A stretch of 64,000 nucleotides of DNA from Novosphingobium barchaimii LL02 (GTDB lineage: Bacteria > Pseudomonadota > Alphaproteobacteria > Sphingomonadales > Sphingomonadaceae): contig NZ_KQ130454.1 of NCBI RefSeq assembly GCF_001046635.1, positions 503,501 to 567,500 on the forward strand. The letters run 5' to 3'. The translations under genes were made by a program, and so were the position numbers. This document shows, piece by piece, positions 1-64,000 of the stretch (positions within the stretch are counted from its first letter, which is position 1; every line of letters begins with the position of its first letter). Below the pieces are notes generated by a model that had not been told where the DNA came from, ran no database searches, and saw nothing but the letters and a program-made list of their open reading frames with translations.

Positions 1-239
1 AGGTTTTCGGAAAACGCGGGCGACAGCTTGCGCTCGATCTTGCGGCAGCGGTCGGCGTGGTCGATCAGCGCCTTGGCGATGTCGCGCAGGATGCCGGTGT
101 CCAGATCCTCCTCGCCGGAAAGCCGGGCGCGCAGGTCCCGCTCGTCGACGCCCAGCGTCCGGGCCGTCACCCGTTGCCCGCCCAGCGCCTCGACGGCCTG
201 GGTGAAAAGGGCGAGCTGGACCATCGGATCTTGCGGCAT
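1..239 (-). CDS. Partial short protein, probable helix-turn-helix fold
   Basis: The gene begins at an ATG at 239 and runs off the left edge after 79 residues, so its C terminus is not seen. The visible part is charged and predicted helical: a segment around LGGQRVTARTLGV followed by DERDLRARLSG resembles the two helices of a Cro-like helix-turn-helix. I do not recognise a named family; short proteins of this type are common and unannotated in alphaproteobacteria. No strong Shine-Dalgarno sequence is visible. It is separated from the crotonase gene, on the same strand, by about 165 bases. DNA binding is inference from the local pattern only. Confidence 0.5.
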   Translation of the reverse strand, partial: MPQDPMVQLALFTQAVEALGGQRVTARTLGVDERDLRARLSGEEDLDTGILRDIAKALIDHADRCRKIERKLSPAFSEN

Positions 240-405
240 CGTGTCAGGGGCTTTCTGTCGAAGGTCCGGCTTGGCGAAGCAAAACGCTTCGCGCCGATGC
301 GGCATTGGCGCCAACACAGCCCCCACGTCAAACCATCCCGGGCAAGGTATCACCGACCGCGAACGGCCCAAGGCTGTTTATTGGCCCCTGTTTATCGGCT
401 CCTGT

Positions 406-1173
406 TTATCGGCCGCTCCACACCGGCCTGCGCTTCTCGGCGAAAGCGCGCGGGCCTTCCTGCGCATCCTGCGAATTATACGTATGCTCATGCGCGCTGC
501 GCGCCGCCGCCAGCGCGGCGCTGCGGCCCATCTCGGTGGAGAGCATCACCGTCTCGCGCGCGGCCTTGACCGACAGCGGCGCGCCTTCCAGCACCTCGCG
601 CGCCAGTTCGATCGCCGCATCCAGCACCGCGCCCGGCTGGGCAAGGCGGTTGACGAGGCCGATCTCATAAGCGCGGGCCGCGTCGATCGGCTTGCCGGTC
701 AGCACGATCTCCATGAAGATGCGCTGCCCGATCATGTGGATCAGCGGCGCCGCCCAGGGACTGCCGCGCCCCACCTTGACCTCGGTGATCGCGAACTTCG
801 CCGCCGTGGAGGCCACGCACAGATCGCAGGCCTGCGCGATCATCCAGCCGCCCGCGAAGGCCACCCCGTTCACCGCCGCGATGGTCGGCTTGGACAGCTC
901 GATGGTGTCGTAAGGCAGCGCATACATATCGCGCGGGGGCACCGCCATGCCGGTTTCGACCATCTCCTTGAGGTCTCCGCCCGCGCAGAACGCCTTGTCG
1001 CCGCTGCCGGTGAGGATGGCGATGCGCAAGGCATCGTCGGCCTCGAAGCGCGCCCATGCAGCACGCAGGCCCTCGCGCACTTCGGCGGTCAGGGCATTGC
1101 GCTGTTCGGGGCGGTTGAGGGTGATGACGGCAATGCCGTCTTCGCGGGCATCGAACAGGACGGCGTCGTTCAT
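406..1173 (-). CDS. Enoyl-CoA hydratase/isomerase (crotonase) family protein
   Basis: A 255-residue crotonase-fold enzyme, the usual family length. The first oxyanion-hole motif AFCAGGDL and the second VNGVAFAGG are both present, so it should bind and polarise an acyl-CoA thioester. Of the two catalytic glutamates of classical hydratases, the one in the PE-type position is kept (ITEVKVG), but the first is replaced in GGWMIAQACD. It may therefore be an isomerase, hydrolase or specialised hydratase. The ATG at 1173 lies two bases after the stop of the CoA-transferase upstream and has GAGGG before it, so the two genes are one transcription unit. Substrate unknown; cytoplasmic. Confidence 0.85.
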   Translation of the reverse strand: MNDAVLFDAREDGIAVITLNRPEQRNALTAEVREGLRAAWARFEADDALRIAILTGSGDKAFCAGGDLKEMVETGMAVPPRDMYALPYDTIELSKPTIAAVNGVAFAGGWMIAQACDLCVASTAAKFAITEVKVGRGSPWAAPLIHMIGQRIFMEIVLTGKPIDAARAYEIGLVNRLAQPGAVLDAAIELAREVLEGAPLSVKAARETVMLSTEMGRSAALAAARSAHEHTYNSQDAQEGPRAFAEKRRPVWSGR

Positions 1174-1175
1174 AG

Positions 1176-2444
1176 TCAAAACCCTCTGCGCGTGATCTCG
1201 AAAGCCGCCCGTTCCAGACCCTCGCGAAAATCCGGGTGCGCCACGCAGACGAGCCGCCGGGCGCGCGTCGCCAAAGTCTGCCCCTTCAGCTGCGCGGCGC
1301 CGAATTCGGTGACCACCACGTCCACTTCGCTGCGCGCGCTGGTGACCGGGCCGGAAAGCATCGGCACGATCTTGCTGACCGTCCCCCCCTTCGCGGTAGA
1401 GGCCAGCACCATCAGCGAAGCCCCGCCCGGAGAGCGCGCACCGGCCCGCACGAAGTCCACCTGCCCGCCGGTCCCGCCCATGTAGGACGCTCCCGATTGC
1501 TCGGCATTGGCCTGCCCGCCAAGGTCCACTTCCAGCGCGGAATTGATCGTGACCAGCCGCGAAAGCTGCCCCAGCACGCCTGCATCGTGGGTATAGCTGG
1601 TGGGTGTCATGCGGATCGCGGCATTGCGGTGCGCCCAGTCGTAAAGCCGCCGCGTGCCGATCAGGGCGCCGTTCACCGATACGCCCGCGTCGATTTCCTT
1701 GCGGGCATTGGTCAGCACGCCCGCTTCGGCAAGGTCGACCAGCCCGTCGCCCAGCATCCCGGAATGGACGCCAAGGTCGCGGCGGTCGTGCAGCAGACGC
1801 AGGATCGCATCGGGCACCGCGCCCACGCCGGTCTGGATGACGCAGCCATCGCCGATGAACTGCGCGCAGAGCCGGGCGATCGCCTCGTCGACAGGTCCGA
1901 TCTTCGCCGGCACGACTTCCACCGGAGCACGGCTGACCTGGACCGCCACGTCGATGGCGCTGGCGGGGATCAGTTCGCCCGGCACGTAGGGAACCTGGTC
2001 GTTGACCTCGGCTATCACCACGCGGGCCTTGTCCACGGCGGCGCGCACGTAGTCCGAGATCAACCCGCAGGAGTGGTTGCCCTGCGCGTCCGCCGGGCTG
2101 ACCTGGATCATCGCCACGTCGCAGCGCATCACCCCGGCCGTAATCAGCGGCGCGACCTGGCTGACGTGGACCGGGATCACGTCGAGAAGATGGGCTCTGG
2201 CCATGACCCGCAGCGCCCCGATCGCGCCCATCGAGGAGAGCCGGAACGCGCCTGCGCTCTCCGGCGTGAACAGGCCGGAAAAACTGGTGGCGATGAAAGC
2301 GTGAAGGCCGCCGATGCCCGCCCCTTGCGCGATCAGCGCCTCGACCAGCACGGTGGGTTCGCCGCAGGCCTGACCGAACACGATGTGGTCGCAGGGCCTG
2401 AGGTAGCGGGTGAGGTCCAACGCCTCTGGCGTAGTGTAATTCAT
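1176..2444 (-). CDS. Acetyl-CoA hydrolase/transferase family CoA-transferase
   Basis: A 422-residue protein of the acetyl-CoA hydrolase/4-hydroxybutyrate CoA-transferase family. It shows the glycine-rich IQTGVGAVPDAIL stretch, the HSGMLGDG motif and the C-terminal VVTEFGAAQLKGQ block typical of the family. These enzymes move CoA between a carboxylic acid and acetyl-CoA through a glutamyl-CoA thioester. The gene is transcribed ahead of the crotonase with a two-base gap, so it probably activates the acid whose CoA ester the crotonase then uses. The ATG at 2444 gives the usual family length. Which acid it activates cannot be told from sequence. Confidence 0.85.
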   Translation of the reverse strand: MNYTTPEALDLTRYLRPCDHIVFGQACGEPTVLVEALIAQGAGIGGLHAFIATSFSGLFTPESAGAFRLSSMGAIGALRVMARAHLLDVIPVHVSQVAPLITAGVMRCDVAMIQVSPADAQGNHSCGLISDYVRAAVDKARVVIAEVNDQVPYVPGELIPASAIDVAVQVSRAPVEVVPAKIGPVDEAIARLCAQFIGDGCVIQTGVGAVPDAILRLLHDRRDLGVHSGMLGDGLVDLAEAGVLTNARKEIDAGVSVNGALIGTRRLYDWAHRNAAIRMTPTSYTHDAGVLGQLSRLVTINSALEVDLGGQANAEQSGASYMGGTGGQVDFVRAGARSPGGASLMVLASTAKGGTVSKIVPMLSGPVTSARSEVDVVVTEFGAAQLKGQTLATRARRLVCVAHPDFREGLERAAFEITRRGF

Positions 2445-2466
2445 GACGCCCGCGCCTTCCCGCCGT

Positions 2467-2602
2467 CGTCACCCTGAACTTGTTTCAGGCTCCATCCCGC
2501 CAGATTGGCCGATGGCCTGTGCCATAGCGCGGCGCTGCGAGCGCGGCCTCCAAGGCACCGCGCTTGCAGCACGATGGACCCTGAAACGAGTTCAGGGTGA
2601 CG
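2467..2602. repeat. REP-like inverted repeat (CCCTGAACTTGTTTCAGG family), copy A
   Basis: The left half at 2467-2489 reads CGTCACCCTGAACTTGTTTC plus AGG. The right half at 2578-2602 holds the inverted counterpart ACCCTGAAACGAGTTCAGGG followed by TGACG. The halves enclose about 90 bases, so the unit can form one long stem or two short palindromes. The same family recurs at 3596-3685 and 44738-44874. Copies A and B bracket the CitE-like gene. Confidence 0.8.
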
Positions 2603-2644
2603 GGTTATTTGGCGGTGGGCGGCCTGCTTCACAGTGTCACAGCC

Positions 2645-3535
2645 TCACAGCTTGCCCGCCTGGCGCAGCAGGCGTTCGGCCCGCGCCAGATAGGGCCGAT
2701 CCAGCATGCCGCCCTTCCAGCCGATGGCACCGACGCCGGGGTTGGCGGCGAACACGTCGACGACTTCCTGCGCCTCGGCGATCTCCGCTTCGGTGGGGGT
2801 GAAGGCGGCGTTTATCACCGGCACCTGCGCCGGGTGGATGGCCATCATCCCCCGGTAGCCATCGCGGCGCACCTTCTCGGCCCGCGCGCGCAGGGCTTCG
2901 AGGTCCTTGTAGTCGGCGCTGATCGTCTCGATCGCGGTGACCCCCGCCGTCGCCGCGCCCAGCACGGTGAGGCTGCGGGCCAGTTCGTAGGTGAAGGAAT
3001 AGGAACCGTCGGCATTGCGGTTGGACGATGCGCCGATCGAATCGGCAAGGTCTTCCGCTCCCCAGGTCAGCGCCGTGACGCGCGGCGCGCCCTTGTAGCT
3101 GCCGGTGTGGAACATGGCTTCGGCGGTTTCGGTGATGAGCACGATGACCGGGGTGGAACCTTCCTCGATCCCGTTCGCCACTTCCAGCGCGGACAGGCAG
3201 TGGTCCAGCTTCTCCACATCGGCGCGGCCATAGACCTTGGGCAGCATGATGCCGCCGGGGTGCGCGGGCATCACGGCGGCAAGGTCCAGCAGGGTGTGCG
3301 GCCCGTCCAGCGGGTTGACGCGTACCCACAGGCGGGCGCGCTGCGCGGGATTGGCCTTGATGAAATCATGCACCATGGGGCGCGCGGCGGCCTTCGCATC
3401 GGGGGCGACGGCGTCCTCCAGGTCGATGAGGACAATGTCGGCCTCGCCTTCCATCGCCTTGGTCATCTTCTTCTCGCTGTCGCCGGGGGCGAACAGCCAG
3501 GAACGGGCCGTGGCGGGCTGGTGGGTAAAGGGCAT
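2645..3535 (-). CDS. HpcH/HpaI-CitE family acyl-CoA lyase
   Basis: A 296-residue protein of the CitE-like (citrate lyase beta/malyl-CoA lyase) family: SWLFAPGDSEKK at the N terminus, VLIDLEDAVAP carrying the acidic metal ligand, WVRVNPLDG, MLPKVYG, LITETAEAM and LTWGAEDLA, ending with the GMMAIHPAQV block. Family members cleave or form beta-hydroxy-acyl-CoAs (malyl-, citramalyl-, beta-methylmalyl-CoA) using Mg2+. With a CoA-transferase and a crotonase on the same strand, a role in breaking a branched or dicarboxylic acyl-CoA is plausible but unproven. AGAGGA precedes the ATG at 3535. Palindromic repeats flank the gene on both sides, so it may be transcribed alone. Confidence 0.85.
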   Translation of the reverse strand: MPFTHQPATARSWLFAPGDSEKKMTKAMEGEADIVLIDLEDAVAPDAKAAARPMVHDFIKANPAQRARLWVRVNPLDGPHTLLDLAAVMPAHPGGIMLPKVYGRADVEKLDHCLSALEVANGIEEGSTPVIVLITETAEAMFHTGSYKGAPRVTALTWGAEDLADSIGASSNRNADGSYSFTYELARSLTVLGAATAGVTAIETISADYKDLEALRARAEKVRRDGYRGMMAIHPAQVPVINAAFTPTEAEIAEAQEVVDVFAANPGVGAIGWKGGMLDRPYLARAERLLRQAGKL

Positions 3536-3595
3536 ATGGTCCTCTTTTTCATGTTACGCTGGTATCGGAACCTGGTCCCGTCCCACGCCTTTTTT

Positions 3596-3685
3596 CGTCA
3601 CCCTGAACTTGTTTCAGGGTCCATCCCGCCGATCAACCCGCCATGTGCACGGCGAAATGGATCCTGAACCAGGTTCAGGATGACG
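3596..3685. repeat. REP-like inverted repeat, copy B
   Basis: Left half at 3596-3619, CGTCACCCTGAACTTGTTTC followed by AGGG. Right half at 3657-3685, a partly diverged inverted copy containing ATCCTGAACCAGGTTCAGGA and TGACG. The spacer is short (about 37 bases). Same family as the repeats at 2467 and 44738. It lies between the CitE-like gene and the acyl-CoA dehydrogenase. Confidence 0.8.
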
Positions 3686-3730
3686 GCGCGTTTCAATGCC
3701 ACGGTGGCCGGACACGCTGATGCGCGTCAA

Positions 3731-4897
3731 TCAATACGACCTCGGCAGCTCCAAAACCCTCTCCGCGATGTAGTTCATGATCTGGTGCGGGCTGACCGGC
3801 GCGATGCGCGGGATCATCACTTCGCGCAGGTAACGCTCGACGTGGTATTCCTGGGCATAGCCCATGCCGCCCATCGACATAACCGCCGTCTGGCAGGCTT
3901 CGAAACCGGCCTCGGCGGCAAGGTACTTGGCGGTATTCGCCTCTACCCCGCAGTCGAGCCCCTTGTCGAACATCGTCGCCGCCTTGAACACCATGAGGCT
4001 GGCCGCCTCCACCTGCATCCACGCCTTGGCGAGCGGGTGCTGGATACCCTGGTTCTGCCCGATCGGCCGCCCGAAGACGACGCGCTCCTGCGCATACTTC
4101 GACGCCTTCCTGATCGCCACGCGCCCCAGCCCGGTCGCCTCCGCGCCCAGCAGGACTCGTTCGGGGTTGAGGCCCTGGAGCAGGATCTTGAAGCCCTGCC
4201 CCTCGGCGCCGATGCGGTCTTCCTCGGGGATGAACAGGTCGGTGATGAACAGCATGTTCGATCCCACCGCGTGGCGGCCCATCTTGGGGATCAGCTGATG
4301 CTCGATATGGGCGCGGTCGAGCCTGGTGTAGAACAGCGTCAGGCCGTCGGTCTTCTTCTTCACGTCCTCCAGCGCCGTGGTGCGGGCGATCAGCAGCATC
4401 CGGTCGGCGACGTGGGCATTGGTGATCCAGATCTTCTCGCCGTTGACGCGGTAGCCGCCGGGCACCTTGTCAGCGCGGGTCTTGAGGCTGGTGGTGTCGA
4501 GGCCGGTGTTCGGCTCGGTCACCGCGAAGCACATCTTTTCCTCGCCCGAAAGGATCGGCGGGATCATGCGCTGCTGCTGTTCCGGGGTGCCGAACAGGGT
4601 GACAGGTTCAAGCCCGAAGACCGGGCCGTGGATCGCGGAGGCCGCCGTCATGCCGCCGCCGCTTTCGGCCACCGCCTGCATCATCACCGCCGCCTCGGTG
4701 ATGCCAAGGCCCGCGCCGCCCACCGATTCGGGCATGGCGACGCCCAGCCAGCCGGCCTGCGCCATCGACATATGGAACTCGGCCGGGAATTCGCCGCTGC
4801 GATCCTTTTCCAGCCAGTAGTCGTCAGGGAACTGCGAACAGTGCTTCAGGACCGCTTCGCGGATATCCTGCTGGTCCTGGCTAAGTGCAAAATCCAC
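3731..4897 (-). CDS. Acyl-CoA dehydrogenase
   Basis: A flavin-dependent acyl-CoA dehydrogenase that oxidises the alpha-beta bond of an acyl-CoA. Recognisable parts: the helical N-terminal domain (FALSQDQQDIREAV), the middle beta domain with CFAVTEPNTGLDTTSLKTRA and VNGEKIWITNAHVAD, and the C-terminal four-helix domain with QERVVFGRPIGQNQ and MSMGGMGYAQEYHVER, where the catalytic acid is expected. I chose the GTG at 4897 (388 residues, family length); the open frame continues to 5269 but that extension would overlap the divergent CoA-transferase gene. Together with the crotonase and lyase it suggests a beta-oxidation-like route. Substrate chain length unknown. Confidence 0.85.
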   Translation of the reverse strand: MDFALSQDQQDIREAVLKHCSQFPDDYWLEKDRSGEFPAEFHMSMAQAGWLGVAMPESVGGAGLGITEAAVMMQAVAESGGGMTAASAIHGPVFGLEPVTLFGTPEQQQRMIPPILSGEEKMCFAVTEPNTGLDTTSLKTRADKVPGGYRVNGEKIWITNAHVADRMLLIARTTALEDVKKKTDGLTLFYTRLDRAHIEHQLIPKMGRHAVGSNMLFITDLFIPEEDRIGAEGQGFKILLQGLNPERVLLGAEATGLGRVAIRKASKYAQERVVFGRPIGQNQGIQHPLAKAWMQVEAASLMVFKAATMFDKGLDCGVEANTAKYLAAEAGFEACQTAVMSMGGMGYAQEYHVERYLREVMIPRIAPVSPHQIMNYIAERVLELPRSY

Positions 4898-5072
4898 TGG
4901 GTTTCGGCCCTTCTTCCCATGTTCCGCCGCTGTCCGGCGCCGGGCGAGAAGTAGCAGCGCAGCAGCATGGAGACAACGGCGTTGTTCCGATATCGGATCA
5001 ATGAACCAAAATGGGCATGGATTCCCATCCTCCCTTCCGGTAAGCCTCATCCCCAGAACAAGGGAGAGCCGC

Positions 5073-6275
5073 ATGTCCGAAAAGCCAGACAAGGCGGCGC
5101 AAGGCCCGCTTGCGGGGGTCCGCGTGATCGACCTCACCAGCGTGGTCTTCGGGCCATATGCCACGCAGATCATGGCCGACATGGGCGCCGAGGTCATCAA
5201 GGTGGAGCCGCCCGCGGGCGACAACACCCGCTGGATCACCACCGGCCCTGTGCCCGGCATGGGCGGCATCTACGTCAACGTGAACCGGGGCAAACGCGGG
5301 CTGATGCTGGACCTGCGGCAGGCGGACGACCGCGAGACGCTGCGCCGCCTGATCGCCACCGCCGATGTCTTCATCCACTCGATGCGGGGGCGGGCGATCG
5401 CCAAGCTCGGCTTCGATTATGCGGCGGTGAAGGCGATCAACCCGCAGATCGTCTACACCAACTGCTACGGCTATTCCCGGCGCGGACCGGACGGGGACAA
5501 GCCCGCCTACGACGACACCATCCAGGCCGAATGCGGCATCCCCCACGTCCAGGGCCTGATGAACGGCGAGCCCGGCTATGTCGCCACGATCATGGCCGAC
5601 AAGGTGGCCGGCCTCCACGCGCTTTACGCCACGATGATGGCGCTGTTCCACCGCGAACGCACCGGCGGCCGCGACCGGGGAGAAGGGCAGGAAGTGGAAG
5701 TCACCATGTTCGAGGCGATGTCCTCGTTCATGCTGGTGGAGCACGCCAATGGCGCGATGTTCTCGCCGCCGACGACGCCCGCCCACTATCACCGCGCGGT
5801 CGAACCCAACCGCCGCCCCTACAAGACGCAGGACGGATACGTCGCCGCGCTGGTCTATAACGACAAGCACTGGGACGCCTTCATGGCCGCCGTGAACCCG
5901 CCCTGGGCCAGCCCGGAATTCGCCACGCTGGCCCAGCGGGCGAAACAGATCGGCCGCGTCTATGCACTGCTGGGCGAGACGTTCCTCACCCGCACCACGC
6001 AGGACTGGCTGGACACGCTGCGCGCGCTGCACATCCCCTGCGCGCGCTTGCAGACCACTGACGAGCTGTTCGACAACGAGCACCTGAACGCCATCGGCTT
6101 CTTCGAGGAAATCGAAACGGCGCAGGGCCCGGTGCGCTTTCCCGGCGTGCCGACCTGGTTCTCCGCCACCCCCGGACGAGTGCGCGGGCCCGCGCCCACG
6201 CTGGGCCAGGACAACGAAGCAGTGCTGTCCGAACTCGAAAGCGTCGCCCCGGCGATAGTCAGCGAGTCGAAGTGA
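5073..6275 (+). CDS. CaiB/BaiF (class III) CoA-transferase
   Basis: A 400-residue family III CoA-transferase (formyl-CoA:oxalate, carnitine and succinyl-CoA:acid transferases). It has the N-terminal LAGVRVIDLT and MGAEVIKVEPP motifs, NRGKRGLMLDLR, and Tyr-Asp at 146-147 in the position of the catalytic aspartate. The ATG at 5073 follows AGGGAGAG at ideal spacing; an upstream in-frame ATG at 5001 lacks one. It starts the plus arm of the catabolic cluster, divergent from the acyl-CoA dehydrogenase across about 175 bases that must hold both promoters. The next gene is a thiamine-diphosphate enzyme, an arrangement reminiscent of frc-oxc pairs, though the acid transferred is unknown. Confidence 0.88.
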   Translation: MSEKPDKAAQGPLAGVRVIDLTSVVFGPYATQIMADMGAEVIKVEPPAGDNTRWITTGPVPGMGGIYVNVNRGKRGLMLDLRQADDRETLRRLIATADVFIHSMRGRAIAKLGFDYAAVKAINPQIVYTNCYGYSRRGPDGDKPAYDDTIQAECGIPHVQGLMNGEPGYVATIMADKVAGLHALYATMMALFHRERTGGRDRGEGQEVEVTMFEAMSSFMLVEHANGAMFSPPTTPAHYHRAVEPNRRPYKTQDGYVAALVYNDKHWDAFMAAVNPPWASPEFATLAQRAKQIGRVYALLGETFLTRTTQDWLDTLRALHIPCARLQTTDELFDNEHLNAIGFFEEIETAQGPVRFPGVPTWFSATPGRVRGPAPTLGQDNEAVLSELESVAPAIVSESK

Positions 6276-6420
6276 ACAGCGGTGTTGATTTCAACTGACA
6301 GCATCGAAAGGCTTGGGCTAACCACCTGTTCAAGCCGAACCCTGGGAGCGTGATCGGCACACCCGATCTCCCATGAAAAACGCACGGCAACGATAACGGA
6401 TCGGAAGAAAGGCAACCACG

Positions 6421-8196
6421 ATGTACGACGACCAGCCCCAAGCGGAGGCGCCGGTGAAGGCGTCGAAGGGTACGCCCGTGTTCAAGCGCATGCTCGACCT
6501 GTTCGAGGCCGAGGGCATCAGGACGCTGTTCGGCATTCCCGACCCCAACTTCGTCCACCTCTTCCTTGAGGCAGAGACGCGCGGCTGGACCGTCGTGTCG
6601 CCGCACCATGAAGCGTCCGCCGGCCACATGGCCGCCGCCGCCGCGCGTATCACCGGCAAGCCCGCCCTGTGCATCGGCACGTTGGGCCCGGGCATGGCGA
6701 ACATGATGCCCGCGATCCAGTGCGCCAAGGTGGAGAACGACCCCGTCATCTTCATCGGCGGCCAGCGCGCCCGCATCACCGAGCGCCGCGTGCGCCGGGG
6801 CCGTATCCAGTTCGTGCGGCAGGAGCCGATGATCGAGGATTCGGTGAAGTTCTCCAGCTCCATCGAATATGCCGACCAGACCGACGAGATCGTCCGCGAG
6901 GCGATCCGCATCGCCATGTCGGGCACGCCGGGACCGGCCTATATCGAGTTCCCCTCGCACATCATTCTCGAAGAACTCGACCTGCCGCCGGTACTGCCGC
7001 CGCACCGCTACCGCCTGACCATGCAGGGCGCCGATGGCGACCGCATCGCCGAAGCCGCCGAGATCATCCGCAACGCCAAGAACCCGGTGCTGCTGGTCGG
7101 CCACGGCGTCTACACCGCCAAGGCGGGCGCGGCGGTGAAGGAACTGGCAGACCTGATGCAGTGCCCCGTGGTCCAGACCTCGGGCGGCACATCGTTCATC
7201 GCAGGGCTTGAGGACCGCACTTTCCCTTACGGCTTCTCCGAAGCCTCGATCGACGCGGTGGTCGAAAGCGATTGCTGCGTGGCGCTGGCCACCGAACTGG
7301 GCGAACCCAGCCACTATGGCCGCTGGCGCCACTGGGTGGACAACGAAGCCAATCGCAAGTGGATCTACGTCCAACAGGACCCCACCGCGATCGGCGTCAA
7401 CCGCCCCATCGACGTGCCGCTGGTAGGCGACGTGCGCGCCGTGGTGCCGCAGCTTGTCCGCGCGCTGAAAGACACGCCTCGGGGGGCTTCGGCCGCGCTG
7501 TCGGAATATATCCAGCGCGATGCCCAGCAGCTTGAGGAACTGGCCGAGGACGCCGCTTCCAAGCCCGACGGTTCCACCTCGAAGATGCACACCAGCCAGT
7601 TCGTCACCGAAGCGACCAAGGCCTTCCCCAGGGACGGCATCCTGATCCGCGACGGCGGCGCCACGGTGATCTTCCAGTGGACCTATTCGCAGGCCAAGCC
7701 GCTCGACGTGATCTGGAACCAGAACTACGGCCACATCGGCACCGGCCTGCCCTATGCCACCGGCGCCATGCTTGCCGACCAGGCCGCGACCGGCAAGGTC
7801 CGTCCGGGTATGCTGCTGACCTCGGACTCCTCGTTCCTGTTCCATGTGGGGGAACTCGAAGTCGCGGTGCGCCGGAACCTGCCGCTGGTCTGCGTGGTCG
7901 GCGTCGACTTCCAGTGGGGCCTCGAAGTGGGCGTCTACAAGCGTACCTTCGGCCACGGCACCAAGGAGACCGGCGTACACTGGTCCGACAAGGTCCGCTT
8001 CGACAAGATCGCGGAAGGCTTCGGCGCGGCGGGCGAATATGTCGAGAAGGCGGAGGACATCGGCCCGGCCATCGCGCGCGCTTACGAGCGCGGCGGCTGC
8101 ACCGTCATCCATGTACCGATCGACCCGGCGGCGAACTCGGAAGAAATGCCGAACTATAGCGAGTTCCGCACCTGGTACGCCGAAGGCACGCAGTAA
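6421..8196 (+). CDS. Thiamine-diphosphate-dependent enzyme, oxalyl-CoA decarboxylase/acetolactate synthase-like
   Basis: A 591-residue ThDP enzyme with the three-domain layout of the family. The N-terminal PYR domain holds the cofactor-activating glutamate (Glu64 in PHHEASAGHMA), then comes a central Rossmann-like domain (NPVLLVGHGVY), then a C-terminal PP domain. The metal/diphosphate motif is unusual: the expected GDG or GDS is SDS at 468-470, and the Asn-Asn pair expected about 27 residues on is replaced around 494-496 (Gly-Val-Asp). The segment SSFLFHVGELE resembles oxalyl-CoA decarboxylase and 2-hydroxyacyl-CoA lyase. Flanked by a CoA-transferase and an aldehyde dehydrogenase, it could cleave a 2-hydroxy- or 2-oxo-acyl-CoA to an aldehyde; this is inference. 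Confidence 0.75.
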   Translation: MYDDQPQAEAPVKASKGTPVFKRMLDLFEAEGIRTLFGIPDPNFVHLFLEAETRGWTVVSPHHEASAGHMAAAAARITGKPALCIGTLGPGMANMMPAIQCAKVENDPVIFIGGQRARITERRVRRGRIQFVRQEPMIEDSVKFSSSIEYADQTDEIVREAIRIAMSGTPGPAYIEFPSHIILEELDLPPVLPPHRYRLTMQGADGDRIAEAAEIIRNAKNPVLLVGHGVYTAKAGAAVKELADLMQCPVVQTSGGTSFIAGLEDRTFPYGFSEASIDAVVESDCCVALATELGEPSHYGRWRHWVDNEANRKWIYVQQDPTAIGVNRPIDVPLVGDVRAVVPQLVRALKDTPRGASAALSEYIQRDAQQLEELAEDAASKPDGSTSKMHTSQFVTEATKAFPRDGILIRDGGATVIFQWTYSQAKPLDVIWNQNYGHIGTGLPYATGAMLADQAATGKVRPGMLLTSDSSFLFHVGELEVAVRRNLPLVCVVGVDFQWGLEVGVYKRTFGHGTKETGVHWSDKVRFDKIAEGFGAAGEYVEKAEDIGPAIARAYERGGCTVIHVPIDPAANSEEMPNYSEFRTWYAEGTQ

Positions 8197-8208
8197 GAAA
8201 CGTGGTCC

Positions 8209-8236
8209 CCCTCCCCGGGCAAAAGCTCGGGGAGGG
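8209..8236 (+). promoter_or_regulatory. Intercistronic hairpin
   Basis: A nine-base-pair perfect stem (CCCTCCCCG with CGGGGAGGG, loop of 10) sits between the ThDP enzyme and the aldehyde dehydrogenase and has no T-run. It may stabilise or attenuate the shared transcript rather than end it. Confidence 0.5.
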
Positions 8237-8252
8237 ATAGGGAGAGAGCACA

Positions 8253-9665
8253 ATGCGCCGCTACACGCAGTTCTACATCGACGGCCAATGGACCGCGCCG
8301 ATCACCCCCAGGACCGCCGAGGTCATCAACCCGGCCACCGAGGAAGTATCCGGCGAAATCTCGCTCGGCTCCCCCGCCGATGTCGACAAGGCCGTGGCCG
8401 CCGCCCGCCGCGCCTTCGCCAGCTATGGCGAAACCAGCGTCAAGGACCGGCTCGACCTGCTCGAAGCCATCCAGGCCGAATATATCCGCCGCGAAGCCGA
8501 ACTGGGCGAGGCGATCATGATCGAGATGGGCGCACCCACCGCGCTCGCCAACGGCTTTCACACCCTGCTCGGCAAGGGCCACCTCGGCACCGCGATCGAA
8601 GTGCTGCGCGCCTTCAAATTCGAGGAGCAGCGCGGCCCGACGATGATCCGCAAGGAACCGATCGGCGTGTGCGGCCTCATCACGCCGTGGAACTGGCCGA
8701 TGAACCAGACCTGCGTGAAGATCTTCCCCGCGCTCGCCGCCGGGTGCACGATGATCCTCAAGCCCCCGCAGCTTGCTCCCTACTCGGCCCAGATCCTGGC
8801 CGAGATGATCCATGCCGCAGGCGTGCCCGCGGGCGTGTTCAACATGATCCAGGGCCAGGGCTCGGTGATCGGCGCGGCGCTCTCAAAGCATGAGGACGTC
8901 GACATGATCTCGTTCACCGGCTCCGAGCCGGTCGGCGTGCAGATCACCAAGGACGCCGCCGACACCGTGAAGCGCGTGGGCCTGGAACTGGGCGGCAAAT
9001 CGGCCTGGATCGTCCTTGACGATGCCTCGCTCCCCGCCAATGTGGCCGGTGCGACGGCGGGCATGATGGGCAACTCGGGCCAGACCTGCTCCGCCGGTTC
9101 ACGCCTGCTGGTGCCTGCCTCGCGCATGGCCGAAGTGAAGAAGATCGCCGCCGAAGCCGCTAACGGCGTCACCGTGGGCGATCCCACCGGCAACTTCGCG
9201 ATGGGCCCGGTCGTCTCCAAGAGCCAGTACAACATCATCCAGCAGTACATCGAGAAAGGCGCCGCCGAAGGCGCGGAACTGGTCGCCGGTGGCCCCGGCC
9301 GCCCCGAAGGGCTGGACAAGGGCTGGTACGTGAAGCCCACCGTGTTCGTGGGCACCAACGACATGGTCATCGCCCGCGAAGAGATCTTCGGCCCGGTCCT
9401 CGTCATCATCGGCTACGACGATCTCGACCATGCCGTGGCCATCGCCAACGATTCGCACTTCGGCCTGGGCGGCTATGTCTCGGGCGAGGACGTCGACACC
9501 TGCCGCGCCGTCTCGCGCCGGATGCGCACCGGAGCGATCTGGGTGAACGGCGGGTTCGATTTCAACGCCCCCTTCGGCGGCTACAAACGCTCCGGCAACG
9601 GACGCGAATGGGGCGAGCTGGGCTTCCATGAATATCTGGAAGTGAAGTCCGTCGTGGGCTGGTAG
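8253..9665 (+). CDS. NAD(P)-dependent aldehyde dehydrogenase
   Basis: A 470-residue aldehyde dehydrogenase that oxidises an aldehyde to its carboxylic acid with NAD(P)+. The general base Glu245 lies in LELGGKSAW and the nucleophile Cys279 in GNSGQTCSAGSR; the cofactor motif FTGSEPVG and the oxyanion segment TPWNWPMNQ are also clear. Length matches the superfamily. It is the third gene of the plus arm and could remove the aldehyde released by the preceding ThDP enzyme. GGGAGAGAG precedes the ATG. Substrate unknown. Confidence 0.92.
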   Translation: MRRYTQFYIDGQWTAPITPRTAEVINPATEEVSGEISLGSPADVDKAVAAARRAFASYGETSVKDRLDLLEAIQAEYIRREAELGEAIMIEMGAPTALANGFHTLLGKGHLGTAIEVLRAFKFEEQRGPTMIRKEPIGVCGLITPWNWPMNQTCVKIFPALAAGCTMILKPPQLAPYSAQILAEMIHAAGVPAGVFNMIQGQGSVIGAALSKHEDVDMISFTGSEPVGVQITKDAADTVKRVGLELGGKSAWIVLDDASLPANVAGATAGMMGNSGQTCSAGSRLLVPASRMAEVKKIAAEAANGVTVGDPTGNFAMGPVVSKSQYNIIQQYIEKGAAEGAELVAGGPGRPEGLDKGWYVKPTVFVGTNDMVIAREEIFGPVLVIIGYDDLDHAVAIANDSHFGLGGYVSGEDVDTCRAVSRRMRTGAIWVNGGFDFNAPFGGYKRSGNGREWGELGFHEYLEVKSVVGW

Positions 9666-9670
9666 AGCCA

Positions 9671-9718
9671 GGCGGGGAAGACCTGGAGCGACGGCTTCAA
9701 GGTCTTCCCCGCCCCCTT
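9671..9718 (+). terminator. Strong hairpin terminator after the catabolic operon
   Basis: A 14-bp perfect stem, 9671-9684 paired with 9700-9713, loop of 15 bases, followed by a C/T-rich tail. It starts five bases after the aldehyde dehydrogenase stop codon and separates that operon from the metal-uptake genes. Confidence 0.75.
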
Positions 9719-9763
9719 CCTTCTCAAGTGACATCCCGGACCCAACCCGCTAAAGGCGCAGCC

Positions 9764-10168
9764 GTGGGCAAAATCAGGCACTTCTTCCGGGACCGCCCGG
9801 CGCTTGCAGCGATGCTGCTGGCGGCGGCGTTGCTGCTCAAAGCCCTGATCCCCGCCGGTTACATGCCCGCCGCGCCTGACACCGGCCTGATCGTCGCGCT
9901 CTGTTCAGGCACGATGCCCGCCGGCAGCACGGTGACGATCACGATCCCCAAGAAGGGCTCGCAGCAGGATCACACCGCCACCACCGCCGACCACCCCTGC
10001 GCCTTCGCGCCGCTGGCCGCCGCCATGACGGGGGCGGACCTTGCCCCGCTGATCCTGGCCGCGCTGGCCTTCGTCTTCGTCGCCGCGATCGTGCGCGCGC
10101 CGCTGGCCCTGCCCGCCAAGGCAGCGCGCATCCGGCCGCCCAGCCAGGCCCCGCCCCGCTTCACCTGA
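9764..10168 (+). CDS. DUF2946 family protein
   Basis: A 134-residue protein with an N-terminal hydrophobic segment (MLLAAALLLKALIPAGYMP), a soluble part with two cysteines (LCSGTM and HPCAF), and a second membrane segment near the C terminus. The LKALIPAGYMP signature and the spaced cysteines match DUF2946 proteins, often found beside copper-related or TonB genes. I chose the GTG at 9764 because AAAGG stands eight bases before it; a GTG at 9728 is the alternative. It is the first gene of a three-gene set with the TonB receptor and PepSY protein. Molecular function unknown; probably envelope-located. Confidence 0.65.
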   Translation: MGKIRHFFRDRPALAAMLLAAALLLKALIPAGYMPAAPDTGLIVALCSGTMPAGSTVTITIPKKGSQQDHTATTADHPCAFAPLAAAMTGADLAPLILAALAFVFVAAIVRAPLALPAKAARIRPPSQAPPRFT

Positions 10169-10269
10169 CGCCGTAGCCATGCCGCAGCCCTCCCGCGCTG
10201 CGGCTCCAATGCTTCGCCCGCGCGCCTGACCCCAGAGCGCGACCGGGCCGTTCAGGTGAATTTTCCGCC

Positions 10270-12555
10270 ATGTTTCGTATCATGCTCGCGCTCGGCGCGG
10301 CTCCGCTCGCCCTGCTCCCCGTCCTCGCCAATGCCGCCGAGGCGGACGAGGCCCCCGCGAACACCATCCTCGTCGTCGGCCAGCGTGACCGCGATATCAG
10401 CCTCGACGCGCGCGGCCTTTCGGTCAGCCTGGGGGACGAACAGTTCGCCGGCGTCAACGCCCGCAACGTCGAGGACCTGATGAAGTACGCGCCCGACTTC
10501 TTCGTGCGCACCCGCTATGCCGGCGATTCCAACGGCGTGCCGGGCTTTCGCGGCACCCACTCCACCCAGAGCGCCCGGACGCTGGTGATGGTGGACGGGT
10601 TCACCGTGTCCAACTTCCTCGGCAATTCCTTCGCTTATGCCCCCAAGTGGGGCGTCGTCGGCCCCGGCGAGGTGGAGCAGTTCGACGTGGTCTACGGGCC
10701 GTACTCCGCCCGGTATGCGGGCAATTCGATGGGCGGCGTGGTCAACATCACCACCCGCTCGCCCGAAAGGACCGAGGCTTTCGCCACCGTGCAGGGCATG
10801 GCCCAGCCTTACGACCAGTACGGCACGCATGACACGTACCGGGGCTATTCCGCCGAGGCCGGTTTCGGTTTCCGGCAAAAGGATGGCCCGTGGTCGCTGC
10901 GGGTTTCGGGGCGGCATTTTCGCAATACCGGCCACCCGCAGATGTTTCAGGGCCTGACCCGTTCGGCCAGCACCGCCGCCGCCGTGCCGGTAACGGTGAT
11001 CGACCCGCAGCAGGCGATAACCGGCGCACCGGGCACTGCCGCCAGCCCGATCTTCGCCGCGCAAAGCCCCGCGCGGATCACCCAGGACCAGGCCAAGCTG
11101 CGCCTCGGCTACGACGGCGCTTCGGGGGTGACCGGCGAATTCCTGCTCGCCTACTGGCACAACCTCGACAGCCAGACGGCGCCTGACTGCTATTTGCGCG
11201 GCGCGGGCGGCAACACGGTATGCGACGGCCTCGTCTCCATCGGCGGGCAGAAATACACCGCCAGCGGCGCCAACTGGTCCCGCACGGTGCGCGACGAACT
11301 GCTGGCGGGCCTCAAAGTCTCCGCACCCCTGTCCGATGATGTGGCGGTACAAGCCAATGTCTCTACCTACCAGATCCTGCGCTCGGACGGTTTCACATCG
11401 AAGGGCTACGATGCCGGCGCGGCAAACGGCGCGGGCACGCTGGCACGGCAGGGGCCGACGTACTGGTACACCGGCGAACTGGGGCTGACGGCGCAGCTGG
11501 GCGGCATCGAACTGGCCGGCGGCGCCAGCGCCAACCTCTACCGCACCGACCTCACCAACTACGCCCTGACCGACTGGCGCAGCGACAGCGGCAAGGCCTT
11601 CAGCACCCGCACCTTCGGCAAGACCCGCACCCTCGCAGGCTGGGCCGAACTGCGCGTGCCATTCGATCCGGTAACGCTGACACTGGGGGCCCGCTACGAA
11701 GACTGGCGCGCCTTCGACGGCGGCCTTGCGCGTCTGGGCACCACAGGATCGGCAGTCACCAACAGCTACGCCAGCCGCCATGCAGGCGGTTTCCAGCCCA
11801 AAGCCTCGCTTGACTGGGCGATCGATGCCGATACCCGCGTACAGCTCAGCCTTGCCCAGGCCACCCGCTTCCCCACCGTGGGCGAACTGTTCCAGGGCAG
11901 CCTCAACGGCGACGGCAGCTTCAACCGTGACAGCTTCGACCCCGCGCTGAAGCCCGAACGCTCGACCGACGCGAACCTGCTGCTCGCCCACGATTTCGGC
12001 CCGGTGAAGCTGACCGCGTCGGCGTTCTGGCAGCGGGTGAAGAACACGATCTTCTCGTTCACCGGCTTCAACCAGAACGGGGTGACGACCTCCAGCTACA
12101 AGAACATCGACCGCACCCGCCAGTACGGCCTCGAACTGATCGCAGAGGCCCGCGACGTGGCGATCCCCGGCCTCGACGTGGACGCCAACCTTGCCTGGAT
12201 CGATTCGGTAACCCTGCGAAACGACGCCGCCCCCGCCGCCGAGGGCGTGCAGTTCCCGCGCATCCCGCGCTGGCGCATCAACGGCAATATGCGTTACCGC
12301 GTGGCCGATCCGGTGCTGGTCTCCATCGGCGTGCGCTATGCCAGCCGCCCCAACACCGACCTCTTCGGCCTCCAGCGCGGCGACACCTATGGCTACACCT
12401 CCGAACTGTTCGCACTGGACGCGCGGATCAGCTGGGACGTGACGCCGGCCCTTCGCGTCAGCGCCGGGGTGGACAACATCACCAACGACCGCGCCTGGGT
12501 GTACCATCCCTACCCCCAGCGCAGCTTCCTGCTCGAAGCGGGGTGGAAGCTGTGA
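10270..12555 (+). CDS. TonB-dependent outer-membrane receptor
   Basis: A 761-residue receptor that imports a ligand across the outer membrane using TonB energy. It has a signal peptide (first about 22 residues, cut near ANAAEA), a plug domain with VPGFRGTHSTQSARTLVMVDG and SMGGVVNITTRSPE, and a beta barrel ending in the aromatic-rich FLLEAGWKL. The stop codon overlaps the start of the PepSY gene, so the two are translationally coupled. Neighbours (DUF2946 before, PepSY membrane protein after) suggest a metal or metal-chelate ligand; the ligand itself cannot be read from the sequence. Confidence 0.9.
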   Translation: MFRIMLALGAAPLALLPVLANAAEADEAPANTILVVGQRDRDISLDARGLSVSLGDEQFAGVNARNVEDLMKYAPDFFVRTRYAGDSNGVPGFRGTHSTQSARTLVMVDGFTVSNFLGNSFAYAPKWGVVGPGEVEQFDVVYGPYSARYAGNSMGGVVNITTRSPERTEAFATVQGMAQPYDQYGTHDTYRGYSAEAGFGFRQKDGPWSLRVSGRHFRNTGHPQMFQGLTRSASTAAAVPVTVIDPQQAITGAPGTAASPIFAAQSPARITQDQAKLRLGYDGASGVTGEFLLAYWHNLDSQTAPDCYLRGAGGNTVCDGLVSIGGQKYTASGANWSRTVRDELLAGLKVSAPLSDDVAVQANVSTYQILRSDGFTSKGYDAGAANGAGTLARQGPTYWYTGELGLTAQLGGIELAGGASANLYRTDLTNYALTDWRSDSGKAFSTRTFGKTRTLAGWAELRVPFDPVTLTLGARYEDWRAFDGGLARLGTTGSAVTNSYASRHAGGFQPKASLDWAIDADTRVQLSLAQATRFPTVGELFQGSLNGDGSFNRDSFDPALKPERSTDANLLLAHDFGPVKLTASAFWQRVKNTIFSFTGFNQNGVTTSSYKNIDRTRQYGLELIAEARDVAIPGLDVDANLAWIDSVTLRNDAAPAAEGVQFPRIPRWRINGNMRYRVADPVLVSIGVRYASRPNTDLFGLQRGDTYGYTSELFALDARISWDVTPALRVSAGVDNITNDRAWVYHPYPQRSFLLEAGWKL

Positions 12556-13928
12556 GCGTTGCAGAACCGCGCACCGAACGCTGGTATCGCGCCGTCTGGC
12601 GCTGGCATTTCTACGCCGGGCTGCTTTGCGTGCCCTTCGTCCTGTGGCTTTCGGTGACGGGCGGCCTCTACCTGTTCAAGCCGCAGATCGAAGCCGCGCT
12701 TTACGCCCCTTACCGCGGCGTCGCGGTGGGGGCGGCGCCCCTGCTCTCCCCCGATACCGTGGCCGCCCGCGCGGCGGCGGCGGTGCCGGGATCGGTGCTC
12801 CACAAATACGTACTGCCCGAAAACCCGGCCGACGCGGTAGAGGTGCTGGTCGGCAAGGGCAGCGAAGAATTTCGCGTCTGGGTCCACCCGCAGACCGGTG
12901 CCGTGCTGCATCAGGCAGCGGAGGAAGACCGCCTGATGCGCGTGGTCTTCCGCCTCCACGGCGAACTGCTGGCCGGAGACCGAGGCTCGGCGCTGGTCGA
13001 GACAGCGGCATGCTGGACCATCGTCATGCTCCTGACCGGCCTGTTCCTGTGGTGGCCGCGCGGAGGAAGCGGCCTCGCCGGCACCCTTTACCCGCGTCTG
13101 AGGCGAGGCCCCGCCCTGTTCTGGCGCGACATCCACGCCGTAACCGGCCTGTGGATCACGCTGGGCGCCCTGTTCCTGATCGCCTCGGGTCTGCCCTGGG
13201 CCAATGCCTGGGGCGATTACCTGCGCCAGGTCCGCACCATAACCGGCACGGCGGCAGGCAGGCAGGACTGGTCCGCCGGGAGCGCCGCCGAAACCCTCAC
13301 CCGCGCGAAAGCCGACGCCGGAATGCGCGCCATGATGTCCGAGCACGCCGAGCACCACGGCATGACCATGCACCACATGGCCCCGCCCCCCGCCGCTCTG
13401 GACGCCGTTATCGCGAGGGCCGAGACCCTGAATTTCGCCGCTCCCGTAGAGGTCAGCCCCCAGACCGCACCGGGCGCACCGTGGCAGGTCCGCAGCCAGG
13501 CCGAAAACCGCCCACGCCGCGACAGCGCCGAGATCGCCGCCGACGGCACCCTCATCGGCATCCAGCGCTTCGCGGACCGCCACTGGATAGACCGCGCGGT
13601 CGGCTACGGCGTCGCCGTCCACGAAGGCGCCTGGGCGGGGCTGGCCAACCAGTTGGTCAACCTTGCGGTGCTGCTGGGCCTTGTGCTCCTATGCGTATCC
13701 AGCGTCGTCCTGTGGTGGCGGCGCCGCCCAGCCGGCAAGCTGGGCGCCCCGCGCACCCTGGCACCGCTGCGCCATTCGTGGGCGCTGGTCGCGCTGGTCA
13801 TGATGCTGGCCCTGGCGATGCCGATGTTCGGCATGTCGCTGGCCGCAGCAGTCGTCCTCGAAGCATCGACAAAACGCCTCGCGCCTCGCCTGCGCGAATG
13901 GATGGGCTGGCGATCCGCGAGGGTGTAG
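12552..13928 (+). CDS. PepSY-associated transmembrane protein with His/Met-rich segment
   Basis: About 458 residues with four predicted membrane segments: near the start (FYAGLLCVPFVLWLSVTGG), around residues 150-165, near 205-220, and two close together at the C terminus. Periplasmic PepSY-like parts lie between them (LHKYVLPENPADAVEVLVG). PepSY-TM proteins usually accompany TonB receptors and are thought to act as inner-membrane reductases or transport partners. Residues about 259-277 are dense in His and Met (HAEHHGMTMHHM), a pattern typical of copper ligands. The GTG at 12552 overlaps the receptor stop as GTGA; a GTG at 12543 is the alternative start. Confidence 0.82.
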   Translation: MSVAEPRTERWYRAVWRWHFYAGLLCVPFVLWLSVTGGLYLFKPQIEAALYAPYRGVAVGAAPLLSPDTVAARAAAAVPGSVLHKYVLPENPADAVEVLVGKGSEEFRVWVHPQTGAVLHQAAEEDRLMRVVFRLHGELLAGDRGSALVETAACWTIVMLLTGLFLWWPRGGSGLAGTLYPRLRRGPALFWRDIHAVTGLWITLGALFLIASGLPWANAWGDYLRQVRTITGTAAGRQDWSAGSAAETLTRAKADAGMRAMMSEHAEHHGMTMHHMAPPPAALDAVIARAETLNFAAPVEVSPQTAPGAPWQVRSQAENRPRRDSAEIAADGTLIGIQRFADRHWIDRAVGYGVAVHEGAWAGLANQLVNLAVLLGLVLLCVSSVVLWWRRRPAGKLGAPRTLAPLRHSWALVALVMMLALAMPMFGMSLAAAVVLEASTKRLAPRLREWMGWRSARV

Positions 13929-13977
13929 GTGTTCACCCTCGCTTCCGGCGGACCGCTATCCCGCGCCCCGCCTCCGG

Positions 13978-15039
13978 TTACGGGATCAGGCGACCGGCAC
14001 GCAATCGCTCGAACAGGGCGAAAAACGCATCGTCGGTCGGCTGATATCCTGTAAACCCCAGACGCCGGCTCTTGGACATGTCGGTCACCACCTCGATGGG
14101 CCGGCCCAGATCTGCATCGGTATGCCAGGGCGAGGCGAGGCTGGCCAGATCGGGCTCCGCCAAGCCTGCGCGGGTCGCGATCTCACGCCACAGTCCGGCG
14201 TCACCCGCCATCTGCTGCTCTAGCGGCCTTACCGTGCCATCGAACGCAGCAGCCTCGATGCCGAACCAGTCGGCGATGCGGCTCCACATCCATTGCCAGC
14301 GAAAGACGTCCCCGTTGACGACGTTGAACGCCTGGTCATGCGCCGCGTCGGTCTGCGCCGCCCACAGCAGATGATGCGCGAGTTGGTTCGCGTCGGTCAT
14401 GTCGGTAAGCCCGGACCATTGCGCGGCGGACCCCGGGAAGGTGAAGGGACGTCCCGTCTCGCGGCAAAGCGTCGCATAGACGGCCAGCGTCGTGCCCATG
14501 TTCATCGCGTTGCCAACCGCCAGGCCGATCACGGTGTGCGGGCGATGGACGCTCCACGTGAAGCCATCGCGGGCGGCTGCGGCAAAGACCTCGTCTTCCT
14601 GCGCATAGTAGAAATTCTCAACGTCGAGACGGCCCTGCTCCTCGCGGAACGGGGTCTGCGGCAGCGTGCCCTTTCCATAGGCCTCGAACGGCCCGAGATA
14701 GTGCTTCAGGCCTGTGACCAGCGCAACATGGCGCGGGCCCGTAGGCTTGGGCAGGCCGTCCAGCAGGTTGCGGACCATCGCTGAATTGACGCGGATATTC
14801 TCCGCCTCGCTATCCTGCCGCAGCCAGGTCGTGATGAATACCGCGTCCGGGTCGATGCCGCGCAGCGCCTCAGCGGTCGCGGCGGCATCCTGCAGGTCCG
14901 CCGCCACCGGCTGAACGCCCGCCCGTTCGACCGGCCGCCGCGCCAGACCGTGCACCGTCCAGCCTTGCTCGGCCAAGAGGTCCGCCGCCGCGCTGCCGGC
15001 GATGCCGCTTGCGCCCACCACCAATGCCGTTTTCGTCAT
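13978..15039 (-). CDS. PRISE-type NAD(P)H reductase (progesterone 5-beta-reductase/iridoid synthase-like)
   Basis: A 353-residue short-chain dehydrogenase of the PRISE group, which reduces activated C=C bonds of enones. It has the dinucleotide motif GASGIAG at 9-15, the PRISE lysine motif TGLKHYLGPFEAYG (Lys112) and NFYYAQED with the catalytic tyrosine at 144 or 145, instead of the usual YxxxK. The natural substrate of bacterial members is mostly unknown. The ATG at 15039 is followed across 91 bases by a divergent HxlR regulator, so the regulator probably controls this gene in response to an electrophilic or quinone-like compound (inference). Confidence 0.85.
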   Translation of the reverse strand: MTKTALVVGASGIAGSAAADLLAEQGWTVHGLARRPVERAGVQPVAADLQDAAATAEALRGIDPDAVFITTWLRQDSEAENIRVNSAMVRNLLDGLPKPTGPRHVALVTGLKHYLGPFEAYGKGTLPQTPFREEQGRLDVENFYYAQEDEVFAAAARDGFTWSVHRPHTVIGLAVGNAMNMGTTLAVYATLCRETGRPFTFPGSAAQWSGLTDMTDANQLAHHLLWAAQTDAAHDQAFNVVNGDVFRWQWMWSRIADWFGIEAAAFDGTVRPLEQQMAGDAGLWREIATRAGLAEPDLASLASPWHTDADLGRPIEVVTDMSKSRRLGFTGYQPTDDAFFALFERLRAGRLIP

Positions 15040-15130
15040 GATTGTCTCCTTGTTGCATCCCAGCTAGGCATTGCCGCCCGGCGCGACTAGACGGCACCAT
15101 TCATGACCCCAGGCACCATAAGGTAACCAC

Positions 15131-15511
15131 GTGCAACCCGGAACACCTGACGAGGAATGGCGGGAAGATTGCGCCCCCCGCCGGGTACTCGAGCTATTTG
15201 CGACCAAGTGGACCAGCATGGTCCTGCACGTCCTCCACGCCCGCCATGGCGGATCCGCGCGCACCGGCGTGCTCCTGCGCAGTCTGCCCGGCATCTCCAA
15301 GAAAATGCTGACCCAGACCGTGCGCGACATGGAAGCCAGCGGCCTGCTGACACGCCGAGTCCACAGCACAATTCCGCCAATGGTCGAGTATCACCTGACC
15401 GACCTGGGCCGACGTTTCGTAGAGCCAGTCGAACTGCTCTATGCCTGGGGCCGCGAGAATCCCGACGCGCTGGACCGGCTGCTTCCCCGTCCCAGTTCAA
15501 GGCGCCCGTAA
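15131..15511 (+). CDS. HxlR family transcriptional regulator
   Basis: A 126-residue winged-helix protein of the HxlR type: a cysteine near the N terminus (REDCAPR), the core LFATKWTSMVLHVL, the recognition region LPGISKKMLTQTVRDMEASGLL and the wing PPMVEYHLTDLG. Members often sense aldehydes, quinones or disulfide stress and repress a divergent oxidoreductase. The GTG at 15131 has AGGTAA five bases ahead. The divergent partner is the PRISE reductase. The gene ends just before the tRNA terminator remnant that marks the left edge of the island. Confidence 0.85.
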   Translation: MQPGTPDEEWREDCAPRRVLELFATKWTSMVLHVLHARHGGSARTGVLLRSLPGISKKMLTQTVRDMEASGLLTRRVHSTIPPMVEYHLTDLGRRFVEPVELLYAWGRENPDALDRLLPRPSSRRP

Positions 15512-15576
15512 CCGACAACGGCGCCCGCATTACCGGCCGAGCCCGTCACGGGCAAAGATTCTGGAGCGCCAGAACG

Positions 15577-15606
15577 GCAAAAAGCCCCGGTTTCCCGGGG
15601 CTTTCG
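15577..15606 (-). terminator. Original tRNA-Leu terminator, left copy
   Basis: Ten-base-pair stem AAAGCCCCGG/CCGGGGCTTT (15581-15590 with 15595-15604) with an A-run on the plus strand, that is a T-run when read on the minus strand. The 30 bases 15577-15606 are identical to 31572-31601. Before the island integrated this would have ended the tRNA-Leu transcript; today it lies 16 kb from the tRNA and can also stop transcription from the HxlR gene. Confidence 0.8.
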
Positions 15607-15635
15607 ACTACTTGCGGTACCTTCGAAAAGGTAAC

Positions 15636-15651
15636 TGGTGCCCAGAAGAGG
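15636..15651. other. Left attachment site (attL core) of the island
   Basis: The 16 bases TGGTGCCCAGAAGAGG are identical to 31632-31647, which is the 3' end (including encoded CCA) of tRNA-Leu read on the minus strand. A tRNA 3' end repeated at the far side of an integrase-bearing segment is the classical footprint of site-specific integration. The distance between the two cores is 15,996 bases. Confidence 0.88.
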
Positions 15652-15994
15652 CATCAAGGCTTGCTAGAATACCGCAGAAAACGGCGGTTTAACAACTGCC
15701 TGATTTGGAGAAGGCCCCTAAAAAGGCCCCCAACTACTGACATAAGCTACCTACAAGGTTATGAGCTTATAGCAGCATGCGGACCTCGAAAAAAGTGCCG
15801 TTGGCGGAGAGGGTGTCCGACAAATGAGCAGGCAGAAACCCAGGATTTCCGGGCGTTTCGCCCTCTCCTCCAGCATGTGACCCTAAAACTGACCCTAAAA
15901 CCAAGCCACGTAGCGAGGTTTAACCTCAGGCACGCTCTCGCGCATGAAGCCTAATCGGCCCCGCGCCGCAGGTTGCCATTTTCTCGCTCTGACA
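15652..15994. other. Left end of island, no gene; arm-type repeats
   Basis: No credible coding region. It holds GGCCCC-rich repeats at 15711-15732 (AGGCCCCTAAAAAGGCCCCC), similar to those at the right end, likely integrase arm sites. A perfect tandem 12-mer TGACCCTAAAAC lies at 15878-15901. Around 15797-15814, TTGGCGGAGAGGGTG resembles the 3' end of a tRNA-Ser on the minus strand. Confidence 0.5.
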
Positions 15995-16906
15995 CTACGC
16001 CCAGAGCGGGCGCGTTTCCCAGCCGATTGGAAAGCCCATCGCAGCCAAATCCGTCTCTGGATGAGTTGCTAAGTGTGCACGTACATCCTGCCGCCAAGTT
16101 GAATTTGGGGCAACCGTACGGACGACGTGCCCGATCATGCTCAAGCCGTTGTAGAGCCGTGCCGGCGCCTGTGTCGCATTCTGATCAAGGGTCGCAGCAA
16201 GGTCAGAGGGTTTCTGCGCCAACTTGGGTGGCTGGAGAAAGCCGCGGTTCCATAGGCGACCATGATGAGCGCAGATGTTACGCAGATCAGTCACGTGCCT
16301 GACTAATGGCACCAGCACCGTCTCGGGCAATCCAAGCGGGCGGGCGATCTGATTGCGTAGCGCGCGGTCTTCGAGGTTTGAATACCAACGTGACAATTGC
16401 CCAAACGACATCATTTCCGCGACCATCCAGACCGGCGGGATGGCGGGCGCGCTGTAAATTTCACGATAATGCTTGATGTACGTCTCGCGCGACCAACCCG
16501 CCTCACCCACGAGCTTGGCGAGTTGCTTGTGAAACTCCTCGCGCTTCGCATAAAGGCTGGCATCAAGATAGGAATGACCATCACCCAGTTGGGCCAACGC
16601 ATAGGCCCAGCTACCACGTAGGGCCACTTCAACATGTTCCGTGCCGCGCATGACCTGCCGCCGTAAAATCCGGTCGAAATCGTACAGTGCTGTCACCCGA
16701 TCAAAGGTGGTGCCCGGTTTGAACCGGGGGCCCGGCTGGCCCTTGGGATGCTCGAAGTAGAGCCAGTATGCGCTCAATCGATAATAACTGACATGGCGCA
16801 GCCAGTATTCAGCCAACGGCTCATCGGGAATGGTCATCCCGTTTGCCTTCAGGTGAGCAATCTGCTGTTCCCAGGTCAACGATGGCTTGGCGTACGTGCG
16901 GGTCAT
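15995..16906 (-). CDS. Abi_2 family abortive-infection protein (AbiF/AbiD-like, HEPN)
   Basis: A 303-residue protein of the Abi_2 family. The N-terminal half has the family pattern LTWEQQIAHLKANGM and YYRLSAYWLYF, then LYDFDRILRRQVMRGTEHVEVALR. The C-terminal half carries LRNICAHHGRLWNR, where Arg209 and His214 form the R-x4-H signature of HEPN ribonucleases. Family members stop phage spread by arresting the infected cell. The ATG at 16906 was chosen because the longer frame to 17029 runs through a structured, T-run-containing leader. That leader looks like an ncRNA gene on the same strand, as seen for abiF loci. Divergent from hsdM. Confidence 0.85.
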   Translation of the reverse strand: MTRTYAKPSLTWEQQIAHLKANGMTIPDEPLAEYWLRHVSYYRLSAYWLYFEHPKGQPGPRFKPGTTFDRVTALYDFDRILRRQVMRGTEHVEVALRGSWAYALAQLGDGHSYLDASLYAKREEFHKQLAKLVGEAGWSRETYIKHYREIYSAPAIPPVWMVAEMMSFGQLSRWYSNLEDRALRNQIARPLGLPETVLVPLVRHVTDLRNICAHHGRLWNRGFLQPPKLAQKPSDLAATLDQNATQAPARLYNGLSMIGHVVRTVAPNSTWRQDVRAHLATHPETDLAAMGFPIGWETRPLWA

Positions 16907-16937
16907 TTCCGTGACTTTCTGCCACGAGAACCGCCCC

Positions 16938-16997
16938 AAAAAAAGACCCGCCCAGTGTGCATTCCACAAGGGAAGAGGCCGGGCGGGTGCGATTGAC
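16938..16997 (-). ncRNA. Probable abiF-type structured ncRNA upstream of the Abi gene
   Basis: On the minus strand, an 8-bp stem ACCCGCCC/GGGCGGGT (16981-16988 with 16946-16953) encloses a smaller hairpin TTCC-CTTGT-GGAA and is followed at once by a C and seven Ts (16938-16944), so the RNA ends as an intrinsic terminator 31 bases before the Abi start codon. A possible -10 TACTAT (17004-17009) lies just upstream, with weaker -35 candidates near 17024-17032. Structured RNAs next to abiF genes are known; identity with that family is inferred from position and shape, not from a covariance search. Confidence 0.6.
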
Positions 16998-17206
16998 AAG
17001 CAAATAGTAGGCAATTTCCTACAAATCAAGAACGATGAGACGGGGTGAGACCGGATGAGAAAGAAAATGCTAGCGCGCGCCCACCAGGCAGCAGGCCTCC
17101 GCTACCGTCGAAACGAGTCTGCCCTCCCTTCTTTCAAACGCAAATCGGCTGATAGCCTCTATTTTCCCGTCGCATTGAACTCGCCAGACACCTAGGGCAA
17201 CACGCA

Positions 17207-19045
17207 ATGCGGGGAGTTGCAAGCTTGAACCATCAGTCGCTTTCGAATTTCATCTGGTCCGTCGCGGACCTCCTGCGCGGAGACTATAAGCAGTCCGAGT
17301 ACGGGCGCGTGATCCTGCCGTTCACGGTGCTGCGCCGCCTCGATTGTGTGCTTCAGCCGACCAAGGCCGCCGTCATCGCGCAGGTAGAAGCTCACCGCCC
17401 CGATCCTTTCCTGATCCGCGCGGCTGGCCACAACTTCTTCAACCGCAGCCCGCTTGATCTCGGCAAGCTCGTTGGTGACCAGGACAACATCGGCACCAAC
17501 CTCCTCGCCTATATCCAGGGCTTTTCGCCGGAGGTGCGCGACATCTTCGAGCAATTCGAGTTCGCCGCGCAGATCGACCGGCTCGCCAAGAACGGCCTGC
17601 TCTACCAGGTCACCGAACGCTTCTCCCGGATCGACCTGCACCCTGCGCGGGTCGACAACACGCACATGGGCCTCGCCTTCGAGGAACTGATCCGCAAGTT
17701 CGCGGAGATCAGCAACGAAACAGCCGGTGAGCATTTCACCCCGCGAGAGGTGATCCGACTCATGGTCAACCTGCTGTTCGTCGAAGACAACGACGTTCTA
17801 TCGAAGCCTGGTATCGTGCGTTCAATCTACGATCCCACCGGAGGCACCGGTGGTATGCTTTCCGTCGCAGGCGAATACCTTCGAGAATACAATCCGGATG
17901 CCCACCTCACGATGTGGGGGCAGGAACTGAACCCAGAGTCCTATGCGATCTGCAAGGCAGACATGTTGATCAAAGGGGAGGACATCACCCGCATCGTCCA
18001 GGGCAACACCCTGTCGGACGACGGCCACCACGGGCAGACCTTCGATTACATGCTATCCAATCCGCCCTTCGGCGTGGAATGGAAGAAGGTTCAGAAGGCG
18101 GTGCAGGACGAGCACCTCCAGCAGGGCTACAATGGGCGCTTCGGCCCCGGCCTCCCGCGCGTGTCCGATGGCTCGCTACTGTTCCTGATGCACCTGCTCT
18201 CCAAGATGCGCCCCTGGCAGGAGGGCGGCTGCCGCTTCGGCATCGTGCTCAACGGCTCGCCCCTGTTTACGGGCGGCGCGGGCAGCGGGGAAAGCGAGAT
18301 CCGGCGCTATGTTCTGGAGAACGATCTTGTCGAGGCCATCATCGCTCTGCCGGCCGACATGTTCTACAACACCGGGATCGCAACCTACGTGTGGGTCCTG
18401 TCGAACAAGAAGCCGAAGGAACGCACAGGCAAGGTCCAGTTGATCGACGCCAGTGCGTTCTGGCAGAAGATGCGCAAGTCGCTGGGCAGCAAGCGCAAGG
18501 AAATGAGCGACGACCACATCGCCGACGTCACACGCTTGTTCGGCCAGTTCGTCGAAGCACAGTTGGCCAGCGTGTTTGATGCAAGCGGCAAGGAACTATC
18601 TCGCGCCATTGTGATCGAAGGCGAAGCTGCGCCTGAGGCGCCAGCAGGCGGCAAGGTCAAACTCGCCCCGCTCTCGCGCATCTTCGAAAACCAGAGCTTC
18701 GGCTACCACACCATCACCGTGGAACGGCCCTTGCTGGGCGAGGACGGCAAGACGTTACTGGGCCAGCGCGGCAAAGCCAAGGGCAAGGTCCAGCCGGACA
18801 CATCCTTGCGCGATACCGAGAACGTGCCGCTGACCGAGGACATCGAGGCGTACTTCGCGCGCGAGGTGAAGCCCCATGCCCCCGATGCCTGGATCGATTC
18901 CGAGAAAACCAAGGTGGGTTACGAGATCCCCTTCAACCGCCACTTCTACGTCTTCGAGCCGCCCCGCCCGCTGGCCGAAATCGACGCCGAACTGGCAGAG
19001 GTCACTACTCGCATTCAGGGCATGTTGCGGGAGCTGGCAGCGTGA
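17207..19045 (+). CDS. hsdM: Type I restriction-modification system methyltransferase subunit HsdM
   Basis: A 612-residue N6-adenine DNA methyltransferase. The N-terminal helical domain ([24 protein letters not shown]) packs on HsdS. The catalytic domain shows [12 protein letters not shown], the SAM motif [10 protein letters not shown] from Asp209 and the catalytic NPPFG from Asn285. It would methylate the site chosen by HsdS and, with HsdR, form the restriction complex. The ATG at 17207 has AGGG about nine bases ahead. It is the first gene of a plus-strand operon: its stop overlaps the hsdS GTG start by four bases. The promoter must lie in 17040-17206, between it and the divergent Abi locus. 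Confidence 0.95.
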
Positions 19046-21042
19046 GCTTTCCAGCATATCCAGAATACCGTCAAACCGACGTTGATTGGCTGGCAAGCAT
19101 CCCAAGTGGATGGACATTGTCCAGGCTCGGCTTCGAAAGCTGGGTTAGAGCTCGCTTGGGCTGGAAGGGGCTGAAAGCCGACGAATACGTTGAGGAGGGC
19201 TATGCAATGCTAGCCACTCCAAACATAAAAAGCGCGAAGATCGATTTCGACGGTGCTAATAGAATTACACGCGATCGTTACGATGAGTCGCCTGAGATAA
19301 AATTGCGCGAAGGCGACGTTCTACTCGCCAAAGATGGCTCTACGCTAGGAACGGTAAATTTCGTTCGAAACCTCGACCGAGAAACGACGGTAAACAGTTC
19401 TATTTCTGTCATAACTCCGCACGCACGTACTGGCGGCGCATTCTTACATTACTACTTCCAAGCTGACTATGTCGTTGCAAACATCGCAGCCTTGAAAGGA
19501 GGCATGGGCGTACCGCACCTTTTCCAGTCCGACCTAGTCAAATTCCCACTCGCACTTCCCTCGTTACCTGAGCAGCAAGCAATCGCCGCCTTCCTCGACC
19601 GGGAGACGGCGAAGATTGATGCGCTGGTGGCGGAGCAGGAGCGGTTGATCGCGCTGCTTAAGGAAAAGCGTCAGGCGGTCATCTCCCATGCCGTCGCCAA
19701 GGGCCTGAACCCCGACGCCCCCATGAAAGACAGCGGCATCGAATGGCTCGGCCAGATCCCCGCGCATTGGGAGTTGGGGCGGATCAAACATTCCGTGCTG
19801 AAGATCGAGCAGGGCTGGAGTCCACAGTGCGACGCCACGCCTGTTGCCGGCCCGGACCAGTGGGGTGTTCTCAAAGTGGGCTGCGTAAATGGGGAACGGT
19901 TCAACCCAGCCGAGAATAAGGCACTGCCAGATAATCTGGAGCCGGTGCCGGACTTGGCCTTGACCGTTGGAGATGTCTTGATCTCGCGCGCCAATACACG
20001 CGAGTTGGTTGGAGGCGCCGCATTGGTCGAACAGGATTTCGGCAATTTGATGCTATGCGACAAGCTGTACCGCCTCCGCATAGACCCTAGATATGCCAGC
20101 CCGGCATTCATCACCCTTTACTTGCGTAGCAGCATGGTCCGCAGCCAAATCGAGGTCGCTGCGACTGGCGCGAGCAGTTCGATGCTCAACATTGGGCAAG
20201 GCGTAATATTGGAGTTGGCCTTCCCGATACCCCCGGTGGAAGAACAGCACACGATTGCGAAGGCAATCCGCGAAAACCAGATGCGGGTAGCGGAACTTGT
20301 CGCCCAAGCCCAATCCGCCATCGCTCTGTTGCAAGAACGCCGCGCCGCGCTGATCTCGGCTGCCGTCACCGGCAAGATCGACGTGCGCAGCGTATTTGAG
20401 GCAGGCAACGTCGTTGCTCTCCCGACGAAAATCACCGCAGCCGCCTTGCCGTCGTCCCGCGCCGTGGTTGGTGCGTATGCCATCCGATACCTCGGCCAAA
20501 TGGGACGCATGGCGGTGATGAAGGTTGGCTATCTCGCCCAAGCTCACGTTGGGGTTCACGAACTGGCAGGAACATACGAACGCTATGCGGCAGGACCATA
20601 CGACGGCGACTTGATCAACGCGATGCAACACGGGGCTGAAAGCATCTGCGGGATAGTGACGGAGGAGCCATCCTCGAAAGGCGACGCCGTGAAGTATAAA
20701 ATTCCGCAGACCCTGCACATGCCGTCCGGCATGCTGGAAGCGGCTCTTGGCCCAGACCGCATGCGCGCGTTCCTGAACTTGATCGATCTGTTGAAGGGCC
20801 AAAGCAGGGAGGGCGTCGAGGCGATCGCAACGCTCTATGCGGTCTGGAACGACCTGATCGCCAGCGGGCGCGATGTGACAGATGATGCCATCTGTAATGG
20901 CGTCTTCGACTGGCATCTCGAGAAGCGCGAGAAGTTCAGCCGCGATACGCTTGAGAACTGGCTGGGCTGGATGCGCCGAAACGGCGTAGTACCAGACGGC
21001 TCGGCTCCACGTACCGACCATCAGGGAGATTTGTTCGCATGA
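19042..21042 (+). CDS. hsdS: Type I specificity subunit HsdS with C-terminal DUF4065/Panacea-like extension
   Basis: At 666 residues this is far longer than a normal HsdS (about 400-450). It holds two target-recognition domains (about 1-180 and 235-410), each followed by a conserved helical spacer ([21 protein letters not shown] and [15 protein letters not shown]). After residue 450 comes about 200 residues not needed for specificity. The stretch [19 protein letters not shown] and [12 protein letters not shown] resembles the DUF4065 (SocA/Panacea) fold of antitoxin-like domains; this match is by eye and tentative. The first recognition domain is clearly AT-richer than its surroundings, suggesting domain exchange. 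GTG start overlaps hsdM; its stop overlaps the next ATG (ATGA). Confidence 0.88.
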
Positions 21043-21971
21043 GCCGGGCCATCGGGCGCAGCCTCGAACTTTACTACATCGACGGTCGCCCCGATGGCAT
21101 GCTGACCGCCGAGATGTTCAACTGGACTGGCCACGTCCTGATGGCCCCGCGTACTCAGATTGCAACCGCTCTTGCTCGCGAGGAAGCGGCCTACGCCGGC
21201 ATCTACCTCTTGCTAGGCGAGCAGGACGGCGAACCGCTGGCTTATATCGGCGAAGGTGAAGACATCTCAGCACGCATCCGCAGCCATGATGTGAAGAAGG
21301 ACTGGTGGACCAGCGCCATCCTCGTCACCGCGTCGGCCAACAAGCTGAACAAGGCCCACGCCCGCTATCTAGAAGCCCGCCTAATCGCCGAGGCGAAGGC
21401 GATTGGACGGATGCCGCTCGAAAACACAGTGACGCCTGCGCTGCCTTCGTTAAGCGAAGCCGACATCGGCAAGATGGAAGCGTTCCTGGAAAACATCCTC
21501 GTGGTCCTGCCGGCCGTGCGCGTCGATATGTTCATCCAACGCGTGCGCTCAGCCCCCAAGGCGGCGATCATCTCCACACCGACGCGCCCCTTTACCCAGC
21601 CGGAACCGGAAGCCCGCTTCGTCCTTGAGAACCGCAAGCACAACCTGACAGCGTTTGCCGTACTCGAAGATGGTGAGTTCGTGGTCGAGGAAGGCTCACA
21701 AGCCCGTCGCGAATGGGCCAGCGCCCATATGCACGGTTACAGCAAGCTCCACGCCGAACTGAAACACGCTGGCGTCCTGACTGAAGATGGCGAACGCTGC
21801 ACCTTCGCCAAAAGCTATGCTTTTCAAAGCCCGAGCGCGGCGGCTGCCGTGGTCGACGGCAGACCGGCGAACGGCACAACCGAGTGGATTAACGTCGCCA
21901 CCCGCCAGACCTACAAGGAATGGGAAGCAGGTCGTATCGACGCGGCACAACCTGACGAGGCCCTTGCCTGA
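21039..21971 (+). CDS. GIY-YIG nuclease family protein with DUF4357 domain
   Basis: 310 residues. The GIY-YIG nuclease core spans about 52-120: GIY at 54-56, YIG at 69-71, the conserved Arg79 in ISARIRSH and the glutamate in YLEARLIAEA. The C-terminal part (about 205-295) has the DUF4357 pattern: AVLEDGEFVVEEGSQARREW, then FQSPSAAAAVVDGRPANGTTEW split over this region. Proteins of this architecture occur in restriction and other defence loci, but their substrate is not settled. ATGA overlap with hsdS and TGATG overlap with the next gene show it is made together with the restriction enzyme. It may be a second effector or an accessory. Confidence 0.85.
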   Translation: MSRAIGRSLELYYIDGRPDGMLTAEMFNWTGHVLMAPRTQIATALAREEAAYAGIYLLLGEQDGEPLAYIGEGEDISARIRSHDVKKDWWTSAILVTASANKLNKAHARYLEARLIAEAKAIGRMPLENTVTPALPSLSEADIGKMEAFLENILVVLPAVRVDMFIQRVRSAPKAAIISTPTRPFTQPEPEARFVLENRKHNLTAFAVLEDGEFVVEEGSQARREWASAHMHGYSKLHAELKHAGVLTEDGERCTFAKSYAFQSPSAAAAVVDGRPANGTTEWINVATRQTYKEWEAGRIDAAQPDEALA

Positions 21972-23068
21972 TGCCCGTGTACGAACTTGTCGAAGGCAAG
22001 CTGACGGCTGCTAACCAGACCTTTTTCCAAGCTGAAGGACTGAAGGAACGGCAGGACATCCAGCGCATGTTGCGCGAGCAGATCGGCATTTTAGGCGACG
22101 ACCTAATGGTCCTCGCAGAAGAATACGGGGGCTGGGTCGACAGCTACCGACGCATTGACCTTCTGTGTCTCGACGCCGATGCCAATTTGGTTGTCGTTGA
22201 ACTCAAACGTGACGATGCCGCGCACATGGAACTGCAGGCCCTGCGCTATGCAGCAATGGTCGCGCGCATGACTTTCGCCGAGGCCGTCGATGCTCACGCG
22301 GATTTCCGTCGCCGAAACGGCATGGACGATGACGGCGCTGAAGCGGCCCTACTCGACTTTTTGCGCTGGACTGAACCGCAGGAGGAAGCCTTTGCCCAAT
22401 CTGTCAGAGTCATTCTCGCCTCAGCAGATTTCGGCAAAGAACTCACCACAGCAGTTCTCTGGCTACGTGATCAGGGCATCGACATCACCTGCATTCGGCT
22501 CGGCCCGTGCAAGCTATCCGATGGGCGTCTGCTCCTCGACGTTCAACAGATCATCCCTTTGCCGGAAGCCGCTACATTCCAGACACAAATTGGCCTCAAG
22601 CGCCGGGCCGAACGTAAGGATCAGGGCGAGCGCCATAGTCTTCGACAACTGTTCTGGACCGGCCTCTTGGCCCTGCCTGCCGCTACTCGCTATGCGGGCA
22701 AGGCAGTACCAACCGGTGGATGGATTGCCAGCAAGACAGAGTTCGAGGGCGTTGAACTCAACCTGGTGATCCGCAAAACTGACTGCCAAGCAGAGTTGTA
22801 TATCGACTGCGGTCGCGGTGCCGAAGATCGTAATATCGCTCTCTTCGAACACCTGCAGAAAAACCGCGATCAGATTAACATCGGCTTTGGCGGCAAGCTC
22901 TTGTGGCAGCCGCTCGAAGGACGGCGGGCATGCCGGATCGCAACATTGTGCGACGGTGGCTGGAAGTCACCCGAACAGCAGTGGGGCAAAGCGCAACAGG
23001 ACATGCTTGACTCTGCCCATCGCCTTCTGGCGGCGGCGCACCCATACCTTCAGACCTGGAATGGTTAA
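21971..23068 (+). CDS. PD-(D/E)XK nuclease-like protein with DUF4268 domain
   Basis: 365 residues. The N-terminal half has a PD-(D/E)XK core of the NucS/DUF91 kind: Asp63 in RRIDLLCL and Glu77-x-Lys79 in VVVELKRD, with a following helix (ELQALRYAAMV). The C-terminal half, after about residue 220, matches DUF4268 (LRQLFWTGLLALP, then LFEHLQKNRDQINIGFG and LLWQPLEG). The nuclease residues are intact, so it should be active. It lies between the GIY-YIG gene and hsdR with the start overlapping the previous stop (TGATG), so the operon encodes three predicted nucleases in all. Role unknown; possibly an accessory of the type I system. Confidence 0.8.
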   Translation: MPVYELVEGKLTAANQTFFQAEGLKERQDIQRMLREQIGILGDDLMVLAEEYGGWVDSYRRIDLLCLDADANLVVVELKRDDAAHMELQALRYAAMVARMTFAEAVDAHADFRRRNGMDDDGAEAALLDFLRWTEPQEEAFAQSVRVILASADFGKELTTAVLWLRDQGIDITCIRLGPCKLSDGRLLLDVQQIIPLPEAATFQTQIGLKRRAERKDQGERHSLRQLFWTGLLALPAATRYAGKAVPTGGWIASKTEFEGVELNLVIRKTDCQAELYIDCGRGAEDRNIALFEHLQKNRDQINIGFGGKLLWQPLEGRRACRIATLCDGGWKSPEQQWGKAQQDMLDSAHRLLAAAHPYLQTWNG

Positions 23069-23075
23069 GAGCCAA

Positions 23076-26000
23076 ATGAGCCTGCATAAGGAAATCAGCT
23101 TCGAGGACGAAATATGCGCCGATATGGCTGCAGCGGGTTGGCTATACGAAGAAGGTTCCGCTGCGTGCTACGATCGCGCCCGCGCCCTCTACCCTGAAGA
23201 CCTGCAGATATGGCTGGAAGATAGCCAGCCGAAGGTTTGGGAGGGCTTGGTCAAGTCGCACGGCCATGCAGCCATCGACATCCTCTGCGATCGGGTGCGC
23301 AAGTCTCTCGATGATCGCGGCACACTCGATGTTCTGCGCTACGGCGTGGAACTGATCGGCGTCCGTGGGCTGGTCGGCCTAGCCCAGTTCAAGCCCGCCT
23401 CGGGCATGAACCCGGAGATCGTCTTGCGGTACGAAGCGAACCGACTGCGCGTCGTGCGGCAAGTGCGCTATTCGAAAGCCAACGAGAACTGCATCGACCT
23501 CGTGCTGTTTCTCAATGGCATCCCGGTCGCTACGACAGAGTTGAAGACCAACTTCACTCAGACCGTGGGCGATGCGATCGACCAGTACAAGTTCGACCGC
23601 AATCCCAGGGCCGAACCGCTACTCTCGTTCGCGACCGGCGCCCTGGTACACTTCGGGGTCAGTAACCGCGACGTGATGATGACCACCAAGCTGCAGGGCG
23701 GTGCCACTCGCTTCCTGCCTTTCAACCGCGGCAACCATGGTGGCGCGGGCAATCCAACGGACTGCCCCGGCCATCCGACTGCATATCTCTGGCAAGAAAT
23801 CTGGCAGCGCGATAGCTGGCTGGAAATCCTCGGTCGCTACATGATCGCCAAGCGCGACAAGAAGAAGCAGATCAGCGCCATTATCTTCCCCCGCTACCAC
23901 CAACTCGATGGCACGCGGCAACTGCGACAACAGATCCGATCCGAAGGTGCCGGGGGCCGCTTCCTGATCCAGCACAGTGCAGGATCAGGCAAGACCAATT
24001 CCATCGCCTGGGCCGCGCACTTCTTGGCCGACCTCCACGACGACGCAGACGCGAAGATCTTTTCCAGCGTCATCGTGGTGTCCGACCGCAACGTCATCGA
24101 CGCCCAGTTACAGGAAGCCCTGTTCGAGTTCGAGCGAACCAAAGGCGTGGTGGCCACAATCACCAGCGACAGCGGCAGCAAGAGTGCCGCGCTGGCAGAC
24201 GCTCTCGACGCGGGCAAAAAGATCATCGTCTGCACCATGCAGACCTTCCCCTTCGCCTTGGAAGCCGTACGCGAACGCGCGGCGACGCAGGGCAAGAAAT
24301 TTGCCGTCATCGCCGACGAGGCCCATAGCAGCCAAGCGGGTGAAACCGCCAGCAAGCTCAAGGCCGTACTCACCCCCGAGGAGATCGAGGAGATCTCGGA
24401 CGGGGGCGAGATCAGCAGCGAGGACCTTCTCGCTGCCCAAATGGCAGCGCGGGCTGCGAAGGACGGCGTGACTTACGTCGCTTTCACCGCCACGCCAAAG
24501 ACCAAGACCATGGAATTGTTCGGGCGCCGTCCCCAGCCGGAAGCACCCGCGAGCGAAACCAACAAGCCCGGCCCGTTCCATATTTACTCGATGCGTCAGG
24601 CAATCGAGGAAGGCTTCATACTCGACGTCCTCAAGAACTACACGCCGTACAAGCTTGCCTTCAAGCTCGCGAACGGCGGGCAAGAGTTCGACGAGCAGGA
24701 GGTCGAGAAAAGCGCGGCCATGAAGGGCCTCATGCGCTGGGTCCGGCTCCACGACTACAACATCTCGCAAAAGGTCCAGATCGTCGTGGAGCATTTCCGC
24801 GAAAACGTGGCGCCGCTGCTCGACGGCAAGGCGAAAGCCATGGTCGTGCTTGGCAGCCGATTGGAAGCTGTGCGCTGGCAGATCGCGATCCAGAACTACA
24901 TCAAGTCGCAGGGCTACCGAATGTCGACAATGGTCGCTTTCTCCGGCGAGGTAAATGACCCCGAGAGCCACGGCGAACCGCTCAAGGAAACCGATGCGAA
25001 GCTGAACCCCACATTGAAGGGGCGCGACATCCGCGAGGCGTTCACCGATGAAGACGCCAAGATCTTGCTCGTCGCCAACAAGTTCCAGACTGGCTTCGAT
25101 CAGCCTCTGCTTTGCGGCATGTATGTGGATCGGCGTCTGGCTGGCATTCAAGCGGTACAGACCTTGTCGCGCCTCAATCGCGCGCACCCCGGTAAGGACA
25201 CCACCTACGTGCTCGACTTCGTCAACAGCTCCGAAGAGGTGCTGACCGCGTTCCGCACCTACTACGAGACAGCCGAAATCACCGCCGGCACAGATCCCCA
25301 CCTGATCTTTGACCTGCGTGCGAAACTCGATGCATCGGGTCATTACGACAATCACGAAGTCGAACGCCTCGTACGCGTGGAACTCGACCCGCGAGCGACG
25401 CAGGGCCAGCTGATCTCAGCTCTTGAGCCGGTCGCGCAGCGGCTGCTGATCCAGTACAAGGACGCCTTCATGCGCATGAAGGATGCGCTAGCCAATAAGG
25501 ATCAGAAGGCGGCCAACGAAGCCAAGGACGAGGTCAATGCTCTGCTGCTGTTCAAGGGCGACATGCACGGTTTCGTAAGCCTCTACACCTTCCTCTCGCA
25601 GATCTTCGACTATGGCAACACCGACATTGAAAAGCGGTTCCTGTTCTTCAAGCGTTTGACCCCGCTGCTTGAATTTGGCCGCGAGCGCGACGGCGTGGAC
25701 CTGTCAGATGTCCGCCTGACCCATCATAACCTCAAGGACCAAGGCAAACGCGACCTCGGCGTTGCGGGTGGTGACCAGCCGCAGCTACCACCGATCACCG
25801 GGGTTGGAACGGGCAGCGTACAGGACAAGGAAAAGGCTCTGCTGGCCGACATCATCGCTAAAGTGAACGACCTGTTCGATGGTGAACTGACCGATGACGA
25901 CCAACTGATCTACGTAAACAACGTGATCAAGGGTAAACTGTTGGAGTCTGAAGCCCTTCGTGTTCAGGCCCAGAACAACTCCAAGGCGCAGTTTGCTGCG

Positions 26001-26183
26001 TCACCCACGCTTGCGAACGAAATCCTCAACGCCGTCATGGATGCCCTGACCGCGCACGAGACCATGAGTACACAGGCACTGAACAGCGCCCAAGTTCGTG
26101 CGGGCCTGAAAGACATCCTGCTTGGACCTGGACAACTATACGAGGCGTTGAGGAATACCTCCAACGTAGACACGGCAGTTTAG
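23076..26183 (+). CDS. hsdR: Type I restriction endonuclease/translocase subunit HsdR
   Basis: About 1035 residues, normal for HsdR. The N-terminal PD-(D/E)XK nuclease has Asp141, Glu155 and Lys157 (NCIDLVLF and TTELKTN). The SF2 translocase follows with Walker A AGSGKT at 302-307, the DEAH box at 414-417, FTATPKTKTMELFG (motif III) and the second RecA domain up to LSRLNRAHPGKD (motif VI). A C-terminal helical domain binds HsdM. Start ATG 23076 lies eight bases after the previous stop and follows AAGAG; the open frame continues upstream to 22818 inside the preceding gene without support. Cuts unmethylated DNA after ATP-driven translocation. Confidence 0.95.
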   Translation: MSLHKEISFEDEICADMAAAGWLYEEGSAACYDRARALYPEDLQIWLEDSQPKVWEGLVKSHGHAAIDILCDRVRKSLDDRGTLDVLRYGVELIGVRGLVGLAQFKPASGMNPEIVLRYEANRLRVVRQVRYSKANENCIDLVLFLNGIPVATTELKTNFTQTVGDAIDQYKFDRNPRAEPLLSFATGALVHFGVSNRDVMMTTKLQGGATRFLPFNRGNHGGAGNPTDCPGHPTAYLWQEIWQRDSWLEILGRYMIAKRDKKKQISAIIFPRYHQLDGTRQLRQQIRSEGAGGRFLIQHSAGSGKTNSIAWAAHFLADLHDDADAKIFSSVIVVSDRNVIDAQLQEALFEFERTKGVVATITSDSGSKSAALADALDAGKKIIVCTMQTFPFALEAVRERAATQGKKFAVIADEAHSSQAGETASKLKAVLTPEEIEEISDGGEISSEDLLAAQMAARAAKDGVTYVAFTATPKTKTMELFGRRPQPEAPASETNKPGPFHIYSMRQAIEEGFILDVLKNYTPYKLAFKLANGGQEFDEQEVEKSAAMKGLMRWVRLHDYNISQKVQIVVEHFRENVAPLLDGKAKAMVVLGSRLEAVRWQIAIQNYIKSQGYRMSTMVAFSGEVNDPESHGEPLKETDAKLNPTLKGRDIREAFTDEDAKILLVANKFQTGFDQPLLCGMYVDRRLAGIQAVQTLSRLNRAHPGKDTTYVLDFVNSSEEVLTAFRTYYETAEITAGTDPHLIFDLRAKLDASGHYDNHEVERLVRVELDPRATQGQLISALEPVAQRLLIQYKDAFMRMKDALANKDQKAANEAKDEVNALLLFKGDMHGFVSLYTFLSQIFDYGNTDIEKRFLFFKRLTPLLEFGRERDGVDLSDVRLTHHNLKDQGKRDLGVAGGDQPQLPPITGVGTGSVQDKEKALLADIIAKVNDLFDGELTDDDQLIYVNNVIKGKLLESEALRVQAQNNSKAQFAASPTLANEILNAVMDALTAHETMSTQALNSAQVRAGLKDILLGPGQLYEALRNTSNVDTAV

Positions 26184-26549
26184 CTAGCGCCCCGCCCAGC
26201 TAAACCTTGGAAAACACGAAAATTTTCTTCGCGCAATTTCGCCGACAGTCAGCGCCCTAAGCCCGTTCTGGTCGAAAAAAGGGTGCTACCCTTCGTCGAC
26301 CAAGGCCAGAGAGCCACGTCAGATCACCGTAAGACTCGCATTCGCGCCGCAATTCAAAAGAATGCGCACGCGCGCGAACATCAAGGAATTTCCCCTTCGT
26401 CAACCACGCATTGTATCCAAGTATAGGACTTAGACACTCTTTTCCTCTATAGCTTATACTCATAGCATCACCCCTAATGCGCAACCATTAAATCTGTGTA
26501 TTTCGCATTCCAGCACAACATTGTGCTGTAAATTCGAAAGTGAATACGA
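26184..26549. other. AT-rich intergenic region after the restriction operon
   Basis: 366 bases, clearly AT-richer than the host DNA, between hsdR and the primase gene. It should contain the end of the restriction transcript and the promoter of the replication gene, but no strong hairpin with a T-run is visible. One weak minus-strand ORF (26257-26463) is listed separately. Confidence 0.4.
26257..26463 (-). CDS. Possible small ORF of unknown function
   Basis: A 68-residue frame starting at ATG 26463 with AGGGG seven bases upstream. The product is basic and aromatic (ILGYNAWLTKGKFLDVRARAH) and matches nothing I recognise. The codon use is not clearly coding and the region is otherwise an AT-rich spacer, so this may be spurious. 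Reported because the ribosome-binding site is good. Confidence 0.2.
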   Translation of the reverse strand: MSISYRGKECLSPILGYNAWLTKGKFLDVRARAHSFELRRECESYGDLTWLSGLGRRRVAPFFRPERA

Positions 26550-28736
26550 ATGATATTTGGCGCGCTAGCTTTGTTATATTGGGCAGTTGGCCTGCCCGTC
26601 ATGCCGCTGCGGGGCCTGACCAAGCGCCCCTTCATATCCAACTGGCAGGAGTTCTGCCACCGCATGCCGTCGATGACCGAACAGGCGGCCTGGATGAGCG
26701 CACACGCAGAGAACAATATCGGCCTGCCGCTTGGCCCGCAATCCGGTCTCTGCATGATCGACATCGACACCGACGACGAGGCGGCAATCGAGGTGATCAA
26801 GTCGGTTTTGCCCGCCAGCCCGTGGGAGCGCCGCGGCAAGAAGGGCATGGCCTTGGCCTATCGGTGGTCCGGCCAGCCGAACTTCAAGATCAAGGGCAGC
26901 AACGGCTCCATGCTCATTGAATGCCTCGGGGCCGGCAATCAGATCGTGCTGCCGCCCTCGATCCATCCGGATACGGGCCTCCCCTACGTGGCGACCGCCC
27001 AGTTGAATGAAGTGCTGGACGACATCCCGGAACTCCCTGCGGAGTTTGAGGCACGCCTTCGCGCAGCCCTTCATGCCTCTGGGCTTACCAGCCCCCCGCG
27101 TGCCCGGACCGCGTCGGGCAAGGTAGCTGATGGCAGCACCAGGGTCGATATTCCCGCTGAGCACGGAATTGCGCGGTTTCTAGCTGTCGCCCTTCAGGCT
27201 GCCTGCAACGAAATTCTGACGCAAACGGAAGGCGGCCGCAATACCACGCTGTTTGGCCAAGCAAAGGATCTGGCTCGCCATGTTGCGGCAGCTGAAGTCG
27301 AATGGGAGCCGTTCGCAGTGACGCTCGCTGAAGTTGGTCTTGCAGTCGGTTTGACGCCCGATGAGGTGCCGGCCTCGATCGACAGCGGCTGGAAGGCCGG
27401 ATCGCTCGAACCCACGGCCTGGATCCCGATCGCGGCTCAGTATGTCTACACTGGCAATCAGGATCGGATGTTTCACCCGGCATCGGGAGATTATCTTACG
27501 CAGAGCGGCTTCAATGGCATGCATGGTCGGGTACATGAAAGCCGTGAAGGCTTCTCGACCTTCCTGATGAATGGCGGGTTCGTAACCAAGGTCAGCGACA
27601 TTACCTACGATCCGATGGCTCCGACCGGCGTGATCCTCGGTGACGGACACTCGTACTACAACATATATCGCCCGTCGGGTGTCATGCCGACGCAGGGCGA
27701 AGCTCAGCCGTTCGTCGATTTCCTTGAGTTCCTGGTTCCTGAAGCGGCGGAACGGTCGCATCTTCTCAAGGTGATGGCACACACGGTCCGTGAGCCCGGT
27801 GAGCGGATCAGGCATGCGACCATCCTTCGCACCCGCAACCAGGGCGTAGGGAAGTCCATGTTGATCGACATTTGGCGACAGCTGGTAGGGGGCCACAATT
27901 TCCGGGAGACGTCCTCCCGGGAAATGCAGGGAAATTTCGAAGGCTGGCTCAAGGAGAACACGCTCCTGTACTGCCCGGAACTGAACATCGGGCACGGGCT
28001 GTCGACCTATAACGACCTCAAGGAACTGATCACTGCTGACAGCCTGATGATCAACGAGAAGCACCTGAAGCCCCGCCGGTGGCAGATTTACTCGACGATG
28101 GTGTTCACGACCAACCTGGCGGTGCCCCTGTTGATCGAGGCGGACGACCGAAGGATTTTCTTCATCGACAGTCCGGCCGTAGCACGTGCACCGAGTTATT
28201 ACGCTGGCTTGGCCAACTGGTTTAAGGCGAACATTGGTACTGTCCGCGCGTATCTGGACACCGTCGATCTGGCTGATTTCAACCCGTGGGCGCCGGCGCC
28301 GATGACCGAAGCCAAGAAGCGGCTGATCAATCGCAGTGCTACTCCGCTGGTACAGGACGTTGCTTTTGCGATCCGTGAGCGAAGGGGAACTCTGGACCGT
28401 GACGTAGTGACGCTGGATGAAATCACTTTTGCGCTGAGCGACCATGGAAAGGTCTCCCCTCGAGTGCTTGGTGCTGCCCTAAAAGAACTGGGTGCCCACC
28501 CCCTCGGCCAGCAGCGTATCCGCGACGGACGCCAGAGTCTGTGGATCATCCGCAATGTCGATCTCTGGATGTCTTGGACGTCGGCGGAACGGATTGAGGA
28601 GTATCAGCGTAGGACGGGCACGTTTGCCAATCTCGACGAGACCGAGGTGGCCCTGCGACTTGCTGGCCGTTTGAATGAGCCCGAACCGCTGTCGGCAATT
28701 GACCAACAGGCATCGGCGATCTGGATTTTCGCGTAA
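26550..28736 (+). CDS. Primase-polymerase/SF3-type helicase replication protein (P4-alpha/D5-like)
   Basis: A 728-residue replication protein with two parts. Residues 1-180 are a primase-polymerase (AEP) domain: the N-terminal strand AVGLPVMPLR with KRPF, the metal-binding Asp71-x-Asp73 in CMIDIDTDD and the later LPPSIHPDTG with its active-site histidine. Residues about 380-620 form a D5/DUF5906-like helicase with Walker A NQGVGKS (Lys435), Walker B-like LLYCPELN and the sensor segment MVFTTNLAVPL. Such proteins replicate P4-type satellites and similar elements after excision. ATG 26550 keeps the complete first strand of the primase fold. Expressed on its own; a palindrome and repeats follow. 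Confidence 0.85.
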   Translation: MIFGALALLYWAVGLPVMPLRGLTKRPFISNWQEFCHRMPSMTEQAAWMSAHAENNIGLPLGPQSGLCMIDIDTDDEAAIEVIKSVLPASPWERRGKKGMALAYRWSGQPNFKIKGSNGSMLIECLGAGNQIVLPPSIHPDTGLPYVATAQLNEVLDDIPELPAEFEARLRAALHASGLTSPPRARTASGKVADGSTRVDIPAEHGIARFLAVALQAACNEILTQTEGGRNTTLFGQAKDLARHVAAAEVEWEPFAVTLAEVGLAVGLTPDEVPASIDSGWKAGSLEPTAWIPIAAQYVYTGNQDRMFHPASGDYLTQSGFNGMHGRVHESREGFSTFLMNGGFVTKVSDITYDPMAPTGVILGDGHSYYNIYRPSGVMPTQGEAQPFVDFLEFLVPEAAERSHLLKVMAHTVREPGERIRHATILRTRNQGVGKSMLIDIWRQLVGGHNFRETSSREMQGNFEGWLKENTLLYCPELNIGHGLSTYNDLKELITADSLMINEKHLKPRRWQIYSTMVFTTNLAVPLLIEADDRRIFFIDSPAVARAPSYYAGLANWFKANIGTVRAYLDTVDLADFNPWAPAPMTEAKKRLINRSATPLVQDVAFAIRERRGTLDRDVVTLDEITFALSDHGKVSPRVLGAALKELGAHPLGQQRIRDGRQSLWIIRNVDLWMSWTSAERIEEYQRRTGTFANLDETEVALRLAGRLNEPEPLSAIDQQASAIWIFA

Positions 28737-29059
28737 ATTTATCGCCTCCGTTGTCTGTCTGTCTACCATCACCGGTGATGCTGCAGCCGTCGGCGTATGT
28801 TCACGACCTTCTATTTCTCGTTCTGTTTTCTTTAATCTCTCATAAAACTAAAATGATCATAGACAGTCAGACAGCAGGGGTGGCACTCCCAGCACCTCTG
28901 CGAGACTGAAATTCTGTCCCTAGTCATAGCTATAGTGCAAAAAATTCCGCTCGGTAGGTTGCGCGCCGACTCGCGGACTCTTACGTACATCAACGACCCG
29001 ACCGGAGGCGGCAACCTCCAGCCGGGTCTAACCATCAACCGTCCGTAGGAGACGACTCA
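28737..29059. other. Non-coding region after the primase: candidate origin or operator
   Basis: No gene. It holds a perfect 14-bp palindrome CATCACCGGTGATG (28767-28780), an AT-rich stretch (about 28800-28860) flanked by inverted repeats (TGTCTGTCTGTCT near 28752-28764 and AGACAGTCAGACAG at 28861-28874), and a leader hairpin (GACCCG/CGGGTC with inner GGAGG/CCTCC, 28995-29028) just before the next gene. An AT-rich core between inverted repeats beside a primase-helicase gene fits a replication origin, but this is inference. Confidence 0.45.
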
Positions 29060-29344
29060 ATGGCTGATACGCCGACTAGCAGCGTGGCCCGCATCTGGGC
29101 CAGCGCGACCACCAATATCGACAACCTTCATCAACAGCTTGGTTCCGAACCCGCTGACCGGCGCGCTCTGGAAGAGCGCCTTGCAGCCTCCGAAGAGCAC
29201 CTCCTTGGCCTTCGCGCTCCGGACATCACCGGCGTGATCCGCAAGCTCGATACGCTGTGGCAGCAGCAGCTTCACGGCTTGGACGGCGTGTCCCGCCAGA
29301 AGCTGATGGTCATCCAAGACCTTCGCCGCCTGACCATCGCGTAA
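29060..29344 (+). CDS. Unknown small protein, predicted alpha-helical
   Basis: 94 residues, start ATG 29060 with AGGAG at good spacing. The sequence is helix-rich and amphipathic (ADRRALEERLAASEEHLLGLR, with LDTLWQQQL), without cysteines, signal peptide or membrane segment, so a small coiled-coil or adaptor is likely. I do not recognise a family. It sits in the island between the replication gene and the regulator/integrase module with another unknown gene 82 bases downstream; the pair may be co-transcribed. Confidence 0.6.
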   Translation: MADTPTSSVARIWASATTNIDNLHQQLGSEPADRRALEERLAASEEHLLGLRAPDITGVIRKLDTLWQQQLHGLDGVSRQKLMVIQDLRRLTIA

Positions 29345-29426
29345 CTGACGACTCTCAAGCCGAGCAGAACTGGGACTGGCGCCGCGAAGCGTGCGCTGCC
29401 CTCCTGCGCTGTGTGAAGGACCCGAA

Positions 29427-29867
29427 ATGCAAATCCCCAATTACCTGACCTATGAACTTGTTCGCCGCCTTAGCCATGACGCGCCGCAGAAGGAGACCGC
29501 TGATCTGCTCAGGGCCCTCGGGATCGCCACCGACGAGCCTGGGCCTGCTCCGGATTTCGATGCCATGGCGGAAGGATACGAAGGTACCTGCCAGACCGGC
29601 TCGTTCATCCTTGAGGGAACTCTCGATTTCATCGGACACAAGGTGCCGGTCCACTTCCGCATCAGCTACGCAGGCCCTGTGGACGGCGACGCGCCGTGGG
29701 ATATGATGAAGGGACCGACGATGACCGTGGACCTGCTGTCCTGGTCCGAAGGCCTTTCCGCTGAAGCGCATTGGGTTCCGGTCGGCCCGGGTCTGCTGAG
29801 CGACCGGATGGTCGAGGACATCTGGCCTGCCATCTCGCTTCATGCAAGCCAACAGGAAAATGCCTAG
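29427..29867 (+). CDS. Unknown acidic protein
   Basis: 146 residues from ATG 29427, preceded by GAAGGA at six bases; the longer frame from 29391 has no such signal. The product is acidic with an alternating beta pattern in the middle (GSFILEGTLDFIGHKVPVHFRISY) and ends in helices. No cysteine cluster, signal peptide or known catalytic motif is visible and I do not recognise the family. Its position among satellite-type genes suggests an element-specific role such as regulation or host interference, which cannot be assigned. Confidence 0.6.
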   Translation: MQIPNYLTYELVRRLSHDAPQKETADLLRALGIATDEPGPAPDFDAMAEGYEGTCQTGSFILEGTLDFIGHKVPVHFRISYAGPVDGDAPWDMMKGPTMTVDLLSWSEGLSAEAHWVPVGPGLLSDRMVEDIWPAISLHASQQENA

Positions 29868-29964
29868 AAATCTAGGCCTTAGTCCAAGACTTACACCATC
29901 AAGGCGTTTGGCAAGGCGTCAACCCGCATATACGACCGACCTCCCAAACACGTTGGAGGTTATC

Positions 29965-30144
29965 TTGGAAACGATCCAGTACTACACCGTTAATCAGGTC
30001 TGCTCGATGCTGAGCATCGGGCGTACCAAACTATACGACCTGATGAATGCAGGCGATCTGCAGTCCATCACCATCGGCAGCGCGCGACGTATTCCGCACT
30101 CGGAGCTGCTCCGCTTCCGCGAAGCCCAACCCCTAGCTGCTTGA
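29965..30144 (+). CDS. AlpA/MerR-like helix-turn-helix regulator (possible excisionase)
   Basis: 59 residues from a TTG at 29965, selected because GGAGG stands five bases before it; the open frame extends upstream without support. The sequence YYTVNQVCSMLSIGRTKLYDLM, a helix-turn-helix, then ITIGSARRIPHSELLRF, a wing, is the HTH_17/AlpA pattern. Small proteins of this kind next to an integrase act as excisionase or activator of the integrase gene. It lies 150 bases before the integrase start, on the same strand. Confidence 0.75.
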   Translation: METIQYYTVNQVCSMLSIGRTKLYDLMNAGDLQSITIGSARRIPHSELLRFREAQPLAA

Positions 30145-30295
30145 TCGCCAGCTCCAAATCTAGTTCTCGTTCTTCATTCTCAAATCGTTGATCTCGCTGC
30201 TCGTGGCGAGGTGGTTCGGGCCGCAGCGCCCCACACCACCTGCGCCAGTCGTCGGCAGCACCTCCACCCAGAATATACCTGATGGCAGGACAACG

Positions 30296-31483
30296 ATGCC
30301 CCTTACGAACGCTACGATTAAGAATGCCAAGCCTCGCGAGAAGGATTGGAAGCTGAAGGACGAGAAGGGCCTCTACGTCCTCATCACGACGAAAGGCTCC
30401 AAGCTCTGGCGCCTGAAACTGCGCCCCAATGGAGTCGAGAAAAAGCTCAGCTTCGGAGCTTGGCCCGACGTCTCGCTCAAAGAGGCACGTGAATTGCGAG
30501 ATGAAGCGCGCGCAGCAGTGCAGGAGGGCCGCGACCCCTCGCGCGAGCGGAAAAAGGCGAAATGCGACGCACGGCGTGAGGCTGCTCACACCTTTGGCGC
30601 GGTCGCGGACGAGTTTCTCGCGAAACGCCGGAACGACGGCCTTGCAGAAACCACGCTGAAGAAAAAGGTCTGGCTGCTCGACCAGCTCAAATCGTCCATT
30701 GGAAATGCACCTGTGGCCGATGTTTCTGTGCCCGAACTGCTCGCGGCGATCCGGCTTGTCGAAAAAGAGGGAAAACGCGAGACAGCAAGGCGGCTGCGAT
30801 CTATCGCGGGTGAGGTATTCAGCTACGCCATCGCCACGGGGCGTGCCGCTGCCAATCCGGCCGCGACGTTGCGCGGCGCGCTGCTAACACCTCAAGTCAC
30901 GCATATGCCGGCCGTCGTCGAAGTCGATCAGGCCAAGGCGCTTATGCGCGCCATCGACGATTGCACCGGCTACCCGTCCACGCTTGCAGCCCTTCGGATT
31001 TCCCCGCACCTGTTCCAGCGACCGGGCGAGATCAGGCAAATGAAGTGGGACGACCTCAAGCTCTCGGAGGCCCGGTGGACTCCTCAGATCGAGGACATGA
31101 AAATGCGCAAGCGGCATGAGGTTCCGCTTTCGAGGCAGGCGATTATCATTATCAGAGAGATGGCCGCGTTGCGGAATGGACCGTATGTGTTTCCCGCATT
31201 TCACACTGGCCGTCGTCCGATTTCCGAGAACACCGTCAATGGTGCCCTTCGCCGGATTGGGTACAAAGGCAAAATGACGGCCCATGGCTTTCGCTCGATG
31301 GCCAGCACTCTGTTGAACGAGTCGAGCAAATGGAACCCGGATGCGATCGAAGCCGCACTCTCTCACAAAGTGGGGAACACGATCCGCGCCACCTACAATC
31401 GTGGCGCGTATTGGAACGAGCGCGTTGAGATGATGCAGTGGTGGAGCGACTGGCTCGACGAACTCAAGGCGGGAGCGCGCTGA
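30296..31483 (+). CDS. int: P4-type tyrosine-recombinase integrase
   Basis: 395 residues. N-terminal DUF4102-like arm-binding domain (LTNATIKNAKPREKDWKLKD, LRPNGVEKKLSFGAWPDVSL), a SAM-like core-binding domain (about 95-180), and a catalytic domain with Arg242 (QRPGEIR), Lys272, His330-x-x-Arg333 (HGFR), His357 and the nucleophile Tyr367 (RATYNRGAY). All catalytic residues are present, so the enzyme should be active. ATG 30296 has AGGA at five bases; the frame reaches back to 30188 without support. It lies 149 bases from the tRNA-Leu attachment site, on the opposite strand to the tRNA. Confidence 0.92.
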   Translation: MPLTNATIKNAKPREKDWKLKDEKGLYVLITTKGSKLWRLKLRPNGVEKKLSFGAWPDVSLKEARELRDEARAAVQEGRDPSRERKKAKCDARREAAHTFGAVADEFLAKRRNDGLAETTLKKKVWLLDQLKSSIGNAPVADVSVPELLAAIRLVEKEGKRETARRLRSIAGEVFSYAIATGRAAANPAATLRGALLTPQVTHMPAVVEVDQAKALMRAIDDCTGYPSTLAALRISPHLFQRPGEIRQMKWDDLKLSEARWTPQIEDMKMRKRHEVPLSRQAIIIIREMAALRNGPYVFPAFHTGRRPISENTVNGALRRIGYKGKMTAHGFRSMASTLLNESSKWNPDAIEAALSHKVGNTIRATYNRGAYWNERVEMMQWWSDWLDELKAGAR

Positions 31484-31487
31484 TCAC

Positions 31488-31519
31488 AGGCCCCTTTCGA
31501 GGCCCCCAAAAGGCCCCCA
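31488..31519. repeat. Right-end GGCCCC arm-type repeats
   Basis: Three closely spaced AGGCCCC-type units, ending AAAAGGCCCCCA, occur here. The left end of the island has the closest match at 15711-15732. Repeats shared by both ends of an integrating element and absent elsewhere nearby are candidate integrase arm-binding sites. Confidence 0.5.
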
Positions 31520-31543
31520 TGTGGTCGCGGCTGGGGGCCTTTA
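31511..31543 (+). terminator. Terminator after the integrase
   Basis: Eight-base stem AGGCCCCC (31511-31518) with GGGGGCCT (31533-31540), loop of 14, followed by TTTAT. It lies 28 bases after the integrase stop and overlaps the arm-type repeats. Confidence 0.6.
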
Positions 31544-31571
31544 TGGGCGAACACCGACGGATGCCATATAA

Positions 31572-31601
31572 GCAAAAAGCCCCGGTTTCCCGGGGCTTTC
31601 G
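31572..31601 (-). terminator. tRNA-Leu terminator, right copy
   Basis: Same 30 bases as 15577-15606. Read on the minus strand it forms a GC-rich ten-base stem ending in a T-run, about 30 bases downstream of the tRNA 3' end. This copy probably came with the element as part of its attachment region and now terminates the tRNA transcript. Confidence 0.8.
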
Positions 31602-31631
31602 GCTATTTACGGCCACCTCCGAAAAGGTGAA

Positions 31632-31647
31632 TGGTGCCCAGAAGAGG
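31632..31647. other. Right attachment site (attR core) within tRNA-Leu 3' end
   Basis: TGGTGCCCAGAAGAGG, identical to 15636-15651. It covers the CCA end, discriminator base and the acceptor 3' strand of the tRNA, so integration leaves the tRNA intact. Confidence 0.88.
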
Positions 31648-31718
31648 ACTCGAACCTCCACGCCCTTGCGAGCGCCAGCACCTGAAGCTGGTGCGTCTAC
31701 CAATTCCGCCATCTGGGC
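31632..31718 (-). tRNA. tRNA-Leu (anticodon CAG)
   Basis: 87 bases including the encoded CCA. Acceptor stem GCCCAGA/TCTGGGC, the D-arm GGAATTGGTAGACGC, the anticodon stem CCAGC/GCTGG with loop TTCAGGT (anticodon at 31682-31684), a long variable arm as expected for leucine tRNA, and the T-arm GAGGTTCGAGTCCTC. Its 3' end is the island attachment site. A promoter with a perfect TTGACA lies 40-75 bases upstream. Confidence 0.95.
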
Positions 31719-31764
31719 ACTGTTTGGCAGGTTCGGATCACCGTTCCCGCCGGGTAGGAGGGCG

Positions 31765-31793
31765 CCTCTACGCAGCGCTCGCAGGGTTGTCAA
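31765..31793 (-). promoter_or_regulatory. Sigma-70-type promoter of tRNA-Leu
   Basis: On the minus strand TTGACA (31788-31793), a 17-base spacer and TAGAGG (31765-31770). Predicted transcript start about 40 bases before the mature tRNA. Confidence 0.65.
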
Positions 31794-31955
31794 CACCGCG
31801 AAGTGCAACAATTTTCGTTCGAGCGGATTGCCATGGTTGGAGGGGCTGGATCAACTGTCCGGTTGCCCCTTTCCCGGCCTTGTGGCAGGGGCGCTTGGAT
31901 ATGCTGCCGCGCGGGAAAGTGGCCCCGCTCGGCGATGGAAGGACCGTACCTGACC

Positions 31956-32912
31956 ATGAGCCTCTCCGATTCTCTCTCCGGCAAGATCGTAACCGTCCTT
32001 GGCGGCAGTGGCTTCGTCGGCCGTCACCTTGCGCAGGAACTGCTTGCGCGCGGGGCTCGCCTGCGAATCGCCAGCCGCCACCCCAAAAAAGCCTTCGCGA
32101 TCAAGCCCCTGGGCAACCTGGGCCAGGTCCAGCTGGTCGGCGTCGATGTGACAAGGACCGAATCGCTCGCTGCCGTGCTGGCCGGTTCGGACGCGGTTGT
32201 TAACCTCGTGGGCGCCTTTGGCGGCAATCTCGATGCGCTGCAGGGCAAGGGCGCTGGCACCATCGCCGCCGCCGCCAGGGCCGCTGGCGTCGCCGCCTTC
32301 GTGCATGTCTCGGCGATCGGCGCGGATGCCGGCTCGGACATCGACTATGCGCGCACCAAGGGCGAAGGCGAAGCGGCCGTTCGCGCGGCCTTTGCAGAGG
32401 CGGCGATCGTGCGCCCCTCGCTGATGTTCGGTCCCGACGACAAGTTCGTGATGATGTTCGGCGAACTGATCTCGCGCCTGCCCGCACTGCCCGTCTTCGC
32501 TCCTGAGGCGAAGCTGCAGCCGGTATTCGTGGACGACGTGGCCGAGGCCATCGCCAACATCCTGGCCGATCCGCAGGCGCATGGCGGCAAGACATTCGAA
32601 CTCGCCGGACCCGAAGTCATCACAATGCTGGACTTCAACCAGCGCCTCGCCGCCGCCCAGGCCCGCTCGCGCACCTTCATCGAACTTCCCGATGGCATCT
32701 CCGGCCTGATCGCCAGCGCCACCGGCTGGCTGCCCGGCGCGCCGATCAGTTCCGACCAGTTCAAGCTGCTCAAGGCCGGCAGCGTCGCCAGCGGCTCCCA
32801 GCCCGGCATCGCCGATCTGGGCGTGACGGCGCGCCCGCTGGGCCTGTTCCTCGACCGCTGGATGACCCAGTTCCGCAAGCACGGCCGCTTCGGCGCCAAG
32901 CACGCGGCCTGA
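31956..32912 (+). CDS. Complex I NDUFA9-like NAD(P)-binding protein
   Basis: A 318-residue atypical short-chain dehydrogenase: Rossmann motif GGSGFVGRHLA at the N terminus, then VNLVGAFGG, VHVSAIGAD with the variant active-site region DYARTKGEGE, and VRPSLMFGPDDKF. This is the profile of NDUFA9-type proteins associated with respiratory complex I or ubiquinone synthesis in alphaproteobacteria. ATG 31956 starts right at the dinucleotide fold; GGAAGGA is eleven bases upstream, slightly far. It is the first host gene to the right of the island, beyond tRNA-Leu, and reads away from the tRNA. A GC-rich hairpin (32915-32939) follows. Confidence 0.82.
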   Translation: MSLSDSLSGKIVTVLGGSGFVGRHLAQELLARGARLRIASRHPKKAFAIKPLGNLGQVQLVGVDVTRTESLAAVLAGSDAVVNLVGAFGGNLDALQGKGAGTIAAAARAAGVAAFVHVSAIGADAGSDIDYARTKGEGEAAVRAAFAEAAIVRPSLMFGPDDKFVMMFGELISRLPALPVFAPEAKLQPVFVDDVAEAIANILADPQAHGGKTFELAGPEVITMLDFNQRLAAAQARSRTFIELPDGISGLIASATGWLPGAPISSDQFKLLKAGSVASGSQPGIADLGVTARPLGLFLDRWMTQFRKHGRFGAKHAA

Positions 32913-32914
32913 AA

Positions 32915-32939
32915 CGCCCCCCGCCTCATGGCGGGGGCG
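32915..32939 (+). terminator. GC-rich hairpin after the NDUFA9-like gene
   Basis: Stem of about ten pairs, GCCCCCCGCC with GGCGGGGGC and a four-base loop, directly after the stop codon. No T-run follows, so termination may be weak. Confidence 0.45.
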
Positions 32940-33107
32940 GCGCACACTCATGCACATGACGGCGCGGCGCGGGTAGCCGGCACCCGTGCCAACCTTGCCA
33001 CCGCTGCGTCCGCTGTACCGCAGCGGCAGGAACCTCGCGGGTCGGCGGGGCATTGTCTCTATGCGAAGGGCCGGTTTTTCCAGGCCTGCAGATAGTGGAG
33101 CATTCCC

Positions 33108-33380
33108 GTGACCAGCCCGTCCACGCAATCGACCGATGACGAAACCGCCTGGGCGACAGCCTCCGGCACGATCCGCAAGGGCATGAAGGTGCTTGGCCCG
33201 GACGGCGCCCTGCTCGGCACCGTGGAGAGACTGCAGGGCGAGGAGGTGATCCTGGCCGAGCATGGGCCGGACGAGCGTGCCAGCTTCATTGCCGTGACCC
33301 AGATCGACGGCGTAAGCGACGATACCGTGCTGCTGTCCGATCGCGGCGACGCCACTTTCGGCGTCGGCGCCGAGCCGTGA
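33108..33380 (+). CDS. DUF2171 domain protein
   Basis: 90 residues. The core GTIRKGMKVLGPDGALLGTV followed by EEVILAE is the DUF2171 (PRC-barrel-like) pattern. GTG 33108 has GGAG six bases before it. The function of the family is unknown; members are small, soluble and often stress-linked in sphingomonads. A second DUF2171 gene follows 108 bases later on the same strand, so this looks like a tandem duplicate pair that has diverged. Confidence 0.75.
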   Translation: MTSPSTQSTDDETAWATASGTIRKGMKVLGPDGALLGTVERLQGEEVILAEHGPDERASFIAVTQIDGVSDDTVLLSDRGDATFGVGAEP

Positions 33381-33488
33381 AGCAGACAACTCCACGAGAC
33401 GTTGTCCGCCCGCGATGAACGCCGGAACGATCGCATCGGCCCGCCCGTTTCACTCTCATACCCCTACCGAGAGAATGGAGAAGACCCG

Positions 33489-33716
33489 ATGTTCGAGAAG
33501 CTCCGCATCCGTGAACACATGGAAGTCACCACCAGCACAGGGCAGCACGTCGGCACCGTCGACGAAGTCAAGGACGACCAGATCAAGCTGACGCGTACTG
33601 ACAGTTCAGACGGCGCGCACCACTTCATCGCGTTCGAAAATGTCGACAAGATCGAGGAGAATCGCGTCTACCTGAAGCAGGGCACGCCCATCCCCATGGG
33701 CGTCGGCGCGAACTGA
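33489..33716 (+). CDS. DUF2171 domain protein (second copy)
   Basis: 75 residues: LRIREHMEVTTSTGQHVGTV then DDQIKLTRTD, HFIAFENVDKIEENRVYL, the DUF2171 pattern with almost no flanking sequence. ATG 33489 was chosen because GGAG stands upstream and the frame to 33402 adds unlikely sequence. Paralogue of the preceding gene. Function unknown. A strong terminator follows. Confidence 0.75.
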   Translation: MFEKLRIREHMEVTTSTGQHVGTVDEVKDDQIKLTRTDSSDGAHHFIAFENVDKIEENRVYLKQGTPIPMGVGAN

Positions 33717-34117
33717 CGAACAAGCCACCGAAGACGATCGGGGCGGCGCCCCCCTACAGGTCGCCCCATTCGTAAAAGCCCCGGCTTCCCTTCCAGGGAC
33801 GTCGGGGCTTTTCTTGTCGCCGCCGTTCAGCTGCGTCCCGCCTGCTGGCTGCTGCGGAAATTGGCGGGGGATTTGCGCAAGCGCGGTTCCACCAGCGCGG
33901 CCCGCGATTCGGGATTCTTGCCCCCGACCCGCCGCGTTTCATGTTTCAGGCGGCGGCCTTCTGACCCGCTAGCCGCTGCGATCAGTAGTGATCGCTGGGA
34001 ACATCGTTCGGAATTGTCTGTTCAGCTTGGTGGAAGCACAGCTGAACCGAATCGCATTGTCGGATCGTCAAGGCTCGGCTTGGTCCATTACGGTTTGTTG
34101 CCAATAAGGAGAATTCC
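33717..34117. other. Intergenic region with terminator and an inverted repeat
   Basis: About 400 bases without a convincing gene. It includes the terminator at 33774-33813 and an inverted repeat TTCAGCT/AGCTGAA (34021-34027 with 34040-34046) in the probable promoter zone of the lipoprotein gene. Confidence 0.4.
33774..33813 (+). terminator. Terminator after the DUF2171 pair
   Basis: AAAAGCCCC (33774-33782) pairs with GGGGCTTTT (33804-33812), flanked by A and T tracts, so it can work in both directions. Confidence 0.8.
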
Positions 34118-34420
34118 ATGTCGCTTTCACTCACGAAACTCGCTCCTGCTGCCCTGATTCTGGTCGGTTCGGTGGGCCTCGGCGGCTGCGCGACCAAGGG
34201 CTTCGTGCGCGAGGAAATCGCCACGGTGAACCAGCGTATCGACGGCCTCGACACCAGGCTGCAGACGACCGACGGGACCGCCAAGCAGGCCCTCGCCGAA
34301 GCGCAGGCAGCATCGGGCCAGTCCCAGCAGAACGGCCAGCGCCTCGACCAGCTCAACTCGCGCGTCGACGGCGTCGAGCAGCGGATGGCGGAAAGCCAGC
34401 GCAAGCGTCCCCGCAACTAA
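34118..34420 (+). CDS. Small outer-membrane lipoprotein, coiled-coil (Lpp-like)
   Basis: 100 residues. A lipoprotein signal peptide ends in the lipobox GLGGCATK, so the mature protein should be lipid-anchored at that cysteine. The rest is a continuous heptad-type helix (INQ-type VNQRIDGLDTRLQTTDG, then QAASGQSQQNG and LDQLNSRVDGVEQRM), as in alanine-zipper/Lpp-like lipoproteins. AAGGAG precedes the ATG at ideal spacing. A clean terminator follows, so it is a single-gene unit. It may tether or space the outer membrane and murein; the next gene is an L,D-transpeptidase-like protein. Confidence 0.8.
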   Translation: MSLSLTKLAPAALILVGSVGLGGCATKGFVREEIATVNQRIDGLDTRLQTTDGTAKQALAEAQAASGQSQQNGQRLDQLNSRVDGVEQRMAESQRKRPRN

Positions 34421-34462
34421 GTTCGCGGCGCTTACGAATACCGTTTGAATATTGAATTCCCG

Positions 34463-34496
34463 CGTCGGCACACCGCCGTGCCGACGACGGTTTTTT
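34463..34496 (+). terminator. Terminator after the lipoprotein gene
   Basis: Nine-base stem CGTCGGCAC/GTGCCGACG (34463-34471 with 34478-34486), six-base loop, then ACGG and six Ts. Confidence 0.88.
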
Positions 34497-34530
34497 CTCC
34501 CCCCTCTTTCATTCGAGTGCACCGGAACCG

Positions 34531-35277
34531 ATGATTACCCTCACGCTGGCGCTTGCCGGACTCGCACTGACCGCTCCGGCGCCGGCCCGGTCGATGCAGT
34601 ACCTTCAAGCGGCAGAGCAGGTCCCGGCTCAGGCTTTGGCCAAAGCCGGGGCAAAGGCAGAGCCCGGGACGGCTCTGCAGGCAACAGGTGCGCAGGATGA
34701 AGCCGCCGTGACACTGTCGCAGGACGCCGCACGCGTCGCCGATTGGGTCGCGGCGTCAGGGGACAATCATGCCCTCCCCTATATCATCATCGATAAGCGT
34801 GCCGCGTCCCTCCTGCTCTTCGATGGCAACGGAAAGCCGGTTGGGCAGGTTCCCGTCCTGCTCGGCGTCGCGCTGGGGGACGAGGCATCGCCGGGCATCG
34901 GCAGCAAGAACCTGTCCGAAATCGGCCCTGCGGAAAAGACCACGCCGGCGGGCCGCTTCCTCGCCAAGTTCGGCGTCGCCGCCGGGAAGCAGCGGGTACT
35001 GTGGGTCGATTACGCCACTTCGGTCGCGCTCCATCCGATTCCAAAGCCAGGAAAACCCAAGGAACGGCGCCGCGAGCGGATGCTGTCCCCTTCGATCGAA
35101 GACAACCGCATCACCTTTGGATGCATCAACGTGCTCCTCGCCTTTTACGGCAAAAGCATCAGTCCGATGTTCCGGAAAAAAGGCGGCTATGTCTACGTGA
35201 CGCCGGACAGCAAGCCGTTGGAAGACGTCTTCCCCCGCCTGCGGGTTCAGGCTGTCCTGCAGGCAGGGGTTTCCTGA
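34531..35277 (+). CDS. L,D-transpeptidase (YkuD)-like secreted protein
   Basis: 248 residues with a signal peptide (first about 21). The C-terminal half has the YkuD layout: LPYIIIDKRAASLLLFDGNG, a later histidine (ALHPIPKP) and the catalytic-cysteine block ITFGCIN with Cys198. The usual motif is S/T-H-G-C-h-N; here the histidine before Gly-Cys is Phe, which may lower or change activity. Family members cross-link peptidoglycan or attach lipoproteins to it. The preceding gene encodes a possible Lpp-type lipoprotein, so murein-lipoprotein linkage is an attractive but unproven guess. Convergent with the Rap1a/Tai gene. Confidence 0.75.
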   Translation: MITLTLALAGLALTAPAPARSMQYLQAAEQVPAQALAKAGAKAEPGTALQATGAQDEAAVTLSQDAARVADWVAASGDNHALPYIIIDKRAASLLLFDGNGKPVGQVPVLLGVALGDEASPGIGSKNLSEIGPAEKTTPAGRFLAKFGVAAGKQRVLWVDYATSVALHPIPKPGKPKERRRERMLSPSIEDNRITFGCINVLLAFYGKSISPMFRKKGGYVYVTPDSKPLEDVFPRLRVQAVLQAGVS

Positions 35278-35301
35278 AACCGCCGCCAAGGCGCTTCGGT
35301 A

Positions 35302-35673
35302 CTACTTCTTCTTTTTGGAGCAGGGCCACTCGTTGCGGGTGGCGGCGAAGACCAGTTCCGACGCAGAGGCACCGCGCCCCTTCGGATGGTCCTCAAGATA
35401 GTCGACCGTCACGGTCCGAAGCTGGCTGATCGTCACGTCGGCGGGGATGCAGCTATTCAGCTTGTTGACCTTGCGCGTCGTGTTGAAGGCATCGATGGCG
35501 CCCGTGATATAGGCGATGCATTCATAGGTCCGCTCGACATATTCCTTGCTGCCCCGGTCCGCCGAGCAGACTTTATACAGCTCGTTGCCGGTGTAGAAAC
35601 TGGCGTCCGCCGCAACCGGAAGAAGGCCCAGCGGAGCGACCAGGGCAAGGCAGGCCAGCTTTTTCGACATCAT
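35302..35673 (-). CDS. Rap1a/Tai family secreted protein
   Basis: About 123 residues: signal peptide (KKLACLALVAPLGLLPVAADA), then the Rap1a/Tai pattern FYTGNELYKVC, YECIAYITGAIDAF, CIPADVTISQLRTVTVDYL and a final Cys near the lysine-rich C terminus, giving two likely disulfides. The type members are immunity proteins against T6SS amidases, but stand-alone family members are widespread in alphaproteobacteria and no T6SS effector is adjacent here. ATG 35673 follows a GGAGG/CGGAA stretch; ATG 35670 is equally possible. Function therefore uncertain; periplasmic. Confidence 0.75.
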   Translation of the reverse strand: MMSKKLACLALVAPLGLLPVAADASFYTGNELYKVCSADRGSKEYVERTYECIAYITGAIDAFNTTRKVNKLNSCIPADVTISQLRTVTVDYLEDHPKGRGASASELVFAATRNEWPCSKKKK

Positions 35674-35776
35674 TTTCCGGCAAACCTCCACTAACCGATA
35701 CGGCGACGTTTGCGGCAAATCCGATGCCCGTCAACCATCCCCTTGCGCGCGGGGAAGCGCGCGCAGGCTAAACACG

Positions 35777-35814
35777 AAAACGGCCCCCCGGGTTGCCCGG
35801 AAGGCCGTTTTTTC
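35777..35814 (-). terminator. Bidirectional terminator between nrdA and the Rap1a/Tai gene
   Basis: AAAACGGCC pairs with GGCCGTTTT across a GC-rich inner stem, with A-runs on one side and T-runs on the other. It lies 38 bases downstream of the nrdA stop codon. Confidence 0.85.
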
Positions 35815-35851
35815 GTGGAACTGTCAGCCGCCTGTCGGCGACCATGGCTCG

Positions 35852-37924
35852 CTATTGGCAGGCCAGGCACTCGTCGTAGTCGGTGGTCGCGGCCAGTTCG
35901 AACTTCGCCAGTTCGCTGGTGTTGTCCGCTTCCACGCCGCCCACGAAGCCTGCACGCTGCACCGACTTCGAGCGCAGGTAGTACAGCGACTTGATGCCCC
36001 GCTCCCATGCCTGGAAGTGCAGCATCATCAGGTCCCACTTGTCGACGTCGGCGGGAATGAACAGGTTCAGCGACTGCGCCTGGTCGATGTAGGGCGTGCG
36101 GTCGGCGGCGAATTCGAGCAGCCAGCGCTGGTCGATCTCGAAGCTGGTCTTGTAGACCGCCTTCTCGTCGGCCGTCAGGAAGTCGAGGTGCTGGACCGAA
36201 CCGCCATGCTCGAGGATCGAATTCCACACGTTGTTGGAATCCTTGCTCTTCGAGGCGAGCAGCTTTTCCAGGTACGGGTTCTTCACCACGAAGCTGCCCG
36301 AGAGCGTCTTGTGGGTGTAGATGTTGGCCGGGATCGGTTCGATGCAGGCCGAAGTGCCGCCGCAGATGATCGAGATCGACGCGGTGGGGGCGATCGCCAT
36401 CTTGCAGCTGAAACGCTCCATCACGCCCATGTCAGCGGCGTCGGGGCACGGTCCGCGCTCCTTGGCCAGCATCATCGAGGCCTCGTTGGCCTTCTGGTTG
36501 ATGTACTGGAACATCTGCAGGTTCAGTGCCTTGGCCATCGCGCTTTCGAAGCCGATGCCGCGCTTCTGCAGGTAGGAGTGGAAGCCCATCACGCCCATGC
36601 CGACCGAACGCTCACGCTCGGCGGAGTACTTGGCACGGGCCATCTCGCTGGGCGCGCGGTCGATGTAGTCCTGCAGGACGTTGTCGAGGAAGCGCAGCAC
36701 ATCCTCGACGAAGCGCTTCTCGCCCTTCCACTCTTCCCAGGTTTCCAGGTTGAGCGAGGAGAGGCAGCACACAGCGGTGCGGTCGTTGCCCAGGTGGTCG
36801 CGGCCGGTGGGCAGCGTGATTTCCGAGCACAGGTTCGAGGTCGAGACCTTGAGGCCGAGATCGCGGTGATGCTTGGGCATCATGCGGTTCACGGTGTCGG
36901 AGAAGACGATGTACGGCTCACCCGTGGCGAGGCGCACTTCGACCAGCTTCTGGAACAGCGAACGCGCGTCGACCTTGCCGCGCACGGAACCATCCTTGGG
37001 GCTGCGCAGCTTGAATTCGGCGCCGTCACGGACCGCTTCCATGAATTCGTCGGTCAGCAGCACGCCGTGGTGCAGGTTGAGCGCCTTGCGGTTGAAGTCG
37101 CCCGACGGCTTGCGGATTTCGAGGAACTCCTCGATCTCGGGGTGCGAGACGTCGAGGTAGCACGCGGCCGAACCACGGCGCAGCGAACCCTGGCTGATCG
37201 CGAGGGTCAGCGAATCCATCACGCGCACGAAGGGGATGATGCCGCTGGTCTTGCCGTTCAGGCCGACCGGCTCGCCGATGCCGCGCACATTGCCCCAGTA
37301 GGTGCCGATGCCGCCGCCGCGCGAGGCCAGCCAGACGTTCTCGTTCCAGGTCGCGACGATGCCTTCCAGGCTGTCGTCCACCGAGTTCAGGTAGCACGAG
37401 ATCGGCAGGCCGCGCCCGGTGCCGCCGTTCGAGAGAACGGGGGTGGCAGGCATGAACCACAGCTTCGAGATATAGTCGTAGACGCGCTGGGCGTGGTCCT
37501 GATCGTCGCAGTACGCATCCGCGACGCGGGCGAACAGGTCCTGGTACTTCTCACCAGGGAGCAGGTAGCGGTCGTCCAGCGTTTCCTTGCCGAAATCGGT
37601 CAGCAGGGCATCGCGCGCGTGGTTGGTGACGATGTTGAAGCGGCGCGCGTTGATCGTCTTGGAATCACTCTGCTGCGCAAACTTTTCCGGCTTCATCGCC
37701 GCCGCAAGCGTCTCGGCGACCAGTTCGGCCGTTGCGGTATCGGTCTTGTCCATGGCGACTGCCGGGCCTTCGCCCGTCTCCTTTTGCTGCCGGGGGCGGG
37801 CGGAATCCAAAACGGGGGGCGATGAATACAGCCCCTCCATCTCGACCTGGGCCGAGCCGGCGTACGTCACGCCTGAATTATCCGAATCAGACACCTGACC
37901 GTCGCTTCCGTTCCTGAAATCCAC
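35852..37924 (-). CDS. nrdA: Ribonucleoside-diphosphate reductase alpha subunit (class I)
   Basis: 690 residues. The catalytic subunit that reduces ribonucleotides to deoxyribonucleotides. Active-site cysteines: Cys177 (PISCYLNS), the radical cysteine Cys366 in NLCSEI with Asn364 and Glu368, and Cys386/387 (AVCCLSSLN); the C-terminal CLACQ carries the redox pair that is re-reduced by thioredoxin. I see no ATP-cone in the first 95 residues, so the usual dATP off-switch may be absent. The start is a GTG at 37924; internal ATGs at residue 29 or 58 are alternatives. nrdB is not adjacent. A long leader with an NrdR-like box lies upstream. Confidence 0.93.
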   Translation of the reverse strand: MDFRNGSDGQVSDSDNSGVTYAGSAQVEMEGLYSSPPVLDSARPRQQKETGEGPAVAMDKTDTATAELVAETLAAAMKPEKFAQQSDSKTINARRFNIVTNHARDALLTDFGKETLDDRYLLPGEKYQDLFARVADAYCDDQDHAQRVYDYISKLWFMPATPVLSNGGTGRGLPISCYLNSVDDSLEGIVATWNENVWLASRGGGIGTYWGNVRGIGEPVGLNGKTSGIIPFVRVMDSLTLAISQGSLRRGSAACYLDVSHPEIEEFLEIRKPSGDFNRKALNLHHGVLLTDEFMEAVRDGAEFKLRSPKDGSVRGKVDARSLFQKLVEVRLATGEPYIVFSDTVNRMMPKHHRDLGLKVSTSNLCSEITLPTGRDHLGNDRTAVCCLSSLNLETWEEWKGEKRFVEDVLRFLDNVLQDYIDRAPSEMARAKYSAERERSVGMGVMGFHSYLQKRGIGFESAMAKALNLQMFQYINQKANEASMMLAKERGPCPDAADMGVMERFSCKMAIAPTASISIICGGTSACIEPIPANIYTHKTLSGSFVVKNPYLEKLLASKSKDSNNVWNSILEHGGSVQHLDFLTADEKAVYKTSFEIDQRWLLEFAADRTPYIDQAQSLNLFIPADVDKWDLMMLHFQAWERGIKSLYYLRSKSVQRAGFVGGVEADNTSELAKFELAATTDYDECLACQ

Positions 37925-38587
37925 TGGTGCCCCCGAGCTTCTAAATCACGTCATCGAACCGCCATGAGGCGGGTTCACTACTGTTCTCGAACAGTCGGGC
38001 AGGCTGGAAGCGAGTCGGCGGGCGTCAGACGCCCGGTTCACCATTTCCACTACGAATAAAGAACAGCAAAGTCCTTGCCAGACAGTTCGCGCGCCATGGC
38101 ACAAGGGGCCTGCCCCAAGCCCCCTGAATGCCCGGTCAGGCCTCTGCAGCCCGAACATGACATCCCTAGGTATTGAGGCCCCTCGACCGGCGCGACACAA
38201 CCTATAGTGCCCTTTCCACCGAAAGGTTCAAGAGGGCGTGCGACGACCGGAGCATGGTAAACTGACCCCATTCGCTGCCAGACACCAGCCGCGACGCGTG
38301 GGAAGTCCTGATGCGCGGGTCAGCGCAAGAGGCTAAATCACGCTCAGGCCGGGAAAATTTTTCCACATAAATTGCCGATGAGACGAATCCTGTTTGCGAC
38401 GAACCGAATCGCGAAAATGGGACGGTTGTCAGCGCCGAGTCATGCGCAGGTCGTAACGGCGTCATGGCTCCGCTGGCCGGTCGATTGCGCCGCCAGCCAA
38501 GCAGGGCGTGCAACCTGACCGTCACTAGGTCATTGTAGCGCGTGGTTGCGAACGCGCATCGCTGCGCAAGGGGAGTATCGGCTAGTC
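37925..38587. other. Long intergenic region upstream of nrdA
   Basis: About 660 bases with no convincing gene; several short minus-strand frames lack ribosome-binding sites and family resemblance. It contains the nrdA promoter zone near 38195-38235 and, on the plus strand, the short promoter zone of the GlsB-like gene. Confidence 0.5.
38195..38210 (-). promoter_or_regulatory. Possible NrdR box and nrdA promoter
   Basis: On the minus strand GCACTATAGGTTGTGT resembles the 16-bp NrdR operator (ACACWATATATWGTGT type) at about 12 positions. TTGAAC lies 17 bases upstream of ACTATA, so the box would overlap a -10. A second box at the usual 30-base spacing is not obvious. If right, the nrdA leader is about 265 bases. 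Confidence 0.35.
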
Positions 38588-38833
38588 ATGTTGAACATAA
38601 TCGGCGCCATCATCAGCGGTCTCATCGTCGGCTGGCTCGCGCGGTATATCTATCCGGGCGCAGTCCCGATGAACTGGATCGCGACGATCCTGCTGGGCAT
38701 CGGCGGTTCGCTCATCGCCGGGCTGGTCACCAGCCGCGGCAGCAGCGAGTTCAGCCGTGCGGGCTGCCTGGCGTCGGTGATCGGCGCCATCGCGCTGATC
38801 TTCCTCGGGCGCGCCCTCCACATCGGTCTTTGA
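38588..38833 (+). CDS. GlsB/YeaQ/YmgE family stress-response membrane protein
   Basis: 81 residues with three membrane segments: LNIIGAIISGLIVGWLARYI, the glycine-rich WIATILLGIGGSLIAGLV and SVIGAIALIFLGRAL. This is the compact GlsB/YmgE ('transglycosylase-associated') family, a small inner-membrane protein often induced by stress; its biochemical role is unknown. ATG 38588 begins the first helix; GGGGAG is 12 bases upstream. Convergent with nadB, with a GC hairpin (38840-38874) between. Confidence 0.85.
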   Translation: MLNIIGAIISGLIVGWLARYIYPGAVPMNWIATILLGIGGSLIAGLVTSRGSSEFSRAGCLASVIGAIALIFLGRALHIGL

Positions 38834-38839
38834 ACGGAC

Positions 38840-38874
38840 GCCCCCGCCCCGGCGTAAACCGGTTAGGCGGGGGC
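38840..38874. terminator. GC-rich hairpin between convergent genes
   Basis: GCCCCCGCC (38840-38848) pairs with GGCGGGGGC (38866-38874). No T-run; located between the stops of the GlsB-like gene and nadB. Confidence 0.45.
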
Positions 38875-38883
38875 AACGCCCGC

Positions 38884-40488
38884 TCAGGGCACCAGCACGG
38901 TATCCAGCGGTTCGGCGTCGATGCCGGGATAGTCGAGGGTATAGTGCAGCCCCCGGCTCTCATGCCGCCTGAGCGCGGAATCGACGATCAGTTCGGCGCT
39001 CTGCAACAGGTTGCGCAGTTCGATCAGGTCGGTCGAGACGCGGAAGTGGCGGTAATATTCCTCGATCTCGCCATTCAGCATCTGGATGCGGTGCATGGCC
39101 CGCTCCAGCCGCTTGGTCGTACGCACGATGCCCACGTAGTTCCACATGAAGCGGCGGATCTCGGTCCAGTTCTGCTTGATGACCACTTCCTCGTCGGAAT
39201 CGGTGACCCGGCTCGCGTCCCATGAGCGCACCGCCGGCGGCTCCTCGAAGCTGCCCCACTGCGCCAGGATATCGGCGGCCGCCGACTCGCCGAAGACGAA
39301 GCATTCCAGCAGCGAGTTCGAGGCAAGGCGATTGGCGCCGTGAAGTCCGCTTTCGGTGCATTCCCCGGCGGCATAGAGCCCCGGCAGGTCAGTGCGCCCA
39401 TCAAGATCGACCAGCACGCCGCCGCAGGTATAGTGCTGCGCCGGCACGACGGGGATCGGCTCCGTCGTCATGTCGATGCCCAGTTCCAGCAGCTTCTCGT
39501 AGATGTTCGGGAAGTGCTCCTTCACGAACGCCGCGGGCTGGTGGCTTATGTCGAGGTGGACATAGTCGAGGCCGAAACGCTTGATCTCCGAGTCGATCGC
39601 GCGGGCGACGATATCGCGCGGCGCCAGTTCCAGCCGCTCGGGATCGTAGAAGGCCATGAAGCGCTTGCCGGTGCGCGGGTTGATCAGGTGCCCGCCTTCG
39701 CCGCGCACGGCCTCGGTGATCAGGAAGTTCTTGACCTCGAGGTTATAGAGGCAGGTCGGGTGGAACTGCATCATCTCCATGTTGGAGACCCGCGCGCCCG
39801 CGCGCCAGGCCATGGCGATGCCATCTCCGGTGGCGCCGCGCGGCGCGGTGCTGAACTGATAGACGCGGCCCGCCCCGCCCGTCGCCAGCACGGTTGCGCG
39901 CGCGGTGAAGGCTTCGACCTGCCCGGTTTCCTCGTCGAGCGCGTAGACGCCCCATATCCGGCCGGAGCCCGAATAGCGCATCTCGTGCCGTCCGGTGATC
40001 AGATCGATGCACGAGCGGCCGGGGAACAGGGTGATGTTGGGGTGGGCCTGCGCCGCCTGGAGCAGGGCCTGCTGCACCGCCCAGCCGGTTGCATCGGCGA
40101 CGTGAACGATGCGGCGGTGCGAATGGCCGCCCTCGCGGGTGAGGTGCAGTCCGTTGCCCTCGGTGTTGAACGGCACACCCAGTTCGATCAACCGTTCGAT
40201 CGCATGGGGCGCCCGCTCGATCACGAACTCCACCGTCTCGCGCCGATTGAGGCCCGCGCCTGCGATCATGGTATCGCGCACATGCTCCTCGAACGTATCG
40301 CCGGCATCGAGGACAGCGGCAATTCCCCCTTGCGCCCAGGCGGTCGACCCGGTCGCAAGGCCGCCCTTGGCAAGCACCGCAACCTTGACCTTGTCAGCCA
40401 GGGCAAGAGCGGCCGTGAGTCCTGCAGCGCCCGAACCGATCACGAGCGCGTCGAATGCGTGGGGGGGAGACCCAGATTGCGTTTCCAT
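38884..40488 (-). CDS. nadB: L-aspartate oxidase
   Basis: 534 residues. A flavoenzyme that oxidises L-aspartate to iminoaspartate, the first step of NAD synthesis. FAD-binding GSGAAGLTAALAL lies at the N terminus; the fold continues with GSTAWAQGGIAA, HVADATGWAVQ, the active-site TREGGHSHRRI, LATGGAGRVYQ, EMMQFHPT and the C-terminal GLYAAGECTESGLHGANRLASNSLLE split over the FAD domain end. All hallmark residues of NadB rather than succinate dehydrogenase are present. No nadA or nadC next to it in this window. Confidence 0.95.
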   Translation of the reverse strand: METQSGSPPHAFDALVIGSGAAGLTAALALADKVKVAVLAKGGLATGSTAWAQGGIAAVLDAGDTFEEHVRDTMIAGAGLNRRETVEFVIERAPHAIERLIELGVPFNTEGNGLHLTREGGHSHRRIVHVADATGWAVQQALLQAAQAHPNITLFPGRSCIDLITGRHEMRYSGSGRIWGVYALDEETGQVEAFTARATVLATGGAGRVYQFSTAPRGATGDGIAMAWRAGARVSNMEMMQFHPTCLYNLEVKNFLITEAVRGEGGHLINPRTGKRFMAFYDPERLELAPRDIVARAIDSEIKRFGLDYVHLDISHQPAAFVKEHFPNIYEKLLELGIDMTTEPIPVVPAQHYTCGGVLVDLDGRTDLPGLYAAGECTESGLHGANRLASNSLLECFVFGESAAADILAQWGSFEEPPAVRSWDASRVTDSDEEVVIKQNWTEIRRFMWNYVGIVRTTKRLERAMHRIQMLNGEIEEYYRHFRVSTDLIELRNLLQSAELIVDSALRRHESRGLHYTLDYPGIDAEPLDTVLVP

Positions 40489-40746
40489 GACGCCTCCTAG
40501 CGCTGCACCAGCCGAAACCGCAACTGTTAGAACCCCTTCTCGAACTCCGCGAAGCGCGTTGCTGCGTTCGCGTCACCGGCGCCCCGTATCCCGGCCCCTG
40601 CCTGCGGTGCCATTACGGCAGGGTCAACGCCGATAAGCTGAAACGTCGAGGCGTAGATCAATCCGCAATGTTGCGGCGCGCCAACGTAGCAATCGGTATT
40701 CCATTATGCCCATAGCGTACGCTTCAAGTGCCCGCTTTATGGCGAA

Positions 40747-41697
40747 TCAGGCACCCGCCCGCGCTTCGCTCGTCAGGCTGACGAACACGTCTTCCAGATC
40801 CGCTTCACGCGTCGTCACATCCACGATCGCGAAGCCCTGCGCCTGCATCGCCGAAAGGACCTCGCCCGCATTGCTGTGGTCCTTGTCGTATGTGATCTCG
40901 AGCACGCGCTCACCGGTCTTCACGCACTTCACGAAGCCGGGGTGCGCCGGCAGTTCGCCCACGTCGCGGTCCATCGTCAACACGATGATCTTCTCACGCG
41001 CCATGCCTACCAGTTCCCGGGTGGGCTTGTTGGTGATCAGCTCGCCATGATTGATGATGGCGATGCGGTCGCACAGCTCCTCCGCTTCCTCAAGGTAGTG
41101 CGTGGTCAGCACGACCGTCGCGCCTTCGCGGTTGAGTTCGGTGACCAGTTCCCACAGCTGGCGGCGCAGTTCGACGTCGACACCGGCGGTCGGCTCGTCG
41201 AGGATCAGGACCGGGGGCTGGTGGACCAGTGCCTTGGCGATCAGCAGGCGGCGCTTCATCCCGCCCGACAGCGTGCGCGCATAGGCATCGCGCTTGTCCG
41301 CCAGATGCACCGCGCGCAGCAGTTCTTCAGACCGGCGCAGGGCCTTGGTGATGCCGTAGAGACCCGCCTGGATTTCCAGCACCTCGAACGGCGTGAAGAA
41401 GGGATCGAAGACGATCTCCTGCGGCACGATCCCGATGGAGCGCTTGGCGTTGCGGCTGTCGCGGTCGATGTCGAAACCCCAGATCTCGGCCGAGCCGGAA
41501 GTCTTCATCACCATGCCGGCAAGGATGTTGATCAGCGTCGACTTGCCCGCGCCATTGGGGCCAAGCAGGCCGAAGATGCCGCCCTCTGGCACATCGAACG
41601 ACACTCCCTTGAGCGCCAGCTTGCCCTCTCCGCCGCCGGCGGGGGCGTAGCGCTTGACGAGGTCACGGATGGCGATTGCGGGGGAGGACGTGCTCAT
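40747..41697 (-). CDS. ABC transporter ATP-binding protein (ABC-2/drug-export type)
   Basis: 316 residues. Walker A GPNGAGKST, Q-loop region IGIVPQEIVFDPF, signature LSGGMKRR, Walker B VLILDEPTAGVD and the switch histidine in VVLTTHYLEEAEEL are all intact. The C-terminal 80 residues form the extra domain seen in YadG/CcmA-like ABC-2 exporters. ATG 41697 (MSTSSPAIAIRDLVK) fits the family; the frame reaches 41853 but with no homology. The partner permease is not next to it, either being elsewhere or lost. Substrate unknown. Confidence 0.88.
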   Translation of the reverse strand: MSTSSPAIAIRDLVKRYAPAGGGEGKLALKGVSFDVPEGGIFGLLGPNGAGKSTLINILAGMVMKTSGSAEIWGFDIDRDSRNAKRSIGIVPQEIVFDPFFTPFEVLEIQAGLYGITKALRRSEELLRAVHLADKRDAYARTLSGGMKRRLLIAKALVHQPPVLILDEPTAGVDVELRRQLWELVTELNREGATVVLTTHYLEEAEELCDRIAIINHGELITNKPTRELVGMAREKIIVLTMDRDVGELPAHPGFVKCVKTGERVLEITYDKDHSNAGEVLSAMQAQGFAIVDVTTREADLEDVFVSLTSEARAGA

Positions 41698-41780
41698 GGC
41701 GCTGCATTTGGGCCCAGAACGCCTCCACGTAAAGAGCGCAAGGCATCCGCCGGCGCCCCGCCCCTCCCCTCGGCAGAAAT

Positions 41781-42203
41781 TTATGCCTGATCGTGGAGGC
41801 CGTCGTAGACCTTTCGGCTTCCCTCGATCGCCTTGCCATTCTCGACGGCCCATGTGCTCAGCGCCTTCACCGGCCCTGACAGCGAGCGCCCCAGATCGCT
41901 CAGCGCATATTCGACGCGCACCGGCACGCCCACGTGAACGGTGCGCGCCACCAGGCCGTCCCGTTCCAGAGCGCGCACGGTACGCGACAGCATCTGCTGC
42001 GACACACCTTGAATAGCGCGCTTCAATTCGTTGAAATGCAGCGCCCCATCAAGCAAAGTCATCACCACCAGCATCGACCACTTGTCCCCCACCCGGCTGA
42101 GAATGTCGCCGACGAGACGGCAGTCCTTGCTGGCCGGGTCATGCTTTGGAGCAGCGGCGGCGGCGACGGGCTGGTCCGCTTCGTCGAAGGTGGTCAGCTT
42201 CAT
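41781..42203 (-). CDS. HxlR family transcriptional regulator
   Basis: 140 residues: conserved cysteine (SKDCRLVGDIL), core VGDKWSMLVVMTLLDG, recognition helix region VSQQMLSRTVRALERDGLV and wing PVRVEYALSDLG. It is divergent from the azoreductase gene across 93 bases that contain inverted ACCAGGTC/GACCTGGT sites, so it most likely represses azoR and itself in response to quinones or aldehydes. N-terminal 25 residues are low complexity. Confidence 0.9.
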   Translation of the reverse strand: MKLTTFDEADQPVAAAAAPKHDPASKDCRLVGDILSRVGDKWSMLVVMTLLDGALHFNELKRAIQGVSQQMLSRTVRALERDGLVARTVHVGVPVRVEYALSDLGRSLSGPVKALSTWAVENGKAIEGSRKVYDGLHDQA

Positions 42204-42206
42204 GGT

Positions 42207-42267
42207 ACCAGGTCCCGAAAATATGCGCTCTTGGCGCGGCTACCCTGGCAACATAGCTAGACCTGGT
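42207..42267. promoter_or_regulatory. Candidate HxlR operators between the divergent genes
   Basis: ACCAGGTC at 42207-42214 and its exact inverse GACCTGGT at 42260-42267 each lie beside one of the two divergent start codons. Matching half-sites in both promoter zones suggest one regulator controls both genes. Confidence 0.5.
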
Positions 42268-42296
42268 CATTTTTCCAGACCGAAGGCTCCCCCACC

Positions 42297-42866
42297 ATGA
42301 AGCTCCTCCATCTCGACTCCAGCATCCTCGGCGACAATTCGGCCACCCGCGCTATTTCCGCCGCGATCGTCAGCGCGCTGACCGGCGCCGACGCCTCGAT
42401 CGAAGTCACCTATCGCGACCTCGCCGCCGCGCCGCTGCCCCACCTCACGCTCGACGTGCTGGGCGCGCCTGAAAACAACGCCGAACTGGCCGAATTCCTC
42501 GATACCGACATCCTCGTGATCGGCGCCGGCATGTATAACTTCACCATCCCCACCCAGCTCAAGGCCTGGATCGACCGCATCGCGATCGCGGGCAAGACCT
42601 TCCGGTACACCGCCGAAGGCCCCGAGGGTCTGGCCGGCGACAAGAAGGTCTTCGTCGCCCTCGCTCGCGGCGGCTACTACGGTGAAGGCCAGCCCGCCGC
42701 CGCTGTCGAGCACGCCGAAAGCTACCTGCGCGCCGTGCTGGGTTTCATGGGCATCACCAACCCCACTTTCGTGCTGGCGGAAGGCCTCGCCATCGACGCC
42801 GACACCCGCGAAAAGGCGGTTGCCGCAGCACTGGCCCAGGCCGCCACGATCGCCATCCCGGCCTGA
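42297..42866 (+). CDS. azoR: FMN-dependent NADH-azoreductase/quinone reductase
   Basis: 189 residues of the flavodoxin-like AzoR family: MKLLHLDSSILGDNSATR forms the FMN phosphate loop, GAGMYNFTIPTQLKAWID the conserved flavin-contact block, and ALARGGYYG the next. It reduces quinones and azo compounds with two electrons. It sits divergent from an HxlR regulator, the usual arrangement for quinone-responsive azoR. Start ATG 42297 is at the first residue of the fold. Confidence 0.9.
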   Translation: MKLLHLDSSILGDNSATRAISAAIVSALTGADASIEVTYRDLAAAPLPHLTLDVLGAPENNAELAEFLDTDILVIGAGMYNFTIPTQLKAWIDRIAIAGKTFRYTAEGPEGLAGDKKVFVALARGGYYGEGQPAAAVEHAESYLRAVLGFMGITNPTFVLAEGLAIDADTREKAVAAALAQAATIAIPA

Positions 42867-42953
42867 CGGTTGAAGTACCCGGCCGTCAGCTTGGACGGCC
42901 GGGTGCAATTGCCGTCTGGAAATTCCCTTGAAGCCTTGGTAATCGGCCATTCC

Positions 42954-43148
42954 ATGAACTCGCCCGAAACCGTCTTCACCGATTCCCACCGCGTCTCCTG
43001 CGATGGGGCCACCGACATCCCCGGCGGCGCAGCCCTCGGCCATCCGCGCGTGTGGCTGGAAATCGACGAAAAGGGCTACGTCGAATGCGGCTACTGCGAC
43101 CGCCGCTTCGTGCTCAGGGGCGGCCCTTCGGACCTTCAGGCTGCCTGA
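42954..43148 (+). CDS. Small zinc-finger protein (zf-CHCC, NDUFS6-like)
   Basis: 64 residues. The pattern [30 protein letters not shown] gives a C-H-C-C zinc site as in the zf-CHCC family related to the complex I subunit NDUFS6. The ATG at 42954 starts just before the domain; the longer frame to 42870 adds nothing recognisable. Often found near respiratory or peptidase genes; here it precedes tldD. Likely zinc-binding; partner unknown. Confidence 0.8.
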
Positions 43149-43235
43149 TCGTTCCTCGGGGTTTCGGTATTTTCCAGGTGGCCGGGTATTTCCGCCTGAC
43201 TTGAGAATGCTCTAGCCTTTCCTGCGGGCGACATG

Positions 43236-43251
43236 CCCCCTATATCGGGGG
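43236..43251 (+). promoter_or_regulatory. Hairpin covering the tldD ribosome-binding site
   Basis: CCCCC (43236-43240) pairs with GGGGG (43247-43251) around TATATC. The 3' arm is the only purine-rich Shine-Dalgarno candidate for tldD, so the stem could limit its translation. Confidence 0.4.
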
Positions 43252-43258
43252 TATGACC

Positions 43259-44671
43259 ATGACCGATCCGCGCTCGCTCCTTTACGCCCAGCTTTCGCCC
43301 GAAGAGGCGCAGGCGCTTGCCGCCGAGACGCTGAAGTCCTGCGAGGACGGCGAACTGTTCATGCAGTTCGTCGCCAGCGAGGCCTTCGGCTTCGACGACG
43401 GACGGCTCAAGACCGCCGATTACTCGCGCGATGCGGGCTTTGGCCTGCGCGGCGTTTCGGGCGAGATGACCGGCTTTGCCCATGCCAACGAGATTTCCGC
43501 CGCCGCCATCCGCCGCGCCGGGGAGACGCTTCAGTTGCTGGACCCCGCCAAGGGCCCGCGCGCCCTGCCGCCGGTACGCACCAACGCCAAGCTCTATACC
43601 GATGTCTCCCCGCTCGACCTTGTGGGCTTTGCCGAGAAGGTCCGCCTGCTGGAAACCATAGACGCTGCCGCGCGCGCGCGCGATCCGCGCGTCTCGCAGG
43701 TCAGCGCCAGCCTTTCGGGGTCATGGTCCGTGGTCGAGATCGTCCGGCCCGACGGCTACGTCGCCACCGATGTGCGCCCGCTGGTGCGCCTCAACGTATC
43801 GATCGTGGCGGAAAGCAACGGGCGGCGCGAAACCGGCTCGTTCGGCATGGGCGGCCGCTTCCTTTACGACGACCTGTTCAAGCCCGAGACCTGGAACGAA
43901 GGCATCGACGTGGCGCTGGCGCAGGCGCTGGTGAACCTTGAAAGCATCGACGCCCCCGCCGGTGAGTTCGCCGTGCTGTGCGGCCCCGGCTGGCCCGGCG
44001 TGCTGCTGCACGAAGCGATCGGCCACGGCCTCGAAGGCGATTTCAACCGCAAGGGCACTTCCGCTTTCTCCGGCCGCATCGGCGAGCGCGTGGCCGCCAG
44101 CGGCGTCACCATCGTCGACGACGGCTCCATCCCCGGCCGGCGCGGGTCGCTGACCATCGACGACGAGGGCACGCCGACCCGCGAAACCGTGCTGATCGAG
44201 GACGGCATCCTCAAGGGCTATATGCAGGACCGCCTCAACGCCCGCCTGATGGGTGTGGAATCCACCGGCAACGGCCGCCGCGAAAACTACGCCCACGCCC
44301 CGCAGGTACGCATGACCAACACCTTCATGAAGGGTGGAAACGACGATCCCGCCGAAATGCTGGCCGGCATGAAGAAGGGCATCTTCGCCAAGAGTTTCGG
44401 CGGCGGACAGGTCGACATCGTCTCGGGCAAGTTCGTGTTCTCCTGCACCGAGGCCTACATGGTCGAGAACGGCAAGCTGGGCGCCCCGATCAAGGGCGCG
44501 ACGCTGATCGGCGACGGGCCTTCGGTGCTGACCCGCGTCAAGGCGATCGGCAACGACCTCGAACTGGATCGGGGCGTCGGCGTCTGCGGCAAGGGCGGGC
44601 AGAGCGTGCCGGCCGGCGTGGGCCAGCCCTCGCTGCTGATCGAGGGACTGACTGTGGGCGGCACCGCCTGA
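43259..44671 (+). CDS. tldD: Metalloprotease TldD
   Basis: 470 residues. TldD forms a heterodimer with TldE (PmbA) that degrades unfolded peptides and matures some modified peptides. The zinc motif HEAIGHGLEGDF (HExxxH) is intact and is followed by the family block SAFSGRIGERVA; GSGKFVFSCTEAYMVE-like sequence near the C terminus carries the third ligand cysteine. I chose the second ATG at 43259 because the GGGGG stretch is seven bases before it; 43253 is the alternative. pmbA is not in this window. Confidence 0.92.
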   Translation: MTDPRSLLYAQLSPEEAQALAAETLKSCEDGELFMQFVASEAFGFDDGRLKTADYSRDAGFGLRGVSGEMTGFAHANEISAAAIRRAGETLQLLDPAKGPRALPPVRTNAKLYTDVSPLDLVGFAEKVRLLETIDAAARARDPRVSQVSASLSGSWSVVEIVRPDGYVATDVRPLVRLNVSIVAESNGRRETGSFGMGGRFLYDDLFKPETWNEGIDVALAQALVNLESIDAPAGEFAVLCGPGWPGVLLHEAIGHGLEGDFNRKGTSAFSGRIGERVAASGVTIVDDGSIPGRRGSLTIDDEGTPTRETVLIEDGILKGYMQDRLNARLMGVESTGNGRRENYAHAPQVRMTNTFMKGGNDDPAEMLAGMKKGIFAKSFGGGQVDIVSGKFVFSCTEAYMVENGKLGAPIKGATLIGDGPSVLTRVKAIGNDLELDRGVGVCGKGGQSVPAGVGQPSLLIEGLTVGGTA

Positions 44672-44737
44672 CGGGCACACCCGAACTTTTCCGTCTACCG
44701 CCTGCCATCTTTCAACCCCCTATTGCCCCCCCCGCCC

Positions 44738-44902
44738 CGTCACCCTGAACTTGTTTCAGGGTCCATGGGGCAGCGGGGCCCGAAAGGTCGTTGAGCCAAG
44801 AGCACTGGTGGTTTTAGACATCTTGGCACCGCATTTGCAGCCAGATAGACCCTGAAATAAATTCAGGGTGACGGGGGACGGGTGACGGGTGACGGGGGAC
44901 GG
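44738..44902. repeat. REP-like inverted repeat, copy C, with a short GACGGG tandem
   Basis: Left half 44738-44761 (CGTCACCCTGAACTTGTTTC then AGGG), right half 44846-44874 (ACCCTGAAATAAATTCAGGG then TGACG). It is followed at 44872-44902 by a run of GGTGACGGG/GGGGACGG units. It fills most of the 346 bases between tldD and the next gene; no coding sequence seen there. Confidence 0.75.
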
Positions 44903-45017
44903 ATCTGACGCGATCGGGACAGATGAACCGCGATTGGCCCATCAGCGGTCAGCCCCAGTTCAGCCGACTCGTGCCATATGTGGGACAACGCGGGGTGCGT
45001 TGGAAAGGAACAAGGCC

Positions 45018-45428
45018 ATGAAGAAGCTTGCGATCGCCGCGACATTCGCGCTCGGCGCCGCCATGCTCGCCGCTCCTGCCGTCGATGCCCGTACCAGGCT
45101 GACCGGGGAGCAACAGCTCGCCAAGATGCTGGATGGGCGCGAAGCCGGCAAGCCGGTGAGCTGCATCCCCTACTCGCAGACCCAGAACACGACCGTGATC
45201 GACAAGACCGCCATCGTCTACCGGGTCGGCGGTACGCTCTACGTCAACCGGCCAACCAATGCCGACCGGCTCGACAATGACGATATCATGGTGACGAAGC
45301 TCTACACGTCGCAGCTGTGCAGGCTCGATACCGTGCAGCTGCACGATCGCACAGTCGGCAACATGTGGAACGGCTTCGTCGGCCTTCAGGACTTCGTGCC
45401 ATACCGCAAGGCTCCAGCCGCGAACTGA
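45018..45428 (+). CDS. Conserved-looking secreted protein of unknown function
   Basis: 136 residues with a clear signal peptide (KKLAIAATFALGAAMLAAPAVDA). The mature part has two cysteines (VSCIPYSQ and SQLCRLDTV) and predicted beta structure (TAIVYRVGGTLYVNRP). I do not recognise a named family. AAGG precedes ATG 45018; the longer frame from 44889 runs through the repeat. A good terminator follows, so it is a single-gene unit. Probably periplasmic. Confidence 0.7.
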   Translation: MKKLAIAATFALGAAMLAAPAVDARTRLTGEQQLAKMLDGREAGKPVSCIPYSQTQNTTVIDKTAIVYRVGGTLYVNRPTNADRLDNDDIMVTKLYTSQLCRLDTVQLHDRTVGNMWNGFVGLQDFVPYRKAPAAN

Positions 45429-45447
45429 CCTTATCGCGTTTCCTCGG

Positions 45448-45487
45448 GAACAGGGTCGGAGGCATTGCTTCCGGCCCTGTTCTTTTT
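45448..45487 (+). terminator. Intrinsic terminator
   Basis: GAACAGGGTCGGA (45448-45460) pairs with TCCGGCCCTGTTC (45470-45482) with one G-T pair, followed by five Ts. Confidence 0.88.
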
Positions 45488-45565
45488 GCGCACAAGGCAG
45501 GACGCCGCCCTCGCCCCGGCACCTGCGTCATTGCGCCCAGGATTTTTGCGGGCATTGTGCATCCG

Positions 45566-45973
45566 ATGAACCGCCGTACCTTTTCCCGCACCGTGCTGGC
45601 CTTGCTCTACGCGGCGGCCGGCGTGCTCCACCTTGCCATGCCCGCGCCGTTCCTTGGCATCGTGCCGCCGTGGGTGCCCTTCCCCGCATGGGTGGTCTGT
45701 CTGACCGGCCTTGCGGAGATCGCCGGAGCCGCCGGACTGCTCCAGCCGCTGTCGCCCGCTTTGCGCCGGGCCGCCGGTTGGGGCCTTGCCGCCTATGCGC
45801 TGTGCGTGTGGCCCGCCAACGTCCAGCATATGCTGATCGACATGGCAAAGCCTGGCCACGGTCTGGGCCTTGGCTACCACATCCCGCGCCTGGCGCTGCA
45901 GCCGGTGCTGATCTGGTGGCCCCTGTGGGCCGCCGGCGTCACCGACTGGCCGTGGCGCCGCCGACCGGCTTAG
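45566..45973 (+). CDS. DoxX-like integral membrane protein
   Basis: 135 residues with four membrane segments: TVLALLYAAAGVLHLAMP, FPAWVVCLTGLAEIAGAAG, AAGWGLAAYALCVWPANV and a fourth near LQPVLIWWPLWAAG. The second segment has the DoxX-family glutamate (GLAEIAGAAGLL). Function of most members is unclear; some are linked to redox or thiosulfate metabolism. ATG 45566 begins the protein; the longer frame has no support. Its TAG stop overlaps the TAA of the convergent MlaA-like gene (TTAG). Confidence 0.75.
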   Translation: MNRRTFSRTVLALLYAAAGVLHLAMPAPFLGIVPPWVPFPAWVVCLTGLAEIAGAAGLLQPLSPALRRAAGWGLAAYALCVWPANVQHMLIDMAKPGHGLGLGYHIPRLALQPVLIWWPLWAAGVTDWPWRRRPA

Positions 45974-47172
45974 GGCGCCGGGACCGTTTCCGGCACCGGG
46001 GGCAGAGCGGGCGTACCCGATACCGGCGCTTCCGGTGCGGGGGCGGCCGGGGCCATGCCCGTGGAGCTGGGGATGGACACGGTCGGCCGCGCGGCGTCGC
46101 TGCCCTCCGGGGCGTTGTCGTTCACGTGCGCCGGGATCGTCGGCAGAACCGGATCGGGGATGCCCTTCCGGGCGCGGTATTCAGCGCTGTGCAGCGCGTC
46201 CACCTCGGCCTGCCGCCGCTTCAGGTAGAAGTCGCGGGTGGCCACATAAGGATCGGCCGCGGCGCGGTTGGCGGCGATCTGCTCGTCGAATTCGACGCGG
46301 TCGTTCAGCGACTTCACCGTGCCCGTGCCGATGGAATAAGCCGGCTTGTTGAACGGACTGCCGAAAATGGTTGGCACGATCGAAAGGTCCAGCACGCGGC
46401 CCACCAGATCGCGCGCCGTGGTCGGACCCAGCACCGGCAGGAACAGGTAAGGCCCGTTACCGATGCCGTAATAGCCGAACGTGTTGGCGAAACCGTTCTG
46501 GCGATAGGGCAGGTGGAAAGGCTTGCGCTTGGCCATGTCGAACAGCCCCGCAACGCCGATGGTGCTGTTGATGCCGAAACGGCCCAGCGTTTCCAGCGCC
46601 TTGCCCGGCTTGAACTGGAGCAGGTAGTTCACGAAGACAATCGGCTCGGCCAGATTGATAAGCACGTTGCGCAGGCCATTGCGGACCGGCTTGGGGACGA
46701 TTTTCTCGTAATTCCCGGCCACCGGCGCGACCACGGCCTTGTCCACCGCATTGACCGCCTCGAACGTGGCCACGTTGATCGCCGAAAGCGGATCGGCGCG
46801 GATATGGCGGGGGCTGGCGTTGACGATGATGACATTCTCGCCCTCCGCAGGCGCCGGGGCGCCAGTCGGAACGCCCGCCGGGACATTTGCCGGTGGCGGC
46901 GCGGTTCCGGTCTGCGCCTCGGGAAGCGCGGGGGCGGGTTCCTCCACCGGCTGCGCCGCGACGGCGGAAGGCGCCGGGGCAGCCGGCACCGCCTGCTGCG
47001 CGAGGGCAAGCATCGGCGCCTCGCGCACCGCTATGACGTCACCGTCGTCCTGGGAAGTCGGCCCCACACTCGCCAGCATCATAGCCAGCGTAATAGTCGA
47101 CACGCCCAATCCGTACTTTCCTTTTCGAAGCCACCCGCTCGCCGCGGCTAATATCCGCGACTTTCGATGCAA
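45970..47172 (-). CDS. MlaA (VacJ) family protein without lipobox
   Basis: About 400 residues. The central part matches MlaA, the outer-membrane component of the phospholipid retrograde-transport system: DPLSAINVATFEAVNAVDK, PEPIVFVNYLLQ-like segment, LGRFGINSTIGVAGLFD, FGYYGIGNGPYLFLPVLGPTTARD split across the fold. Flanking it are Pro/Ala-rich tails of about 110 residues before and 65 after. Unlike typical MlaA there is no cysteine at all, so no lipobox; an uncleaved or signal-peptidase-I segment (VSTITLAMMLASVG) is seen instead. The TTG at 47172 is a weakly supported start. Confidence 0.8.
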   Translation of the reverse strand: MHRKSRILAAASGWLRKGKYGLGVSTITLAMMLASVGPTSQDDGDVIAVREAPMLALAQQAVPAAPAPSAVAAQPVEEPAPALPEAQTGTAPPPANVPAGVPTGAPAPAEGENVIIVNASPRHIRADPLSAINVATFEAVNAVDKAVVAPVAGNYEKIVPKPVRNGLRNVLINLAEPIVFVNYLLQFKPGKALETLGRFGINSTIGVAGLFDMAKRKPFHLPYRQNGFANTFGYYGIGNGPYLFLPVLGPTTARDLVGRVLDLSIVPTIFGSPFNKPAYSIGTGTVKSLNDRVEFDEQIAANRAAADPYVATRDFYLKRRQAEVDALHSAEYRARKGIPDPVLPTIPAHVNDNAPEGSDAARPTVSIPSSTGMAPAAPAPEAPVSGTPALPPVPETVPAP

Positions 47173-47366
47173 ATGTTATCCCGCGACCCAGGATAACGGC
47201 AAGTTCGCCGCCATCCGCCGCCCTTGATGACAGCACCGCGAGCGGAATCCCACACCTCAGTTTTTCCATTCGTCGCACGCGGGGCTAATAAAGCTCAAGG
47301 ACAATGTTCAAAAAGCATGGTTTGTCGCCCGCCGCCCGGTGGATCGTCACGGCGCTGCAGACGCGG

Positions 47367-47782
47367 CTACACCTTGCCGCCGAGCCTGCGCCCGATCGTC
47401 ACGACGTCCTGAACGTCATATCCCAGTGCGGCATAAAAGCCCCGCGCATCGGCATTGTCGCCGCGCACCATAAGCTGGATCTTGGGGCAACCGCGCTGTT
47501 CCAGCCAGCGCTCGCTTGCCTGCATAAGTGCGCGGCCAAGCCCCTCGCCCCGCTGCGTAAGCGATACCGCGAGGTAATAGACCCAGCCGCGATGGCCGTC
47601 GAAACCAACCATAACGCTGCCAGCCAGCCGGCCGCCTGCTCGCGCCGCCAGCACGGCGGATGCCGGGCCGGCCAGCGCCAGGTCGAAATCGGCCACGGGA
47701 TCGTTCCATGGCCGCGTCAACCCCGCCTCGCGCCACAGGGCCACGACATCGTCGCGGTCCGCAGGCGAAGCGGGAGTGACGG

Positions 47783-47792
<10 letters not shown>
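47367..47792 (-). CDS. GNAT family N-acetyltransferase (YpeA-like)
   Basis: 141 residues with the GNAT core: [19 protein letters not shown] (beta 4), [18 protein letters not shown] (acetyl-CoA loop Q/RxxGxG/A) and [18 protein letters not shown] (motif B). The YpeA-type ending MVRGDNA/FYxxLGY is clear. It uses acetyl-CoA to acetylate an unknown amine. The start GTG at 47792 overlaps the last ten bases of guaA, so the two are translationally linked. Confidence 0.85.
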
Positions 47793-49342
<1,550 letters not shown>

Positions 49343-49803
49343 GGCGGGCCACTAGTCGCGCGCGCGTTTTCTGTCCAGCCCCAGCGATAATCCGCCGAGG
49401 TGAAACCCTTTGTTTCCGAGGCGTGCAGCCACACATGGCCTGCCAGGGATTCACCCTCTCTTCGCAAGATGCTCGGAGGCGCCTGACCACGGATGCCTAA
49501 AAATTAGGCAAACCGCGATTTCCCGCCCTTAACCGAATTCGCACCAACCAGCGCGAGCGGGCAAAAAATGCTGAGTTGCAGACTTTGCCACCGACCCAGA
49601 AACCTTACAGCGTACGACTTTCAGCTTCATTCAGCTTGAGCGCCTTGCAAGTAACGACTGTCATAATTGTGAAATATGCAACCGGGCTTGCTGCTTTTGA
49701 ATTTGCGCAATTTTTACGCAGCCCTATTTGCCGCATTGCAACATGAGCGACCAAAAGCGCCGTGCATGCGATAAAATGAAAAAGTGTTTGCAGGAGCATA
49801 CCA
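49343..49803. other. AT-rich intergenic region upstream of guaA
   Basis: About 460 bases with A+T above the local average and no credible gene. A minus-strand frame at 49605-49811 has a hydrophobic start but no family or good ribosome-binding site. It should contain the guaA promoter and that of the 26-residue ORF; a small RNA is possible. Confidence 0.4.
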
Positions 49804-49884
49804 ATGACCATCGTCCACCGGACGTTCGGTTTTGCCGCAGCCCTTGGCGCCAGCGCCTTGGCCTTCGCGCTTACCCTGGCCTGA
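49804..49884 (+). CDS. 26-residue hydrophobic small ORF
   Basis: ATG 49804 preceded by AGGAG at eight bases and ending TGA at 49884: MTIVHRTFGFAAALGASAL then AFALTLA. A single hydrophobic segment, as in small membrane peptides. A strong terminator follows 70 bases later, so a short dedicated transcript is likely. Function unknown; too short for a family call. Confidence 0.5.
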   Translation: MTIVHRTFGFAAALGASALAFALTLA

Positions 49885-49953
49885 TTTCAGGCGCCTGAAT
49901 CGAAAGCCCTGTGCCGGGCCCGAGATTTGGGTAGGGAACCGAAACCCACGAGA

Positions 49954-49979
49954 AGGGCGGCCGCAAGGCCGCCTTTTTT
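49954..49979 (+). terminator. Intrinsic terminator after the 26-residue ORF
   Basis: GGCGGCC (49956-49962), GCAA loop, GGCCGCC (49967-49973), then six Ts. Confidence 0.88.
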
Positions 49980-50008
49980 GCGTTTCCAGTCAGCCCAGTC
50001 GGACGGGC

Positions 50009-50191
50009 TCAATCGAGTCCCCAAGCCACCCGGTGCATGCGCGGAGCGAAGATATCCCTGCGATGGCCGGCCTCCCATGCCGCGCGGGATTCAGGGTTTC
50101 GATAGGGATTGCTGGAAATGGGCAACCCTTCCTGGGCCGCCTTGATGCCCCAGAGGTGGGCCTGCTGCACTGTCACGGGGTTTCGTCTCAC
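50009..50191 (-). CDS. RMF/CrpP-like small protein
   Basis: 60 residues. The pattern AHLWGIKAAQEG, then NPY, then R-x-x-W-x-x-G-H (ESRAAWEAGHRRD) matches the RMF/CrpP fold (ribosome modulation factor: AH-x2-G-x2-A, PY, W-x2-GW). Such proteins cause ribosome hibernation or have been linked to antibiotic modification. The start is probably the GTG at 50191; the ribosome-binding site is weak. It lies on the opposite strand between the 26-residue ORF and gyrB. Confidence 0.6.
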   Translation of the reverse strand: MRRNPVTVQQAHLWGIKAAQEGLPISSNPYRNPESRAAWEAGHRRDIFAPRMHRVAWGLD

Positions 50192-53105
<2,914 letters not shown>

Positions 53106-53391
53106 CGCCATCTGAAAATCGCATTCGTTATCGATCCATCCCCGGGGGCCTTACGGTACTTCCGGAGGATGGATCACGCCCTGAGTAAGATCGGGCAGTT
53201 TTCTTCCTCCCCGGCAGAATTCGCGAGTGAGCGCAAGAAGTTGGCCGCCGCCGCGCAGCCCCCTCCCCCCAGTGCCAAAAATGCCGCAGTGTTTTTGGCA
53301 ACGGTGTGTGCACATCATTGCATTTGCTGGATTTGCCCCGAGCGCCTATCGGGCCAAACGCTAAAAAATATAGCTGATCTCAGGGGTATTC
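53106..53391. other. Intergenic region after gyrB
   Basis: 286 bases, no gene. A large hairpin (GATCCATCC at 53133-53141 with GGATGGATC at 53167-53175) follows gyrB and may end its transcript. AGGGG at six bases before the next ATG is the receptor's ribosome-binding site. Confidence 0.45.
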
Positions 53392-55605
53392 ATGAATTCT
53401 GCTCGCTTGCGCCGGTTTACGGCAGTGTCGGTCCTTGCCGTGACGGCGGCTTGTGCCGTTCCCGCCATCGCGCAGGAGGCCGCGCCCGCCGCATCCGTGG
53501 ACGAGGGCTTCGCCGATGGCGGCATCGTCGTCACCGCGACCCGCCGTTCGGAACGCGCCGTCGACGTGCCGATCGCCGTCTCCGCGCTCTCGGGCGAAAA
53601 GCTGGACGTGCTCAACTCCAGCGGCCAGGACATCCGCTTCCTGTCCGCCCGCGTGCCCAGCCTTCAGATCGAATCCTCGTTCGGCCGCACGTTCCCGCGC
53701 TTCTACATCCGCGGCCTGGGCAATACCGACTTCAGCGCCGACGCCGCGCAGCCGGTTTCGGTGGTCTATGACAACGTCGCGCTGGAAAGCCCGATGCTCA
53801 AGGCCTTCCCGGCCTTCGATCTTGAAAACGTCGAAGTGCTCAAGGGACCGCAGGGCACCCTGTTCGGCCGCAACACCCCGGCCGGCGTGGTCAAGCTGAC
53901 ATCCAAGCGCCCGTCCGAGGAACTGGACGGCCACGTCAGCGCATCCTGGGCTACCTACAACACCGTGAACCTGGAAGCCGCCGTGGGTGCGCCGCTGACC
54001 GACAAGCTGCGCTTTCGCGTTGCCGGCCTCGTCCAGCGCCGCGACGACTGGGTGAAGAACGACTACGCCCAGACCATCAACGAGCGCAAGTTCGAGGGTT
54101 ATCAGGACTACGCCGGACGCATCCAGTTCGAGTATGAGGACGGCCCGCTGGACATCCTCGTCAACGCCCATGCCCGTTCGCTGAAGGGCACCGCGCGCCT
54201 GTTCCGCGCCAATGCGATCAAGCCGGGCACCAACGATCTGGTCGACGGCTACGACATCGAACATACCGCCCAGAACGGCTCCAACCCGCAGACGCTGGAA
54301 AGCTGGGGCGCCAACGTCCAGGCCAGCTACGAGTTCGACGGCCTTGGCTCGCTCTACTCGATCACGGCATGGGAGCGCGCCAGCGTGTTCTCGCGCGGGG
54401 ACATCGACGGCGGTTTCCCGGGGATCGTACCATTCCAGGTGCAGACCGGCGGCACCACCACGCCGAAGGAATTCTCGCAGGAACTGCGCTTCGCCTCGAA
54501 GAAGTTCGGCGACGTCAGCTTCCAGGCGGGCGCCTACTACTTCAACCAGAACCTCGAGAACGAGAGCGGTTCCTGGTCCAACACCAATTCCTATACGCCC
54601 ACCAGCATCGCACACCTCGACAACGAGACTTACGCCTTTTTCGGTTCGGTGGAGTACACCCCGGTGGATTCGCTGATCCTGCGCGGCGGCGTGCGCTGGT
54701 CGCATGACAAGCGGTTCAGCGTGCTGGTCAACGGCGACGACATCGATGCCGCCACCGGCATCTCGACCGGCTCGGCAAAGGGTTCGAAGTGGTCGTGGGA
54801 CGGCAGCGCGACTTACAAGCTGTCGAACTTCACCAGCGTCTATGCCCGCGTGGCCTCCGGTTACCTTGGCGCGGCCCTGAAGAACGACACCGCCGCCGGC
54901 GTCGCGACGATGGCCAAGCCGCAGACGACGACCTCCTACGAGATCGGCTTCAAGGGCGAACAGCCGGGCCTGTTCAGCTTCGCACTCGACGGATACTACT
55001 TCGACACGAAGAACATCCAGCTCACCGCCGTCGGCGGCAGCACGAACGTGACGCAGTTGATGAACGCCCGCAAGGCGATCGGCTACGGCGCCGAAGCGGA
55101 GTTCTCGGCCACCCCGATCGAGAACCTGGTGCTGACGCTGGGCGGCAGCTACAACCACACCGAACTGAAGGACCGCGACCTCTACGTCGCGCCTTGCGGC
55201 GGTGGCTGCACCGTCACCGATCCGCTGGTCACCGTCGGCGGGACCACGCTGGCCTCGATCAACGGCAATCGCCTGCCGCAGGCCCCGCGCTGGATCGGCA
55301 ATGCGACGCTGCGCTATGCCGTGCCGCTGGGCAACGACAACGAGATCTTCGCCTATACGGACTGGTCCTACCGCAGCAAGATCAACCTCTTCCTGTACGA
55401 TTCGGTCGAGTTCACGGGCAAGGCCTTCCTCGAAGGCGGCCTGCGCGCCGGTTACCGCGACAACAAGCGGGGCTACGAGGTTGCGGCGTTCGCCCGCAAC
55501 ATCACCAACCAGATCCGCGTCGTCGGCGCGATCGACTTCAACAACCTGACCGCGATGCTGAACGAACCGCGCATCATCGGCGGGGAAGTCCGCTTCAACT
55601 TCTGA
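53392..55605 (+). CDS. TonB-dependent outer-membrane receptor, possibly for nucleosides
   Basis: 737 residues: signal peptide (first about 27, cut at AIAQEA), TonB-box-like GIVVTATRR, plug domain (VPSLQIESSFGRTFPRFYIRG, GPQGTLFGRNTPAGVVKLTS) and a barrel ending in EVRFNF with the C-terminal Phe. It is followed after a terminator by a secreted nucleoside-hydrolase-like gene on the same strand, the usual layout of a substrate-specific uptake unit in sphingomonads. Ligand (nucleoside or related glycoside) is inferred from that neighbour only. Confidence 0.9.
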   Translation: MNSARLRRFTAVSVLAVTAACAVPAIAQEAAPAASVDEGFADGGIVVTATRRSERAVDVPIAVSALSGEKLDVLNSSGQDIRFLSARVPSLQIESSFGRTFPRFYIRGLGNTDFSADAAQPVSVVYDNVALESPMLKAFPAFDLENVEVLKGPQGTLFGRNTPAGVVKLTSKRPSEELDGHVSASWATYNTVNLEAAVGAPLTDKLRFRVAGLVQRRDDWVKNDYAQTINERKFEGYQDYAGRIQFEYEDGPLDILVNAHARSLKGTARLFRANAIKPGTNDLVDGYDIEHTAQNGSNPQTLESWGANVQASYEFDGLGSLYSITAWERASVFSRGDIDGGFPGIVPFQVQTGGTTTPKEFSQELRFASKKFGDVSFQAGAYYFNQNLENESGSWSNTNSYTPTSIAHLDNETYAFFGSVEYTPVDSLILRGGVRWSHDKRFSVLVNGDDIDAATGISTGSAKGSKWSWDGSATYKLSNFTSVYARVASGYLGAALKNDTAAGVATMAKPQTTTSYEIGFKGEQPGLFSFALDGYYFDTKNIQLTAVGGSTNVTQLMNARKAIGYGAEAEFSATPIENLVLTLGGSYNHTELKDRDLYVAPCGGGCTVTDPLVTVGGTTLASINGNRLPQAPRWIGNATLRYAVPLGNDNEIFAYTDWSYRSKINLFLYDSVEFTGKAFLEGGLRAGYRDNKRGYEVAAFARNITNQIRVVGAIDFNNLTAMLNEPRIIGGEVRFNF

Positions 55606-55612
55606 CAAAGCG

Positions 55613-55642
55613 AAGGGCGCCGGTCATCCGGCGCCCTTTCTT
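55613..55642 (+). terminator. Terminator after the TonB receptor
   Basis: AAGGGCGCCGG (55613-55623), TCAT loop, CCGGCGCCCTTT (55628-55639), then C and Ts. An 11-bp stem, 8 bases after the stop codon. Confidence 0.88.
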
Positions 55643-55726
55643 CATGGCCCTACCGCGCGGGCCCGCCCATCGGGGCGATCGATGCGCGGGCGGCTGCGCC
55701 ATGCCTTCGCGCAACAAGGACAATAG

Positions 55727-56836
55727 ATGAACTCCAGGCACTCCCTGATCCGCGCCGTTTCCTCGCTTCTGCTGGCGGCGGCGGTGCTGGTGGCCGCGCC
55801 CGCCCGCGCGCAGGCGGAAAAGATCATCATCGATGATGAGGGCTTTTCCCTCATGCATATGATGCTGCTCAATGCGCCCGGCGTCGAGGTTCTCGGCGTC
55901 ACCAGCGTGTCAGGCAACCTGTGGTCGCCGCGCGGTGCGGCCATGCAGCTTCGCGGGCTGGAAGTGATGGGCCGCACCGACGTGCCGGTGGCACAAGGCG
56001 CGGTCTATCCCCTGGTCAACACCGAGAAGGCGACGGAACGCTGGGAAGCGCTGTACGGCAAGCTGACATGGAAGGGCGCGTGGATGAAGCAGTGGGCCGA
56101 GCCCACCCAGCAGTCGACCCCGCCCTATTACGGCCCCAACGACCTGACCAACCTGCCCTGGGGCGCCCCCACGACCAAGGCATCGCCAGAGATGGCGGCC
56201 CTGTTCATGATCCGCATGGTCCACCAGTATCCCGGCCAGGTCACCATCGTCGAAGGCGGGCCGATGACCAACCTGGCGCTGGCTCAGCGCCTCGACCCCG
56301 AATTTGCCGGGCTTGCCAAGGGGCTGGTCTACATGGGCGGCAGCTTCAACCCGCACCGCGTACTGGATGACCGGTCCGCCGTAGAATTCGCGCGTGAATT
56401 CGCCAATTCGCCGCGCCGTGAATTCAACATCCGCTTCGACCCGGAAGCCGCCAGCATCGTCTCGCGCGCGCCGTGGAAGAAGATCACCGTGGTGCCCGCC
56501 GATCCGTCGACGGCGACCCAGCTCAGCCGCAAGCTGCTGGACCGCGCCGCCAAGGCCGCCAGTCCGGCCCTGGGCAAACTGATCGCCGGGCTGGAGCCGG
56601 GCTTTCCGCTATGGGACGAGATCGCCGCCGCCGTTTTCCTCGACCCGGCCATCGTCACCGAAAAGGAAGACCTCTACGTCGACTATGACACCCAGTTCAG
56701 TGCGGCTTACGGCGACACCCTGTCGTGGCGCGAACACTATCAGCCGGGCCTGGGCGAGGTGAAGGCGACAGTCGTGCTCTCGGTCGACCCGCGTAAGCTG
56801 GAAGACCTTATCGTCCGGGTCGTTTCTGCAAAGTGA
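55727..56836 (+). CDS. Secreted nucleoside hydrolase-like protein with altered metal site
   Basis: 369 residues with a signal peptide (cut near ARAQAE). The fold is that of inosine-uridine nucleoside hydrolases: VEVLGVTSVSGN, VTIVEGGPMTNLALAQRLDPE and LVYMGGSF are clear. But the N-terminal calcium motif, normally DTDPGxDD, reads DDEGFSLM, losing the paired aspartates, and the histidine usually before Asp in the C-terminal PxHDP motif is Trp (FPLWDEIAAAV). It may act on a different glycoside or bind without hydrolysis. It follows the TonB receptor, fitting a periplasmic scavenging step. Confidence 0.78.
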   Translation: MNSRHSLIRAVSSLLLAAAVLVAAPARAQAEKIIIDDEGFSLMHMMLLNAPGVEVLGVTSVSGNLWSPRGAAMQLRGLEVMGRTDVPVAQGAVYPLVNTEKATERWEALYGKLTWKGAWMKQWAEPTQQSTPPYYGPNDLTNLPWGAPTTKASPEMAALFMIRMVHQYPGQVTIVEGGPMTNLALAQRLDPEFAGLAKGLVYMGGSFNPHRVLDDRSAVEFAREFANSPRREFNIRFDPEAASIVSRAPWKKITVVPADPSTATQLSRKLLDRAAKAASPALGKLIAGLEPGFPLWDEIAAAVFLDPAIVTEKEDLYVDYDTQFSAAYGDTLSWREHYQPGLGEVKATVVLSVDPRKLEDLIVRVVSAK

Positions 56837-56951
56837 GCCTCACGCCGCCCAGTTCCTTCGCAAAGGAGGGCCGGGCGTCGGTTATCCCAAATCCCTGAGA
56901 TGCTGCCCCCTCAGACTTGGTAGATGCTCAAGCGCCGCACAGGCTTTGGTA

Positions 56952-57755
56952 TCAGTTCTTGATCTGGCAGCTCATCCCGGCAGCCTTCATGCCGCTGCAC
57001 AGCGCGCGCGCCGCGGCACCGTCACCGGGAACGGCCTGGAGGCGGTAGACGGTGCCGATGTCGGCCCTGCCCTCGACCACGCGGTGGCTGATGCCGCCAA
57101 GCGGTTCATACTGCGTCTTGAGCGTGGCCCAGCCGGCTTCCGCCTTTTCCCGCGAGGCATAAGCGCCCACCTGCACACCAACGCCCCCAACCGGCGCTGC
57201 CGAAGGAGCAGCGGCAGGCGATGGCTTGGCCGAAGGCACCGCAGCGGTTTCAAAACCCGGTCCCGTCGTTTCGGCGCGGCCCGCGATCTGGGGAGCGCGC
57301 GATTGGCCCTCGGCGACTTCGAAGCTGGTATCGCCGGTCCCGGCCACCACTTCGCCGCCTGGATTTTCGGGGCGCGACTTGTAGGGTTCCTTGGGCGCTG
57401 CGATCACGCCGCCATCGGCGACCAGCGGCTGTTCCGGCCGGCTATTCACCACCCAGAACACCGCCCCGCCGATCAGCACCAGTGCGGCCAGACCCAGCAT
57501 ACCCAGCAGCACGCCCTGTCCGATGCCGGCTTTTTCGTCCGCATATTCCTCGTCGTCGCCTTCGAGCCAGGGGAGACGAACCTCCTCCTCGCCCAGATCG
57601 AGTTGGCGGTCGACGGGGCGCGGCTGCTCGAAGGCCGAACCGAATGGCGCGGCTTCGCCCACCTTCTCGAAGTACGGCTCAGTCGGCGAACCGGTACCGA
57701 AGACCGGGTTCTTCTTTTCCGGCCGGGGGATGTAGCCGTCGTCAGCGCCCGCCAT
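56952..57755 (-). CDS. SPOR domain protein
   Basis: 267 residues: an acidic cytoplasmic part (about 1-75), one membrane segment (GQGVLLGMLGLAALVLIGGAVFW), a Pro/Ala linker and a C-terminal SPOR domain (VGVQVGAYASREKAEAGWATL, HRVVEGRADIGTVYRLQAV). SPOR domains bind denuded septal peptidoglycan, so this is a bitopic cell-division-site protein. ATG 57755 is three bases after the argS stop, so it is co-transcribed with argS, an order common in alphaproteobacteria. Confidence 0.88.
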   Translation of the reverse strand: MAGADDGYIPRPEKKNPVFGTGSPTEPYFEKVGEAAPFGSAFEQPRPVDRQLDLGEEEVRLPWLEGDDEEYADEKAGIGQGVLLGMLGLAALVLIGGAVFWVVNSRPEQPLVADGGVIAAPKEPYKSRPENPGGEVVAGTGDTSFEVAEGQSRAPQIAGRAETTGPGFETAAVPSAKPSPAAAPSAAPVGGVGVQVGAYASREKAEAGWATLKTQYEPLGGISHRVVEGRADIGTVYRLQAVPGDGAAARALCSGMKAAGMSCQIKN

Positions 57756-57758
57756 AAC

Positions 57759-59507
57759 CTACATTTCCTCCACCGCCTCGACGCCCAGAAGCGCGAGGCC
57801 ATTGCGGACAACCTGCCCGATCTGCACAGCGAGGAAAAGCCTCGCCGCAGTCAGGTTAGCGTCGGCGGCGTTAACAAACCGCTTTTCCACCCGGTCGTTG
57901 CCCAGGTTCCAGTACCCGTGGAAGGCTGCGGCCAGATCGCCGAGGAAGAAGGCGATGCGGTGCGCCTCACGCGCGGCCGCGGCGGCCTCGACGATGCGGG
58001 GGAACTGCGCGGCCAGCTTGACCAGTTCCAGTTCTTCCTCGCCCAGCAGTTCCACATACTCGGGCGAAGGGGTGAAACCGCCTTCCGCCACGCCCTTGCG
58101 CAGCGTCGAATGGACGCGGGCATTGGCATACTGCACGTAGAACACCGGGTTGTCCTTCGAGGCTTCGACCACTTTGGCGAAGTCGAAGTCCATCTGGGCT
58201 TCGGGCTTGCGGGTCAGCATGGTGAAGCGCACCACGTCCTTGCCCACTTCCTGCACCACATCGGCCAGCGTCACGAAGTTGCCCGAACGCTTGGACATCT
58301 TCACCGGCTCGCCGTTGCGCAGCAGCTGCACCATCTGGACCAGCTTGATCTCGAACGGCGTGGGATCGCCATCCGCACCGGTCATCGCGGCAACGGCCGC
58401 CTTGATGCGCTTGACGGTGCCGCCGTGGTCGGCACCCCAGATGTCCACCAGCGCGTCCGCGCTCTGCGCCTTCTGGAAGTGATAGGCGAGGTCGGCGCCG
58501 AAATAGGTCCAGGTGCCGTCGGACTTCTTGATGGGGCGGTCCTGATCGTCGCCGAACTGGGTCGACTTGAACAGCGGCAATTCCACCGGCTCCCAGTCCT
58601 CGATCGTCTTGCCCTTGGGCGCTTCCAGCACGCCGTCATAGACGAGGCCCTTGGAGCGCAGCCACGCTTCGGCCTCGTCGGGCTTGCCGGAGGCCTGAAG
58701 CTCCGCCTCGGAGCTGAACAGATCATGGTGGATGCCCAGCAGCGCAAGATCGGCGCGGATCATCACCAGCATCGCGGCGACGGTCCTGGCCTGGAACAGC
58801 GCCAGCCATTCCGATTCGGGCGCGGCGGCATACTTGTCCCCGAATTCGGCGGCCAGTTCCTGCCCGGCCGGGATCAGGTATTCGCCGGGGTACAGCCCTT
58901 CCGGGATCGCGCCGACGTCCTCGCCAAGCGCTTCGCGGTACCGGATGTGCGCGGAGCGGGCGAGCACCTGCACCTGCCCGCCGGCATCGTTGACGTAGTA
59001 TTCCTTGGTGACCTTGTGCCCGGCATATTCGAGCAGCGTGGCCAGCGCATCGCCCACCACCGCACCGCGGCAATGGCCCATGTGCATCGGGCCGGTCGGG
59101 TTGGCCGAGACGTATTCGACGTTGACGGTACTGCCGCCGCCCATGGTGGAACGACCGTAATCCGCCCCCAGTTCGCCGATGGCGCGCAGTTCGGCCAGCC
59201 AGGCAGCGGGCGACAAGCGCAGGTTGATGAAGCCGGGACCGGCGATCTCGGCCGAAGTCACCGATTCGAGCTTGGTCAGCTGCGCCACCAGCGCCTCCGC
59301 CAGATCGCGCGGCTTCATGCCGGCGGGCTTGGACAGCACCATCGCGGCATTGGTCGACAGATCACCGTGCGAGGCATCGCGCGGCGGCTCCACCGTGATC
59401 GCGTTTCGCTTCAGGCCGGCCGGCAGCGAGCCGGCTGCTTCCAGCGCATCGAGCGCGGCGTGAAGGTGGCCGGTGAAGGCGGCGTAAAGGGTCTGCGTCT
59501 TGCTCAT
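57759..59507 (-). CDS. argS: Arginyl-tRNA synthetase
   Basis: 582 residues. N-terminal Add1 domain, then the class I core with the HIGH motif as HMGH in NPTGPMHMGHCRG, the KMSKS region as KMSKRSG, and the C-terminal DALR anticodon-binding domain. It charges tRNA-Arg. ATG 59507 (MSKTQTLYAAF) is the normal family start; the frame to 59555 is not needed. Followed closely by the SPOR gene. Confidence 0.97.
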   Translation of the reverse strand: MSKTQTLYAAFTGHLHAALDALEAAGSLPAGLKRNAITVEPPRDASHGDLSTNAAMVLSKPAGMKPRDLAEALVAQLTKLESVTSAEIAGPGFINLRLSPAAWLAELRAIGELGADYGRSTMGGGSTVNVEYVSANPTGPMHMGHCRGAVVGDALATLLEYAGHKVTKEYYVNDAGGQVQVLARSAHIRYREALGEDVGAIPEGLYPGEYLIPAGQELAAEFGDKYAAAPESEWLALFQARTVAAMLVMIRADLALLGIHHDLFSSEAELQASGKPDEAEAWLRSKGLVYDGVLEAPKGKTIEDWEPVELPLFKSTQFGDDQDRPIKKSDGTWTYFGADLAYHFQKAQSADALVDIWGADHGGTVKRIKAAVAAMTGADGDPTPFEIKLVQMVQLLRNGEPVKMSKRSGNFVTLADVVQEVGKDVVRFTMLTRKPEAQMDFDFAKVVEASKDNPVFYVQYANARVHSTLRKGVAEGGFTPSPEYVELLGEEELELVKLAAQFPRIVEAAAAAREAHRIAFFLGDLAAAFHGYWNLGNDRVEKRFVNAADANLTAARLFLAVQIGQVVRNGLALLGVEAVEEM

Positions 59508-59606
59508 GATGCGCGCGATTAGCGGATGTACGGCGAAAGGGGAACAGGCTGGCATGGTTTGTGTGTTGCAGCGGGTAAACCGGGGGTTGGGTGTTACCCG
59601 CCGGGG

Positions 59607-59690
59607 CCTTCGACAAGCTCAGGCTGAGCGGGTTCAGGTTATATAATGGTAAGGAGCCCCTCCCCCCTCTCAGGCTGAGCTTGTCGAAGC
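59607..59690. repeat. Second palindromic repeat family (CTTCGACAAGCTCAGGCTGAGC)
   Basis: CCTTCGACAAGCTCAGGCTG then AGC (59607-59629) faces its inverse CTCAGGCTGAGCTTGTCGAA then GC (59669-59690). The unit lies between the divergent argS and miaB starts. It is of a different sequence family from the CCCTGAACTTGTTTCAGG repeats but similar in plan. Confidence 0.8.
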
Positions 59691-59755
59691 CCCCCGAAAC
59701 ACAGCGCAACCCCGCCCCTGTCAAACCCCGCGATTTTACGCTAACGGGCCGGTCC

Positions 59756-61087
59756 ATGCTTATTACTCCTCCGAAGACCTACCGGGTCAAGAGCTTCGGC
59801 TGCCAGATGAACGTCTACGACGGCGACCGCATGGCCGAACTGCTGGCCGAGCAGGGCATCGCCCCCGCCCCGGAAGGAGAGGACGCCGATCTCGTCGTGC
59901 TCAACACCTGCCACATCCGCGAGCGGGCGGCGGAAAAGGTCTATCACGACATCGGCCGCCTCAAGCGCGATGACGGCACCAGTCCGCTGATCGCGGTCGC
60001 CGGCTGCGTCGCCCAGGCCGAGGGTGAGGAAATCATGGCCCGCGCGCCTGCGGTGAAGATGGTGGTCGGCCCGCAGGCCTATCACCGCCTGCCCGAGATG
60101 GTCCGCGCCGCCAGCGCCGGCGAGCGCGTCACCGATACCGACATGCCGGCCGAGACGAAGTTCGCCTCGCTGCCCCGCCGCCGCCGCTCCGGTCCCACCG
60201 CGTTCCTCACCGTGCAGGAAGGCTGCGACAAGTTCTGCACGTACTGCGTGGTGCCCTATACGCGCGGCGCCGAAGTATCGCGCCCTTACGCGGCGCTGGT
60301 CGACGAGGCGCAGCGGCTGGTGGAAAGCGGCGCGCGCGAGATCACCCTGCTGGGCCAGAACGTCAACGCCTGGACCGGCCAGAACGCCAGGGGCCAGACG
60401 GTCGGCCTCGAAGGACTGGTGCGCGAACTGGCGGCGATCCCGGACCTGGCCCGCATCCGCTACACCACCAGCCACCCCAACGACATGACGCAGGCGCTGA
60501 TCGACGCACACGGCGACACGCCCAAGCTGATGCCGTTCCTCCACCTGCCGGTTCAGGCCGGAAACGACCGCGTGCTCAAAGCGATGAACCGCAGCCATAC
60601 GGTGGATAGCTACCTCAAAATCCTGGAGCGCGTGCGCGCCGTGCGGCCCGACATCGCGCTGTCGGGCGATTTCATCGTCGGCTTCCCCGGCGAAACCGAG
60701 GCCGAGTTCGAGGATACGCTGAAGCTGGTCGACGCGGTGCGGTATTCGCAGTGCTTCAGCTTCAAGTACAGCCCGCGCCCCGGCACTCCGGCGGCGACGA
60801 TGGACGGCCATGTGCCCGATGAGGTGATGCACGAGCGCCTGCTGCGTCTGCAGGCGGCGGTGGACCGTGACCAGCTTGCCTTCAATGCCGCCTCGGTGGG
60901 GCAGACCTGCGAAGTGCTGGTCGAACGGCGCGGCAAGCTGCCCGGTCAGTGGCTGGGCAAGTCGCCGTGGCTGCAGTCGATCCACTTCATCGGCGAGGCC
61001 GAGATCGGCCAGCTGGTGCCGGTGGAGATCACCAGCGCCGGTCCCAAGAGCCTCGCCGGCACGCGGCTTGCCATGCTGGCGGCGTGA
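59756..61087 (+). CDS. miaB: tRNA-2-methylthio-N6-dimethylallyladenosine synthase
   Basis: 443 residues. The N-terminal MTTase domain has the three cluster cysteines (KSFGCQMN, LNTCHIRE, VAGCVAQAE), the radical SAM domain CDKFCTYC, and a C-terminal TRAM domain. It methylthiolates A37 in tRNAs reading UNN codons. ATG 59756 is the family start. Its TGA overlaps the start of the following hydrolase gene (GTGA). Confidence 0.95.
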   Translation: MLITPPKTYRVKSFGCQMNVYDGDRMAELLAEQGIAPAPEGEDADLVVLNTCHIRERAAEKVYHDIGRLKRDDGTSPLIAVAGCVAQAEGEEIMARAPAVKMVVGPQAYHRLPEMVRAASAGERVTDTDMPAETKFASLPRRRRSGPTAFLTVQEGCDKFCTYCVVPYTRGAEVSRPYAALVDEAQRLVESGAREITLLGQNVNAWTGQNARGQTVGLEGLVRELAAIPDLARIRYTTSHPNDMTQALIDAHGDTPKLMPFLHLPVQAGNDRVLKAMNRSHTVDSYLKILERVRAVRPDIALSGDFIVGFPGETEAEFEDTLKLVDAVRYSQCFSFKYSPRPGTPAATMDGHVPDEVMHERLLRLQAAVDRDQLAFNAASVGQTCEVLVERRGKLPGQWLGKSPWLQSIHFIGEAEIGQLVPVEITSAGPKSLAGTRLAMLAA

Positions 61088-61791
61088 GCGGGCGCCAAAA
61101 CGCCCGCCAGCCGCTGATCCTCGTCCCCGGCCTGACCTGCGACGCGGCGCTGTGGGCTGCGCAGGTCGACGGGCTGGCCGACGTGGCCGCGATGACCGTG
61201 GCCGATACCCTGTCGGATGACAGCATCACCGCGATGGCCCGGCGTTTGCTGGACGGCGCGCCCGAACGCTTTGCTCTCGCCGGCTTCTCGATGGGCGGCT
61301 ACGTGGCGATGGAAGTGATGCGCCTGGCCCCCGAACGGGTCACCCGCCTCGCCCTGCTGGACACCAGCGCCGAAGCGGACGACGCCGATCATGCCGCCCT
61401 GCGCCGCGCAGCGGTGCGCACGGCCCGCGAACGCGGCTTCGAGAGGGTGCTGCGCGGTAGTCTCGGCCTGTTGATCCATCCTGGTGCCGATCCGGCGATC
61501 GGGGAACAGGTGGTGGCGATGGCGCTGCGCGTCGGGATTGATACGTTCGAGCGGCAACAGACCGCCATCGCCGGACGGGCCGATATGCTGCCGGCCCTTG
61601 CCGCCGTGACGGTTCCCGCGCTTGTGATGGTGGGCGCCGAGGACCGCACTACTCCTCCCCGCCACGCCCGTGCCATGGCCGCCGCGATCCCCGGAGCCGT
61701 GCTGTGCAAGGTGCCCCGCTGCGGCCACATGGCACCGATGGAGCAACCGCAGGCAGTCAATGCAGCCCTGCGCGAATGGCTTGCCGCCTGA
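61084..61791 (+). CDS. Alpha/beta-hydrolase
   Basis: 235 residues from a GTG overlapping the miaB stop. The nucleophile serine lies in AGFSMGGYVAM (GxSxG), the oxyanion strand in LILVPGLTCDAALW and the catalytic histidine in RCGHMAPMEQP; an acid in MVGAEDRTTP. A small, lid-poor esterase/hydrolase of unknown substrate. Translational coupling suggests co-expression with miaB rather than shared function. A strong terminator follows. Confidence 0.88.
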   Translation: MSGRQNARQPLILVPGLTCDAALWAAQVDGLADVAAMTVADTLSDDSITAMARRLLDGAPERFALAGFSMGGYVAMEVMRLAPERVTRLALLDTSAEADDADHAALRRAAVRTARERGFERVLRGSLGLLIHPGADPAIGEQVVAMALRVGIDTFERQQTAIAGRADMLPALAAVTVPALVMVGAEDRTTPPRHARAMAAAIPGAVLCKVPRCGHMAPMEQPQAVNAALREWLAA

Positions 61792-61799
61792 CATGCAAA

Positions 61800-61835
61800 G
61801 CGGCCCCGGAGCGAGTGCTCCGGGGCCGCCTTCAT
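61800..61835 (+). terminator. Terminator after the hydrolase gene
   Basis: GCGGCCCCGGAGC pairs with GCTCCGGGGCCGC over a GAGT loop (13 bp), followed by CTTCATCT. Lies between the convergent hydrolase and RcnB-like genes. Confidence 0.8.
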
Positions 61836-61855
61836 CTATTGGCAGGCCGGTGGGC

Positions 61856-62347
61856 TTACCAGAAGAAGCTGTTGTGCGAAGTGACCACGCGGCCGGTGCG
61901 GGTGTTCACCATCACCACATCGTTGCCATAGCGGACCCAGCGGTGGCCGGCGCGCGGGGCGGGCAGGCGGTATGCCGAGTAGTTACGCACCCAGTAGCGA
62001 TCGCCGTAATAGGCGCGGTCGAAGCGGTGACCCACCGCGACCGGGCGATAGGCATAACCGCGCGGGCCGACGTAGGCGGGGCGCTTGTAGGCATTGCGGT
62101 GGCTCTGGCGATAGTCGCGCCAGTCCTCGCGCAGTTCCTGGCGCGAATCGCGCACGTCGCGGCGGGCATCGCGAACGTCGCGGCGATCGCCGTAACGCTT
62201 GGCCTGGCGCAAGTCGCGCTGGTCCTCGCGAACGTCGCGGCGGCTGTCGCGGACTTCGCGGGCGCTTTGGGCGGAAGCCATGGTGGGAACCGCCAGGGTG
62301 GGCAGCGCGACGCTCGCGGCGATCGCGGCGATGAAGAACTTGCGCAT
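61856..62347 (-). CDS. RcnB family periplasmic protein
   Basis: 163 residues. Signal peptide (KFFIAAIAASVALPTLAVP, cut near ASAQSA), then a charged stretch of repeated RRDVRDxR units (about 28-80), and a C-terminal RcnB domain (YRLPAPRAGHRWVRYGNDVV then TGRVV). RcnB proteins sit in the periplasm and influence nickel/cobalt homeostasis, but sphingomonads carry several of unknown role. AGGAG precedes ATG 62347. Divergent from phoH across about 300 bases. Confidence 0.8.
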   Translation of the reverse strand: MRKFFIAAIAASVALPTLAVPTMASAQSAREVRDSRRDVREDQRDLRQAKRYGDRRDVRDARRDVRDSRQELREDWRDYRQSHRNAYKRPAYVGPRGYAYRPVAVGHRFDRAYYGDRYWVRNYSAYRLPAPRAGHRWVRYGNDVVMVNTRTGRVVTSHNSFFW

Positions 62348-62650
62348 GAATAGTCTCCTTCTTTTTTTCAGGACCGTGCCCTTTTCGTAGAGCGTTGCGG
62401 ACCGGCCTTCTGTTTTCGAAACTGCCCGCCGCCCCCTGAACGGTCAGGGAACATAGCATGCAGCGTGGGGACATAAGTGTCGCACCCCTGCGACAGTTGC
62501 CGGAGCGCATGTCGATTTGTCGCCAAACCGCATGTTTATCCCCGACGAACCGAAAAAAAACGTGATCCTCACACCTTGCCTGCGGCGCTGTGTGGAGCCA
62601 TCTTCACGGTAGAACGAAAAGCATCCTCAATCGAAAATCGAAAGGAGCGC
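62348..62650. other. Divergent intergenic region between the RcnB-like gene and phoH
   Basis: 303 bases, no gene. It contains the perfect inverted repeat at 62478-62495 and the good AAGGAG ribosome-binding site of phoH at its right end. Confidence 0.5.
62478..62495. promoter_or_regulatory. Perfect inverted repeat, possible operator
   Basis: TGTCGCA-CCCC-TGCGACA: seven-base perfect arms with a four-base spacer, in the middle of the divergent region. The shape suits a dimeric regulator; which one is unknown. Confidence 0.4.
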
Positions 62651-63670
62651 ATGGCCCGCAAAGCAGCACGCGTCGTTGATCCGGCGCAGTTCCGCCCAGA
62701 GACTCACCGTCGGGCACGAGTCGAGGTTGAATTCGACGAACCCACGCTGCTGGGAGCCGTATTCGGCCAATTCGATTCGAACCTGGTGCAGGTGGAAAAC
62801 CGCCTCGGCGTCTACATCGCCGCGCGGGGCAACAAGATCCAGATAGAAGGCCCCGAAGATTCCGTCGCCCGCGCCAGGGACACGCTCAAGGGCATGTACC
62901 ATCGGCTGGAGATGGGCCAGAACCTGGATGCCGGCGCCATCGAATCGCTGATCGCCATGTCCTCCGAACCCACCCTCGAAGGCATCATCAGCGGCGATAC
63001 CGGCGAAGCGCCGATCATGATCCGCACGCGCAAGAAAACGATCGTGCCGCGTTCCGCGGCCCAGATCGAATATATGCGCGCGCTTGCCCGCACCGACGTG
63101 ATCTTCGCGCTGGGTCCGGCAGGCACCGGCAAGACTTATGTCGCGGTGGCGCAGGCGGTCAGCCAGTTGATGACCGGCTCGGTCCAGCGCCTGATCCTGT
63201 CGCGCCCGGCTGTGGAAGCAGGCGAAAAGCTGGGCTTCCTGCCCGGCGACATGAAGGACAAGGTCGATCCGTACCTGCGTCCGCTTTACGACGCGCTCTA
63301 CGACTGCATGCCGCCCGAACAGGTGGAACGCCGCCTCGCCAATGGCGAGATCGAGATCGCACCGATCGCCTTCATGCGCGGCCGCACGCTGGCGGACGCC
63401 TTCATCATCCTCGACGAAGCGCAGAACACCACGCGCGAACAGATGAAGATGTTCCTGACCCGCTTCGGCCAGAACAGCCGGATGGTGGTGTGCGGCGATC
63501 CCAAGCAGATCGACATCCCCGGCGGTGAGCGCATGTCCGGCCTCGCAGACGCCGTGACAAGGCTCGAAGGGGTGGACGGCATCGCCGTCAGCCGTTTCAC
63601 CGCCGCCGACGTGGTGCGCCACCCGATCGTGGGCCGCATCGTCGAGGCTTACGAGGGCAAAGCGGAATGA
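62651..63670 (+). CDS. PhoH family ATPase (PhoL/YbeZ-like)
   Basis: 339 residues. An N-terminal KH-like segment (LGAVFGQFDSNLVQVENRLG), then the PhoH P-loop NTPase: GPAGTGKTYVAVA, SRPAVEAGEKLGFLPGDM, Walker B ILDEAQNTT and the VVCGDPKQIDIP block. Often annotated as an RNA-related ATPase. The next gene is ybeY, the conserved partner, so a role in ribosomal RNA processing or quality control is likely. AAGGAG precedes ATG 62651; the frame reaches 62477 without support. Confidence 0.92.
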   Translation: MARKAARVVDPAQFRPETHRRARVEVEFDEPTLLGAVFGQFDSNLVQVENRLGVYIAARGNKIQIEGPEDSVARARDTLKGMYHRLEMGQNLDAGAIESLIAMSSEPTLEGIISGDTGEAPIMIRTRKKTIVPRSAAQIEYMRALARTDVIFALGPAGTGKTYVAVAQAVSQLMTGSVQRLILSRPAVEAGEKLGFLPGDMKDKVDPYLRPLYDALYDCMPPEQVERRLANGEIEIAPIAFMRGRTLADAFIILDEAQNTTREQMKMFLTRFGQNSRMVVCGDPKQIDIPGGERMSGLADAVTRLEGVDGIAVSRFTAADVVRHPIVGRIVEAYEGKAE

Positions 63671-63744
63671 ACGCGGCGGAATGAACGAGAAGGAAGCGGG
63701 CATCCCGCTTCCTCTCACCCCTCCCACCCGCTAAGGGCCGGCCC

Positions 63745-64000
63745 ATGGACCTCGAAATCGACATCGAAGAACCCTGGGCCCCGGCTACGGACTGGGCAGA
63801 CCTTGCGCAGGCCGCGCTCGAAGCGCTGGTGCAGGTCGCACCGGAACTGGACAATCCGCGCCTGATAGCCAGCCTGCTGTTCACCAGCGACGCCGAGGTC
63901 CACGTCCTCAACCGCGAATGGCGGGCCAAGGACAAGCCGACCAACGTGCTGTCCTTCCCCATGCTGGAGCGCGACGATCTGCTGGATCTCGCGGAAGACG
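63745..64000 (+). CDS. ybeY: Endoribonuclease/rRNA maturation factor YbeY (partial)
   Basis: The first 85 residues are visible before the right edge. LLFTSDAEVHVLNREWRAKDKPTNVLSFP matches the conserved first half of YbeY across this span (stated as two motifs: DAEVHVLNREWR and KPTNVLSFP). The catalytic zinc motif HGxLHLxGYDH would lie beyond the window. Gene order phoH-ybeY is the usual one. It acts in 16S rRNA 3'-end maturation. Confidence 0.9.
   Translation, partial: MDLEIDIEEPWAPATDWADLAQAALEALVQVAPELDNPRLIASLLFTSDAEVHVLNREWRAKDKPTNVLSFPMLERDDLLDLAED

Follow-up and report, generated by a model that had tools for sequence, protein, structure and literature searches.

A predicted type I restriction operon with two nuclease genes between hsdS and hsdR and exchangeable C-terminal halves in both nucleases

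Genes and features of the locus

The window, i.e. the whole stretch of 64,000 nucleotides from Novosphingobium barchaimii LL02 that was analysed, contains an island of roughly 16 kb at a tRNA-Leu gene. Within the island lies a real and intact five-gene operon, hsdM-hsdS-(GIY-YIG/DUF4357)-(PD-(D/E)XK/DUF4268)-hsdR, with all genes on the plus strand (Table 1). The gene order and the GTGA, ATGA and TGATG joints given by an initial annotation were confirmed, as was the long hsdS. The gap before hsdR had been given as eight bases; the last base of the DUF4268 stop codon is 23068 and HsdR has its first plausible ATG at 23076, which makes the gap seven bases. A second in-frame ATG at 23061 would overlap the stop of the DUF4268 gene.

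Table 1. Positions of the genes, protein parts and repeats in the window
Feature	Position	Strand	Evidence and remarks
attL-like imperfect direct repeat	15577..15653	.	match to 31572-31650, perfect over 30 bp and imperfect thereafter
Abi_2/AbiD gene, upstream of hsdM, within island, start not fixed	15995..16903	-	Abi_2 2e-50, AbiD 6e-64
hsdM, type I N6-adenine methyltransferase subunit, 612 aa	17207..19045	+	PF02384 3e-58, HsdM_N 3e-28, PADLOC MTase_I 3e-269
hsdS, specificity subunit, two variable TRDs and C-terminal tail, 666 aa	19042..21042	+	Methylase_S 1e-15, PADLOC Specificity_I 2e-130
HsdS C-terminal tail	20404..21039 (start approximate)	+	relatives in L011, L013, L018, L156, L159
GIY-YIG nuclease with DUF4357 (RAMA-like) C-terminal domain, 310 aa	21039..21971	+	PADLOC PDC-S14 1.5e-112, DUF4357 1e-13
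Exchangeable C-terminal half of GIY-YIG protein, aa 193-310	21615..21968	+	N/C identity contrast, mosaic profiles in relatives
NucS/EndoMS-like PD-(D/E)XK nuclease with DUF4268 C-terminal domain, 365 aa	21971..23068	+	PADLOC PDC-S11, DUF4268 E=2e-14
Exchangeable C-terminal half of DUF4268 protein, aa 222-365	22634..23065	+	unequal N/C identities, N- and C-half trees in conflict, mosaic profiles among relatives
hsdR, restriction/translocase subunit, 1035 aa	23076..26183 (alternative start 23061)	+	HSDR_N 4e-16, SWI2_SNF2 1e-19
Prim-Pol/DUF5906 protein of island	26550..28736	+	
Phage-type integrase of island	30188..31483	+	Phage_integrase 8e-21, Arm-DNA-bind_3 5e-25
attR-like repeat	31572..31650	.	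runs into 3' end of tRNA-Leu (31632-31718, minus)

HsdM carries an intact NPPF motif. In HsdR the residues D141-(13)-E155-x-K157, Walker A and DEAH are all present, i.e. the motifs of both a PD-(D/E)XK nuclease and an SF2 translocase; its match to TIGR00348 (3e-48) is under the cutoff of that profile. Comparison with relatives of HsdS revealed variable TRD1 and TRD2 together with conserved central and distal regions. The locus thus has the hallmarks of a type I system in all three subunits, and it is a predicted complete type I restriction-modification operon.

In the long HsdS, a part with two TRDs is followed by a tail covering about residues 455-666. The tail belongs to a six-sequence family for which no match was found in Pfam, or in PDB by sequence search. 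A likeness to the C-terminal domain of DarG, noticed by eye, obtained a probability of only 1.1% and an E-value of.048 in a profile comparison, and the idea of an antitoxin was therefore dropped.

The two embedded nucleases

The GIY-YIG protein has an intact motif consisting of GIY (54-56), YIG (69-71), R79, E112 and N129, and these residues are kept in 73 aligned sequences. No Pfam match to a GIY-YIG domain was obtained for the window protein at E<=1, and a first Foldseek run on the model found nothing significant (best E.086). The predicted fold of residues 24-131 matches UvrC, the N-domain of a plant glutaredoxin and R.Eco29kI. Motif, alignment and predicted fold thus support the identification as a GIY-YIG nuclease. 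Residues 5-302 match positions 23-316 of the 320 in the PDC-S14 profile with an E-value of 1.5e-112. For the C-terminal half, the match to Pfam RAMA is weak and under the cutoff (E.03), and DUF3780 matches residues 210-289 with E 1.3e-11; certain proteins combine DUF3780 and RAMA in a fusion (PMC12839542). PDB sequence searches returned no match for the single protein and nothing useful for its profile.

The PD-(D/E)XK residues of the DUF4268 protein are likewise intact (E51, D63, E77-x-K79, Q89), so that signature residues are present in all three nucleases of the operon, as had been annotated. The motif residues named here for HsdM, HsdR and the two embedded nucleases are those which we take to be the catalytic positions of their families. 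Residues 1-357 match positions 1-339 of the 347 in the PDC-S11 profile (E 4.9e-108), and this profile fits relatives with another C-terminal half even better (G037; L176). A search of PDB with the single sequence found no match; the family profile gave short matches to NucS/EndoMS, the best with E.012. The C-terminal half resembles YbjN and secretion-chaperone folds. We know of no anti-phage activity for either PDC-S14 or PDC-S11.

Recurrence of the genes between hsdS and hsdR

Relatives were collected in two ways. The GIY sample consisted of 86 loci, without the window itself and without L005 and L006, which were fetched through the DUF4268 protein. Its genome loci were the best 80 of 571 relatives, so the sample leans to close relatives. 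For the HsdR sample 40 regions were fetched, of which 38 were complete; G001 (the centre) and G633 were left out, together with G038, G069 and G081, whose contigs are cut off near hsdR. L157 and L012 are one and the same locus.

In the GIY sample, with genome loci restricted to the best 80 of 571 relatives, hsdM, hsdS and hsdR all lie beside the GIY relative in 51 of 86 loci, the GIY gene stands between hsdS and hsdR in 40, and none of the three hsd genes is nearby in 29, 7 of these being on truncated contigs. In 22 of the 38 complete loci of the HsdR sample, hsdS and hsdR are more than 300 bp apart, and in six of the seven loci nearest in HsdR this slot holds a GIY gene, a DUF4268 gene or an unknown gene of about 180 amino acids. 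DUF4268 proteins are found between hsdS and hsdR in several lineages. As the position recurs across loci chosen by GIY and by HsdR, the arrangement is not accidental; it is not the case that the families are rare here and lie elsewhere in unrelated contexts. The two genes of the window belong to this recurrent arrangement. Both nucleases together were found only in the window and in five sphingomonad-related loci, and a genome-wide co-occurrence of the two families was unsupported, a loose threshold of E<=.001 adding a single genome (G236) with weak matches to both.

The content of the slot is interchangeable. Two R. mucosa plasmids, L001 with a GIY gene and L005 with a DUF4268 gene, share 97% identity in HsdR and 96% over 5.9 kb of downstream flank, i.e. 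one nuclease can replace the other in the same operon. Similarly, L009 is without the DUF4268 gene that its sister L010 has. Other slots contain a GmrSD type IV enzyme (L138), DarT with a macrodomain protein (L154), Abi_2, an AAA ATPase with a small gene, or nothing. Where the cargo has a Pfam family match, it is mostly of defence-related kinds. Relatives also adjoin genes of type III restriction-modification (L016), PDC-M27 (L029) and PDC-S37 (L024), and a protein with the N-terminal half of the DUF4268 family adjoins BREX genes.

Exchange of the C-terminal halves

Between near-identical operons both nucleases retain their cutting half but have had the C-terminal half exchanged, which resembles the exchange of target-recognition domains in HsdS. 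The GIY proteins of L040 and L037 have identities of.94 in the N-half and.44 in the C-half, with HsdM at.95-.98 and HsdR at.97-.99 in every third; for L215 and L035 the halves have.98 and.44. The corresponding values for the DUF4268 protein are.96 and.33 for L011 and L013, and.84 and.44 for L006 and L203, the latter with.96 in HsdM and.94 in HsdR.

Trees of the two DUF4268 halves (13 sequences, without L204 and L205, which are near-copies of L203) are in conflict, each rejecting the clade of the other with p-AU.0004 and.024. The GIY C-half rejects, with p-AU.03, a clade defined on the N-half tree, a test that was not blind because the C-half identities had already been seen. Earlier clade tests on this half rejected neither six acetic-acid-bacterial sequences (p.33) nor L012/L015/L159 (p.49). 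GIY pairs with similar C-halves and dissimilar N-halves were searched for by script cutoffs among 91 sequences (those far from full length, and L157, having been dropped) and in a comparison of up to 18 further family loci, out of 30 fetched, with 12 earlier sequences; none was found in either.

Dependence of the GIY C-half on HsdS was evaluated by partial correlation given HsdR, using the 465 of 496 pairs from 32 loci with enough aligned positions and TRD borders set by eye on the window HsdS. The coefficients were -.002 for TRD1 and.032 for TRD2, i.e. such a dependence was not found. Distances of the GIY N-half track HsdR (Spearman.73), and their partial correlation with HsdM given HsdR is only.045.

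Interpretation

We regard it as fairly probable that the hsdS-hsdR junction is a cargo slot of a type I operon and that in the window it carries two autonomous nucleases, in each of which a constant half cuts and an exchangeable C-terminal half senses. HsdM, HsdS and HsdR would mark self and cut DNA whose HsdS site carries no methylation. Most likely the GIY-YIG/DUF4357 protein would be a type IV-like enzyme, in which the RAMA-like half senses DNA foreign to the host, probably by base modifications against which the type I enzyme would fail, whereupon the GIY-YIG half would cut. This nuclease would probably be modification-dependent; for the DUF4268 protein we are less sure of that. The DUF4268 protein, EndoMS/NucS-like, would be a second unit of cutting and sensing, and given the YbjN/secretion-chaperone-like fold of its sensor half it may be triggered either by a protein or by modified DNA. 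Co-transcription would give a layered defence, presumably against phages, with sensor halves swapped between strains in the manner of HsdS target-recognition domains. Taken further, one operon would have four exchangeable recognition domains, two HsdS TRDs for self and two nuclease C-halves for kinds of non-self, which strains reshuffle on a constant catalytic chassis; we give this extension an even chance.

The C-halves may instead be exchanged because they meet phage proteins, either a trigger or an inhibitor to escape, and not DNA modifications, the nucleases then being phage-protein-triggered or inhibitor-driven effectors. This we consider possible though rather unlikely. That the slot is a mere recombination hot spot beside hsdS, where TRD exchange recruits homologous recombination and the operon position brings no advantage, appears improbable: the very different kinds of cargo would fit, and the same site has been termed a potential recombination hotspot in a published study (PMC12255303), whereas the recognisable cargo is mostly defence-related and the tight overlaps on one strand suggest co-transcription. 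Least probable, and unsupported by the data, is the coupling suggested in the initial annotation, that the two nucleases are parts of the type I complex or effectors coupled to it, here taken as activation on its inhibition or engagement in the manner of a PrrC-like alarm. The overlapping genes, the embedded PrrC gene as precedent (PMC12707154) and the tracking of HsdR by the GIY N-half speak for it, and against it stand the 29 GIY loci without hsd genes nearby (7 of them on truncated contigs), the relatives beside other systems, the varying cargo on an unchanged HsdR backbone, the GIY N-half/HsdM coefficient of just.045, a divergence of the GIY C-half that does not track HsdS and a linkage to type I genes that is not strict.

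Under the cargo-slot reading, as the data suggest, the operon would gain additional independent ways of recognising invaders. Variability of type I operons may then extend beyond HsdS, and further recognition modules may consequently escape surveys of type I specificity. Many embedded defence candidates are catalogue entries only, and replacement of the C-half on a nuclease half of 94-98% identity marks the part under diversifying conflict. The acetic-acid-bacterial GIY proteins and the DUF4268 pairs L011/L013 and L006/L203 are natural allele pairs for a trigger search by half-swapping. Should phage DNA modifications or phage proteins be what these halves recognise, the allelic classes are ready-made specificity-switch experiments in two uncharacterised nuclease families.

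Comparison with known systems

Precedents for the cargo-slot reading are PMC11411939, PMC12923530 and PMC11037411. PDC-S14 and PDC-S11 are PADLOC defence candidates based on guilt-by-embedding (Payne et al. 2024 preprint), catalogued as single-gene candidates; their shared slot and the modular replacement of their C-halves were not found described in the literature consulted. The exact pair was likewise not found there, but a comparable five-gene operon with two genes embedded among three hsd genes has been published: TgvAB of Vibrio VPI-2, a separate modification-dependent restriction system (PMC11411939). The TgvAB genes are related to GmrSD, unlike the GIY-YIG/DUF4357 and NucS-like/DUF4268 genes of the window.

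CMoRE, a GIY-YIG type IV enzyme (PMC12923530) and probably PDB entry 9u75, titled PD-T4-3, combines an N-terminal GIY-YIG domain with a C-terminal sensor in one protein, as the window protein may do. NucS/EndoMS and Shedu nucleases differ from the DUF4268 protein in the C-terminal half, and the DUF4268 protein is far under the NCBIfam NucS cutoff (25.7 versus 252 bits). The RRDM island has DarTG2 at the same hsdS-hsdR insertion site, its cargo being a toxin-antitoxin system where that of the window is two nucleases (PMC12255303).

Organisation of the operon and its island

The initial annotation had described a five-gene operon, hsdM, hsdS, a GIY-YIG/DUF4357 nuclease gene (GIY), a NucS-like PD-(D/E)XK/DUF4268 nuclease gene (DUF4268) and hsdR, joined by GTGA, ATGA and TGATG overlaps, and both this order and the joints were borne out by gene calls and sequence. 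The gap before hsdR, given there as eight bases, measures seven from 23068 to the ATG at 23076, and starting hsdR at the ATG at 23061 would turn it into an overlap. NCBIfam models for hsdM, hsdS and hsdR gave sub-cutoff matches. In alignments, the motif residues were kept in 73 GIY sequences and the nuclease motif residues in 14 DUF4268-family sequences. The PADLOC families PDC-S14 and PDC-S11 reportedly originate from a guilt-by-embedding preprint. The island has a GC content of 0.56-0.63 versus mostly 0.64-0.71 in the flanks.

Features of the operon and the island at tRNA-Leu (positions in the window)
Feature	Position	Assignment or remark
Integrative island, ~16 kb	15577-31650	Holds operon, integrase, Prim-Pol/DUF5906 gene and Abi_2 gene
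Imperfect direct repeat	15577-15653 and 31572-31650	Island ends
hsdM	17207-19045	Gene call; type I subunit by Pfam and PADLOC
hsdS	19042-21042	Gene call; type I subunit by Pfam and PADLOC
GIY-YIG/DUF4357	21039-21971	PADLOC PDC-S14, 1.5e-112
DUF4268	21971-23068	PADLOC PDC-S11, 4.9e-108
hsdR	23076-26183	Gene call; type I subunit by Pfam and PADLOC
Phage-type integrase	30188-31483	Adjoins tRNA-Leu

The C-terminal tail of HsdS (20404-21039) is common to just five other loci seen (L011, L013, L018, L156, L159), and gave no match in family or structure searches.

Replacement of the C-terminal half

Parts and slot (the hsdS-hsdR interval) are of known kinds. The feature that appears to be undescribed is replacement of the C-terminal half (C) of both embedded nucleases; a literature search, without preprints and most subscription journals, found no description of such exchange in either family.

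For DUF4268, the loci L011 and L013, each with all five genes, have identities of.96 in the nuclease half (N) and.33 in C, and DNA identity of.83-.90 drops to.47-.59 before returning to.81-.86 at hsdR. The C-half of L011 groups with those of L156 and L158 (C.65-.68, N.52-.53). In trees of 13 sequences, N supported L011+L013 (100/100) and rejected L011+L156+L158 (p-AU.0004), and C supported L011+L156+L158 (97/98) and rejected L011+L013 (p-AU.024). The same pattern was found between a Raoultella plasmid (L006) and a viral-collection contig (L203), with HsdM.96, HsdR.94, N.84 and C.44.

For GIY, the acetic acid bacterial loci L040 and L037 have HsdM and HsdR 95-99% identical in each third, and their GIY proteins are 94% identical over residues 1-160 versus 44% over residues 193-310. 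Sliding DNA identity has three troughs, at the two target-recognition domains of HsdS (TRD1, TRD2) and the GIY C-half, with mostly.85-1.0 between them. L215 and L035 are similar (N.98, C.44), and N of at least.85 with C of at most.60 was found in 28 of 4095 pairs from 91 GIY sequences, pairs which are not independent events. Clade tests were weaker for GIY than for DUF4268: the first clades tried gave p.33 and.49, and the N-half clade L035+L037+L040+L047 gave p.03 on the C-half and p.32 in the reverse direction.

Relation to type I specificity

C-half replacement was uncorrelated with HsdS where testable. In the comparison INDEPENDENCE FROM HsdS, the partial correlation of GIY C-half distance given HsdR was -.002 for TRD1 and.032 for TRD2 (465 locus pairs). 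All six pairs with GIY C-half identity above.8 had unrelated TRDs, and the five pairs with one TRD in common had GIY C-halves at.44 to.76; thus, the GIY C-half does not track the type I specificity of its host. The DUF4268 C-half is likewise apart from it in a single pair, L005 and L212 (C-half 99%, TRDs.28 and.31). Distance correlations with HsdR were.87 for HsdM,.73 for the GIY N-half,.53 for the GIY C-half, and.04 and.13 for the TRDs; replacement is therefore less frequent in GIY C-halves than in TRDs. The function we infer for the cargo (the genes in the slot) is that of two autonomous nucleases with exchangeable sensor halves; this reading is held slightly less firmly because the GIY nuclease half partly tracks HsdR and because the HsdR sample described below leans to cargo-bearing loci.

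Occupancy of the slot

The GIY-family genome scan provided 80 loci, the best 80 of 571 relatives, to which six plasmid loci were added. Among these 86, hsdM, hsdS and hsdR lay on the same strand in 51, the order hsdS-GIY-hsdR, possibly with other genes between, was found in 40 (four of which, L010, L011, L013 and L021, also have DUF4268), and 29 had no hsdM, hsdS or hsdR nearby, seven of them on truncated contigs.

HsdR was also used as query, in order to avoid selection by cargo. Matches at 1e-100 were found in 21 of 385 genomes of the class of Novosphingobium ovatum (the centre genome, source of L010), and matches in 22 of 397 genomes of its family. Forty regions were fetched, 38 of which had complete hsdM, hsdS and hsdR; the hsdS-hsdR interval exceeded 300 bp in 22 of these 38, in a sample which retains some lean, as all ten rows of the HsdR profile came from cargo-bearing loci. 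Six of the seven loci closest in HsdR contain GIY, a DUF4268 protein or an uncharacterised ~180-aa gene, and one, L156, has both nucleases.

The initial annotation proposed, as a check, co-occurrence of the two families between hsdS and hsdR. GIY recurs in this position in the 40 of 86 loci (best 80 of 571 relatives plus six plasmid loci). PDC-S11 and PDC-S14, at the E limits given next, occurred together in the centre genome alone among 385 class genomes. Separately, PDC-S11 (E<1e-60) was found in 8 of the 385, some with another C-half, and PDC-S14 (E<1e-30) in 17. The pair was seen in the window, L010, L011, L013, L021 and L156; apart from L156, which is from the family sample, the sources are Novosphingobium, Sphingomonas or a MAG of the Sphingomonadales. 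The cargo is interchangeable: on Roseomonas mucosa plasmids, one site has GIY in L001 and DUF4268 in L005, where the HsdR proteins share 97% identity and 5.9 kb of downstream DNA is 96% identical. The Novosphingobium loci L009 and L010 have the operon in common (hsdM 93.5%, DNA), with an unrelated reverse open frame in L009 at the position of the L010 DUF4268. Co-presence of the two nucleases looks like local assembly.

Known parts and other occupants

Published work describes the two embedded genes of a five-gene type I operon as a modification-dependent system (PMC11411939), DarTG2 in the hsdS-hsdR interval, a possible recombination hotspot (PMC12255303), a type IV enzyme with GIY-YIG (PMC12923530), and DUF4268 and DUF4357 as additional domains of GmrSD relatives (PMC4619093).

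Embedded positions were also occupied by GmrSD (L138, L052), by paired DarT and macrodomain proteins (L154, L031, L044), by an AAA ATPase (L141, L142) and by seven genes of one cluster spread over six loci (Abi_2 in the one checked, L062); some were empty. A small gene, ~170-180 aa in most, lies in the slot of L009, L010, L013, L021, L158 and L160, between GIY and DUF4268 once (L013) and elsewhere after hsdS; the one scanned (L010) had no Pfam match. A two-gene cargo recurs in the interval of L140, L141, L166 and L167, a ~420-580-aa frame followed by one of ~207-238 aa; in L141, the first matched AAA_21 and the second had no Pfam match. The protein at L088:10941-11975, in the second slot position, matches EVE (E.022) and NucS_C (E.14) weakly and may be another reader nuclease.

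The NucS-like N-half of the DUF4268 family carries a different C-terminal domain in L198-L202 and L176-L179, and a protein with this N-half adjoins BREX genes in L213. Immediately 3' of hsdR, L162, L163 and L165 encode a 715-aa protein, which in L163, the one scanned, is GmrSD_N fused to SLFN_AlbA_2.
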